Shown in pieces: positions 1 through 41,193 of a stretch of 41,193 nt of DNA. The notes beneath the pieces are model-generated. The model was not told the origin of the DNA. It worked only from the letters and a program-made list of their open reading frames with translations, and searched no databases. Numbering within the stretch: the stretch's first letter is position 1; every line of letters begins with the position of its first letter. A program made the position numbers and the translations under genes. Origin of the DNA: a virus; the IMG/VR virus record IMGVR_UViG_3300023179_000219, positions 1-41,193 of that record; one strand, written 5' to 3'.

Positions 1-121
1 CTTCCTCGCGCTCCTTAGGAGCAGGCGCAGGTGATCCTCCACCAGATGAGCATGTGCCAAGCAAGTCACAAGGCTTACAAGCTGATAAAGCAAGCAAAGT
101 AATAACTAGAAATTTTCCCAT
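1..121 (-). CDS. Small lipoprotein, C-terminus cut off by window edge
   Basis: Reading leftwards from ATG at 121, the frame stays open to base 1 (40 codons). The start MGKFLVITLLALSAC is a lipoprotein signal peptide: one Lys, a hydrophobic core and an LSAC lipobox, so Cys15 is the likely lipidated residue. The mature part begins KPCDLLGTCSS and becomes rich in Gly, Pro and Ala. A run of six G precedes the ATG and may serve as ribosome binding site. An extended -10 promoter lies 42 bases upstream. A short Pro-rich lipoprotein next to a lysozyme-like gene would suit an outer-membrane spanin, but too little is visible to say so. Confidence 0.7.
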   Translation of the reverse strand, partial: MGKFLVITLLALSACKPCDLLGTCSSGGGSPAPAPKEREE

Positions 122-162
122 AATCCCCCCAATAGCTAGCACAAAAGCTAGCAGTTAGTTAG

Positions 163-171
163 ATTATATCA
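163..171 (-). promoter_or_regulatory. Extended -10 promoter for the leftmost lipoprotein
   Basis: On the minus strand the bases read TGATATAAT, a perfect extended -10 (TGN plus TATAAT). The TGA is also the stop codon of the lysozyme-like gene. No good -35 is present, as expected for an extended -10 promoter. Transcription would begin near 156 and the leader would carry two GCTAGC palindromes (135-140 and 147-152) before the ATG at 121. Confidence 0.5.
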
Positions 172-891
172 CTTACAAGTTGATTCGATATCAGCGAGCA
201 TTTTTTCACACTCCGCTGCAAACTCAAGCTTGCCAGAGCGTGAAGGTCCGAAGTGCCGATTAAGCTTTCTCATAGCAATAAGTGAAAACTCAGTGTGCAT
301 AGCAGGACAGCTCTTACTCTTGGCTTGGTACTTATACCCAGCGCTCGATGGATCACCCCAGTTCTTTAAGTTACCCGCATCAGGAGCGCGAACACCTTCA
401 GAAAACACATCCAATAAACACTCGTCCTTGTAATCAACCAAAGTCTTCATGTACGCGTCAGCATAGGTGGCGTTGTAGGATGTCTGAAACAAGCCTGCTT
501 CAGCTCCATCTTGAGATGAAAAATTCGCACTCATATCGCGCCCACAAAAGTATTTCCCACTTGATTCATACATACCGGCGCTCAGAGCAAGTGTGAAAAG
601 ATCGCGCATAGTCTGCTTGTTGTAGATACTAAGAACATCTTGAATCGTGTCCACACGAGCATGGTTAAAGTGCGCAGTTGTCTCTCCAGGTGTGCAGTAG
701 TGCTTAGCATAAAGAAGTGCCATGCCTTTAATGTATCCAATAGGAGCAGATCCTCTCTCCTTCCATCTGCGGCTCTTGCAGCTTGATGCTTCCACAACAG
801 CAAACACCATATCCCTATCTACTCTAGGTGTGGTGACTGTGGTCTCAAGAGTTGTACATGCGGTTGCTAGCAATAAAAGTAAGCTTTTCAT
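169..891 (-). CDS. Lysozyme/transglycosylase-like lipoprotein
   Basis: This 240-residue protein is taken from the ATG at 891, because the signal peptide MKSLLLLLATAC starts there; its lipobox predicts lipidation at Cys12. The middle holds GMYESSGKY (Glu109) followed by AEAGLFQTS around residue 130. A Glu in an ES-SG-Y context followed by a G-L-F-Q-T/S strand is the layout of lysozyme and lytic transglycosylase folds, so Glu109 is the likely catalytic acid. The mature part has several Cys that could form periplasmic disulfides. The start lies one base beyond the stop of the integrase gene, so both are probably on one transcript. It may be the phage's muralytic enzyme in a membrane-anchored form, or a lysogenic conversion protein. 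The fold call is by motif only. Confidence 0.6.
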   Translation of the reverse strand: MKSLLLLLATACTTLETTVTTPRVDRDMVFAVVEASSCKSRRWKERGSAPIGYIKGMALLYAKHYCTPGETTAHFNHARVDTIQDVLSIYNKQTMRDLFTLALSAGMYESSGKYFCGRDMSANFSSQDGAEAGLFQTSYNATYADAYMKTLVDYKDECLLDVFSEGVRAPDAGNLKNWGDPSSAGYKYQAKSKSCPAMHTEFSLIAMRKLNRHFGPSRSGKLEFAAECEKMLADIESTCK

Positions 892-892
892 G

Positions 893-2047
893 CTAGCCGA
901 TACTAGCAGTAATCTCCTCAATTGCCTTGGCAATGCGTGTCGCAGCCTGCACTCTGCTCTGACTGCTTAGCTTAGCGTAAATCTTCGTGGTCTGACTTGA
1001 GCTGTGGTTAAGAAGCTCTCCGATCTGCCCTACTGCCACACCACTTGAGAGGCCGACAGTGGCAAAAGTCCTTCTTAAGTCCCTCGCCCACAGATCAGGA
1101 GCACCGATCTCTTCTCTTATCTTGCGCCATAGCTTGTGTGGCATGTGAGTATTGAAAATAAGTCCCGTTGTCCTGCGAGGAAGACTCTCGATCATACAAA
1201 GCAGTCGATCAGGGAAAACAACCTCTTCAACTCGACCTGTTGTGGCTGTACTCTTGCCGTTAAACGAAAGCACTCCATATCGCTTACCATCTGCGGCATA
1301 ATGAATCGTTAAATCTTCCCACATCGCTCGCTCAAGTGCGCGAGGACGCGAACCAGTAAACAAAAGCGCCCACAAAAAAGCCACTCCGTTTGGATGGTGC
1401 GGCCATTCTCTTTCAAGAATCACTGCAATCGCACGCATCTCAGTCTCAGTTGCAAAACGCCTTCTAGATCTTTCAGGATAATGTCTCACCACACGACAAG
1501 GGTTTGAGCCAAGTGGCCGTAGCTGCTTTTCTTCTGCCATGTTCAAAAGCTTAGACAACACACTAAGCGATCTATTGGCTGTTGTTGGAGCAGATCGAAG
1601 TCTTGCGTGCCAACTGGTCACATCAGAAACCTGAAGCTGGTTTAACTTAAAGTGCGCAAACGTATCCTTAAGATGCTTCTCCCACAGAAGCTTCACATCA
1701 CGCGAGTAACCAGAGAGATGAAAGCGCTCAGTTGAGTAGTAGTTCTCATGCACCCAATAAAAAAAATCACCTAGCGTCATCTCTTGTCTGCCAAGCTGCC
1801 AATCACCTGAAGGATCTTGCCCGGCTGCTACCAAATCCAAGATGGCCTTAGCGCGTCTTCTCGCATCAGCAAGAGTGATATCACCAAAACGCCCAATCTT
1901 AGGCCGCCTCTGTATGCCAGTTCTGGTACGATAATAGAGCGCAAAAAACTTCTGCCCACTAGATCTCACGCGCAAATGAAGACCTTTAACCACGTTGTCC
2001 CACAAGACATTTCCAGGCATTGCTGCCTCAATTTGATCTAATTTCAT
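893..2047 (-). CDS. int: Tyrosine integrase, P4-like
   Basis: The start at ATG 2047 (MKLDQIEAAMPGN) is preferred to an upstream in-frame codon because the DUF4102-type N-terminal arm-binding domain begins there; this gives 384 residues. A SAM-like core-binding region follows, then the catalytic domain with TGSRPR (Arg), NGKS (Lys), ARDLRRTF (second Arg), LLNHS (His) and KIYAK (Tyr nucleophile). The usual His of the H-x-x-R motif is replaced by Arg, a substitution found in part of the P4-type family. The gene begins 114 bases from a tRNA-Arg 3' fragment, the expected arrangement for an integrase and its attP. It would catalyse integration into, and with a directionality factor excision from, a host tRNA-Arg(UCU) gene. 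Confidence 0.93.
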   Translation of the reverse strand: MKLDQIEAAMPGNVLWDNVVKGLHLRVRSSGQKFFALYYRTRTGIQRRPKIGRFGDITLADARRRAKAILDLVAAGQDPSGDWQLGRQEMTLGDFFYWVHENYYSTERFHLSGYSRDVKLLWEKHLKDTFAHFKLNQLQVSDVTSWHARLRSAPTTANRSLSVLSKLLNMAEEKQLRPLGSNPCRVVRHYPERSRRRFATETEMRAIAVILEREWPHHPNGVAFLWALLFTGSRPRALERAMWEDLTIHYAADGKRYGVLSFNGKSTATTGRVEEVVFPDRLLCMIESLPRRTTGLIFNTHMPHKLWRKIREEIGAPDLWARDLRRTFATVGLSSGVAVGQIGELLNHSSSQTTKIYAKLSSQSRVQAATRIAKAIEEITASIG

Positions 2048-2160
2048 TGAGCACAGGGGTAGCAAGACTACTAGAAACAATGCAATAGGACGGGTTGCTA
2101 TAGGTAAATAAAATAATAACTTAGCAAGTTGTGGTATGTAATAAATACCCCTTTTTTAGC

Positions 2161-2205
2161 TTTCTAATCAGGTGGTCGTAGGTTCGATTCCTGCCGGGCG
2201 CGCCA
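2161..2205 (+). other. attP core: 3' half of tRNA-Arg(UCU)
   Basis: These 45 bases match tRNA positions 32-76: anticodon loop TTTCTAA with anticodon TCT (2163-2165), 3' anticodon stem TCAGG, variable bases TGGTC, T stem GTAGG/CCTGC around TTCGATT, 3' acceptor strand CGGGCGC, discriminator G and encoded CCA. Nothing resembling the 5' half lies upstream, so this is not a working tRNA gene. It lies between the integrase and an HTH gene, and phage genes are present on both sides, so I read it as attP of the free or circularised phage, with the crossover in the anticodon-loop region. On integration it would restore the 3' half of the host tRNA-Arg(UCU) gene. Confidence 0.85.
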
Positions 2206-2211
2206 TTTAAA

Positions 2212-2472
2212 TCAAGTACTTAGAATCTTCCGAGAAAGTCCAGAGTATACGCTGGGTAGCACAGGGGTAGCACGGTGTTCTGACCCAGAGCGCACAAGTT
2301 GAGCAGCCTCCCACTTCTCCACTTCATGGACAGGATAGAGCACGGGGCGACCAGGGATATACCTAGGTCCACTGCCATCAAGCCTCATGGCCGCTAGTCT
2401 GCTTTCGGACTTGCGAAGTCTTTTTGCCAACTCTTTAGCTGTTAGATGGACGTTGAGATAATCGGGTTTCAT
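2212..2472 (-). CDS. Small HTH protein, excisionase candidate
   Basis: This 86-residue protein has an AlpA/MerR-type helix-turn-helix: HLTAKELAKRLRKSESRLAAMRLDGSGPRYI, followed by a beta wing (VLYPVHEVEKWEAAQ). The pattern L-T-x-x-E-L-A-x-x-L-x-x-S is typical of phage excisionases and AlpA-like regulators. The start overlaps the end of the GH114-like gene by four bases (ATGA), and the stop lies seven bases from the tRNA-derived att site. Its position opposite the integrase across attP makes a recombination directionality factor the best guess. It is the last gene of the leftward accessory operon. The C-terminal 25 residues look unstructured. Confidence 0.72.
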   Translation of the reverse strand: MKPDYLNVHLTAKELAKRLRKSESRLAAMRLDGSGPRYIPGRPVLYPVHEVEKWEAAQLVRSGSEHRATPVLPSVYSGLSRKILST

Positions 2473-3158
2473 CTACAAAACTCCTGCTTAGATAAATCCT
2501 TATTGCCGAACACTATGTTCGGATGTTTTTTACATAAAGCATCCGATTTTGCGGTGTACTCAATTGGGAATTGAATTTGAAAAGAAGAATACTTGCCGCA
2601 CTCTTTGTATTTCTCGCACTCTTCAATCACGACAAAATCAAAATAGGGTTTTAGTGATGAGGCTGTTTCGGCTGAGTTTTTAAGGCCGATTTTCATTCCT
2701 CTTGCATGAACTTTCTCGGAAAGAAACTTAACAAAATCGAGTTGGTCATCTTTGGTCAACTTAAAACCTGAATCATTTAAATGGCCATCTACGTTGTCAA
2801 AATCTACTGCATTAAAACCTTTTTCTTTTGCGAGCATAATTCTTTTTAGGATAATTTCACGGAGTTTTTTAGATCGGTAATCAGTCCAAAACTCTTTATC
2901 CCAGCCTTTAATAGGATTGCCGATAATATCAATTGGAAAATCTTTAGCGTCAGGCCGCCAGCGTTCATAAGTTGTTGCAATGTACGCCACGGCAAATTGA
3001 TTCTTGGGAAGCGTCTTCGTATCGAACAGATCCAAGAAAACAACTTCTTTGTTGTAGTTTTTGAAGTAGGAAAATGTCATGTTTGGTTTTAGCTCTGTGG
3101 CTTGGGTTACAGTTGGCACACAGGACGCCAAAGTGAGTGCCAAGTGTAAAGGGTTCAT
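2469..3158 (-). CDS. GH114-like glycoside hydrolase, putative lipoprotein
   Basis: The 229-residue product starts with a short hydrophobic stretch ending in LTLASC, a lipobox, although the usual N-terminal Lys or Arg is missing. The rest resembles the TM-barrel glycoside hydrolase family 114 (endo-alpha-1,4-polygalactosaminidase-like): an N-terminal AVAYIATTYERWR strand, KGFNAVDFDNVDGHL with acidic residues at a strand end, LTKDDQLDFVKFLSEKVHARGMKIGLKN, and YFDFVVIEECEKYKEC. These segments match the family's F-D-G-V-x-x-D-N-V-D and G-L-x-x-G-L-K-N signatures. It sits among small hypothetical genes rather than virion genes, so it may act on a host surface polysaccharide as a lysogenic or early trait. 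The substrate is unknown. Confidence 0.7.
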   Translation of the reverse strand: MNPLHLALTLASCVPTVTQATELKPNMTFSYFKNYNKEVVFLDLFDTKTLPKNQFAVAYIATTYERWRPDAKDFPIDIIGNPIKGWDKEFWTDYRSKKLREIILKRIMLAKEKGFNAVDFDNVDGHLNDSGFKLTKDDQLDFVKFLSEKVHARGMKIGLKNSAETASSLKPYFDFVVIEECEKYKECGKYSSFQIQFPIEYTAKSDALCKKHPNIVFGNKDLSKQEFCR

Positions 3159-3490
3159 TTAGATTCACTCTTTGCGAGAAGCAATTCTTTATGAAGTTTG
3201 TAGTAACTTTCATAGCGCCTGAGTTCTTCTATCGTTGCCTTGGCTTCTGCCATATATTCTCGAAATGCTCCTTTGACAGTCTCAATTTCAGTAAGGCGCT
3301 CGGCTAACATAGGACAACTTTCTAAGGCTTTAAGTATTGCCTCTGAAATTGTCTTTGGTCCCATCTCTCCTTTAATTAAAAATCTTGTGGAAAGTCTAAA
3401 GCTATATTCATCCATAACTGGCGTGGGAAACTCATCTAATTGCCAATTACTTCCTAAAAAATCTTGGACATTCTTAATAGATAGGTTCAT
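3155..3490 (-). CDS. Hypothetical protein, 111 residues
   Basis: I do not recognise this protein. It is 111 residues, starts MNLSIKNVQDFLGSNWQLDEFPTPV and ends in a long charged helix (ETVKGAFREYMAEAKATIEELRRYESYYKLHKELLLAKSESK) likely to form a coiled coil. There is no signal peptide or membrane segment. It overlaps the GH114-like gene and the upstream gene by four bases each (ATGA), so it is translated within the same operon. The ribosome binding site is GGTAGG just before the ATG. Confidence 0.75.
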   Translation of the reverse strand: MNLSIKNVQDFLGSNWQLDEFPTPVMDEYSFRLSTRFLIKGEMGPKTISEAILKALESCPMLAERLTEIETVKGAFREYMAEAKATIEELRRYESYYKLHKELLLAKSESK

Positions 3491-3939
3491 TTCCTACCCC
3501 AAGCCCATCGTGCCCCGCGTTTAAATGTTTCCATTGTTTCAGTGTTACATAGGTCGTCTGCTTGTGCCGCATCCTCCAATTCTTTCTCGTCGAGCTTGGG
3601 GGTATTGGACGTAATGGCTACCAATGGCTCATGCTTAGCCTTAAGCCTGTCGTAATCGGCTTGCCATTGTTCGGCGAGTTTTTTATATGAATCTCTCTCT
3701 TGCTCCAATAAAAATTCGTATGGTTCTTCTTCATAGTTTTGTAAGTTGCTGTATGGGTCTTCACTCGGCCCCGAAGAGAGGGCTTCTTCAAACTTCTCTG
3801 AATAACCGTAAACAAAACCTTCAACCCAAGATTCCTCAGAATTAGAAGGAATTGCATCGGGCATCTTGGCTTTGGCAAGTTTCTCTAAAGTTATTACTAG
3901 GGCTCTGCCAGCTTCGTCTGTAGATTTAGGTTCTTTCAT
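3487..3939 (-). CDS. Hypothetical acidic protein, 150 residues
   Basis: Unrecognised acidic protein. The second ATG, at 3939, is preferred over the one at 3945 because AAAGG touches the first ATG but lies six bases before the second. The protein starts MKEPKSTDEAGRALVITLEKLAKAK, has an aromatic stretch (WVEGFVYGYSEKFEEAL), a predicted coiled coil (EFLLEQERDSYKKLAEQWQADYDRLKAKHE) and ends FKRGARWAWGRK, a tail seen in several small phage proteins. No domain with a known activity is visible. It overlaps the next gene by four bases. Confidence 0.72.
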   Translation of the reverse strand: MKEPKSTDEAGRALVITLEKLAKAKMPDAIPSNSEESWVEGFVYGYSEKFEEALSSGPSEDPYSNLQNYEEEPYEFLLEQERDSYKKLAEQWQADYDRLKAKHEPLVAITSNTPKLDEKELEDAAQADDLCNTETMETFKRGARWAWGRK

Positions 3940-3941
3940 GC

Positions 3942-4199
3942 TCATCCTTTGCGCGTTGGGGGTTGTTTTTTAGTTTTTTGCAATACGATTATTTTTTTCA
4001 CCCATGCTTTAGGAATGGCTGTAATATTTAAAACTGAATCCGACGAAACTCCTTGTGCTAACACAATTTCGGTTTTGTTGTTTATTATTTCAAAGCCAAC
4101 AGTCGCTACAGAAACGGGTTTTTCTGTTTTAGCGTATTCGATTGTGCCCCAACCGCCGCGAGTACAAGCGTCTATCCAATCGACTTTAAGTATTCGCAT
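3942..4199 (-). CDS. Hypothetical protein, 85 residues
   Basis: Unrecognised. I choose ATG 4199 (MRILKVDWIDACTRGGWGTIEYAK) because it follows GGAAAAGG and because the longer reading would add 13 residues inside the upstream gene. The protein looks like a small beta-rich domain: a WIDA/T-xGGW motif, then strands VSVATVGFEIINNKTEIVLAQGV, ending in a basic tail (KTKKQPPTRKG). Small proteins of this pattern occur in early regions of many phages, with no known function. It overlaps the upstream gene by 14 bases. Confidence 0.7.
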   Translation of the reverse strand: MRILKVDWIDACTRGGWGTIEYAKTEKPVSVATVGFEIINNKTEIVLAQGVSSDSVLNITAIPKAWVKKIIVLQKTKKQPPTRKG

Positions 4200-4524
4200 T
4201 ACCTTTTCCAATCCGCTCGATTTGGGCGAGGGCTTCACGTGCTTTTGCGCCTGCTACTTTAAACCAATGACCCTCTCCACCCCTAAGACGAGATAGGTCT
4301 AGCATTGAAATCTTATTGGCAATATCCGGTTCCATTCCTTTAAAATGTTTTTCGTAGAGTGTTTTTCGATGCCAGTTTTCTTCATTTGCATAAAACTCAA
4401 GCGTCTTCCCTTGAATTTCGATAATAGAAAGGAGTTTTAGACAGAACTCAGGCGTGAAAGTATCTTGAAATTCAAATCCAAAATTAGCTTTCTCGCATAG
4501 GGCTTTGAGGTGTTGCAGATTCAC
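4186..4524 (-). CDS. Hypothetical protein, 112 residues
   Basis: Unrecognised, 112 residues. The start codon is GTG in the sequence GTGA, overlapping the stop of the upstream gene. It has a hydrophobic helical N-terminal half (FTPEFCLKLLSIIEIQGKTLEFYA) and a basic C-terminal half with RLRGGEGHWFKVAGAKAREALAQIERI. The FTPE-x5-L-L x-I pattern and following helices suggest a compact all-helical protein. No membrane segment. Part of the leftward accessory operon. Confidence 0.7.
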   Translation of the reverse strand: MNLQHLKALCEKANFGFEFQDTFTPEFCLKLLSIIEIQGKTLEFYANEENWHRKTLYEKHFKGMEPDIANKISMLDLSRLRGGEGHWFKVAGAKAREALAQIERIGKGNANT

Positions 4525-4988
4525 GGCTCACCAAATCTTTCTATGTATTCTTCCTGTAATTTTCGCCAAAGGGTGTTTTCAGGCGGTTCGCCAACAGTGC
4601 TAAAAATTTCGTCTGCCCAGTCGTCGGATCTTAAAGAAGATCCATCGTAATAGCAGGTTTTTCCATCTAAATGTTGGCATGGTCCCATAGGTTCATGTCC
4701 TTCAAATTGAGGTTCTAACGCATGATACCCAACATCCATGCCGTTCATTCTGCCAACTTCATGTCTAGACATCTTTGACCAACTAGAAAAATCTACGCTT
4801 GGTAAATAACAATTAAAGGTGCAGGCAAATTGAACTGCTCCCTTGTCGCCTTTTAATAAAAACCAAATATCTAAACCATGAACCCCATAGTTTTGCTTTG
4901 TATCTGCGTGTCTTCTGTCAAACGGAAGCCTTACGTCTACACTCTTTTTTAGTTTTGGACTTATTTCAAACATTTTTATTTTATTCAT
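4521..4988 (-). CDS. Hypothetical protein, 155 residues
   Basis: 155 residues, start ATG 4988 overlapping the upstream gene's end by eight bases. The body reads DVRLPFDRRHADTKQNYGVHGLDIWFLLKGDKGAVQFACTFNCYLP, then GMDVGYHALEPQFEGHEPMGPCQHLDGKTCYYDGSSLRSDDWADEIFSTVGEPPENTLWRKLQEEY. Cys and His residues (HxxxHxxx, GPCQHLDGKTCYYDGSSL) could bind a metal. I recall similar conserved proteins of unknown function in phages and plasmids with the YYDGSSL-type motif, but can give no activity. Confidence 0.72.
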   Translation of the reverse strand: MNKIKMFEISPKLKKSVDVRLPFDRRHADTKQNYGVHGLDIWFLLKGDKGAVQFACTFNCYLPSVDFSSWSKMSRHEVGRMNGMDVGYHALEPQFEGHEPMGPCQHLDGKTCYYDGSSLRSDDWADEIFSTVGEPPENTLWRKLQEEYIERFGEP

Positions 4989-5352
4989 CGTCGCCTTTCA
5001 GAAGGGCTCGAATCTCATCGGTGACGTCTTTCCATCCGTCACGGAAGTTCACGCACGGAACCTTGTAGCTATAGGCAAGGATTTGCGTGTTGGTGTCTAA
5101 CCAAATCCGCATCTTAGGCTTAGGCTTGGTCGGGTCTTCGCAGAAACTCCACACACACGTGTCAGCACCGTGGAGCAGCGTGAACCCGTTGTTGTTTACT
5201 CCAACAGCATACCCATTACACACCGGGTTCTTGCCCATACAGTAGAAGTATTGAGTCCCGTATCTAGAGTCTATGAAGGTAGCCCAAAACGGTTTCTCGC
5301 CGTTCTCTTGCCAGAGTTGCGCAAGCGTCTTCAGTCCACTAACCGAGCTCAC
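4981..5352 (-). CDS. Hypothetical protein, 123 residues
   Basis: Unrecognised, 123 residues, GTG start. Central part: WATFIDSRYGTQYFYCMGKNPVCNGYAVGVNNNGFTLLHGADTCVW, a probable beta-sheet domain with four Cys, then WLDTNTQILAYSYKVPCVNFRDGWKDVTDEIRALLKGDDE. No signal peptide. It overlaps its neighbours by a few bases on both sides, so it belongs to the operon. From here to 6278 the genes look more GC-rich than 2469-4988, which suggests a mosaic join near 5000. Confidence 0.7.
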   Translation of the reverse strand: MSSVSGLKTLAQLWQENGEKPFWATFIDSRYGTQYFYCMGKNPVCNGYAVGVNNNGFTLLHGADTCVWSFCEDPTKPKPKMRIWLDTNTQILAYSYKVPCVNFRDGWKDVTDEIRALLKGDDE

Positions 5353-5498
5353 TCAAACACCTCAACCTCTTCTGTCTCATCTGCTAGCTCTTGGAGTAGC
5401 TCGATCACAACATCACGCGTAGCCTCGGGTGGTAGGCGCGCCATGATCTCATCGATGAGTCCTTGTACTGTTGCCAAGTGTAGTTCTATGTCTGTCAT
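5349..5498 (-). CDS. Small acidic hypothetical protein, 49 residues
   Basis: Start taken as ATG 5498 (MTDIELHLATVQGLIDEIMARLPPEATRD), preceded by AAGGAT at normal distance; the in-frame codon 51 bases upstream would lie inside the preceding gene. The product is 49 residues, helical and very acidic at its end (ADETEEVEVFE). No family recognised. Small acidic early proteins of phages often act as inhibitors or DNA mimics, but nothing here proves that. Confidence 0.6.
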   Translation of the reverse strand: MTDIELHLATVQGLIDEIMARLPPEATRDVVIELLQELADETEEVEVFE

Positions 5499-5502
5499 AT
5501 CC

Positions 5503-5760
5503 TTATGATCTCCCCCTGAGCTCTGATAGCTCTTGTTCGTAGTCTTCAAGTAGCAGCAACAGCCTGAGTACCACAGAGGGACATGCCATGTGGTTGAAGG
5601 CTTGTAGCGCTAGGTACAATGCATGGCCTGTGCCATCTGTGGAACCCTTCTGCGCATCTGTGTAGTTGTTGATCAGCTCGTACAAGCTGTTGCGCGTATG
5701 AGCCATGGGCATGTTGATGTTCACCCGCTGGCAGGCTGGCTGCTCATCAGAGGTATACAT
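5503..5760 (-). CDS. Hypothetical protein, 85 residues
   Basis: Unrecognised, 85 residues from ATG 5760, overlapping the upstream gene by 14 bases. It contains RNSLYELINNYTDAQKGSTDGTGHALYLALQAFNHMACPSVVLRLLLLLEDYEQELSEL, which predicts two or three helices. The Leu-rich stretch is too amphipathic to be a clear membrane segment. Member of the leftward operon. Confidence 0.65.
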   Translation of the reverse strand: MYTSDEQPACQRVNINMPMAHTRNSLYELINNYTDAQKGSTDGTGHALYLALQAFNHMACPSVVLRLLLLLEDYEQELSELRGRS

Positions 5761-6097
5761 AGCCTAAGTCCCTTGCGTTACGACGTAGCCATAACACCCT
5801 GTCGTACTTATACGGTGGCCAGTTATCAGGCATCATCATCGCCTTGGCATCCTCTACAGTAGGCAGGATGCTGATGTTGGCTATGGGTAGCCCCTGTTCC
5901 ACTAGGTACAAGTTGAAGTCCCGCAGTAGATACGGGAACAGCGTCATAAAGCGTGAGGTGACAAAGATCATGTAACGAGGTGGCTCGATCTGTGTGCGCT
6001 TCATGATACACATCACACGCGCTAGCTCTGCGAATAAGGGTGTGTAGGGGCTATACGATGATATTGCTGGCTGGTTGATTTGCGTCTGCGGGAACAT
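5747..6097 (-). CDS. Hypothetical protein, 116 residues
   Basis: 116 residues. ATG 6097 is supported by GAGGAGG nine bases upstream. It overlaps the first operon gene by 47 bases. The core reads RYMIFVTSRFMTLFPYLLRDFNLYLVEQGLPIANISILPTVEDAKAMMMPDNWPPYKYDRVLWLRRNARDLGYVY, which looks like an alternating alpha/beta domain. No motif of known activity is seen. Confidence 0.65.
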   Translation of the reverse strand: MFPQTQINQPAISSYSPYTPLFAELARVMCIMKRTQIEPPRYMIFVTSRFMTLFPYLLRDFNLYLVEQGLPIANISILPTVEDAKAMMMPDNWPPYKYDRVLWLRRNARDLGYVYL

Positions 6098-6278
6098 CTT
6101 TTGCCGCCTCCTCTAGGTATTGGGGGAGTATCGCTTGCAGATTAAGCTCGGGATGCTTCTTATCAAGAAGCTCGAAGGCCCAAGCTGCGCCTGCTAAGAA
6201 GGCGCCTCGTTTTTCTACTTCTGCTTTTTGGAGTAGGCGCACTGTTGTTTGGGATTGAAATCTGTCTTTGTAATTCAT
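6051..6278 (-). CDS. Hypothetical protein, 75 residues; probable leaderless start
   Basis: First gene of the leftward accessory operon. I place the start at ATG 6278 (MNYKDRFQSQTTVRLLQKAEVEKRGAFLAGAAWAFELLDKK). A promoter (TTGACA, 17-base spacer, TACGAC) ends eight bases upstream, so transcription should start at or next to the A of the ATG. The absence of any Shine-Dalgarno sequence fits a leaderless mRNA. An in-frame ATG at 6350 lies upstream of that promoter. The protein is helical with an Ala-rich segment (FLAGAAWAFELL) and has no recognised family. Confidence 0.6.
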   Translation of the reverse strand: MNYKDRFQSQTTVRLLQKAEVEKRGAFLAGAAWAFELLDKKHPELNLQAILPQYLEEAAKDVPADANQPASNIIV

Positions 6279-6285
6279 TTTCAAG

Positions 6286-6314
6286 GTCGTAAGTTGTGCT
6301 AGCTTGAGTGTCAA
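6286..6314 (-). promoter_or_regulatory. Promoter of the leftward accessory operon
   Basis: Minus-strand -35 TTGACA (6309-6314, perfect consensus), 17-base spacer, -10 TACGAC (6286-6291, weak). The spacer contains the palindrome GCTAGC at 6298-6303, well placed for a repressor or activator. Transcription would start near 6279 and read all genes down to 2212. Confidence 0.5.
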
Positions 6315-6466
6315 TAGATTGCCAGGGTGTGTTATGGGATTTGCTAGCATGTGGATGGGGTGGACATACCAGTACTGGTAAAGCTAGACCCCCACCCCCC
6401 CATAGTCGAACTAACTGTGCTCGGCCTTAACTAAACCTTAACAATCAGCGCAAATAGTTGATATCA

Positions 6467-6496
6467 TTGATGAATGCGTTCGCTTGTGGCTATACT
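6467..6496 (+). promoter_or_regulatory. Possible rightward early promoter
   Basis: TTGATG at 6467-6472, an 18-base spacer and TATACT at 6491-6496 (five of six consensus bases). Transcription would start near 6503 and run towards the genes at 6947 onward, leaving a leader of about 440 bases. Alternative AT-rich -10 boxes (for example TATAAG at 6578-6583 with TTGAAT at 6557-6562) are also present, so the exact start is uncertain. Confidence 0.35.
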
Positions 6497-6508
6497 TGAA
6501 TCCGTTAA

Positions 6509-6563
6509 GTTTTGAATTTTAAATTGATTTTGGTTTTTGAATTTCGATTTTAGTTTTTGAATT
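6509..6563 (+). repeat. Three direct copies of GTTTTTGAATT
   Basis: GTTTTGAATT at 6509, then GTTTTTGAATT at 6533 and 6553, spaced about 20-25 bases apart (near two helical turns). They lie just upstream of a GCTAGC copy and an AT-rich possible -10 region, so they may be UP-element-like DNA or activator sites. Confidence 0.45.
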
Positions 6564-6729
6564 GAGCTAGCATTATATATAAGCGGCTTTTGCTAGCGGT
6601 GTTATATAGCAGCGCGTCGAAATGTTGAACTCATTCACACTGCTCACAAGTTATACGCAATGCTAGCTAGCTAAAACTGCTAGCTAAATCAAGCAATGTT
6701 TAATTGCTATAAAACTTTTGACTAACTAG

Positions 6730-6746
6730 TAAACAAATTCTGTTTA
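6730..6746. promoter_or_regulatory. Palindrome TAAACA-N5-TGTTTA, candidate operator
   Basis: Perfect 6+6 inverted repeat with a five-base centre. On the minus strand it directly follows a perfect TTGACA (6747-6752), so it would occupy the spacer of a leftward promoter, although the matching -10 is poor. A binding site for a dimeric regulator is likely; the protein is not identified. Confidence 0.4.
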
Positions 6747-6806
6747 TGTCAACTCAATAAATTCAACTGTTCACCTTTGGCACATTCACTGCAACTAACT
6801 TCTTAT

Positions 6807-6917
6807 ATGAGAACAAATAACAAACTAACAACACAATACATTATCGAACAGTTTACAGCGTGGACCATGTTAACGCTCTTCGTGAGTGTGACTGTATTCA
6901 CTTTGGTTAGTCTTTAA
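6807..6917 (+). CDS. Possible 36-residue membrane peptide
   Basis: An ATG-TAA frame encodes MRTNNKLTTQYIIEQFTAW followed by a hydrophobic segment (MLTLFVSVTVFTLVSL) that would span a membrane once. There is no good ribosome binding site, so translation is doubtful. It lies just upstream of the clear early gene at 6947. It could equally be chance reading within the leader. Confidence 0.3.
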   Translation: MRTNNKLTTQYIIEQFTAWTMLTLFVSVTVFTLVSL

Positions 6918-6946
6918 GAAATTAAATAAATAAAAAAGGAATATGT

Positions 6947-7114
6947 ATGAACAGAGATCAAATAGCGAACAAAGCTCACAAGCTTCTAAGTCAATACGGC
7001 ATTGGATCAAACGAGCCTGATTACTTGTTCTTAAGAGACAACATTATTGCCGCTAAAGAAATGGGGCGTACATGGAAACAAATCACTCAATGGCTTGAAG
7101 AAATATTGAACTAA
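6947..7114 (+). CDS. Small early protein, 55 residues
   Basis: ATG at 6947 follows AAAAAAGGA by six bases. The product begins MNRDQIANKAHKLLSQYGIG, continues SNEPDYLFLRDNIIAAKEMGRTWKQITQWLEEILN and predicts two or three helices; the part KEMGRTWKQITQWL resembles a small helix-turn-helix (T-W-x-x-I). It could be a small DNA-binding protein. It ends 13 bases before the next gene, whose ribosome binding site follows its stop, so the genes are co-transcribed. An overlapping ATG at 6943 gives only a 25-residue peptide. Confidence 0.68.
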   Translation: MNRDQIANKAHKLLSQYGIGSNEPDYLFLRDNIIAAKEMGRTWKQITQWLEEILN

Positions 7115-7127
7115 CAAAGGAGATTTT

Positions 7128-7823
7128 ATGCGAACAAATTTAAAAACAACATACTCACAATTTCTAGAAGAACAGCCCGAGCTTCAATCTATTATTAAAG
7201 AGATGCTAGAAGAAGCTAGCGAAAATATCAGCGACGATATGCATCCCAACCTAGAAGAAATTGAATGTCATTCAAGAGACGGTTTCATTCGAGACTCTGA
7301 AAATTTCGGCGGTTTTACAGCTACCACTTTTGATTTCCTTAGCTCTTATTGGGGTAGTGGCTTAAGGTACTCCTCAAAACTTGCCAATAAACATTTAGAT
7401 AAATCAGTTGAATACAGTCTTGAATCTGCCAAGGAAAATTTTATCGATCAATATGCCGCTGAATTAGGCGCTCTTGAAATCAATGAAGATCAAGTTAACT
7501 ACCATGATCTTTACGAATTAAAACAAAGTTATCTAGCAGAAAAACTTTCTGAATTTGAACTCGAGTCAATGAATGACGACACAATAATGCTTCAAATTCG
7601 AGTGATGTACAACGGCAGTGAAAATGGGAAACATTCAGCAGAAGTTTCAAGTGTTATCAATTGGGAATCACCATACCATCGATCTAGCGGCGCTGTTTAT
7701 AGGAATTGTGGCTTCAGGATGGAAACTGAAGATGTGAAAGTTGTGAATATCGAATGGAAAAACAATACCGAACTAAAAACCAAACTAGCTAAGGCTTTGA
7801 AAAAGGTTAAGGAGATTTTTTAA
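7128..7823 (+). CDS. Hypothetical acidic early protein, 231 residues
   Basis: Strong start: AAAGGAGATTTT-ATG. The protein is acidic in its first half (EEQPELQSIIKEMLEEASENISDDMHPNLEEIE) and has a later beta-rich part (DTIMLQIRVMYNGSENGKHSAEVSSVINWESPYHRSSGAVYRNCGFRMETEDVKVVNIEW) before a Lys-rich C-terminus. No known family or membrane segment recognised. It has low GC content like its two neighbours, unlike the recombination genes downstream. First large gene of the rightward early operon. Confidence 0.75.
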   Translation: MRTNLKTTYSQFLEEQPELQSIIKEMLEEASENISDDMHPNLEEIECHSRDGFIRDSENFGGFTATTFDFLSSYWGSGLRYSSKLANKHLDKSVEYSLESAKENFIDQYAAELGALEINEDQVNYHDLYELKQSYLAEKLSEFELESMNDDTIMLQIRVMYNGSENGKHSAEVSSVINWESPYHRSSGAVYRNCGFRMETEDVKVVNIEWKNNTELKTKLAKALKKVKEIF

Positions 7824-7824
7824 T

Positions 7825-8289
7825 ATGGGAAATAGAGTTTATGTAACATTAATAGACGAAAATAAATCAATTGTAATATATCAGCATTGGAATGGCGGCT
7901 TAGATTCTTACTTGCCCATCGTTAAGACAGCTTTCGAAATAAACCAAAAAAATTACAGGAAAATAGGTATAGAAGAATTTTTAGCATTCCTTAATAAAAT
8001 GGAATTTAGGCCTGAGATTCAAGAATCACCTGATGCATTTTCATGGATAGAAGAAAATGGGCATTACATCATTGATTTCAAAAATAGCACAATGCTTGTA
8101 AAAAATGAGCAGACCACTTTAGCTATTAACAATTTCAGAGACGAATTCAATAAATACAACACGAAGAAAATTAAAGAAGAGTACAGACAACAGAATTTAG
8201 AAAATTATTGGTTTGGTTTACAAAACGAAGCAACTATATTTTTCATGGATCTACCTAAAAACAAAAAATCAAAACGAAAGGCGTCTTAA
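7825..8289 (+). CDS. Hypothetical early protein, 154 residues
   Basis: Starts two bases after the stop of the preceding gene, with AAGGAG in that gene's last codons. The protein starts MGNRVYVTLIDENKSIVIYQHWNGGLDSYLPIVKTAFEI, a pattern (strand, then QHWNGGLDS) seen in small phage/plasmid proteins of unknown function, and ends with a Lys-rich tail (LPKNKKSKRKAS). No catalytic motif seen. Confidence 0.72.
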   Translation: MGNRVYVTLIDENKSIVIYQHWNGGLDSYLPIVKTAFEINQKNYRKIGIEEFLAFLNKMEFRPEIQESPDAFSWIEENGHYIIDFKNSTMLVKNEQTTLAINNFRDEFNKYNTKKIKEEYRQQNLENYWFGLQNEATIFFMDLPKNKKSKRKAS

Positions 8290-8290
8290 A

Positions 8291-8584
8291 ATGAAAAACA
8301 CAAAACACACGCCCGGACCTTGGAAACTAGACGACGTTTCAGACTTCATTCGTGGACCACGCGGAGTTTATATAGCCGAATTATGTGACGCGAATTCAGA
8401 CCGTGTTCAAGTTCATGGACCAAGATTTGAAGCAAACGCTCGCCTAATAGCCGCAGCGCCTGATCTTCTTGAGGCGCTTGAGCATATATCTAGAGAGCTG
8501 CCCGAAAACGAATTTATTAAACATTCAAAGGATGCAATTCGTAAAGTTAAAGACGCTATTCGAAAAGCCAAAGGTGAGTTATGA
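8291..8584 (+). CDS. Ead/Ea22-type early protein, 97 residues
   Basis: Start ATG 8291 (MKNTKHTPGPWKLDD). It has the common phage signature HTPGPW near the N-terminus and NARLIAAAPDLLEALE in the middle. These two elements occur together in many small proteins of early phage regions (Ead/Ea22-like); their function is unknown. The C-terminus is a repeated basic helix (KDAIRKVKDAIRKAKGEL). It overlaps the recombinase gene by four bases. Confidence 0.75.
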   Translation: MKNTKHTPGPWKLDDVSDFIRGPRGVYIAELCDANSDRVQVHGPRFEANARLIAAAPDLLEALEHISRELPENEFIKHSKDAIRKVKDAIRKAKGEL

Positions 8585-9153
8585 TGCCACGTCACCTAAC
8601 ACACGAGCAACTAACAATGGCGCTAGCAGCGTTAAGCCTTGAGCGAGACAACGAGTGGGCCTTATGTTGCGAGCTGCTTATCAGATCCGGCATGAGAGGT
8701 CACGAGTTAACTCATGTAACGCTAGCAGATGTAGACGTGACAAGAGCGATGCTAGCTATACACGCTGCTAAGGGATCTAAGGATCGAGTTGTGCCAGTTG
8801 ACAAGGGTTGCCTGTTCGCTCTTGAGAGAGGGCTTAGGTTAGGTATTATGCCATGGCAGATATATCAGGCAGACTCCTTTAAGGCGTTATTAAGGCGCCA
8901 TTGGGCGAAGATCCGAATCAAGGTCTTAGGTCTAGGCCTTAGCCACTGTTCGCTACACGGCCTTAGGGCGTCTTTTGCTGTTCGTCTGTACCAAGACGTA
9001 GGTCGAGACGTTGTGCTTGTCCAAGAGCTGCTAGGGCATAAGAAGATTGAGAACACAATGCGATACGTTAGGCTAGTTCAAGCTGACGAGAAAAAGGCCG
9101 ATATATTAAAAGCTTTTCGCGCGCGATCCTTACCGCGTAAGAAAACGGCTTAA
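8581..9153 (+). CDS. Short tyrosine recombinase, catalytic domain only
   Basis: 190 residues, with all catalytic residues of the tyrosine recombinase family: Arg39 (SGMRGHEL), Lys67 (KGSKDR), His126/Arg129 (LHGLRASF), His153 (LLGHKK) and Tyr162 (TMRY). The N-terminal core-binding domain of normal integrases is missing; family members of similar size include the FimB/FimE inversion recombinases. It starts at ATGATG overlapping the upstream stop, with AAAGGTGAG as ribosome binding site. It is unlikely to be the main integrase, which is at 893-2047. It may invert or resolve DNA, or act on the phage's own sites. I saw no obvious inverted repeats flanking it. Confidence 0.85.
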   Translation: MMPRHLTHEQLTMALAALSLERDNEWALCCELLIRSGMRGHELTHVTLADVDVTRAMLAIHAAKGSKDRVVPVDKGCLFALERGLRLGIMPWQIYQADSFKALLRRHWAKIRIKVLGLGLSHCSLHGLRASFAVRLYQDVGRDVVLVQELLGHKKIENTMRYVRLVQADEKKADILKAFRARSLPRKKTA

Positions 9154-9167
9154 AGGAGATTGTGACT

Positions 9168-9530
9168 ATGAAAACATATTTAACTGCAACCCTTACCGCT
9201 CTTTTAATCACCAGTTGCCAAAGTCCTGCTAACGTCATAGCCGTCAGACAACTAGCTACAGAACCAAGTGAAGAAGAACAGGCAGCTGAGCAAGAACAGA
9301 TAGAGAAAACAGACGCCGAACTAAAGGCACACCCAACACCATGTTGGCACAATCTACAGTCATATCAAGCCATTACCAGTGCATTCACACTCATCATGCA
9401 AAACGAGACAACACACGGTGACTATGGACAAGCTCTGAGCTTCAGACGCGCACTCCAAGCTAGCAACCCCAAGTGTTACCGCTATCTACAAGACTCAGGA
9501 TTAGGTCGATCACCACTCACAGGAGAATGA
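9168..9530 (+). CDS. Putative lipoprotein, 120 residues
   Basis: AAAGGAG lies nine bases from ATG 9168, which is preferred to GTG 9162. The N-terminus MKTYLTATLTALLITSCQS is a lipoprotein signal with lipobox ITSC. The mature part has an acidic, Glu-rich linker (EPSEEEQAAEQEQIEKTDAELK) and a Cys-containing globular end (PCWHNLQSYQ...NPKCYRYLQDSG). Function unknown; an early-expressed surface lipoprotein could block superinfection, but this is conjecture. Last gene before the operator/promoter at 9560. Confidence 0.72.
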   Translation: MKTYLTATLTALLITSCQSPANVIAVRQLATEPSEEEQAAEQEQIEKTDAELKAHPTPCWHNLQSYQAITSAFTLIMQNETTHGDYGQALSFRRALQASNPKCYRYLQDSGLGRSPLTGE

Positions 9531-9559
9531 TTACGCGCGCCATCCTTACAGGCTAGACA

Positions 9560-9601
9560 AGGTGTCTTTAAATTGACACCTACAGGTTGCTACTGTAAGA
9601 T
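9560..9601 (+). promoter_or_regulatory. Promoter overlapped by AGGTGTC inverted repeat
   Basis: A perfect inverted repeat AGGTGTC / GACACCT (9560-9566 and 9575-9581) overlaps a consensus -35, TTGACA at 9573-9578. A 17-base spacer leads to TAAGAT at 9596-9601. Transcription would start close to 9608, four bases before the ATG at 9612. The layout is that of an autoregulated promoter with the operator on the -35 box, and the downstream genes encode DNA-binding-type proteins. Confidence 0.5.
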
Positions 9602-9611
9602 GCAGGTAATA

Positions 9612-9902
9612 ATGGCAAACCCTAAAAGCGGGCTAACTCAAAAGCTAGCCAATCTTTCTAGAGAGCGAAAACTTGATTCGCAAGGTCCATTTTTAAACAA
9701 AGACGTGTCATTTAAGGATCGCCTTATGCAGCTTAAGAATACCAAAAAGCAAAAGAAGGCCGCTGTGATCTATATCCGAGTAGACAAGGACATCAAAGAC
9801 CTACTCACAGCACGTCTTGTAACCGATAACCTGAAATACAAGGACATCTTCCTTGCTGCCATCAGCGAGTACCTTAACATCAACATAGATGACAGATCAT
9901 GA
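9612..9902 (+). CDS. Ribbon-helix-helix-like protein A
   Basis: I choose ATG 9612 (MANPKSGLTQKLANLSRERK) because the promoter's start point lies just before it; the mRNA would be almost leaderless. 96 residues. The last half, KKAAVIYIRVDKDIKDLLTARLVTDNLKYKDIFLAAISEYLNI, reads as one strand and two helices, the ribbon-helix-helix pattern of small DNA-binding proteins such as Arc or ParG. The N-terminal half is basic and probably disordered. The next gene is a clear paralogue. It may bind the upstream inverted repeat, the GTCGCA repeats downstream, or both. Confidence 0.7.
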   Translation: MANPKSGLTQKLANLSRERKLDSQGPFLNKDVSFKDRLMQLKNTKKQKKAAVIYIRVDKDIKDLLTARLVTDNLKYKDIFLAAISEYLNINIDDRS

Positions 9903-10117
9903 CTCCCACGCGTAAACCAAACACTCTTGCCGCTCGTCTTGAAACTGTGAAAGCCAAGAAAAAGCCAAAGCAGTCTTCCATAGTCTACATCCGAATGAAC
10001 AACGATCTTCGCAAGCCCCTGATGGCCAAACTCGCAGCCGATAACCTTACCCTCAAAGATTTAGTCTACGCAGCCGCTGCCGAGTACCTTGGAATAGACA
10101 TTTCCGACCTCATTTAA
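9899..10117 (+). CDS. Ribbon-helix-helix-like protein B, paralogue of A
   Basis: 72 residues; start overlaps the preceding stop (ATGA). KQSSIVYIRMNNDLRKPLMAKLAADNLTLKDLVYAAAAEYLGIDISD aligns without gaps with the end of protein A (YIRVDKDIKDLLTARLVTDNLKYKDIFLAAISEYLNINIDD), so the pair arose by tandem duplication. Same predicted strand-helix-helix fold with a short basic N-terminal arm (TRKPNTLAARLETVKAKKKPK). The two could form hetero-dimers. Last rightward gene before the repeat-rich non-coding region. Confidence 0.7.
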   Translation: MTPTRKPNTLAARLETVKAKKKPKQSSIVYIRMNNDLRKPLMAKLAADNLTLKDLVYAAAAEYLGIDISDLI

Positions 10118-10141
10118 TTGCAACAACCGTGCCAAACCAGT

Positions 10142-10445
10142 GTCGCACCCTAAAAATGCCATTTGCGACATTTTCCAAACTGTTTGTACCAGCAATCATT
10201 AGCTTTTTTTAATCGGTCGCATTGAGTCGCATACCGATTTTCGACATGTAAGTTATTGGAATTATTGTTATTAGTATTAGAATATATATATATATATATA
10301 TTTAGCTGTATACGTGTAAAAACATCTTCTAATTTCCTCACTTTTACACATATATAGCGGCACCCTTGCGACTTCGCGACTTTGGGACATTTCCTTAGCA
10401 AATACAAACACATACACTGTCGCACGAAAAATCAAGAAATGCGAC
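10142..10445. other. Non-coding repeat cluster with (AT)n tract, candidate origin
   Basis: This gap between converging genes carries the hexamer GTCGCA or its complement at 10142, 10164, 10216, 10226, 10367, 10419 and 10440, plus a one-mismatch copy at 10375, in both orientations. Chance predicts about 0.15 copies. In the centre is a pure alternating AT tract (about 10282-10301) in a strongly AT-rich stretch, and an 8+8 inverted repeat GTGTAAAA/TTTTACAC (10314-10321, 10342-10349). Iterons beside an AT-rich unwinding element, next to a primase-helicase gene and two ribbon-helix-helix-type genes, suggest a replication origin. A partition-type site or a complex operator is the alternative. No gene is seen here. 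Confidence 0.6.
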
Positions 10446-10446
10446 C

Positions 10447-12687
10447 TTATGAGCCACAAACCCACTTAGCTCTATGCTTTCCATTGGGAGCGGCGCGTTC
10501 GGCAACTTCAAAGTGACCAAGCTCCTCTTGCTCAAGGATGCTGATGAAGTTGGCAATAGCCTTACTATCCCCAGTATCAAGCATCCTTCTGACCCATTCC
10601 ACAAAGCGCCTTTTCTCAACATCCTTCTTCCCCTGAGCCCAAGCCTTATACCTATTGATCCTTGCCTCGTGCTCACTCTGCAAACTCTTCTTGGCAAGAA
10701 GTCTCTTAAGACTAAGCAGTGAGAACTCGAACACCTTGTTGGCCCAATCAAGCTGGTCAACTCCCAGCTCAAACCCCTCATCTGCTTGGGAGATAACCCA
10801 AGCGCCCATTAGCTTGTAGTGATGCTCCATCGCTCTAAGATACGCTGCCTGTAGCTCATAATTAGGATGACCTACCTCGGCAGCCTCCGCTGCCTGCGCT
10901 ACATAGCTACGCTGCATCTGCTCGGCCATATCCATGGCAGCTGCACTAAGCGATATCTTGTGGCAGCTGGGGATCCCCCCTGTGGCATCGTATGCTACGA
11001 GGTTGCCTGATGCGTCCTTGTACTCAACTGGCATCGTGGTCCAGTAGTCGATCTGATCAACAGTGAGGCTTGAGTACCTGCTCTTGGTGCTAGGACCGAA
11101 GCCCACAAGCCCTCTATCGATTTGGTTGAGGTTCGTGAAGTCAGCAAGCACTAGCGCTCGAGAACCGAAGCCCTCCTCAGCTAGCATGGTTGAGTAGTAG
11201 CGATGGAACGCGGCAGGCGTTGAGAACATCAGAGCCGACAGGTAGGGACAGCAGATGGCAGGACGAGACGAGTCCTTGTTCACTGCTGGCTTAGCTGGCA
11301 GTATCCCACCTGATGCACTCCATATCTTGCACAGCTCAGCATCAACTCCACGCAGATGTCCTCCTTGTGTGGTGTTGGCCATGAACAGGTTCTTACACTC
11401 ATCCATGATATCGATACGACAACGGTTACGAGCAAGACCCATCGAGACAGCTTGCACACTGGCATACGTGTCATAGCCCAGTAGCCCTATCCCGTTAGCA
11501 CTCTGCATGAGTGCTTGATGGATCGCACGTTGTGGTGCGCTCTTACCCACACCACTCCCAGCAGTACACAAGATGAACATGTTGGGATGAGACCTACCCA
11601 CCATCACCCTATGACCTGCGAGCACTGAGCACAGCCCCAGCGCTCCCACTAGCGAGAGTACATGGTTCTCATAGCCGTTGCTCTCTGTGATGAAGTCCGC
11701 TACTGCTTCCATGATCCCACCCTTGGGTATCAGGTTCGGCATCTTGTCACTTGAGATCTCATCTACAGTGTTCGGCTCATCACCATACCCCTCGCCACCA
11801 CCCTCATACCCTTCAGCACTCTCTGGCTCTTGCCACTGATCATCTGGCACCACCACCACGTTGCGCTCACGCTGAGCCTTCTTTAGCGAGCGCTCAACGA
11901 ACTTGCGGGCGAACTGTTCGGGTGTGTAGCGCTTTCTTTCTGTTGGGTCTTGGAACCACGAGTTCTCACCGAAGCGATCTAGGTCATAGGCCATGATCTC
12001 TTTAACGAGCTCTGTGACGCTCTTACCGAGCACGCTGGGAGCTTTCACCATCGCCCACAGCTTGGCAGTTAGAACGATGTTTCTTCCACCCTCTGAGCCG
12101 TAGCCTTGATCACCCTCACGCTTGGCTCCCTTTCTCACAAGGCCGTTCACAAGGCAGTAGTGCTTTATCTTCTCCCACTGAGCTAGCTCTAGCACTGGTA
12201 GTGTCTCCACTTCTTCTAGCGTGGTATCAACCCACCTGTACTGCTCTCCTGTCTTATCGTGATAGCTCGGTGGCAGCACCACATACCCACCACGACCGAA
12301 GAGTTCAACAGCAACAGGAGGAGCTTGCTTTGTGTAGTCGGCTCCTTGGTATACAAAGCCCATGCCTTTAGAGCCGAAGCGCTTCATAGGAGTACGAGGA
12401 GCTAGCGCCATGAGCGCTTCATACACATCAGGTGTTGTGTCTTCCCTACTCACATCCACATCAAGCACTGTTGTGTACTTGCCACACACAACAGCGATAC
12501 CGTTAGCATGTGGGAAGCCTTCAACGAGGTACTCAAGCTCTTCTTCTGTTTGACGACTCGCGCCCCACAGCTGGTTGAAGCCACTCACAAGCGGCAGTCT
12601 GTCATGCACTGGCATGATGTTCATTCCGAGCTTGTAGTATTGCCATGCGTATTGGGAGAAGACTCCCTGACATAGTGTGATGGACAT
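10447..12687 (-). CDS. Primase-polymerase/helicase (PrimPol-DUF3987)
   Basis: 746 residues. The N-terminal 160 residues match a bifunctional primase-polymerase (PrimPol) domain, with the acidic metal site VLDVDV (Asp76, Asp78). The C-terminal half is a DUF3987-type P-loop ATPase: Walker A AGSGVGKS at about 376-383 and Walker B IDIMDE at about 425-430. A linker rich in Glu, Gly and Tyr separates them. Such two-domain proteins make primers and unwind DNA at phage and plasmid origins. Start ATG 12687 follows GAGGAGTACTAAA. The gene runs against its neighbours on both sides and is transcribed towards the repeat cluster at 10142-10445, which fits an origin there. Confidence 0.9.
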   Translation of the reverse strand: MSITLCQGVFSQYAWQYYKLGMNIMPVHDRLPLVSGFNQLWGASRQTEEELEYLVEGFPHANGIAVVCGKYTTVLDVDVSREDTTPDVYEALMALAPRTPMKRFGSKGMGFVYQGADYTKQAPPVAVELFGRGGYVVLPPSYHDKTGEQYRWVDTTLEEVETLPVLELAQWEKIKHYCLVNGLVRKGAKREGDQGYGSEGGRNIVLTAKLWAMVKAPSVLGKSVTELVKEIMAYDLDRFGENSWFQDPTERKRYTPEQFARKFVERSLKKAQRERNVVVVPDDQWQEPESAEGYEGGGEGYGDEPNTVDEISSDKMPNLIPKGGIMEAVADFITESNGYENHVLSLVGALGLCSVLAGHRVMVGRSHPNMFILCTAGSGVGKSAPQRAIHQALMQSANGIGLLGYDTYASVQAVSMGLARNRCRIDIMDECKNLFMANTTQGGHLRGVDAELCKIWSASGGILPAKPAVNKDSSRPAICCPYLSALMFSTPAAFHRYYSTMLAEEGFGSRALVLADFTNLNQIDRGLVGFGPSTKSRYSSLTVDQIDYWTTMPVEYKDASGNLVAYDATGGIPSCHKISLSAAAMDMAEQMQRSYVAQAAEAAEVGHPNYELQAAYLRAMEHHYKLMGAWVISQADEGFELGVDQLDWANKVFEFSLLSLKRLLAKKSLQSEHEARINRYKAWAQGKKDVEKRRFVEWVRRMLDTGDSKAIANFISILEQEELGHFEVAERAAPNGKHRAKWVCGS

Positions 12688-12756
12688 TTTAGTACTCCTC
12701 TTGAGCTATCACTTTTTTTACAGTAGCGTCAGACGTTATCAAGAAAGGAATAGGAT
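12688..12756. promoter_or_regulatory. Short divergent promoter gap
   Basis: 69 bases separate the divergent starts of the primase gene (leftward) and the Sak4-like gene (rightward), so promoters for both must overlap here or lie further upstream. A leftward TTGATA with a 16-base spacer and TAAAAA is a weak candidate. Both starts have good ribosome binding sites (GAGGAG leftward, AAAGGA rightward). Confidence 0.35.
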
Positions 12757-13467
12757 ATGAAGCTGCACTCGACATTAAATTTGCCGAGAGAGCCCAAGTA
12801 CATGTTGTTTTATGGGGTCTCTGGGATTGGAAAAACTTCTCTTATCAAGACTTTACCTGAGCCATCGAAGGTTCTTGTACTGGACACTGAGAGCGGTCTT
12901 GCATCGCTCCAAAAAGATGGAGTGGAGGTAGCTTACAAGCCTCTTGCTTATAATGATGCGGGCGCGTTGTTATCTGAAGCTGAGAGATTTGAAGAGTTTA
13001 AAAAGTTCACGCAGTACATTCAAACTCCTGAGTGTACCTCTCGCTTTAACGTGCTCTTTGTTGATTCACTCACTGAAATTGCTCAGAACATTCATCGTCA
13101 CATGAAGGAAAAACATGGTGATGGATTTAAGCTCTGGGGCGAGTACACAGCAGCTATGCAAGATCTTATTAAGTTCTTCAGAGATCTTAAGCACTACACC
13201 GTGATCTTCACAGCTCTAGAGGAGTATGTGGAAGATAAGGAGACTGGACTAGCAAGCTATTTTCCTAGTGTGGGTGGTCGCAAGGTGAAGGATGCTATCT
13301 TGCCTGCCTTTGATCTAGTTGCTCGTATGGTGGTGGCAGAAGATGACAAGCGCATTCTTGTCACTAAGACCACTAAGAAGACTCAAGCCAAGGATCGTCT
13401 CGGGGTTTTGGCTAACCCTGAGGAGCCTAATTTAACAATCATTATGAAGAAGATGGAGAATAGATAA
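12757..13467 (+). CDS. Sak4-like RecA-fold ATPase (AAA_24)
   Basis: 236 residues. Walker A YGVSGIGKTS at residues 19-28 and Walker B VLFVDS near 99-104, then LKHYTVIFTALEEYVEDKETGLASYFPSVGGRKVKDAILPAFDLVARM, matching the AAA_24/Sak4 family of phage single-strand annealing ATPases. Gene order supports this: an SSB-like gene follows directly, with a helicase and a YqaJ exonuclease downstream. It probably promotes annealing or strand exchange during replication and recombination. First gene of the rightward recombination operon, starting after AAAGGAATAGGAT. Confidence 0.85.
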   Translation: MKLHSTLNLPREPKYMLFYGVSGIGKTSLIKTLPEPSKVLVLDTESGLASLQKDGVEVAYKPLAYNDAGALLSEAERFEEFKKFTQYIQTPECTSRFNVLFVDSLTEIAQNIHRHMKEKHGDGFKLWGEYTAAMQDLIKFFRDLKHYTVIFTALEEYVEDKETGLASYFPSVGGRKVKDAILPAFDLVARMVVAEDDKRILVTKTTKKTQAKDRLGVLANPEEPNLTIIMKKMENR

Positions 13468-13468
13468 G

Positions 13469-13900
13469 ATGTTTAATTTTACAAAACCTGAAAAAAAATA
13501 CGACACCATTAAACCTGGAAAATATTTAGGCAACATTGCATCAGCAGAAGTTGGTAAGACCAAGAACGGTCATCAGACTATTAAGCTTAAACTAAAGCTT
13601 GAAGGTCACCCTGGTTTTCATTTTGTAGACTTGAACATGGAACACGAGAAGACCAAACAGATTTCTCAAGACACTATCTCATCTATTCTCTTTGGAGCGC
13701 TGCTTAGCCCTCCTACAACGCTTGCCACTATCCAAGATGTGTGTGCGTACTTAACAGGACTGCCTGTGAGTGTGCAGGTGAAAGAAAAGACAGGCAAGGA
13801 TGGCGAGTTAAGAACACAGACATACTTTAACGATTGTCCCAACAAGCTACAGTCAAAATCAGATAGTGCTGCTCATGCAAGCAACTTCAGCAACTGGTAA
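13469..13900 (+). CDS. SSB-like protein (DUF669 type)
   Basis: 143 residues, beginning two bases after the ATPase stop. The start FNFTKPEKKYDTIKPGKYLGNIASAEVGKTKNGHQTIKLKLKLEG is the opening beta hairpin of DUF669-type OB-fold proteins, which accompany Sak4 genes and bind single-stranded DNA. The end ASNFSNW is short and not strongly acidic, unlike bacterial SSB tails. Its last codons overlap the helicase gene. Confidence 0.75.
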   Translation: MFNFTKPEKKYDTIKPGKYLGNIASAEVGKTKNGHQTIKLKLKLEGHPGFHFVDLNMEHEKTKQISQDTISSILFGALLSPPTTLATIQDVCAYLTGLPVSVQVKEKTGKDGELRTQTYFNDCPNKLQSKSDSAAHASNFSNW

Positions 13901-15611
13901 GCTTAGAGGTTATCAGAATCTAATTCTTCGCTCGATCAACGAGGCACTTCTTCGTGACGAGCGAAGCCTTCTTATTGTTGCTCCCACAGGGAGTGGCAAG
14001 ACACTCACCTTCACAGCACTGGTTGAAGAGTTCTTAGCTAAGACTCCATCACTACGAGTACTGTTTATGATCAACAGAGTACAGCTTGTGAAGCAGCTTG
14101 AGAGAGTGTTGCAAGCGCATGGTCTTGATGTTGGTGTTTGCTGTGGATCACTTGGAAGAAGAGAGCTCTCTCGTCAACTCACCATCGCATCATATCTATC
14201 CATCATACATGTGCGTCCTGCTGTACCATATAACCTTGTGATATGGGATGAAGCGCACACCTTTGCTCCGCAGCTTGATGATCCTGCATCCACCATCGGT
14301 GAGTGGTATGAGCATCTTCGTAGCATCAACCCTCGAGTCAGAGATATTGGATTTACAGCCACGCCGTATACCACCACAGCTAAGATCTATGGATCATCTC
14401 GTCACTTCTCTCGCATCACTTATGAAGTGTACATGAAGGACTTACTTACTCAGAGGTATCTTGTGCCTGCTCGTAGTGTGGCAGGATCTGAAGCTGCTCG
14501 CTTTGATACCAAGTCACTTGCTACATCACAAGGAGACTACCTGCTGCAAGAGCTAGAACACCTGGCAGCAGATGACAAGAAGCTACACTTGCAGGTGCTT
14601 GATGCGCTCACTCACCTTAACAGACATGCTCGCAGATCGGCTGTGTGGCAGTGTGTGTCTATTGATCACTGTGAGAGAGTGGCACGCATGCTTTCATCTT
14701 GTGGTGAGATGGTTGCCATCTGTCACTCTGAGATGGACTACTCAAGAGAGCTTGAAGAGTTCGAAGCAGGCAAGCGCAGACATCTTGTGTTTGTTACCAT
14801 CGTCGCCGTTGGATATGATCACCCGCCCATTGATGCCATCGTGATACTCAGGCCCACTAAGAGCCCTGTGCTGATGGTACAGTCAGTTGGTCGTGTGCTA
14901 CGTCCATCACCTAGCAAGGAGTATGCTCTTGTTCTTGACTATGGCAACGTGATTACAAGCTGTGGTCCTATCGACTATCCGTTTATTCGGCAGCGCGATG
15001 ACATCATCACAGCTCGCAAGACCAACCCTGATCATAGCGTTGAGATGGAAGCTGTTACTGAGTGTAGTAAGTGTGGAGAGTTTTTCTTTGGCACCATAAC
15101 ACCTAGTACAGTGTGTGCAGGTTGCTTAGCACCGCTTCATGAGCAGCAAGTTTTACGTGAGAGACAGAGCGCAGTGGAGTCGTTGGCCAGTAAGGCGGCA
15201 TCACTTGAAGGCATGTACTCGCGTGTTGAAGCGGTTGCCATCACACACACAGCGATGAAGTGGAAGCTTGATATGGAGAAGCTCTCACATCATGTGCTGT
15301 TCACATACAACCACAGCATCACAGAAGAGCTCACAGTCCCACCGTTTACTCGTGGCAGATCTGACAAGAGACGCATGGGCGCTTATCGAAGACTCTACAA
15401 GCGCATGAAGGATATGGGCTGCCAAGGAGAAGACTTAACACGGATGGCTTTATCACAGGATTTTCGCTTCATGCCCAAGGCAGTGCTTGTGGCAGACGGC
15501 AAGGTGATAGAGGTCTCAGGATTACAACCTATTCAACACGACGCGGATTATGCTCCCGAGCAAGCGTTACTAGACTTAAGGGGTGACTCCAGAGGGGAAG
15601 GTTCAAGATGA
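13875..15611 (+). CDS. Superfamily 2 DEAD/DEAH helicase
   Basis: 578 residues from ATG 13875; GTG 13866 in the same frame is possible, and both lie inside the SSB gene. Motif Q/I: LRGYQ then APTGSGKT (about 36-43); motif II DEAH (125-128); motif III FTATPY; motif VI SVGRVLRPS. A four-Cys zinc ribbon follows (CSKCGEFFFGTITPSTVCAGC). This is the UvrB/Res-type helicase typical of phage replication modules that lack a DnaB-type helicase. It probably works with the exonuclease and annealing ATPase on forked or recombining DNA. Confidence 0.9.
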   Translation: MQATSATGKLRGYQNLILRSINEALLRDERSLLIVAPTGSGKTLTFTALVEEFLAKTPSLRVLFMINRVQLVKQLERVLQAHGLDVGVCCGSLGRRELSRQLTIASYLSIIHVRPAVPYNLVIWDEAHTFAPQLDDPASTIGEWYEHLRSINPRVRDIGFTATPYTTTAKIYGSSRHFSRITYEVYMKDLLTQRYLVPARSVAGSEAARFDTKSLATSQGDYLLQELEHLAADDKKLHLQVLDALTHLNRHARRSAVWQCVSIDHCERVARMLSSCGEMVAICHSEMDYSRELEEFEAGKRRHLVFVTIVAVGYDHPPIDAIVILRPTKSPVLMVQSVGRVLRPSPSKEYALVLDYGNVITSCGPIDYPFIRQRDDIITARKTNPDHSVEMEAVTECSKCGEFFFGTITPSTVCAGCLAPLHEQQVLRERQSAVESLASKAASLEGMYSRVEAVAITHTAMKWKLDMEKLSHHVLFTYNHSITEELTVPPFTRGRSDKRRMGAYRRLYKRMKDMGCQGEDLTRMALSQDFRFMPKAVLVADGKVIEVSGLQPIQHDADYAPEQALLDLRGDSRGEGSR

Positions 15612-15903
15612 GTGTCTTAGATGGCTTAACGCCAACGGCTACTACGCCTACATCACCAAGAACCAAGGCACCTATGATGAGCAAGCAGGCTCGTACAGGA
15701 AGTCGTCTAGCCCGTTCGCTGTGCGAGGTATATCGGATGCGATTGCTATCAAGAACGGACAGGTACTGTTTATCGAGTTCAAGGCAGCGCGAGGCGTACA
15801 GTCGGATCATCAGAAGAAATTTCAAGCGGCTATCACCAGACATGGCGGTCGCTATATCGTTGTTAGGAGTTTAGATGAGCTCAGACTCGCGCTCAGAGAA
15901 TAG
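15583..15903 (+). CDS. VRR-NUC domain nuclease
   Basis: 106 residues starting at GTG 15583 ([29 protein letters not shown]), with AAGGGG upstream. The catalytic pattern is complete: Asp52 (GISDAI), Glu65 and Lys67 (FIEFKAARG), then [27 protein letters not shown]. Stand-alone VRR-NUC proteins are common in phages and are thought to cut branched DNA such as Holliday junctions. It overlaps the helicase by 29 bases and the HNH gene by 29 bases. Confidence 0.88.
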
Positions 15904-16396
15904 ATTTCATCCACATATACCGCTTGGTTTTTTTCGAGAATATTATCCTCAACAAAAACGCACTCGTGCCGTCGTAAAGTTATCGTGTGGGTATTGTGGA
16001 AATGAATTTAGCTCTCTAATACAAAGCGTTGCTAAATCCTGTGGGTGCTTAATAGTCGTTAGATTTAAAGGTACAGGCGATAAAAATCCTATGTTTAAAC
16101 ACGGCAAAAAAGGAACACGGATTTACAGTAAGTGGTCATCTATGATTCAGCGTTGTTATCGCAAAAAAAACAAAGATTATTCAAACTATGGTGGCCGTGG
16201 AATTTTTGTGGCTGACGAGTGGCACGAATTTAAAATTTTTTACAAAGATATGGGAGATCCCCCACAAGGGAAAACACTTGATCGAATTGATAACAATGGA
16301 CCTTATTCTAAGGAAAATTGCAGGTGGGCAACTCCAAGTGAACAGTGCAAAAATCGAAGAGCAAGACAAAGGGATAAGAATGGGAGATTCGCATGA
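15875..16396 (+). CDS. Freestanding HNH endonuclease 1
   Basis: 173 residues. The N-terminal part has a Cys pair set ([21 protein letters not shown]) that probably binds zinc. [28 protein letters not shown] and [13 protein letters not shown] lead into the nuclease core [19 protein letters not shown], the HNH arrangement typical of phage homing endonucleases. It is wedged into a tight operon, overlapping the preceding nuclease gene by 29 bases and the exonuclease gene by four. It is AT-rich compared with both neighbours, a sign of recent arrival. Its target is unknown. Confidence 0.88.
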
Positions 16397-17319
16397 ATTA
16401 TTGGGAAGTTAAAAATGAAAATACCTCTGGCGTGACTGAAGCGTGGATACAAAAACGCAAGCTTGGAATCGGCGGCTCAGAGATCGCTATCATCATGGGC
16501 AAGAGCCCCTATCGCACAGCCTACTCGCTATGGCTTGAGAAGACAGCTCGCAAGGCGCCCGACAACATCTCAGCTCTACCTCATGTGCAGCGAGGTATCA
16601 TAGGAGAGAAGGCGTGTAGACTTCTTCTTGAGCGCAAGTACATGACCATGTTCTCGCCTAAGAGTTGGGAGCTTGGTGAAGTGTGTCGTTGTAACGATGA
16701 TGGATACTCTCTTGATCGCAACTGGATCTTAGAGATTAAGTGTATGGGAGCGAAGGCACATGAAGCGGCTCGTCCTGGTCCATCAGGAGAGCCTGGTGTG
16801 ATCCCTGAGCACTATCGTCTTCAGTGCCAGTGGAACCTCATGATCTCAGGAGCTGATAAGTGTTTGTTTGTCAGCTACAGACCCGAAGATGAAGACATGG
16901 TTGAGATCGAAGTGCTCCCTGATATCGAAGAGCACAAGATCCTTAAGACCACAGCTGAGAGATGGTGGGAAGTACACGTTGTGCGTGATATGGCACCTGC
17001 GCTTTCTACCAAGGATTATGTGGCTTGTGATTTGGAGGAGTATGTTAGAGCGGCTAAGGAGTTTAAACGGATTAAGGGACAGATTGCAGAGCTTGAGTTG
17101 CTTTTGGAGAAAGAGCGCAAGAGCCTGTCTTGTTTTGTTACACCCGATATCCCTGCTGTTAAGGGAGCGGGTATCAAGGTATCGCGAACGCTTAGAAAGG
17201 GCGCGGTTGACTATAAGAGCATCAGAGAACTCTCAGGAGTCGACCTTGAAGCTCACCGCAAGCCATCTCAAGTTGTTGTTACCGTCCACATTGAAGGAGA
17301 GTCAGATGAAACTACCTAA
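16393..17319 (+). CDS. YqaJ-type recombination exonuclease
   Basis: 308 residues. [30 protein letters not shown] is the standard YqaJ opening; [14 protein letters not shown] supplies the first Glu, [16 protein letters not shown] the metal-binding Asp/Glu/Lys, and [22 protein letters not shown] the later helix. This is a lambda-exonuclease-fold enzyme, which resects double-stranded ends for the annealing protein. The C-terminal 100 residues ([19 protein letters not shown]) form a coiled coil found in the longer members. It ends inside the start of the next gene. Confidence 0.9.
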
Positions 17320-17530
17320 CGATTTTGTTCACCATGAAGGGACTGGAAGACCACAGTGCTGGTTGCGTGATGGAGTGCTTGACACTGCCTACGTGTACCA
17401 AGATCAGTACACAGCGCGTGACTTGCGCCGACTTGCCAGATGGTGCATTGAAGCGGCAGAATATATTGAGTGCGTTCTCAAGCAAGAAGATACAAAGAAT
17501 ACAGGCAAAGCTCAAAAAGGCGTAAAATAG
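17306..17530 (+). CDS. Hypothetical protein, 74 residues
   Basis: Start ATG 17306 is preceded by AAGGAGAGTC. The product reads [19 protein letters not shown], then LRDGVLDTAYVYQDQYTARDLRRLARWCIEAAEYIECVLKQEDTKNTGKAQKGVK. No family recognised; it looks like a small sheet followed by two helices. It overlaps the exonuclease gene by 14 bases. Its last 61 bases are also the start of HNH gene 2 in another frame, so its C-terminus may have been altered when that gene arrived. Confidence 0.68.
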   Translation: MKLPNDFVHHEGTGRPQCWLRDGVLDTAYVYQDQYTARDLRRLARWCIEAAEYIECVLKQEDTKNTGKAQKGVK

Positions 17531-17811
17531 TTTTTGATATTGCGCTAGAGGAGTTTTCTTTTTTGACATCACAGCCTTGTTATATCTGTGGTGTCAAACC
17601 CACACATTCTCACGGTATTGACAGGGTTAATAACCAAATGGGTTATATACTAGGGAATGTGGCACCATGCTGTAAAAGGTGTAATCAAGTTAAGTCTGAC
17701 TTTGATTGGGGAGAGCTTCAATGTCACTTAAAGAAAATGCTCCTGGGGATAACCAAAATACTTACAAAAAAGCTACCGCCAAAGAGTCAGCCAAGATCCG
17801 GCAAAAGCTAG
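17470..17811 (+). CDS. Freestanding HNH endonuclease 2
   Basis: 113 residues from GTG 17470. The N-terminus RYKEYRQSSKRRKIVFDIALEEFSFL is normal for this family, which supports the early start even though it lies in the preceding gene. The core has CYICG (17-residue gap) GIDRVNNQMGYILGNVAPCCKRCNQVKSDFDWGEL, the Cys4-type HNH fold with DR-N catalytic segment. It overlaps the 74-residue gene by 61 bases and the next gene by 91 bases. Double overlap in a crowded operon suggests insertion of a mobile endonuclease without loss of the flanking genes. Confidence 0.85.
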   Translation: MRSQARRYKEYRQSSKRRKIVFDIALEEFSFLTSQPCYICGVKPTHSHGIDRVNNQMGYILGNVAPCCKRCNQVKSDFDWGELQCHLKKMLLGITKILTKKLPPKSQPRSGKS

Positions 17812-18083
17812 GCACATGGGTACAGATCAATAGATACAAAGTCCCTATTGTGTATGTGAAGGATTTAATTGTTGATGGAGATGCGGCTGTTGGTGCTTAT
17901 GATTGGAGCACTAAGACAATGTATATTAATGTTGAAGATCCCAATTGGCTTGAGACTTATTATCACGAACGCTTTCACGCTGAGATTATCGAGGGCGGTG
18001 TAAGACAACACCCTCGATGGTGTAAGGATTTAGAAGAGATTATCGTAGAGATACTTTCAAGAAGCGTTGCTTACTTGAAGTGA
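17721..18083 (+). CDS. Putative zincin-like protein with HERFH motif
   Basis: 120 residues; ATG 17721 (MSLKENAPGDNQNTYKK) has GGGGAG eight bases upstream. The motif YYHERFHAEII fits the HExxH zinc site of metallopeptidases, after VGAYDWSTKTMYINVEDPNWLETY, which resembles the strand-helix lead-in of ImmA/IrrE-type domains. The protein is short for a full peptidase and could be inactive. ImmA-like phage proteins cleave repressors, so a regulatory role is possible. Last gene of the rightward operon; it ends two bases from the end of the converging late operon. Confidence 0.6.
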   Translation: MSLKENAPGDNQNTYKKATAKESAKIRQKLGTWVQINRYKVPIVYVKDLIVDGDAAVGAYDWSTKTMYINVEDPNWLETYYHERFHAEIIEGGVRQHPRWCKDLEEIIVEILSRSVAYLK

Positions 18084-18085
18084 TC

Positions 18086-18325
18086 CTACTCTTCTTCTCC
18101 ATCGTCTGACTCTTCTTCATCAAGCATTGCCATATCTTTTGCGGCTTTGACTTTCTTTAGATCAGCAATAGAAGAAATTACTTGTACTTCTCCTTTGATG
18201 ATACCGAGGGCTTTCTTGTACTTTTCAGGCTTTTGCTTTTTAGCCATCTCAACTTCTTTGATTGATCGCACAAGACACTCGAGCTCGTAGTCTTTCTCTT
18301 CAGGTTTACTTGTTGCTTGTTCCAT
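18086..18325 (-). CDS. Hypothetical protein, 79 residues, end of late operon
   Basis: Helical, Lys/Glu-rich protein with an acidic tail (LDEEESDDGEEE). No family recognised. It overlaps the putative ejection protein gene by 20 bases and is the last gene of the leftward late operon visible here. It might be a small internal or assembly protein, but nothing in the sequence proves this. Confidence 0.65.
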   Translation of the reverse strand: MEQATSKPEEKDYELECLVRSIKEVEMAKKQKPEKYKKALGIIKGEVQVISSIADLKKVKAAKDMAMLDEEESDDGEEE

Positions 18326-19865
18326 ACTTTTGTTTGATCCTTTCTATTACTTGCGAGAGATTATCATCTGCATTACCTCGACCAGAAGCTTCAATAAGAG
18401 CTTGCTCGGTTGCAGATTGCACAGCGGGATTTTGCAAGAGAAGACCTCCACCAGATCTTGCAGCTGTCATCTTAGATAGATCACCTAGATGTTTAAGTGC
18501 TGCTAGAGCGGGATCTCTCATGGACATAAAGCCCACAGTTGTACCAGCGTTTTGTCTGATGGCACTTGTTGCTTCTTGAGCGATTTTTTTCTTAGCAGAC
18601 AAGAGAGCGCCTAGGTCTTGATTAAGACCTGCCACCTCGGGCACTTGCTGCTCGATACCTTCTTTAACGGATCTCACAGCGCTCTTCATCAGCCTCTTAC
18701 CAACAGGTGATTTTGAGAGCAGACCGTACTGCTCTCCACCGATGTCGTTGTAGAGTTCTTGCTTGATGTTGTTTGCCGATTGAGTTGAGAAGGGTCTCTC
18801 CATTGCGGGAGTTACTTCATCGATGAGTGCATTGGATTTAGCAATAGGCTTAGGCTTAAGAAGTAGCCCTGTTGTTGGCTCTACCTCTGTTGCCATGTAT
18901 TTACCTTCATTGAAAGTCACACCTGGCGCAAGCTGTTGTGGCATCACAGGCACACCTGGCACTTGGCCTTGTCCTATGATGTTATCAAGCTTACCGATAT
19001 AGCTCTTAAGTTGAGCATGAACTTCAGGAGTGTGTTGCTCGGCAAGCATCTTCTCGGCTTCTTGCTTCATCAGTTGCATCTTGCCAACCACATCAACAGT
19101 GCCGCCTTCAATAGAGTTTTGCGCGATCTTGTCTTCTACTTGTTTTGACAAGCGATCACTTAGCTCACGAGTGAAATCTTCTGTGGCCTGAGATCCTCCC
19201 CACCACTTGTTCTTGCGGAGTACATCAGATACAGCGGTCTTGCCTTTACCCATCAACTCAGCAGCGCGATCAAGGTTCTTGTAAGCGCCACGATACATAC
19301 CCTGGCCAGCAGCATTCATTGCTTGGCCGACTACTTCGTTGGGGGCGTTAAGCGCACGAGCAGTCCCAGCAAGGATGCCTTCACCACCTGCGAGAGCGCC
19401 AAGGCCCATACCAGCTCCCACTCCTGATGCGACATCGCCTGCAAAACCTAGGGCGCCACGTCCAGTGACTCGACCAAGCAGTGGCAGCTCAACTGAGCCC
19501 ATCTCACCTACTCCACCTCGCTCCATCATCTTAGCTGTTGTGGGAGCTCGTCCCACTAGCGCGTTGTAGAGATCTTCTTTGGTGACGATGTTATCGTTAC
19601 CTGTGGCAAGCTCGGCAGCTTTACCTGCTCCCACTCGAAGAAGACCACCTGGCAGATCAAGAGCGCGGCCAAGTAGATCAAGTCCACCCAGCGCTACATC
19701 TTTCACACCAACAGGTTTCTCAGCGTACTGACTTTCTAGCTGCGCAAGTTCTTGCCTCTCAGTTTCAGTGAGTCCTTGAGGGGCAGCGGGTGCTAGTTGA
19801 CCTTTGGCATCGAGTGCCTCAAGTCTTGCTAGCTCTTCTTGTTCTGCTTTGGTTAACCCAGCCAT
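18306..19865 (-). CDS. Putative DNA ejection (internal virion) protein, 519 residues
   Basis: Start ATG 19865 after AAAGGAGCATA. The N-terminus has two imperfect repeats, GLTKAEQEELARLEAL and GLTETERQELAQLESQ, of a type often found at the start of podovirus internal proteins. A long Gly/Ala-rich stretch (VASGVGAGMGLGALAGGEGILAG) could insert into a membrane. The remaining 350 residues are helical. Position after the tail genes together with three other helical low-complexity proteins suggests it is injected with DNA. There is no recognised enzyme domain. Confidence 0.65.
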   Translation of the reverse strand: MAGLTKAEQEELARLEALDAKGQLAPAAPQGLTETERQELAQLESQYAEKPVGVKDVALGGLDLLGRALDLPGGLLRVGAGKAAELATGNDNIVTKEDLYNALVGRAPTTAKMMERGGVGEMGSVELPLLGRVTGRGALGFAGDVASGVGAGMGLGALAGGEGILAGTARALNAPNEVVGQAMNAAGQGMYRGAYKNLDRAAELMGKGKTAVSDVLRKNKWWGGSQATEDFTRELSDRLSKQVEDKIAQNSIEGGTVDVVGKMQLMKQEAEKMLAEQHTPEVHAQLKSYIGKLDNIIGQGQVPGVPVMPQQLAPGVTFNEGKYMATEVEPTTGLLLKPKPIAKSNALIDEVTPAMERPFSTQSANNIKQELYNDIGGEQYGLLSKSPVGKRLMKSAVRSVKEGIEQQVPEVAGLNQDLGALLSAKKKIAQEATSAIRQNAGTTVGFMSMRDPALAALKHLGDLSKMTAARSGGGLLLQNPAVQSATEQALIEASGRGNADDNLSQVIERIKQKYGTSNK

Positions 19866-20788
19866 TATGCTCCTTTGGCAGCTTTTGCTCTAAGCTCTTC
19901 AAGGCGTTTTTTAGGATCTACAGCAGGAGCTCCACTAGAGCCTGCTTGTTGGAAATTCTGTTGATACCACTCACCCATCTTAGGTGAGCTACCGATTTGT
20001 TGAATACGTTTTTCTGTACCGCCGACTAGACCTTTATCTCCCATTTTACGAAGCACAGTGGCTCCGAATGGATTTGACTGATATGTGTCTACAACGTCTT
20101 GGTGTTTAACAGCGGCCACTTCTGCTGTCTTAGCTCGTGCTTCCTTAAGCGCATCGGCCAGCTGTCTTACGTCAGCAGGATTAACCTTTTGGCCTTTTTC
20201 AAAACGAGAAGCGAACTTGTCGTAGATGTTGCCAACAGTATCAATATAGGTACGACCCACATCGTTGTCTGTTAGAACACCTTTTTCTTTGTTTACAGCT
20301 CGAGCGAAGTTTGAGAGTTGGCCTTTGATACGTTCATAGTCACCTGAGGTTAAGGCAGATTCGATGCCGTTAAATTGTTGATCAATCTCATCCAAAGGTT
20401 TTCTGATGTTGTCAAAGTCTCTTTTAACTTCCTTAAACATAGAGGACTCTTGAGCTGTATCAAATCGTTCACCGATAGCATCTTGCTTATTCTTGTCTTG
20501 CAACAAATTCAAAGGGATGTTGCCTTTCTCGGCTCTTAAAGAATTAAGTTGATCAAGCAGTTCATCAGAGCGCTTGTTATAAGCTTGCGCATCGTTTGCT
20601 TGTGCTTGCACTCCACCTGCTATTTTTGTTCCAGCCATAGAATCAGCTAACGCTGCAAGAGGAGTAAGATTCACTCCTCCTGGTTGAGGAGCTCTTTGTG
20701 CAAGCGCTTCCTCAAGACGAGCCTGTCTTTGCTGTCTTTGCATCTCTGCTGCTTTGAGCATTTGCTCTATGAGTTGTGCTTGATCCAT
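19865..20788 (-). CDS. Putative internal virion protein, 307 residues
   Basis: Mostly helical and rich in Gln, Arg and Ala (MDQAQLIEQMLKAAEMQRQQRQARLEEALAQRAPQPGGVNLTPLAALADSMAG). The region around DDIDQQFNGIESAL-type helices continues into KFASRFEKGQKVNPADVRQLADALKEAR. No enzymatic motif. It shares composition and position with its neighbours, and is probably one of the ejection or internal proteins. One-base overlap with the downstream gene. Confidence 0.6.
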   Translation of the reverse strand: MDQAQLIEQMLKAAEMQRQQRQARLEEALAQRAPQPGGVNLTPLAALADSMAGTKIAGGVQAQANDAQAYNKRSDELLDQLNSLRAEKGNIPLNLLQDKNKQDAIGERFDTAQESSMFKEVKRDFDNIRKPLDEIDQQFNGIESALTSGDYERIKGQLSNFARAVNKEKGVLTDNDVGRTYIDTVGNIYDKFASRFEKGQKVNPADVRQLADALKEARAKTAEVAAVKHQDVVDTYQSNPFGATVLRKMGDKGLVGGTEKRIQQIGSSPKMGEWYQQNFQQAGSSGAPAVDPKKRLEELRAKAAKGA

Positions 20789-20790
20789 AA

Positions 20791-21138
20791 TTATCTCCCG
20801 ACAGAGTATGCGTTATTTGGGATCACTCTTGCTTGAGGATTTTGTTTTTGACCTGCCAGTAGCGCGGCGTAGGCATTTCTTTGTGCATCAGCCATATCAA
20901 ACGCCTGCCCTTGAGAGTACCCAGCCACACCGCCTGCTAGAGCATTACCCATCACAGATGGACCAGAAGCCATCGCTTTTAGTTCGCCTTGAGGACCACC
21001 CGTGAAACCAGAATATGCAGTCTTGCCGGATTGGATTAGAGCATCCATATCGCCCATTCTACGAGCGTCTTTCTTTTCATCTTGTGCTTGCTTGGCTGAA
21101 AGTGCAGCGCCACCAAGGGCTAGAATTAAAGGTAACAT
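20791..21138 (-). CDS. Putative internal virion protein with N-terminal hydrophobic helix, 115 residues
   Basis: ATG 21138 is used because GGGGAGG precedes it by 10 bases; a TTG nine bases upstream is in frame. The product starts MLPLILALGGAALSAKQAQDEKKDARR, a hydrophobic helix followed by a charged stretch, then Gly/Ser-rich segments (GYSQGQAFDMADAQRNAYAALLAGQ). Such small proteins with one membrane-active helix are common beside ejection proteins in podoviruses. It may be a membrane-penetrating component, by analogy only. Confidence 0.6.
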   Translation of the reverse strand: MLPLILALGGAALSAKQAQDEKKDARRMGDMDALIQSGKTAYSGFTGGPQGELKAMASGPSVMGNALAGGVAGYSQGQAFDMADAQRNAYAALLAGQKQNPQARVIPNNAYSVGR

Positions 21139-21139
21139 T

Positions 21140-22141
21140 TTATACAACCTCCCCGTTTTCTCTTACAAATTGTGTGTCTTGTCCTAGGAAATCAAAAGTT
21201 CTAAGCCAGAAATCTTTGACTGGTTTAAAGATCCAACCAAATCCCATCTTAGTGTAGTGCCACTTACCGTAGCTCACCAAAGGGTCTGTCATAGTTAATC
21301 TAACAAGAGCCTTGATGGTGCGGCTCTTTCTCATCATAGGAACAATCACTTCAGCGAGCTTGTAGTACCCGCGCTTATTGCGAGCTGTAACAAACTCATC
21401 TCGATATTTTCTAACAACAGCATCCATAGTGCCATCACCATATCTTGCTTCAAGAAAGATAAAGCAACACATGCCGTTATCTTTAGCTCTGTTAGCAAGA
21501 GCAGCTGACTGCTGACTCTCTGCTTGAGACAAGCCTGCCAGAGTGTTGGCTCTTGTCTTCCAAGATTCTTGTGCGAAGTTGTTTGAGTTTGTTGCATCTT
21601 GCATCTGTGCTTGAAGAACTCCTGCTCGTGATTGCAGCCGTTGTCCTTCTTCGTTGATACCAAGATCCATTAGGTTTCTAGCGTTTTGACCTCTAAGCTG
21701 CTGACGAGCAAGAATACCTTGGTTGGCGCTTTGTTGAGCGATACGCTCACGAGCACCACTCGATAACCCACCGTTCATAGCAAGTTGAGAGTATGCGTTT
21801 GCAGTTTGTCCAAGTCCTGTTTGAGTCTGAGCTTGCAGAGCGTCTTGCAGGTTCTGATCTTCTCTTTGTCTTTGTAGCAAGAAGCCGGGAGAGCTTTCAT
21901 TACCGAACGCGTAGTCACGTTCTTTTTGGAAATCACCACCCAAAATAGATTTGTATTCAGGGCGCTGATTAAGCACTCCCATCAGATCTGCTCTAGCTTT
22001 ATCTTGCTGAGCCTTCAGCTGCTCAGTAAGTCTTGCAGCTTCTGCGGCTTGTCCTGCTTGATCACCAAAGAGCATATTCTGCCCACGGCCTGATAGATTA
22101 AGTGGATCTACTCCTTTTTTAACAATAGACTTAAAACCCAT
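21140..22141 (-). CDS. Internal virion protein with C-terminal CFI module, 333 residues
   Basis: Two parts are visible. Residues 1-220 are Gln/Ala-rich helices (AARLTEQLKAQQDKARADLMGVLNQR...QSAALANRAKDNG) typical of podovirus internal proteins. The C-terminal 110 residues start MCCFIFLEARYGDGTMDAVVRKYRDEFVT and continue NKRGYYKLAEVIVPMMRKSRTIKALVRLTMTDPLVSYGKW, a separate conserved module found at the ends of several phage virion proteins. Its job is unknown. It overlaps the connector gene by 11 bases. Confidence 0.68.
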   Translation of the reverse strand: MGFKSIVKKGVDPLNLSGRGQNMLFGDQAGQAAEAARLTEQLKAQQDKARADLMGVLNQRPEYKSILGGDFQKERDYAFGNESSPGFLLQRQREDQNLQDALQAQTQTGLGQTANAYSQLAMNGGLSSGARERIAQQSANQGILARQQLRGQNARNLMDLGINEEGQRLQSRAGVLQAQMQDATNSNNFAQESWKTRANTLAGLSQAESQQSAALANRAKDNGMCCFIFLEARYGDGTMDAVVRKYRDEFVTARNKRGYYKLAEVIVPMMRKSRTIKALVRLTMTDPLVSYGKWHYTKMGFGWIFKPVKDFWLRTFDFLGQDTQFVRENGEVV

Positions 22142-23069
22142 ACTGATTAAATCCTTCTAAATTCTGATCTATATACGAACTAACATCAGTCTCGATCTTG
22201 TCTTCTTGATCAGGGACCATGTTAGATAATGTCTCGAGTACTTGAGCTCTGAGTTCTTTTAGCTTTTCTTGCTCTCTTGGCAGTCTAGGATTGCCTAGCT
22301 CTTTAGCTAAACACTCAACAATCATGTGCTGAGCAATGAAGTTCCAGAACTCAGGAAAGTCTACGATATCAGAGCTAGCAGCAGGTACATTGGCTCGTCT
22401 GATAAACCACACCACAAGTCGAGGTTCTGCTACTGTGAGAGTCACTCCCACACCTGTTGCAGACGCAGCGGCAGAGATTGTGATCTGAGTTGAAGAATCA
22501 ACAGACTCAACACGCGCTCCTGTTGGAATGCCTGTGCCTGAAATAAAATGACCAGCAACAATACCAGAAGTTGAAGCTAGGCTTGATATGATCTTAGACC
22601 CGCTTGTTGTGCTACCTGTAGTTGTAATCTGAGAACTTGTTTCAGCAGCACGAGGCGAGAGCTCAAGCTGAGTACCAACATTAGGATCATTGTTGACCAA
22701 CATGTATCGATAGTAGTTTGTACTTCCATCAGTTGTGTCGGTAATTTCTTTATCTTCAAAGCGCTGACGACGAGTCATGCGTTTCACATCGTATACATTA
22801 GTCCCATTAGTATAGACAACGCGCAAGATCTTGTTGGCATACATGTTAGTTGGTAGCGCGTAGAACTTTTGTCCTGCCACCATCCTGATATTTGTACACG
22901 CAACAAAGTATTGGTCTTCAATATTGAGTTTGTGAATTTCACCTTCGCAAAAGTTCACAGCTTCCTCACAATATGTGAGTAGCTCTGAAGCAGTGATAAA
23001 GTTTTCTTCTTGGAGATCTAACTTTGATTGAACAAAAGTTTTAATTGTCCCGTATGTTTTGGTGCTCAT
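22131..23069 (-). CDS. Head-to-tail connector (gp4-like adaptor) with inserted beta module
   Basis: 312 residues from ATG 23069 (MSTKTYGTIKTFVQSKLDLQEENFITASELLTYCEEAVNFCEGEIHKLNIEDQYF), which overlaps the upstream stop (ATGA). The helical N-terminus, followed by KFYALPTNMYANKILRVVYTNG and a helical end (FWNFIAQHMIVECLAKELGNPRLPREQEKLKELRAQVLETL), resembles podovirus adaptor proteins that sit below the portal. A beta module of about 65 residues (GSKIISSLASTSGIVAGHFISGTGIPTGARVESVDSSTQITIS) is inserted in the middle; a relative occurs in the neighbouring tail hub gene. Confidence 0.7.
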   Translation of the reverse strand: MSTKTYGTIKTFVQSKLDLQEENFITASELLTYCEEAVNFCEGEIHKLNIEDQYFVACTNIRMVAGQKFYALPTNMYANKILRVVYTNGTNVYDVKRMTRRQRFEDKEITDTTDGSTNYYRYMLVNNDPNVGTQLELSPRAAETSSQITTTGSTTSGSKIISSLASTSGIVAGHFISGTGIPTGARVESVDSSTQITISAAASATGVGVTLTVAEPRLVVWFIRRANVPAASSDIVDFPEFWNFIAQHMIVECLAKELGNPRLPREQEKLKELRAQVLETLSNMVPDQEDKIETDVSSYIDQNLEGFNQYGF

Positions 23070-23395
23070 AACACTTGGTATCTCCCCGCAAAAAATCTTA
23101 CCACACATGCCCCTGTGGTTGTAATGACTAGATTGGTCGTATCGAACTTTTCATATACAAAAGTGATAGCGCCAGCGCCTGTCTTGTATGTCTGAATAAT
23201 ATCAATTGGAGCAAAGTTAAGCCCATGAGGGATCTTAAGAGCAGTCTCTGCTTTATTAAACTCAAGTGAAAAATGTCTGAAGTTACTTATAAGAGTTGCC
23301 TCTGTTGTCACAAAATCATACATCCACTGAAGTGATTCTCTTGTGGCAGCATCCTCGATCTGATCGATAAGAGGTCTTCTTACTAGGACCGTCAT
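23066..23395 (-). CDS. Small virion-associated protein, 109 residues
   Basis: MTVLVRRPLIDQIEDAATRESLQWMYDFVTTEATLISNFRHFSLEFNKAETALKIPHGLNFAPIDIIQTYKTGAGAITFVYEKFDTTNLVITTTGACVVRFFAGRYQ: a helical start, then a beta domain. The pattern IPHGLNFAPIDIIQT...FDTTNLVI is known from small tail-associated proteins next to podovirus hubs. Function unknown. Overlaps both neighbours by four bases. Confidence 0.65.
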   Translation of the reverse strand: MTVLVRRPLIDQIEDAATRESLQWMYDFVTTEATLISNFRHFSLEFNKAETALKIPHGLNFAPIDIIQTYKTGAGAITFVYEKFDTTNLVITTTGACVVRFFAGRYQVL

Positions 23396-25965
23396 TGTGA
23401 TACCGCGTTTTCTCCTTGGTAAGGCAACTGGTTAGGACCAATCACTTCATACACAAGGCTGTACTCTATAAGATTGAGAAGTACATTCTTAGGATATCCA
23501 CGCATGATCCATTTTTTACCGGACTGAATAGGTAGTGCGTTGTTAACATCTAAGACGATGCACTCTGTAACAGAGTTTTGTTTTACGATCTTGTAGTCGG
23601 CTGTATAGGTATCTGTCTCAAGAGAAAGATACAGATTTTCAATGTCTGTGTTCCAGTTATCACCCGTAAGAGTGATGGTCTTTGAAACTGCGTTAGGACC
23701 AGCGCTGACAGCCACAGTGCTTTGAGTGCCAGATTGATACACAGTCACATAACCCATGGTGATACCAAGCTGCTTGTATGAGCAGCGAAGGTGTGTAGCA
23801 GGGAAGCGTCTTTTCACGTTGATAAGAGATCTGATGCGCTCCCATAGCTTGGGATCACCATACACAAGAGAGCCCCAACGCACATATCCTGCAAACGATA
23901 CCGACTCTAGGTCGTACTCATTGCCATCATCATCATTCTCAAAATTAAGATCAAGAGATAGGTTGGTGGAAAGATTCGGGCTGGGTCTTGCTTTAATAAT
24001 GATGTAGTTGACCCACTTAATCTGCTCAGATGTTCCAAGATCCATCGCTGTTGAATCGTAGTTAAAATAAACAGCAGAAGGACTCATAGAAGCAGGACTA
24101 CTTGCTCCAGGGTTAAACCATGGATCAGATGTCTGATCTCTGTTCATGTAAACAGTAAAGCCAAGCTGATTACCCATCCACATCTTGTCATTGGCATACA
24201 GTAAAGAGGATGGTCTAAAGTTGGCAAAAAAATGAGCCGTTCTTGATTGCTCCACCACCTCAATACTCACACCACTCATAGAACCTACGTTCTCTGAAAT
24301 TGTGATCTGCGTATTAGAATCAACTGACACAATATACGCGGTGATGGATGCAGAGGCCGCTGATCCTGTGAAGATCACGCGATGCCCTTTGGCCATACCT
24401 GTTGTATCCGCAACAGTTACAACAGTACCGCTTGTGTTGGCTGTACCAGAGTATGTGGCTGGATCTCCATCGTATCCTGAAGAGTATGTTGTGATAGCTT
24501 TAGATGGTACATCTAAGGCAAAGATTCGTGCGTTATCAGAAGTTGTTTCTTTTGGATTATAGCAAGCCCAAAGAACTTTGTTTTCTGATACATCAAAAGC
24601 CCCACAAATTCGCTTTCGCTTAAGAGTAGTGTCAACCAAGCTTCTGTATGTTGTTTTGATTTTTTGTTTTCTTCCCGATGTTCCTTCGACTTGGTATCCA
24701 TCAGTGAAGTAAAAGTCATCATTACCAGCAAAGAATAATCCTTCCAAAGATTGCACAATAGAAAGATGCCCCGAGCATCCGACTCGATCAGAGATCTTCT
24801 TGGCAACCATGCCGCCTCGACCGAGATCATCGTAAAAGCCGTCAATGCGGTAAATTGAGTTTTGACAAAAAACAATAGGGATCGATCTAATAGAACTAAC
24901 TCCAACAATAGGCTCTTCCATATCTACATAGAATGAGCCAGGTACAGCGTTGGGATTACCTCTCTTGGATTGATAAAGACGTTGAGGTTGAAGTTGTAGA
25001 TCAGAACCATCTGCGCCCACTTCATAAGCGTGCGCGTAGTATACAAAATCACTTGTGCCGTGAAGGTATTTACACTTGGGAGGTCTGTCGTTATCCACAG
25101 ACCCATCCATCGTATAAAGAGCTTCGTTGTTTATTAGAGTGTTGTCAGTAACAGTATCAGCAAGAGAAGTAGTACCGTTAGTAACTTCACCAACGTAATA
25201 TAAAACGGCTCCGTTGTTTGTGGTCCTGTAAACCTCGACCTTGATCGTCGTGGTGTCATAATGTTCTCCGTTAGCATTTGCTAAAACAGGGATAGAACCA
25301 ACAGTAACGGCAGGTGAACTAGATGGTGTAGCGGTTCCAATGTTTGTGAATTCTTTAAGTTGAGGAGCAGAACGCATAACATAGCTGATAGAGCCGACAG
25401 TATAGCTATATTTGTATACGAGCGCATAAACGTAGTTGGCGCCGCTCCCACCTGTAGCAGTAAACGTGTTAGCTGCAATAGGGAGACCTGCGGTCCTTAG
25501 TCGGAGCGAGCCGCCACTATCATTATAAATCATCACAGGCTTTTGAAATGGCGATTCATGTGTCACAAATGAATGATTATTCCAATCAGCATATGAGAAC
25601 ACAGTCTCTGAAGTTATAGGTGAACTGAGCGCAAACGCAGAAGCAGAAGAAGGCCCTACAAGCTCATTCATCGTCGTGCCGTTATCGTAGTGTAGTTTTT
25701 CTCCTACTTGCTTAACGATAGTGAAATCACCGTTTGTGCCAGTCTTCTGTGGGACCATAAGACCGATCCTTCGAGTACTCACAGAAGCAGGTACACGAGC
25801 TCTAGCCATTGATGTTGTGAAGTCTAGCGTTGTGCCACGACGAGAATTTAATTTACCGAAGTCATCAACATCTAAGTTGTCGGCTTGCTGATATGATGTT
25901 GGGTCTTCTCCGATATAAAAATCAGTCAGACTTCCAAACCAGTTTTTAACTGTAAGAACGCTCAT
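23392..25965 (-). CDS. Tail hub / head-stabilisation protein, 857 residues
   Basis: Large beta-rich protein beginning MSVLTVKNWFGSLTDFYIGEDPTSYQQADNLDVDDFGKLNSRRGT, the usual start of podovirus tail hub or DNA-stabilisation proteins (P22 gp10-like function). The body has repeated propeller-like strands (VYYAHAYEVGADGSDLQLQPQRLYQSKRG; IPIVFCQNSIYRIDGFYDDLGRGGMVAKKISDRVGCSGHLSIVQSLEGLFFAGNDDFYFTDG). A beta module (GTVVTVADTTGMAKGHRVIFTGSAASASITAYIVSVDSNTQITIS) related to the connector's is inserted near residue 490. It should form part of the short tail. Confidence 0.72.
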   Translation of the reverse strand: MSVLTVKNWFGSLTDFYIGEDPTSYQQADNLDVDDFGKLNSRRGTTLDFTTSMARARVPASVSTRRIGLMVPQKTGTNGDFTIVKQVGEKLHYDNGTTMNELVGPSSASAFALSSPITSETVFSYADWNNHSFVTHESPFQKPVMIYNDSGGSLRLRTAGLPIAANTFTATGGSGANYVYALVYKYSYTVGSISYVMRSAPQLKEFTNIGTATPSSSPAVTVGSIPVLANANGEHYDTTTIKVEVYRTTNNGAVLYYVGEVTNGTTSLADTVTDNTLINNEALYTMDGSVDNDRPPKCKYLHGTSDFVYYAHAYEVGADGSDLQLQPQRLYQSKRGNPNAVPGSFYVDMEEPIVGVSSIRSIPIVFCQNSIYRIDGFYDDLGRGGMVAKKISDRVGCSGHLSIVQSLEGLFFAGNDDFYFTDGYQVEGTSGRKQKIKTTYRSLVDTTLKRKRICGAFDVSENKVLWACYNPKETTSDNARIFALDVPSKAITTYSSGYDGDPATYSGTANTSGTVVTVADTTGMAKGHRVIFTGSAASASITAYIVSVDSNTQITISENVGSMSGVSIEVVEQSRTAHFFANFRPSSLLYANDKMWMGNQLGFTVYMNRDQTSDPWFNPGASSPASMSPSAVYFNYDSTAMDLGTSEQIKWVNYIIIKARPSPNLSTNLSLDLNFENDDDGNEYDLESVSFAGYVRWGSLVYGDPKLWERIRSLINVKRRFPATHLRCSYKQLGITMGYVTVYQSGTQSTVAVSAGPNAVSKTITLTGDNWNTDIENLYLSLETDTYTADYKIVKQNSVTECIVLDVNNALPIQSGKKWIMRGYPKNVLLNLIEYSLVYEVIGPNQLPYQGENAVSQ

Positions 25966-26267
25966 TTCACGCCAGCTTTCTTTAAGATTTCTTCAAGCTC
26001 TCTTTTCTCTATCGAGAGATATTGCTTGATCTCAGATTGGCATAGGGAAACGAATTCGACTTTTGTTCTTTGATTAGGCTTACAAATCCCGACCTCAACA
26101 AGTTGAGGCGTACAATTAACTTTTCGATACACACCAAGGTCTTCAAGTTTAGGCTCCCGTCTACAAATCTCAGAAGGCACTTGATCGTGGACCCATACAA
26201 CAGCATCAATATCTCTTCTTGAAATACATGAGGCCAGTAGCAATAAGGCAATTACTGATCGCGCCAT
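25962..26267 (-). CDS. Cys-rich lipoprotein, possible outer spanin
   Basis: 101 residues. MARSVIALLLLASCISRR is a lipoprotein signal with lipobox LASC. The mature part has several Cys (SEICRREPK, KVNCTPQ, GICKPN, LCQSE), suggesting disulfides in the periplasm, and ends in a charged helix (IEKRELEEILKKAGVK). It starts inside the end of the preceding small gene, like Rz1 inside Rz, and follows two single-helix membrane protein genes. That context suggests a lysis role, but the length and Cys content are unusual for a spanin. Confidence 0.6.
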   Translation of the reverse strand: MARSVIALLLLASCISRRDIDAVVWVHDQVPSEICRREPKLEDLGVYRKVNCTPQLVEVGICKPNQRTKVEFVSLCQSEIKQYLSIEKRELEEILKKAGVK

Positions 26268-26488
26268 CTTGTCCCCGAGTGCCCGCTAGGCTTTCCAGCT
26301 CTAGATGAATTAATAGCTTCTTCAAGTTTTCTTTGATCACCGCCGACTGCATCAAGCATCGACTTTGTAATCTCTTGGTAGAACCACTGTTTTTCTTGTT
26401 CTGCGTAAAATTTAAGTAAGGAACGAACGGCCTGATCTATTACAGGTATTGCTTTGATTATGGAATAAATCAGGCCAAGCCATGTCAT
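26252..26488 (-). CDS. Small helical protein in putative lysis set, 78 residues
   Basis: MTWLGLIYSIIKAIPVIDQAVRSLLKFYAEQEKQWFYQEITKSMLDAVGGDQRKLEEAINSSRAGKPSGHSGTRWRDQ. The N-terminus is a moderately hydrophobic or amphipathic helix; the rest is charged and helical, then disordered. It could be an inner-membrane spanin, with the lipoprotein gene overlapping its end, or a holin-like peptide. The evidence is context only. Confidence 0.55.
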   Translation of the reverse strand: MTWLGLIYSIIKAIPVIDQAVRSLLKFYAEQEKQWFYQEITKSMLDAVGGDQRKLEEAINSSRAGKPSGHSGTRWRDQ

Positions 26489-26491
26489 AGA

Positions 26492-26698
26492 TTAGTGTTT
26501 AATGTTGGCAGATAGGAAATCTACAATCTTCTTTAAAACTTCACTGACAGACTTAATCCAAGCGGGAGTTTTGTCGGATTTACCAACAACCTCGAGCGCA
26601 GAACTAACAGCAGACAATGCAGCGTTGACGACGATAAGCGCCACCACGATGTATTTAAAAGTGTCTCCTGCTAAAAGCTTATTAATGATATCTAGCAT
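26492..26698 (-). CDS. Single-helix membrane protein, holin candidate, 68 residues
   Basis: ATG 26698 is chosen because GGAGGG lies seven bases upstream; an upstream GTG would include that site. MLDIINKLLAGDTFKYIVVALIVVNAALSAVSSALEVVGKSDKTPAWIKSVSEVLKKIVDFLSANIKH has a membrane helix at about residues 15-40 and a C-terminal amphipathic helix. The size and single membrane span suit a small holin. A good promoter (26719-26747) lies directly upstream, as would suit a separately timed lysis gene. Confidence 0.6.
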   Translation of the reverse strand: MLDIINKLLAGDTFKYIVVALIVVNAALSAVSSALEVVGKSDKTPAWIKSVSEVLKKIVDFLSANIKH

Positions 26699-26718
26699 GT
26701 TTGTACCCTCCACTTAAG

Positions 26719-26747
26719 AGTATACAATAAGTGCTAGCATCTATCGA
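26719..26747 (-). promoter_or_regulatory. Internal promoter before the putative holin gene
   Basis: On the minus strand: TCGATA (26742-26747), 17-base spacer, TATACT (26719-26724). Transcription would start near 26712, followed by GGAGGG and the ATG at 26698. The spacer contains GCTAGCAC, the same motif as in the leftward accessory promoter spacer, so both may answer to one regulator. Confidence 0.5.
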
Positions 26748-26959
26748 CGACTGTCCTGTTTTAAAATGACCTTAAGTTCGATGAGTGTGTCATTGGCGAG
26801 CTTAAGTTCTTTAACGATTTCCTGAGTGGCTTCTTCATTTCTTGAAACTCTTGTTTGCATAGAAGCAGCCCACCATGTTGCGCCACATATGAATGTTACT
26901 AGAGTGACAATCAGGCTTAACGGTACTTGAGTTTTTTCCGTTATTGCCCGCATTTCCAT
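26741..26959 (-). CDS. Membrane protein with coiled coil, 72 residues
   Basis: The start is uncertain: ATG 26959 (MEMRAITEKTQV) is used, with ATG 26980 and 26953 as alternatives, and no strong ribosome binding site. PLSLIVTLVTFICGATWWAAS is a membrane helix, followed by a coiled coil (QTRVSRNEEATQEIVKELKLANDTLIELKVILKQ). This one-span plus coiled-coil layout is that of XhlA-like and holin-accessory proteins and of some inner spanins. It belongs to the probable lysis group at 25962-26980. Confidence 0.6.
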   Translation of the reverse strand: MEMRAITEKTQVPLSLIVTLVTFICGATWWAASMQTRVSRNEEATQEIVKELKLANDTLIELKVILKQDSRR

Positions 26960-26964
26960 AACTA

Positions 26965-27996
26965 CTATTTTACATCCCAAAGTAGCTTTAAAGCAAAAGC
27001 AGTCACCGATTTATGTCGGGGAGATCTAGAGTTGTCAAAATAGTTAACATCATCAGGATTACGTTGAGGCATAAAGCCAAATACGCCTGACGAAAATGCT
27101 AGCAGTCTTTCCTCACACTCTTTTTCCTTACCCCATGTGGCACCAGCATTTACTGCGTGTGCATAAAAGAAAGGATTCATCTCATGGGTAAGACGCATAA
27201 TTTGTCGCATCGCAAACGCCTTGGCAAACGTGATCCCTCGAACACGGGAGATGACCCATAGGGCGCGCATTGAGATGTCGTGAGTGTAGTACAAAGGATC
27301 ATGTCTAGGGTGGATAACGGGTTGAATCCACCACAGCCACCCACCCATCAGCAGCCAGTGAAGCCAGTAGATGTATTGCCACTTACCGCCGCACTCTCTT
27401 GAGGCAAGAGCTAGGATGCTTGCTCCAGTGTAGTATTGAGGTCCAAAGCATGGTTGAGATAACCCCTTCCACCCATCAAACGCCAAGCCAACACCACCAC
27501 AAGCTCCTCTTGCTGTCACAAGATTATTGGTGTGAGTTAAGCAAAAGCCGTTAGATAAAAAGTGGATAGCAATTCTCTCCACAAGTTTAGGGTTATGCAT
27601 ACCAGAAGCGACATACGCCCAACACCAAGCCACAAGACAGTCGCCTGATACAGGCAAGTCGTGATCTTTATCGCCCCACCTTTTCATACCACCATCTTGT
27701 CTTACAAGAGATGTTAACCCTTCTACAGCATACTTAGGTAGCATCCCCCAGAACCATCCATGCACAAGGGCTCCATGAGAGTCGTTGTCATTTAAGTAAC
27801 AACCTTTTTTCTTAAGCTCATCTTCATCGACGTTGATGGCTTCTGCTTTCGAAGTCACAACCTGTGGCAACTGCCCTGTGAACTGTCGCTTCCGTATAAG
27901 GTAAAACGCCGCTACAGTCAGTGGATAACACATATAAACCACCAACTGTAGCGGTACACCTACGAGTATGAATGGAAGCAACCGTGAGGTCTTCAT
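26965..27996 (-). CDS. Membrane-anchored protein of unknown function, 343 residues
   Basis: An N-terminal hydrophobic region (LLPFILVGVPLQLVVYMCYPLTVAAFYLIRK) is followed by a charged stretch and a large domain rich in Trp, Gly, His and Cys: HGWFWGMLPKYAVEGLTSLVRQDGGMKRWGDKDHDLPVSGDCLVAWCWAYVASGMHN, THTNNLVTARGACGGVGLAFDGWKG, YTGASILALASRECGGKWQYIYWLHWLLMGGWLWW. Repeated helix-Gly-helix units suggest an alpha/alpha toroid like some glycosidases, but I recognise no catalytic motif. It lies between the fibre and lysis genes; its start overlaps a tiny lipoprotein gene (ATGA). Confidence 0.65.
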   Translation of the reverse strand: MKTSRLLPFILVGVPLQLVVYMCYPLTVAAFYLIRKRQFTGQLPQVVTSKAEAINVDEDELKKKGCYLNDNDSHGALVHGWFWGMLPKYAVEGLTSLVRQDGGMKRWGDKDHDLPVSGDCLVAWCWAYVASGMHNPKLVERIAIHFLSNGFCLTHTNNLVTARGACGGVGLAFDGWKGLSQPCFGPQYYTGASILALASRECGGKWQYIYWLHWLLMGGWLWWIQPVIHPRHDPLYYTHDISMRALWVISRVRGITFAKAFAMRQIMRLTHEMNPFFYAHAVNAGATWGKEKECEERLLAFSSGVFGFMPQRNPDDVNYFDNSRSPRHKSVTAFALKLLWDVK

Positions 27997-28100
27997 GGTT
28001 GTTCACACTCGTAGTAATTTTGACGAAGCTCTCGGCAATCACGCACAATCACTTTCGATGTGCATGATGCAAGAAATAACAAAGCAATCCACTTAGCCAA
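27993..28100 (-). CDS. Tiny lipoprotein with TTG start, 35 residues
   Basis: Reading from TTG 28100, the product is MAKWIALLFLASC followed by TSKVIVRDCRELRQNYYECEQP: a full lipoprotein signal (Lys, hydrophobic core, lipobox LASC at Cys13) and 22 mature residues with two more Cys. AGGAGGG lies seven bases upstream, inside the last codons of the fibre gene. Its start overlaps that gene's stop, and its stop overlaps the next ATG (ATGA). These exact joins, the ribosome site and the lipobox make it a real gene. It could be a minimal Rz1-like spanin. Confidence 0.7.
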   Translation of the reverse strand: MAKWIALLFLASCTSKVIVRDCRELRQNYYECEQP

Positions 28101-30795
28101 TTTTAATCCCTCCTACGTTTAAGAACGACGGCGCAACGCCAGTGGTTGTTCTGTTGAGTTTAAATTTGGCAGACAGTCTTTGACCAGAAACACCTGTTAC
28201 TTTGTATTCGTTTCTAACAACGGCTGGCTGATATCCGAAGAATTGAGGAATGCCTCCATTGTAAAGATAGTTCACGTCGGCTTGTGTGAGCGTTCCGTCT
28301 CTCCAAATCATAACGTCGGCAATTTTTATATTCGTTGCCCCTGATGCCATTGTCGCATCTATTGTTCCCCCTGTGTCGTTTGAAACTGCACCGATATAAA
28401 GCGGGAAAGTTGACGGAGGAGACCCAATGCTTCCACTTGTTGTTCCGACAGAAGAGCCGTTTATCCACAATTGACCGGCACCGGTGTTTATCTTCATGAA
28501 AGCATGGTTCCATGTGCCGTTTGTCAGGGTTCCGCTTGTCAAGTTACCGGTAGGCGACCCAGTATTATTAAAGAAAGCAAGTCCACAGGTAGAGGTGCTA
28601 CCGACTACTGTGAAATGCCAGCCAAAAAAGGCCGCTCCGTCGTATCTTCTTGCCGCAAGCATTGTTCTTTCGGATGCGTTTGAAGCGTCGAAATAAAACC
28701 ACAGAGAAATCCAAACGGTTTCACTTACCCCGTCAATTGGTCCAATGGTCGAAGCCGAAGTTCTAAGGTAATTTGATGATGTTAGTCCGCTAAGTGCATA
28801 TTTTCCGCTCTTGAAAGTATCTTGTCTGTTAGGGTTTCCTATTGCAGTTAAATCTCGACTATTTCCGGTTTGATCTTTTTGAGCCAAAGTATTGCTTGGA
28901 CCTCCGAGAGTCCAATGGGCATAAATGTTATTGGGAGCAGGATAGCTTCGAGACCCAATAAGCTGAGCTCCGTTAGGAGTCGTGTCGTAATTAAGGGTTG
29001 AGAAACTTTCACTCGCGCTCACAGCTACAACGCTTGAGCTTGCTGTTAGATGTTGCTTCACAACATAATCACCTACGTTAATCCCAGTGGTATTCACTGT
29101 TAGAGTAGTTGTACCGCTAGAAGCCGTAGAGTCAGCAGTCATTGAGCGTGTAGCAAGCAATGTGAAATATGGATCGCCTGCTGAGTAGCGTGTGGTGAAG
29201 ATGTGAATCTGGTCACCGTTTTTTAGGTTAGCTGTGTGAACTTCTGAATCGGCCACGCCGATGGTTGATCCGCCAACGGTTGTGACTTTATAGATTTGAG
29301 GAGTGTACATGTCTGCGTAAAATTTATAGTTACCAGATAAACTCTCTCTTAGGATGCGAGTAAGTCTGACTTCTTCTTCTGTCGCGATAGTTCCCGATGT
29401 TAAGGAAGTATCAAATCCAATAAGGCCAGCTTGAGACCAGCTAGTAGTGGATCGCTTGATAAAACAAGCATTGGCGTTAGAAATACCAGCTGTGTAGTTT
29501 TGAGCTACAGTAGAAGCAAGAGTTACTACTCCATCTGCAAAGGGTGAAGCTGCATCAATTGTGAAATCATTTTTATTTGAAGTATCGTATCCTGTGAACT
29601 GCAATCCCTTAGGCCCCCACGTGGTGATATCACCTTGGGAGAAAAACATTCCATCAAAAGCAATAGCAGTGTACGTCTGAGCCGCTGAGGAAGCTGTCAC
29701 ACCAATCTCAAAATATCTAGCAAGTGTGGTGTAAGTCCAACCTGTTCCACCTGTTGTAGATCCAGTAGTGTCTGATAAGTCAACTAAGATTAAGTTCCAT
29801 CCAGTACTAAGAGCTGTACCTGCGTAGTTTGTTGTCTTAGTCCACTCTCTATAGTTACTGGTTGTGTCTGCATAACCACGAATATAGACGTTGGTTAAGT
29901 TGGTAGTTGAAGGCAAGTTAATCCACGCCCACAATCTATAGTTAGCACCAACCGCCAAGTTCTGAGATCCGCGATCATATCTAATCCCAGCAGTTGTAGC
30001 TGTGCCGTTTTTATCGAAAGTTAATTTATTTGATCCAACCTTGGGAGCTGTAGCGTTGGTAGCAAGCGTTGCTCCTGCTCCAACAGCAGTCCAGTTGGTA
30101 GTGGCATCATAGTTCTTATCTGAGTCGTTAAGAACCACGGGGTTCCAAACGATAGTCGCCGTGCTGGCGCCTGATGTGTAGTTATCAATTAGGTATCCAG
30201 TAAAATAAGTATGCGCAGGAACTTCTAAACCGCTTGAGCGAAGAGAGTTATCAAGTTGACGAGTTGTAAGCCCGTAACCTGCAATCTCGTTTTGAGTTTG
30301 CAATAACTCATCAGCGCTTGCAGAACCTGTAGCTCCGCCTCCCACTAAAGATTCAACGCCGTTGTCATCTAGAAAGTAGAGGGCGTTATCAATCTTAGAA
30401 TAAAGCTTAGACTTACCACTAGCAGGTGTGGACTGTGTTGCGGCCTGCTCTGTAAGCGTTACCACTCCAAAACTTGGATCAGTAAGAGATGTAACACCAC
30501 TTAAAAGCGCAAGCTCTGTAGAAGTAACAGCAGAAGCCTCAAGTCTGCCCGTAGTCGCATTAGACTGTATCACCTTGGCATTCGATATCGCTTTAACCTT
30601 TACAGCATCTATGTCAGCTGTTGCAGACACTTTTGCGTTTGTAATGGCTCCATCAACGATACCTCCTGTTGGGATCTGTAGTCCCTTTGTAGATGAGTGA
30701 TCGTGACCATCGATTGCGTTTAGTGAGTTTTTAATCTTATCAACGTAATCTGTATCGTTTAGTACAGGAGCGTCAACGCCGCTAATATTAGCCAT
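28093..30795 (-). CDS. Tail fibre with LamG-like domain, 900 residues
   Basis: The N-terminus (MANISGVDAPVLNDTDYVDKIKNSLNAIDGHDHSSTKGLQIPTGGIVDGAITNAKVSATADIDAVKV) is a common phage fibre start, with the DGHDHSS-x-KG motif and repeated D/N-A-K-V turns. The centre holds Thr/Ser-rich beta repeats. Residues of about 640-870 form a concanavalin/LamG-like sandwich (YAHWTLGG...WISLWFYFDAS...WNHAFMKINTGAGQLWINGSSVG...IADVMIWRDGTLTQADVNYLYNGG), a carbohydrate-binding fold. It probably binds a host surface glycan. It ends in a trimer-type tail without a visible chaperone. Confidence 0.82.
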   Translation of the reverse strand: MANISGVDAPVLNDTDYVDKIKNSLNAIDGHDHSSTKGLQIPTGGIVDGAITNAKVSATADIDAVKVKAISNAKVIQSNATTGRLEASAVTSTELALLSGVTSLTDPSFGVVTLTEQAATQSTPASGKSKLYSKIDNALYFLDDNGVESLVGGGATGSASADELLQTQNEIAGYGLTTRQLDNSLRSSGLEVPAHTYFTGYLIDNYTSGASTATIVWNPVVLNDSDKNYDATTNWTAVGAGATLATNATAPKVGSNKLTFDKNGTATTAGIRYDRGSQNLAVGANYRLWAWINLPSTTNLTNVYIRGYADTTSNYREWTKTTNYAGTALSTGWNLILVDLSDTTGSTTGGTGWTYTTLARYFEIGVTASSAAQTYTAIAFDGMFFSQGDITTWGPKGLQFTGYDTSNKNDFTIDAASPFADGVVTLASTVAQNYTAGISNANACFIKRSTTSWSQAGLIGFDTSLTSGTIATEEEVRLTRILRESLSGNYKFYADMYTPQIYKVTTVGGSTIGVADSEVHTANLKNGDQIHIFTTRYSAGDPYFTLLATRSMTADSTASSGTTTLTVNTTGINVGDYVVKQHLTASSSVVAVSASESFSTLNYDTTPNGAQLIGSRSYPAPNNIYAHWTLGGPSNTLAQKDQTGNSRDLTAIGNPNRQDTFKSGKYALSGLTSSNYLRTSASTIGPIDGVSETVWISLWFYFDASNASERTMLAARRYDGAAFFGWHFTVVGSTSTCGLAFFNNTGSPTGNLTSGTLTNGTWNHAFMKINTGAGQLWINGSSVGTTSGSIGSPPSTFPLYIGAVSNDTGGTIDATMASGATNIKIADVMIWRDGTLTQADVNYLYNGGIPQFFGYQPAVVRNEYKVTGVSGQRLSAKFKLNRTTTGVAPSFLNVGGIKIG

Positions 30796-31229
30796 AATAT
30801 AATCATTCCCCCCATGGAATATTTGAAAACTTTTTTATACTTGTCGTGTCTTTGATGAAGCCTGTCTTGTGACAAGCTAATCAGATTACAAAAATGCCAG
30901 ATATCATCTAGAGTGCTTTCGGTGGTTCTCAGAGTCTGAATAATCATCAGAGCTTCTGCTAAATCGTAATCATGGCTTGTGACCGACTTCACGATATGTG
31001 GAAGCGTTGTCACGTTCGTCATCCTGCGAGAAACTTCATGCTCCTCTGTGACAGGCAGTAATTTACCGTCTTGTAATTTCCAAAGCTCAGGAGGAAGACT
31101 GTCCACCATCTTGGTGACAGGGTTAACTAGCTTTTCAAAACCAGCAGGAGTAATCACACTCTCTGGATTTGAAGTGGTAATAACCTTTGCTCCGTGATCT
31201 TTGGAAATTAAAACAACTTTACTTTTCAT
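30759..31229 (-). CDS. C-terminally membrane-anchored protein, 156 residues
   Basis: Starts MKSKVVLISKDHGAKVITTSNPESVITPAGFEKLVNPVTKMVDSLPPELWKLQDGKLLPVTEEHEVSRRM, has a helical middle (EALMIIQTLRTTESTLDDIWHFCNLISLSQDRLHQRHDKYKKVFKYS) and ends in one membrane helix (MGGMIILWLILAALTLLY). It overlaps the fibre gene by 37 bases. Function unknown; a tail-anchored inner-membrane protein near fibre genes could be involved in lysis or virion assembly. Confidence 0.62.
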   Translation of the reverse strand: MKSKVVLISKDHGAKVITTSNPESVITPAGFEKLVNPVTKMVDSLPPELWKLQDGKLLPVTEEHEVSRRMTNVTTLPHIVKSVTSHDYDLAEALMIIQTLRTTESTLDDIWHFCNLISLSQDRLHQRHDKYKKVFKYSMGGMIILWLILAALTLLY

Positions 31230-31390
31230 TGACTCATTTCATTTCCGGCTTCGATTTGTTTTTGTTGTTCTTGAGCCTTAGCAACAATGGTCTTTAAAAA
31301 ATCAAGCATACCGATCCCGTATTTTGTAGGGATCTCATCAATGAGCCTAATTAGAAATTGAAATTCTTGTTCTGAGAAAGTGTAGTTCAT
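31226..31390 (-). CDS. Small hypothetical protein, 54 residues
   Basis: Start ATG 31390: MNYTFSEQEFQFLIRLIDEIPTKYGIGMLDFLKTIVAKAQEQQKQIEAGNEMSQ. The longer reading frame upstream would overlap the preceding gene by 80 bases and is unlikely. All-helical; the F-x-x-L-I-x-L-I-x-x-I-P pattern is common in tiny phage proteins between fibre genes, where it may have a chaperone role. Overlaps the next gene by four bases. Confidence 0.62.
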   Translation of the reverse strand: MNYTFSEQEFQFLIRLIDEIPTKYGIGMLDFLKTIVAKAQEQQKQIEAGNEMSQ

Positions 31391-31391
31391 A

Positions 31392-31676
31392 TTACTCCTG
31401 TACCTGCACAGATCCTTCGAATTCAGGTTTTTGTCTTGCCCACGTAGACAAGAACGCATCTGCTGCTGCACTCAGCTGAGGATTAGCGCCTGACGGCACT
31501 TCCCATGTGAATGTTAAAACAGGTTCCAACCCAGCGTCATACGCAGCTTTGTTCGCCCACCCACCGACAGTGAATATAGAAGTTGCAGTTTTTTTATTCC
31601 AATTAACAGACACACAATCCCACCAAGAAGCGATTGCTCCGTTCTGAGGGTGTGCGATTTTTTTAACCCAAGCCAT
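31392..31676 (-). CDS. Small beta protein, 94 residues
   Basis: GGAGATTATTTA precedes ATG 31676. MAWVKKIAHPQNGAIASWWDCVSVNWNKKTATSIFTVGGWANKAAYDAGLEPVLTFTWEVPSGANPQLSAAADAFLSTWARQKPEFEGSVQVQE looks like a small beta domain with a short helix, as found next to fibre genes. It starts at the stop of the large fibre gene (one-base overlap). Function unknown; a fibre cap or assembly protein is possible. Confidence 0.62.
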   Translation of the reverse strand: MAWVKKIAHPQNGAIASWWDCVSVNWNKKTATSIFTVGGWANKAAYDAGLEPVLTFTWEVPSGANPQLSAAADAFLSTWARQKPEFEGSVQVQE

Positions 31677-34672
31677 TAAATAATCTCCTGCCAGTTGGTT
31701 CCATCAGATAATACTAAGAACGCAGCACCCGGAACTAATGTGATGCTTGTTGGTGTTGTGTTGTCTAGTTTTTTAATCGTCTGCGAGCTTGTGGTGGCAA
31801 TTGTAAGATTGCCTGTTCCCATGTTCTTAATCCCGTAATATGTGCCCGCAATAGATGCAGCTGTAGGTAGTGTTGCTGTATGTCCGCCTGATCCAGTGTA
31901 TCTGCTCCAAGGTGAGTGGTTTGCTAAGTTGAGCGAGACACTACCGGAAAAAGCAGTAAACGCCACGCGAAAGCCACCAAGATACTGCCCACCAGAGCCC
32001 ATGGTTAAATTTTGATTTGATGAGATCGCAAGGCCTTGTTGGAAAAGTCCTTGTCGTGCAAAATTAATATTGCTGCCATTGTCGGTAATCGTGGAGTCGA
32101 TCAACGCGCCGTTCGTCGTAGCTATCGGGAAAGTCCCGCTTGTGAGTCCACCTACAGGCGCAACAGCTATTCTTCTGCGAGTTCCTGAATTTGTAATATA
32201 GAAATTGCCATCATATTCAAGGGCTCCGTTTACAGGAGAGGTAGTTAATGTACCGCTATCAAGAGTTAAAGAAGGATTGGATGTGTCTGATCCTTGAATA
32301 GAAACCTTACCAGTTGTTGTTGAAGGATTTCCTACAAAAACAAAACCTTGGTAATTGACTCTGAATTTAGCCGTAGAAGATGAATCAACGGCTTCAATTA
32401 AATTACTAACCTGCCCGCTTGCAGCTTTTAAGTAAAGATTTTTAAAATCAGAGACGTTTACGATTGATAACGCCGCAGTATTAAAGCTTGAGTTTGATCC
32501 AATCCAAACTTGAGGCTGATTACTTCCGGCATTTAATTTTAAACCTTGGTCCCCGCCTTGTGTATTGATTTGAAATATGTATGAGCTTTGATTTGTTTTA
32601 TTAAAATAAGTGCCAGTTAATCCAATATCAGCAAAATTTCCTGCCGAGCTGTTATGGAACTTATGCGTGGACGCTGATGTCCAATAATTCATTTGTGCAG
32701 AGGTGTCGTTATAAATTTTGCCTCTTGCACTTGATGATACGTCTTGAAACTCAAGCTTTGTTGAGTTTGTAACACCTGACCCTGTTGCTGTTGTTCTTAA
32801 AATAAGCTGCGCACTGTCTGTTGTCGTTGTCGCAGAGTTTTGTGCGATTATTGCCGTTCCGTCAATTGTGTTAGGAGTAACCGTTGTCCCATCTGAAAAA
32901 GAAGGCGTACTTGCTTCTCTGACAAAAGACGTGCCGCCTTGTAATCTTCCGGCAGTGTAATTTGTCCCATCAGTTGATTCTAAAATCTTAGTATTAGACG
33001 AGCCAGTGCCTGCCGTCCAAGACACGTTAAACGTATAATAATTGCTATCATTAGGAAGCGTCGATGAGCCGCTTAAATAAGAGCTTGAATAATATGTGCT
33101 CGGGCTAGTCTTTTGAGCATATAAACGCCAATAGCGCGTTTGTCCTGTAGCTTGAATGCCGTAATGCGTTGGCGTAACTGTAGCGCCTGCGCTCCAAATG
33201 TTTGATGCGCCCTCATGAAAAACAGTGGCAGAGGTATCATAATGACCCGAGTAATCGCCTATTGCATAATAGTCGCCAAGTATTCTTGAGTTGTTTTGTG
33301 AGCCTTGGGTCACTGTGTGAACGATTACATAGCCGTTTGTATCGTTATTTGCCGTTACGGTGTAGCTATTAGATGAAGCCGAAAACCATTGTGTGCTGTT
33401 AGTGGGACTAACCCCATAACCATAGGCTTTATAATATCTTGTGATTGTAGAGGGAGGCCCACCATAAGTTTGGCCCCATCTTGAAGCCGCTGTTGCGTTG
33501 TCGGTGTAGGTTCCGTCAGTTAGGGAAGTGTATAAACCTCCCATGAAAAAGTATTCAAAAGTTGACCCACCGTCAGATGAGCGTTTGACAATAATGTCGT
33601 TTTCAGACCCACCGCCTAATGTCCAAGATGATAAGTCCCAATCATAAAACTGCCCGTCATTTGTGTCATAAGCACTAAATGGTCCAATGGGCGAGCCTGA
33701 GCAATAAATGGTTCCATTTATCGTGGTAGCCGTGTCTATGTAATAAACCCAATTTAAGCCACTTGCTGGCCCTTTATTGCCAGACCCAACATTTGTTCTA
33801 TTCAGAGCAGGGGTGCCACTGGGCGCTGTCGGCGCAGTTCCACCAGCGTCATAAGGATAGGCAAAGCCATCCCAAGTGCTAGGTGAGTCAGAGCCAGACA
33901 AAGAACCGTCATCAGAATATGACGTAACATTCCCAACATATAAAGACCAATTTGGATTACCGTTATTTGCAGAGCCCGAGGCTGTAATTAGGTAGCCGTC
34001 AACGCCTGTTACAGCCGTCCATGATAAATCCACCTTGAAATTTTGTGATGAGTTGTCGTCTGTAAACGATGCCTGTTGAGCATTACCTCGGTAATAATAA
34101 GTAGAGTTAAAAACTCTAATCGCATAAACGGTGTAAGTAATGCTAGTCGATCCGTCGGCAAAATAAGTATAAGCTCCATTGCTTTGAGTGGCGCTAACAG
34201 TGGCAACGCCGTCGGAAGGATTTGGCCCATAGGTAACGGCAGTTGAAACGCTTGAAGCTGTGTTGGATAATTCTGCTACTTGTGAAACTGAAAATGAAGT
34301 AGGCGCTGGCGTTGTAGACTGAGATCCAGCAACGTGAAGTGTAACGCTTGGACTTGCTACGTTGAGACCTAAATAGGCGTTGGTGGCGTCTACATATGAA
34401 TTAGGCAGCCCACCAAATGTAGAAGCTGTCAGTCTATATTGAAGATTAGTCCCAGAGCCACCAGGAGATCCACCACCGCCACCTGTGGCAGCGATAGTCA
34501 CGCTATCTGATGTAGAATCTCCTGTGATGGTGATCCCTGTACCAGCAAGCAGAGTGAGCACATCTGTTGTGGAAGTTGCCACAGGGCTAGTGCCGCTTGG
34601 ACAAGAGATTGTTTTAAAAACACCAAGACCTGTAAGGTTGGTGGCCTTTTTAATAAATGACCAGCCGCTCAT
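31676..34672 (-). CDS. Large tail fibre/spike protein, 998 residues
   Basis: Begins MSGWSFIKKATNLTGLGVFKTISCPSGTSPVATSTTDVLTLLAGTGITITGDSTSDSVTIAATGGGGGSPGGSG, then long repeats rich in Ser, Thr, Gly, Tyr and Asn with fibronectin-like units (TYTVYAIRVFNSTYYYRGNAQQASFTDDNSSQNFKVDLSWTAVTGVDGYLITAS; RYWRLYAQKTSPSTYYSSSYLSG...TFNVSWTAGTGSSNTKILEST). The end (TGSGGHTATLPTAASIAGTYYGIKNMGTGNLTIATTSSQTIKKLDNTTPTSITLVPGAAFLVLSDGTNWQEI) is a well-known phage fibre head domain. A receptor-binding role is very likely. The Gly hinge after residue 60 may separate an anchoring domain. Confidence 0.82.
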   Translation of the reverse strand: MSGWSFIKKATNLTGLGVFKTISCPSGTSPVATSTTDVLTLLAGTGITITGDSTSDSVTIAATGGGGGSPGGSGTNLQYRLTASTFGGLPNSYVDATNAYLGLNVASPSVTLHVAGSQSTTPAPTSFSVSQVAELSNTASSVSTAVTYGPNPSDGVATVSATQSNGAYTYFADGSTSITYTVYAIRVFNSTYYYRGNAQQASFTDDNSSQNFKVDLSWTAVTGVDGYLITASGSANNGNPNWSLYVGNVTSYSDDGSLSGSDSPSTWDGFAYPYDAGGTAPTAPSGTPALNRTNVGSGNKGPASGLNWVYYIDTATTINGTIYCSGSPIGPFSAYDTNDGQFYDWDLSSWTLGGGSENDIIVKRSSDGGSTFEYFFMGGLYTSLTDGTYTDNATAASRWGQTYGGPPSTITRYYKAYGYGVSPTNSTQWFSASSNSYTVTANNDTNGYVIVHTVTQGSQNNSRILGDYYAIGDYSGHYDTSATVFHEGASNIWSAGATVTPTHYGIQATGQTRYWRLYAQKTSPSTYYSSSYLSGSSTLPNDSNYYTFNVSWTAGTGSSNTKILESTDGTNYTAGRLQGGTSFVREASTPSFSDGTTVTPNTIDGTAIIAQNSATTTTDSAQLILRTTATGSGVTNSTKLEFQDVSSSARGKIYNDTSAQMNYWTSASTHKFHNSSAGNFADIGLTGTYFNKTNQSSYIFQINTQGGDQGLKLNAGSNQPQVWIGSNSSFNTAALSIVNVSDFKNLYLKAASGQVSNLIEAVDSSSTAKFRVNYQGFVFVGNPSTTTGKVSIQGSDTSNPSLTLDSGTLTTSPVNGALEYDGNFYITNSGTRRRIAVAPVGGLTSGTFPIATTNGALIDSTITDNGSNINFARQGLFQQGLAISSNQNLTMGSGGQYLGGFRVAFTAFSGSVSLNLANHSPWSRYTGSGGHTATLPTAASIAGTYYGIKNMGTGNLTIATTSSQTIKKLDNTTPTSITLVPGAAFLVLSDGTNWQEII

Positions 34673-35016
34673 ATCTCACTTTCAGCAACTTGAGCAGCGC
34701 GAACAACTCTGATCTGATCGTTATTGGCTGAGCTAACAACCCACCAGTTCCACAAGTCCAAAACAGCTCCGCGTTTCTTATCTAAAAACTGTCCAAGATT
34801 CATGGCATCACCAGGAGAAAGCACAAGTCCATTCGACGAAGAGACATCGCTACCACCAAGATAGATATTCCCCACATTGTCAGGATGAGCCTGCACAATG
34901 GCGGTATCTGTAAATCTTTGTGAGTTTGAATTAGAGGATGCTACACGAATAGCTGTGCCTGCTATTGAGCAGACTCTCTGGGATGAAATTGGCTTTATAA
35001 CTTCTGTGTTAGCCAT
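34669..35016 (-). CDS. Small structural protein, 115 residues
   Basis: MANTEVIKPISSQRVCSIAGTAIRVASSNSNSQRFTDTAIVQAHPDNVGNIYLGGSDVSSSNGLVLSPGDAMNLGQFLDKKRGAVLDLWNWWVVSSANNDQIRVVRAAQ. The pattern A-H-x-x-N-x-G-N-I-Y-x-G-x-x-x-V-S-x-S-N-G-x-x-L-x-P-G-x-x-x-x-L is a common small beta domain in phage head or fibre regions. It is probably a decoration or fibre-attachment protein. It starts 15 bases after a terminator hairpin. Confidence 0.68.
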   Translation of the reverse strand: MANTEVIKPISSQRVCSIAGTAIRVASSNSNSQRFTDTAIVQAHPDNVGNIYLGGSDVSSSNGLVLSPGDAMNLGQFLDKKRGAVLDLWNWWVVSSANNDQIRVVRAAQVAESEI

Positions 35017-35030
35017 GTAGTTATGATAGC

Positions 35031-35065
35031 AAAAAAGCTAGCAGACACCAACGTGCCTGCTAGCT
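35031..35065 (-). terminator. Rho-independent terminator below the decoration gene
   Basis: On the minus strand: AGCTAGCAG, a 12-base loop, CTGCTAGCT, then TTTTTT (A-run at 35031-35036 on the plus strand). Stem of nine pairs. It would end a share of the transcripts carrying capsid and decoration genes before the fibre genes, giving high capsid yield; some read-through must occur for the downstream late genes. Confidence 0.8.
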
Positions 35066-35076
35066 ATATCTTAGGA

Positions 35077-35406
35077 CTAACTTGTGACAGGAGCCTTAAG
35101 AACAAACACCTGAATCACAGCGCCAGCGCCGGGGTTAGCTGACCAGATTGCAGTGAGCGAGTTGGCTGCCTGTGTCGAATAACCAAGGAGGGGCAAGCTA
35201 TTTGCCCCTTTGGTTTTCTGAGTCACAGCCAAGATCGTGTCACTTGCACCAAGACCAGTTAAGGTCATGGCTTCAGTAGCAGCACCACCTGCACCAGCAG
35301 ACGATGTATAGACTTGAAAGTTAATAACATTTCCCAATTGTCCAGAAAGACGCTCCATACCGAACGCCTTCTTGTTGAGAATATCAACTTGATCCGAACT
35401 AATCAT
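35077..35406 (-). CDS. Putative head decoration protein, 109 residues
   Basis: Ser/Ala/Gly-rich beta protein following the capsid gene: MISSDQVDILNKKAFGMERLSGQLGNVINFQVYTSSAGAGGAATEAMTLTGLGASDTILAVTQKTKGANSLPLLGYSTQAANSLTAIWSANPGAGAVIQVFVLKA. The second part (LGASDTILAVTQ...LTAIWSANPGAGAVIQVFVLKA) is a jelly-roll-type pattern seen in small head decoration or head fibre proteins. It is made with the capsid upstream of a strong terminator. Start ATG 35406 after AGAAAGAGAGGC. Confidence 0.68.
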   Translation of the reverse strand: MISSDQVDILNKKAFGMERLSGQLGNVINFQVYTSSAGAGGAATEAMTLTGLGASDTILAVTQKTKGANSLPLLGYSTQAANSLTAIWSANPGAGAVIQVFVLKAPVTS

Positions 35407-35421
35407 GTCTGCCTCTCTTTC

Positions 35422-36938
35422 TTAGTAGTTAGGGATTGCGTAAAGAACCGCGTTATGACCGGGTTTAGAAACTTCGAGCTCACCAAACAAACAAGTATCA
35501 ATAATATATTGGTAACCAGTTGTGTTACGAACTTCAAAGTACTCAAGACCGTTGGGGTTCTTACGTTTACGGAAGAAACCTTTAGAACGGAATACCATAG
35601 ACTTCATGTCAAGGAAGAAGATCTCAGTATCAAGCATCTCTTGGATAGCTACGATCTTAAGCATTCCCTTGGTCATGTTGCCAATCATGATTTCAAAGTA
35701 GCCATACTCAGAAACCTTTTGGCTGTTAGGAATGACGTTGAAAGGCCCTTTGGCTGCTTCAATAAGCTTCAAGATAGAACCAAGGTGCTTGTAGCTCATA
35801 AGAACAGTGTTAGCTTGGCCTTTGGCTTTGCTTTGCACTTGTACATAAGCATCAAAGATCTTGTCTAAGATGTTAGAAGCAGTGATTGTTGATCCATCTA
35901 CGTTAATAGCCTGCAAAAAGGGATAAGCCGTTTTTGTTTGGCCGTGGATTGTAGAGTCACCACCGTTGGCAGCAGATAGAAGAGATCCTCTCAAGCTGTT
36001 AAAGGTAGTGGCAGTTGTACCGTCCCAAACTCCAGGATGGTAGAACTTAGCGTTCTGAGCCACAGTGTAAGCGCTAAGGTTGGCAGCAGCTCCACCACGA
36101 GAAGCAGACAACGTGATAGTTTTAGTATTCACGTTGATAGCAGTAACATAGTAGTCAGCAGGAGATGAGTCATCATCATCCAATGTTACCTTTTGACCAA
36201 TCATGAATCGGTCAATCTTGTTAACTACGATTGTACCACCAGCTTGGCCATCGCCTTCCGCAAGTGCGAAGTGAGGTCCAGAAGTCAGAGCAATAGAAGT
36301 CACTTCTTTCAAGTAGTCCATGAAGTCTCCAACAGAGTCTTCAACAACTTTCAAGAAAGTAGCTTCAGGGATCTTACCTTCGTGGTCGATAAGGTCTCTG
36401 TGGTTGAATACAAGCGAACCCCACAACTCTTTGTAGGCTGTGATAGATCCACGAACGTATTTGTCTTCTGCAATATCAGTAGAACCAGTCAAAGAACCAA
36501 AGCTGACAGAAGAAGCTCCTGCTCCTTTAAAGGAAACGATAATGTTAGAACCTTCCCAGCTATTGTCTTTTTCAATATTCTGCAAAAGCCAGTTACGTTT
36601 GATTAACTCCTCGCGAAGCAATCTGTTAGGGAGATACTCATTGCACTTGTTATCCTACAGGCTTTTTATCCCGTAGCTCTTACAGTTTTCCCATTCCCGT
36701 AAGCTCAGCGTACATTTTCATCCCAGATCTGGATGCCGGACACTCTTGGGAGCGTTATTGCTTTAAACACTCAGCTCCTACGCGTTACACTAGATGTAGC
36801 CTTTCTTCCAGTTGAACTACACCTTAGCTCGGTATTGGCATTTCAGCGTCCACCGATATTGCCCAGTTCACACTTGTCATTACTGACAAGTAGGCCCAAT
36901 TATTTAAGCATGTCCTGAAATGTGCGTGTTGTTGCCAT
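35422..36938 (-). CDS. Major capsid protein, split by a group I intron
   Basis: The gene has two exons: 36938-36907 (32 nt) and 36643-35422. The joined frame gives 417 residues starting MATTRTFQDMLNEYLPNRLL, and the ATG has GGAGGG six bases upstream. The family's usual start includes MLNEYLPN-type residues, which only the spliced message encodes. Without splicing, the frame meets UAA three codons into the region after the first exon. The rest (KDNSWEGSNIIVSFKGAGASSVSFGSL...GFFRKRKNPNGLEYFEVRNTTGYQYIIDTCLFGELEVSKPGHNAVLYAIPNY) fits an HK97-fold podovirus coat protein. It includes an inserted beta module (FMIGQKVTLDDDDSSPADYYVTAINVNTKTITLSAS). Position between scaffold and decoration genes agrees. 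Confidence 0.85.
36644..36906 (-). ncRNA. Group I intron (IA-like), 263 nt, no open reading frame
   Basis: Read on the minus strand. Exon 1 ends ...ATGCT (U before the cut); the intron starts TAAATAATTGGGCC and ends ...AACAAGTG (terminal G); exon 2 starts CAATGAG. The guide ATTGGGC pairs GGC with exon GCU (U-G at the cut, P1) and ATTG with exon 2 CAAT (P10). P2: CTTGTCA/TGACAAG (36873-36890). P3: CTGGGCA (36860-36866) with TGTCCGG (36736-36742). P4/P5 hairpin: TCGGT/ACCGA (36829-36856). P6: GGTGTAG/CTACATC (36793-36823). P7: GCGTA (36779-36783) with TACGC (36708-36712). P7.1: GAGTGTT/AACGCTC (36750-36772). P8: CATCC/GGATG (36719-36735). P9: CTACGGG/CCTGTAG (36655-36676). CAATACCGAGCTAA closely resembles the same segment of the T4 td intron, from memory. 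Confidence 0.85.
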
Positions 36939-36975
36939 ATATACCCTCCATGGCGATTAAAATTTACAATTATGG

Positions 36976-37878
36976 TTAGTCGTCTTGGGACATTTGCTTT
37001 CGAAGTTTTTTAATATCTTCTAGGCTGGTAACCGCCTTTTTCCCCGGTGTGCCGCTCCCGCCGCTCACCTGTGGAATTACCTTAGGCGCTTCAACAACTG
37101 GAGCTGAAGGTTGATTCAAAAACGGTGCGTAATCCCTTACCACCGATTGCATCAACTCAGCAGGAGGAACATGTCTTCCCAGACTGCCCACCATTGCCTC
37201 ACCTGTTGCCATCACCTTTTTCTTGAAGGCCCCACTCCCGTAGGCACCGTCATAGGCGTCTTTGAGTTTCTTATATTCGGCTTTCCCAAGCTCCATATCC
37301 AACTCAAAGTCAGTTCTACGCGCGAGCTCCCGCTCGGCGTCCATCTGAAATTTTTGATTTTCTGCAAGCAGCTTCTCGTTTTGAACTTGGAGCTGCCTTT
37401 TTGCTTCCCATTCTGCGCGTTGTTCTGGGGGAAGCTTTTGTCTGTCAAGCTTGGCCTTAACAAGGTCAAACAACATGTCGTCCTTGTATCCAAGCACCTC
37501 GAGTACTCTTTCATGATCACCTTTTTGAAACAAAGATGATAGCTGTTCCACAGCCTTAACTGTCTCTTCGTACTCAGTCGCCTTCTGCTTCCACTTAGGG
37601 AATGCTTCAAGCTGCTGAATAGCTTCAATAACTTTTTGATTAGAATCTTTATCCTTCACAAGAGGACGCCAAAACTCTTCAAGCTCTTTTTCTTGGCCAT
37701 CAAAAGTATACTTCCAAGAAGGTTGAAATTGCGTCTGAGCAATGTTCTCGGGTGTAAGTTGCGCAGCTTCAACTGCGGCATCAGACTTAGCAGGAGCAGC
37801 AGGTGCTGCCTCTGGTGCAGCCACTACATCTGCACCCTTATCTGTACTTGTTGTTTCTGTTACTTGTTCTTGTGACAT
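36976..37878 (-). CDS. Capsid scaffold protein, 300 residues
   Basis: An acidic start (TETTSTDKGADVVAAPEAAPAAPAKSDAAVEAAQ) leads to a helical, coiled-coil body: WKQKATEYEETVKAVEQLSSLFQKGDHERVLEVLGYKDDMLFDLVKAKLDRQKLPPEQRAEWEAKRQLQVQNEKLLAENQKFQMDAERELARR. The C-terminus is basic and short (KKAVTSLEDIKKLRKQMSQDD). Position between portal and capsid and the overall composition match podovirus scaffold proteins, which shape the procapsid and then leave. The start has GGAGGGAG upstream. Confidence 0.8.
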   Translation of the reverse strand: MSQEQVTETTSTDKGADVVAAPEAAPAAPAKSDAAVEAAQLTPENIAQTQFQPSWKYTFDGQEKELEEFWRPLVKDKDSNQKVIEAIQQLEAFPKWKQKATEYEETVKAVEQLSSLFQKGDHERVLEVLGYKDDMLFDLVKAKLDRQKLPPEQRAEWEAKRQLQVQNEKLLAENQKFQMDAERELARRTDFELDMELGKAEYKKLKDAYDGAYGSGAFKKKVMATGEAMVGSLGRHVPPAELMQSVVRDYAPFLNQPSAPVVEAPKVIPQVSGGSGTPGKKAVTSLEDIKKLRKQMSQDD

Positions 37879-37919
37879 ATCGACTCTCCCTCCATCAGTC
37901 GAAACTATTTTGCTGGCAC

Positions 37920-39917
37920 CTACATCATCCCTGACGTAGGCCCCGTAACGACTGGGTTAATTATCTCCGCATTCGCACCTTGCGCTTGCGGTATATTTTC
38001 ATGAGAGATTTGAGACTCAGCCACGACCTCTTCAGGTATCTGCAAAGCCTGTTGCTTAAAGGTTCCTTGTTCTTCAAGCTTTCGAACCAACCAATCAACC
38101 GCTGCGTAAGGGATACGCGCTCGACGAGTTCTGTCGGGGTTGTTGGGGTCTGTTACATAATAATCCACTCCGATAAGTGCGCCGCCATCAGGAATAAAAC
38201 CAGAAGCAGCTCTTTGTACTGCTTCTTTTTTAGCCTGTTCAGCTTCCATTCGAAGTTGGATTTGTTGTTCGTAGTTACCTTGGATAAATGGATGCAAGAA
38301 CCTAAAGTCAGGCTCCGTCATGCGCTTGGAAAGACGCGAAACAATGTATTCGTTTTTATCAAACGGGAATACAGGCGGCATCTCTCCACGATCAAGGGAT
38401 AAAATTAAATTGTTTGCAATCTCATAATCCATAGTCAGATCTGAGAAAGATTCATCAATATTTGCGTATGGAAGTTGTTTAATTAATTTTCCAACTGAAG
38501 CCTGATCAAGATTTGATCCAACGTACTGAAGAATGTTGGTGAAAACAATTTGTCTTCCAAGCTTAGTCTCAACATCATCAGACTGCGGCTCAATATCAAT
38601 CATGATAGCTCTTGGGTTGGTATTCTTGAACTCAGAGATATTAATCTGTTCACTCTTACCAACAGCCATCACATAGTCTTGCTCCTCGTAATACAAACGA
38701 GCCATGTCAATCGAAGTTTCTGCCACTTGTTTTAAAAAGCTTTGAAAACGAGTGATAACTCGAACAATCTTTCTTTTCTGAGAAGCGGCTCTATATAACA
38801 ACGTGTGAGGCTCAAGGTTAGCCTGCATTTCATCTTCATCAGAGAGATCTTCCATAGCGTACATCTCTTTAATCTGAGAGAGCATGTAATCCACATACTG
38901 CTCACCTGATCTACCAGGGAGCACTGTGGGAGCAGAACCAGAAACGGTGATACCTCTGATGCCGGGCAGTTGAACACCCGCAGACATCTTGGCTCCGTTT
39001 TGCAAAATCAACTTATCATCACCTAAAGTGATCTGAGTGTTGGCAATCGCAGATGCACATCGATTGATCTCAATTTGCATCGGACGCAAAGGATCAGTCA
39101 TGGCCATGCCGCGTGGCTTGGTCTGAATATATTCGTATCTCTGGCCTAAAAGTGGGAATATCCCACCAGGCAGCTCGCCTTCATCTAAGATTAGGCCAGG
39201 GATCTGAATGTAGTAGTACCCGTTAGGATACTCAGCGCAAGGTCTGAAATACCACTCTCGTAGCATTGTCTCGCCTTTTTTGTTCATGCGGTACTCACCC
39301 TCTTGAAACACTAAAAATGTTTCATCGGGCGTTTCTTTTATTTTTTCTGCTGCATCAGGAAACTGAGATTGAAGGTCTTTGTGGTTGACCATCTTTCTTA
39401 GAATCAAGAACGGAGATGACTTAATGTTCTTGGCAGAAGGTGATCTTAATACGTTAAAACCATACACATCTTCGAACATGATTTTTCTGCTGCCAGGATT
39501 AAAAACAACTTTAGTCCAAACTTCTCCGATGCCAGGAAAGTCATCTGCCCATTCGGCCAGAAGTGACTGAAAATCGTTTTTCTCTTTAATATCCATCCAA
39601 ACAGACTGGCAAAGCTCAGCTGCTTTCTGGTCTTGAAGTTCTCGCTCGTGCTTAGGTTTTACGTGTACACCAGGCGCAAGAATAATAATCTGATTAGCGC
39701 GTTGTCTTACCATCTTACCGATATGGTTTTTAGTAAGTCTTAGTTTGGTGTCGGTGTTAATCTCACGACTAGCTCTGATGGCAGCAAAAGCTCCACCTTC
39801 TCTATGGTAGTGTTCACCTGCGACAAGTTTTAAACTTGTACGCATCTTGGAAAATTCTTTTTTATCTGATTGGTCTGCTTCTGCGAAAAGCTTATCTAAA
39901 TCAGCGGCTGTTTTCAT
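37920..39917 (-). CDS. Portal protein, 665 residues
   Basis: The length and sequence match podovirus (P22-type) portals: FSKMRTSLKLVAGEHYHREGG...LTKNHIGKMVRQRANQII near the start, VWMDIKEKNDFQSLLAEWADDFPGIGEVWTKVVFNPGSRKIMFEDVYGFNVLRSP in the wing, PLRPMQIEINRCASAIANTQITLGDDKLILQNGAKM in the clip/stem part, and a helical C-terminal barrel-like end (MEAEQAKKEAVQRAASGFIPDGG). It should form the dodecameric ring that takes in DNA from the terminase. It follows directly (one-base overlap) a small gene behind the terminase. Confidence 0.88.
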   Translation of the reverse strand: MKTAADLDKLFAEADQSDKKEFSKMRTSLKLVAGEHYHREGGAFAAIRASREINTDTKLRLTKNHIGKMVRQRANQIIILAPGVHVKPKHERELQDQKAAELCQSVWMDIKEKNDFQSLLAEWADDFPGIGEVWTKVVFNPGSRKIMFEDVYGFNVLRSPSAKNIKSSPFLILRKMVNHKDLQSQFPDAAEKIKETPDETFLVFQEGEYRMNKKGETMLREWYFRPCAEYPNGYYYIQIPGLILDEGELPGGIFPLLGQRYEYIQTKPRGMAMTDPLRPMQIEINRCASAIANTQITLGDDKLILQNGAKMSAGVQLPGIRGITVSGSAPTVLPGRSGEQYVDYMLSQIKEMYAMEDLSDEDEMQANLEPHTLLYRAASQKRKIVRVITRFQSFLKQVAETSIDMARLYYEEQDYVMAVGKSEQINISEFKNTNPRAIMIDIEPQSDDVETKLGRQIVFTNILQYVGSNLDQASVGKLIKQLPYANIDESFSDLTMDYEIANNLILSLDRGEMPPVFPFDKNEYIVSRLSKRMTEPDFRFLHPFIQGNYEQQIQLRMEAEQAKKEAVQRAASGFIPDGGALIGVDYYVTDPNNPDRTRRARIPYAAVDWLVRKLEEQGTFKQQALQIPEEVVAESQISHENIPQAQGANAEIINPVVTGPTSGMM

Positions 39918-40180
39918 TATTCAGTCTTGGCTCTCACAAGGGCGTCTTCGTAAGCAGCAGGGTCTTCCATGAGCAGCTCATCGAGCTTATCATTGGTCAC
40001 ACCGCTAGCATCTTGTGATAGCCCATCTCCCTCAATGCTAGATTGTACTTTATTTTTGCTAGCACTTACAGGCCACCGATTAAAATGGATCACAAGCTCA
40101 CCTGACTTGAAAAACGATACTCCATTCTCACAGCAAGATTCGAGTATCTCCTTGAGACTTAGTCCATATAACTCTGCCAA
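39917..40180 (-). CDS. Small protein between terminase and portal, 87 residues
   Basis: TTG start at 40180 with AGGAG eight bases upstream; the start lies inside the terminase gene (22-base overlap). MAELYGLSLKEILESCCENGVSFFKSGELVIHFNRWPVSASKNKVQSSIEGDGLSQDASGVTNDKLDELLMEDPAAYEDALVRAKTE: a small folded front part and an acidic helical tail. Small genes of unknown function are usual in this place; it may assist packaging. Confidence 0.62.
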   Translation of the reverse strand: MAELYGLSLKEILESCCENGVSFFKSGELVIHFNRWPVSASKNKVQSSIEGDGLSQDASGVTNDKLDELLMEDPAAYEDALVRAKTE

Positions 40181-41193
40181 AAGTGAATCTCCTCTTGAAC
40201 TGAAGAGTCCATCGCTTCTGCTAGCAGTCTATCTGCTTGAGAGCGCAACTCATCTATTGTCAAAAACTTATCAACCTTGGGACTTAAAAGTCCCTCCCCA
40301 CTTAGGTTGCTACCATGCGTGTTGATCACATTCCAATCAAAGCCTGCTGCATTTATCGCGTAGCGCAAGGCATCGAACAAATCATCTCGCACATAACGCT
40401 TGTTATAGTTGACCTCTAAGCTTGATAGCTCGTCTGCTAGCTTAAACCCAGCCAAGAACTCATCAGGAATGTTGTCCCGAAACTGATCATCTGAGCCTGT
40501 GTGCATAATCAAAAGTCTGTTGGTCTTAAACAGTGTGGAGATAAGCTCAATCCCTGACTTGCGATCCTTGTCCGCCTTGTTAAACGGAAAGCCTGCTTGT
40601 GATGCGAATGTAGACAAGTCGCGAGCAGCCCAATCGTAGAACACAAAATCAACCCTGTGTGTACCTTCAGCCATCTGCTTGTACTTATCGATGACATCCT
40701 TGCACGTTGTAACAACACCATCACCTCGCCAAGCACGAATAACTCTTCCCTCTGTCTTGGTAGGGTTAATAGCCACAAACACAATCGACGAAGGGTGTCC
40801 CGTGTTACCACCCGATCCATAATCAAGGCCTACATACACCATCCAATCATCAGGAACGCGGTAGTATGGTACAAGATGCTGCTCTCTTGAAAAAGTAGGG
40901 ATTAAAAGCCCTTCATCCTTAACAAAGCGACCTAGTACACGTCGCTGCACTTCAATATCACTGGTACAGCGCTGAATAGTTTCTTGAATGCGATCATTAG
41001 TCCACTTAGAAGCAGTGCCATCTGCATAGGTCTGACAGTCGTAAAGAGAAACCTGCCATACACGCGCCTCTTTTTGCCACTTCTTCTTATCTTCAACCAC
41101 TTCTTTCCAGAAGGTCTGTCCAAGCGTTGCGGTGAAAACAAACCACATGTAACCACGCGTTCCATTCACTCGCATTTGAAGCTCTGGCAACAA
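40159..41193 (-). CDS. Terminase large subunit, C-terminal part
   Basis: The reading frame enters from beyond the right edge, so the ATPase Walker motifs are not visible; 344 residues remain. FTATLGQTFW is the coupling motif, and the RNase H-like nuclease has its acidic residues at VGLDYGSGG, FVFYDWAARD and RDDLFDALRYA. The enzyme cuts phage concatemers and pumps DNA through the portal. It is followed by a small gene and the portal, the usual order. The window edge is the only truncation seen. Confidence 0.92.
   Translation of the reverse strand: MLPELQMRVNGTRGYMWFVFTATLGQTFWKEVVEDKKKWQKEARVWQVSLYDCQTYADGTASKWTNDRIQETIQRCTSDIEVQRRVLGRFVKDEGLLIPTFSREQHLVPYYRVPDDWMVYVGLDYGSGGNTGHPSSIVFVAINPTKTEGRVIRAWRGDGVVTTCKDVIDKYKQMAEGTHRVDFVFYDWAARDLSTFASQAGFPFNKADKDRKSGIELISTLFKTNRLLIMHTGSDDQFRDNIPDEFLAGFKLADELSSLEVNYNKRYVRDDLFDALRYAINAAGFDWNVINTHGSNLSGEGLLSPKVDKFLTIDELRSQADRLLAEAMDSSVQEEIHFWQSYMD

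Follow-up and report, generated by a model that had tools for sequence, protein, structure and literature searches.

A 329-bp intergenic gap at positions 10118-10446 of the window (the whole 41,193-nucleotide stretch of viral DNA that was analysed) is probably the replication origin of this phage, and of the iteron type. The gap lies between the second of two small ribbon-helix-helix (RHH)-like ORFs, which ends at 10117, and a PrimPol-helicase gene on the minus strand that ends at 10447, and it holds seven of the 15 exact copies of the hexamer GTCGCA in the whole 41-kb window, split four to three between the strands. The origin reading draws its main support from comparative sequence data, because comparable arrays recur directly 3′ of both related and unrelated phage primase-helicase genes. 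The features of the region are as follows.

9573-9902, plus strand: RHH-like small protein 1, outside the conserved unit
9899-10117, plus strand: RHH-like small protein 2, with weak matches to RHH_10 and 2kel, by fold Arc/CopG only; outside the conserved unit
10118-10446, no strand: intergenic gap between convergent genes and candidate replication origin of iteron type; 36% GC (window, 45%)
10142-10147, plus strand: GTCGCA site 1, exact, facing site 2 at 22 bp
10164-10169, minus strand: GTCGCA site 2, exact
10211-10239, no strand: inverted repeat AATCGGT (10211-10217) / ACCGATT (10233-10239), which encloses the direct pair of sites 3 and 4 and appears as a stem
10216-10221, plus strand: GTCGCA site 3, exact
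10226-10231, plus strand: GTCGCA site 4, exact, 10 bp after site 3
10240-10245, minus strand: one-mismatch site GTCGAA
10249-10261, minus strand: putative weak IHF-like element TTCCAATAACTTA, two mismatches, between the AT tract and a site block
10281-10302, no strand: alternating AT tract (AATATATATAT/ATATATATATT), candidate DNA-unwinding element
10305-10358, no strand: stem-loop with arms at 10305-10321 and 10342-10358 and a 20-nt loop; DNA folding z = -3.25 (single-stranded DNA)
10367-10372, minus strand: GTCGCA site 5, exact
10375-10380, minus strand: one-mismatch site GTCGCG, 8 bp from site 5
10383-10388, minus strand: one-mismatch site GTCCCA, next in the 8-bp phase
10419-10424, plus strand: GTCGCA site 6, exact, facing site 7 at 21 bp
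10440-10445, minus strand: GTCGCA site 7, exact, adjoining the primase stop codon
10447-12687, minus strand: PrimPol and AAA+ helicase of 746 aa, putative initiator (Pfam Prim-Pol, 2e-14; PHROG 3022, primases, 9e-39)
12757-13467, plus strand: Sak4-like recombinase, divergent from the primase, an arrangement shared with relatives

The array is the densest non-microsatellite hexamer cluster of the whole window, with sites in a left block (sites 1 to 4 and the mismatched 10240 site) and a right block (sites 5 to 7 and the mismatched 10375 and 10383 sites); the spacing is 21-22 bp in facing pairs and 8 or 10 bp in direct pairs. A preliminary description of this DNA had reported seven exact hexamers and one near-exact hexamer in both orientations, with spacings of 10 bp (10216/10226) and 8 bp (10367/10375); the exact count, the orientations and both spacings hold, while the near-exact sites number three rather than one. 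The array thereby shows the repetition of a short sequence beyond chance that is expected of an iteron origin. Chance clustering in AT-rich non-coding DNA would gain from the fact that a single hexamer was picked after the fact among many, but seven copies of any hexamer were reached in 0 of 3,000 local shuffles and in 0 of 100 dinucleotide shuffles of the whole window (maximum 6), and arrays recur independently in other phages, leaving this explanation with a probability close to negligible. Minus-strand ORFs of 91 and 62 aa, both candidates only, overlap the gap region. Elsewhere in the window the palindrome GCTAGC, possibly an operator repeat, occurs 32 times, or 4.1 times the base-composition expectation, often as TGCTAGC and in clusters (positions 135-148, 865-903, 6297-6680, 8622-8751, 35037-35060 and 40004-40437), notably around the gap at 6351-7127.

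Iteron origins are also expected to carry an AT-rich region within or between the iteron blocks, and here both the alternating AT tract and the stem-loop, whose 17-nt arms are 88% complementary, sit between the left and right blocks. The alternating stretch proposed for the middle of the array is present at 10281-10302, and an 8+8 inverted repeat, which we take to be GTGTAAAA/TTTTACAC, is real and belongs to the larger stem-loop. No match to the IHF consensus within one mismatch occurs in the gap at 10118-10446. Hairpins and convergent 3′ ends could also mark a regulatory or termination region in which repressor operators and terminators separate the two genes. Against this, the array is not promoter-proximal for either flanking gene, and 7 to 13 copies in both orientations around AT tracts, recurring across phages, exceed what termination needs, so that we consider a regulatory role highly improbable.

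The gene at the right edge of the gap had been named PrimPol-DUF3987; the minus-strand PrimPol assignment stands, whereas the DUF3987 match falls below the Pfam cut-off. A predicted model of the protein, of moderate overall confidence, matches the PrimPol domain of pRN1 ORF904 and MCM-type AAA+ chains, with a C-terminal domain too uncertain to use for fold (pLDDT below 50). The initiator of an iteron origin would be expected to end in a domain that binds double-stranded DNA; judged by eye, the primase C-termini of relatives look winged-helix-like. The family profile also matches the solved chain 6a9w, presumably the PrimPol domain of the NrS-1 phage polymerase. Divergent from the primase, across a 70-bp gap without an HTH gene, runs a recombination operon encoding Sak4, a DUF669 SSB, a DEAD helicase, an HNH protein and a YqaJ exonuclease. 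The window is that of a portal/terminase phage with an integrase (893-2080), and its terminase ORF runs off the right end; it also carries a glycoside hydrolase family 114 gene at 2469-3158 (E 2e-50). Cumulative GC skew, suggested earlier as a check on the origin, proved uninformative, following gene direction with a local minimum near 12.5-13 kb.

Matches to Sak4 led to phages that share the divergent primase/Sak4 layout. In Idiomarinaceae phage 1N2-2, GGTACA occurs 11 times in the gap on the 3′ side of the primase, and arrays lie directly 3′ of the primase gene in the Alteromonas phages XX1924 (GGTTCA, 12 copies) and PB15 (GGTTCA, 13 copies), in Salicola phage CGphi29 (GGGACA, 6 copies) and in ct3Oc712 (GGGACA, 8 copies). 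In 1N2-2 and XX1924 the primase is a Toprim protein with a RepA-like AAA_25 domain, and the 1N2-2 protein has no meaningful BLASTP match to the window primase; the primases of PB15, CGphi29 and, in part, ct3Oc712 are homologous to these two proteins. A Comamonas genome contig has 9 GCTAC/GTAGC sites within 250 bp after a relative of the primase. Several relatives have small HTH genes ahead of the primase. In Kimi, a relative by its primase, CCGGG words surround an AT tract on the 3′ side of that gene; they were not counted, the word being common throughout the locus; MW202475 has no array beside repA. Single-protein scans of viral contigs with the primase, RHH-like protein 1, Sak4, portal and DEAD helicase returned no close relatives of the window. 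A recombinase search gave two distant loci only (L003 and L004) and was unhelpful, the convergent 822-aa ORF of L004 being no primase.

For a test without selection for repeats, 80 loci were fetched by helicase sequence alone, through an alignment of three phage relatives with the window primase. Of 32 non-redundant loci, 9 had their strongest mixed-orientation hexamer cluster in the 400 bp that follow the primase stop on the 3′ side, against 1.04 expected if position were uniform (P = 5e-7). Because non-coding DNA differs from coding DNA, a second comparison took non-coding gaps only and was restricted to the 12 non-redundant loci in which the primase is followed on its 3′ side by at least 120 bp of non-coding DNA; there this 3′ gap ranked first in hexamer clustering in 10 of 12 (1.55 expected; P ~6e-8), gaps being unweighted by length and some 3′ gaps being long, which favors them somewhat. 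Each of these ten loci has its own hexamer word. Most loci whose regions were compared have two iteron blocks around an AT tract, and 16 such regions contain 7 exact IHF consensus matches against 0.73 in block shuffles, a 16-fold excess over the rest of the loci; better IHF matches in relatives occupy the place corresponding to the weak element at 10249-10261, between the AT tract and a site block. A position directly downstream of a helicase initiator gene that recurs in relatives, a further expectation for an iteron origin, is therefore found here.

The 3′ position is one of perhaps two layouts. Of 29 tested loci, 17 lack a 120-bp gap on the 3′ side of the primase gene; some of the 17 carry an array on its 5′ side, at a distance of 0.65-1.25 kb. 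The strongest cluster fell in that range, which was picked after looking, in 5 of 32 loci (1.56 expected; P = 0.018), and these clusters may represent a second layout. Hexamer arrays lie ~0.9-1.1 kb 5′ of the primase in L048, L058, L059, L073 and L095, with a gene of ~180-200 aa and a small gene in between, and GCACGC repeats occupy a similar place 5′ of the primase in L096/L097. The archaeal virus vir555 (L008, 8664-9082) has an array of 12 GTTGAA copies inside its PrimPol gene, a possible intragenic origin of a different layout.

The preliminary description had left open whether this DNA is a phage origin or a centromere-like site, and the two halves of that proposal fared differently: the recurrence of arrays 3′ of primase-helicase genes favors the origin. 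As had been noted, two RHH-like genes end at the left edge (9902 and 10117), the second 25 bp from site 1. RHH proteins are known to bind short repeats 8-10 bp apart, and a partition site at which they bind the array and segregate an episomal prophage would fit this proximity; such an episome could be served by a second, small tyrosine recombinase at 8581-9153 (190 aa, catalytic-domain match only), additional to the integrase. Yet the RHH nature of both small proteins is suggested by weak matches only, and relatives of the RHH genes are absent from roughly 90 other loci, many of which do carry such arrays beside the primase; an alignment search of viral contigs with the RHH pair likewise found none. 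No partner NTPase of the ParA/ParM type appears among the window proteins scanned against Pfam, which cover part of the ORFs of a record that may be incomplete. Exact GTCGCA is absent from 945-10141, a stretch that includes the upstream region of the RHH operon, and an ordinary integrase is present. An association of arrays with RHH genes across relatives, as a centromere would lead one to expect, is not seen, and we regard the centromere reading as improbable.

If the gap is an origin, the primase-helicase is the best but unproven candidate for direct binder of the sites. It is favored because the arrays follow its gene, because iteron words differ between near-identical helicase cores with diverged C-termini, and because in related systems (SaPI Rep and P4 alpha) binding is through a dedicated DNA-binding domain. 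Between L019/L023 and L052/L055 the helicase core is 83% identical, the C-terminus 51%, and the iterons differ (TACACA in L023, AATAGT in L052), while L077 and L078 have near-identical helicase cores, diverged C-termini and different iteron words; in both cases the co-variation test is weak and the pairs are not independent. Alternatively, another factor (an HTH, RHH or Sak4-operon protein) would bind the origin and then bring in the primase-helicase, on the pattern of RepC and RepA in RSF1010. A third binder would fit the persistence of the layout beside a non-homologous helicase, the array keeping its place next to both PrimPol-AAA+ and Toprim-RepA proteins, and the small HTH genes before the primase in several relatives would supply candidates. 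This alternative seems unlikely, in that no HTH gene separates primase and Sak4 in the window, iterons and primase C-terminus change together in some pairs, and the SaPI and P4 initiators bind directly.

With the primase-helicase as initiator, the protein would bind the GTCGCA sites of both blocks, probably by its C-terminal domain, and two facing helicase rings could then form, one on each block, to open the AT tract or the stem-loop between them, perhaps aided in some relatives by a bending protein such as IHF. The PrimPol domain would prime the exposed strands and bidirectional synthesis would start, with the operon of Sak4, SSB, helicase and exonuclease potentially supplying recombination functions. 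We tentatively suggest, as a possibility rather than an expectation, that a large set of phages shares a general origin layout, namely a private hexamer array directly 3′ of the primase-helicase gene. The word of this array would change rapidly along with the initiator C-terminus, and the position of the array would be kept when PrimPol-AAA+ is swapped for a non-homologous Toprim-RepA, so that each lineage would have its own origin code. We found no prior report of a family-wide array pattern of this kind in phages in the open-licence literature. Most phages known from sequence alone have no mapped replication origin, and the simple rule of a mixed-orientation hexamer array directly 3′ of the primase-helicase gene would yield a predicted origin and recognition word for many such phages; helicase cores of ~83% identity that carry different words also offer a natural series for the co-change of initiator and origin.

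Judged from sequence and layout, the window array has the positional and sequence features of a known kind of iteron origin. Several characterized systems join priming and helicase functions in one protein. The NrS-1 phage polymerase, like the window protein, is a PrimPol with a C-terminal ring helicase; it recognizes a template motif of 8 nt, two copies of which lie mid-genome (PMC7102993), in contrast to the array found here. The P4 alpha protein combines priming, helicase and origin-repeat binding by a winged-helix domain, with a Toprim-type primase in place of the PrimPol of the window initiator (PMC4234260). In pRN1 the origin lies directly 3′ of orf904 (PMC4234260), where there is also a stem-loop, and the window resembles it in a PrimPol-helicase whose PrimPol fold matches ORF904 and in a probable origin directly 3′ of the gene; the pRN1 operon also includes a small repressor-type protein, ORF56. 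The pRN1 origin differs in being a single 100-nt stem-loop reported without iterons, whereas the window stem-loop sits inside an iteron array. In pRN1, ORF56 and the replicase are cotranscribed; the window has no cotranscribed upstream small repressor gene, and its RHH genes are convergent to the primase. A comparable layout is that of the SaPI Rep-ori, where iterons lie directly downstream of the helicase gene and the SaPI5 Rep is a primase-helicase fusion (PMC7581432). Like the window, SaPI Rep-ori and the putative ori of SCCmec Cch2 place short iterons directly downstream of the gene for a self-loading initiator helicase; the window differs from SaPI in being a tailed-phage genome with hexamers in both orientations, and the likeness is one of layout, with putative binding in the window.
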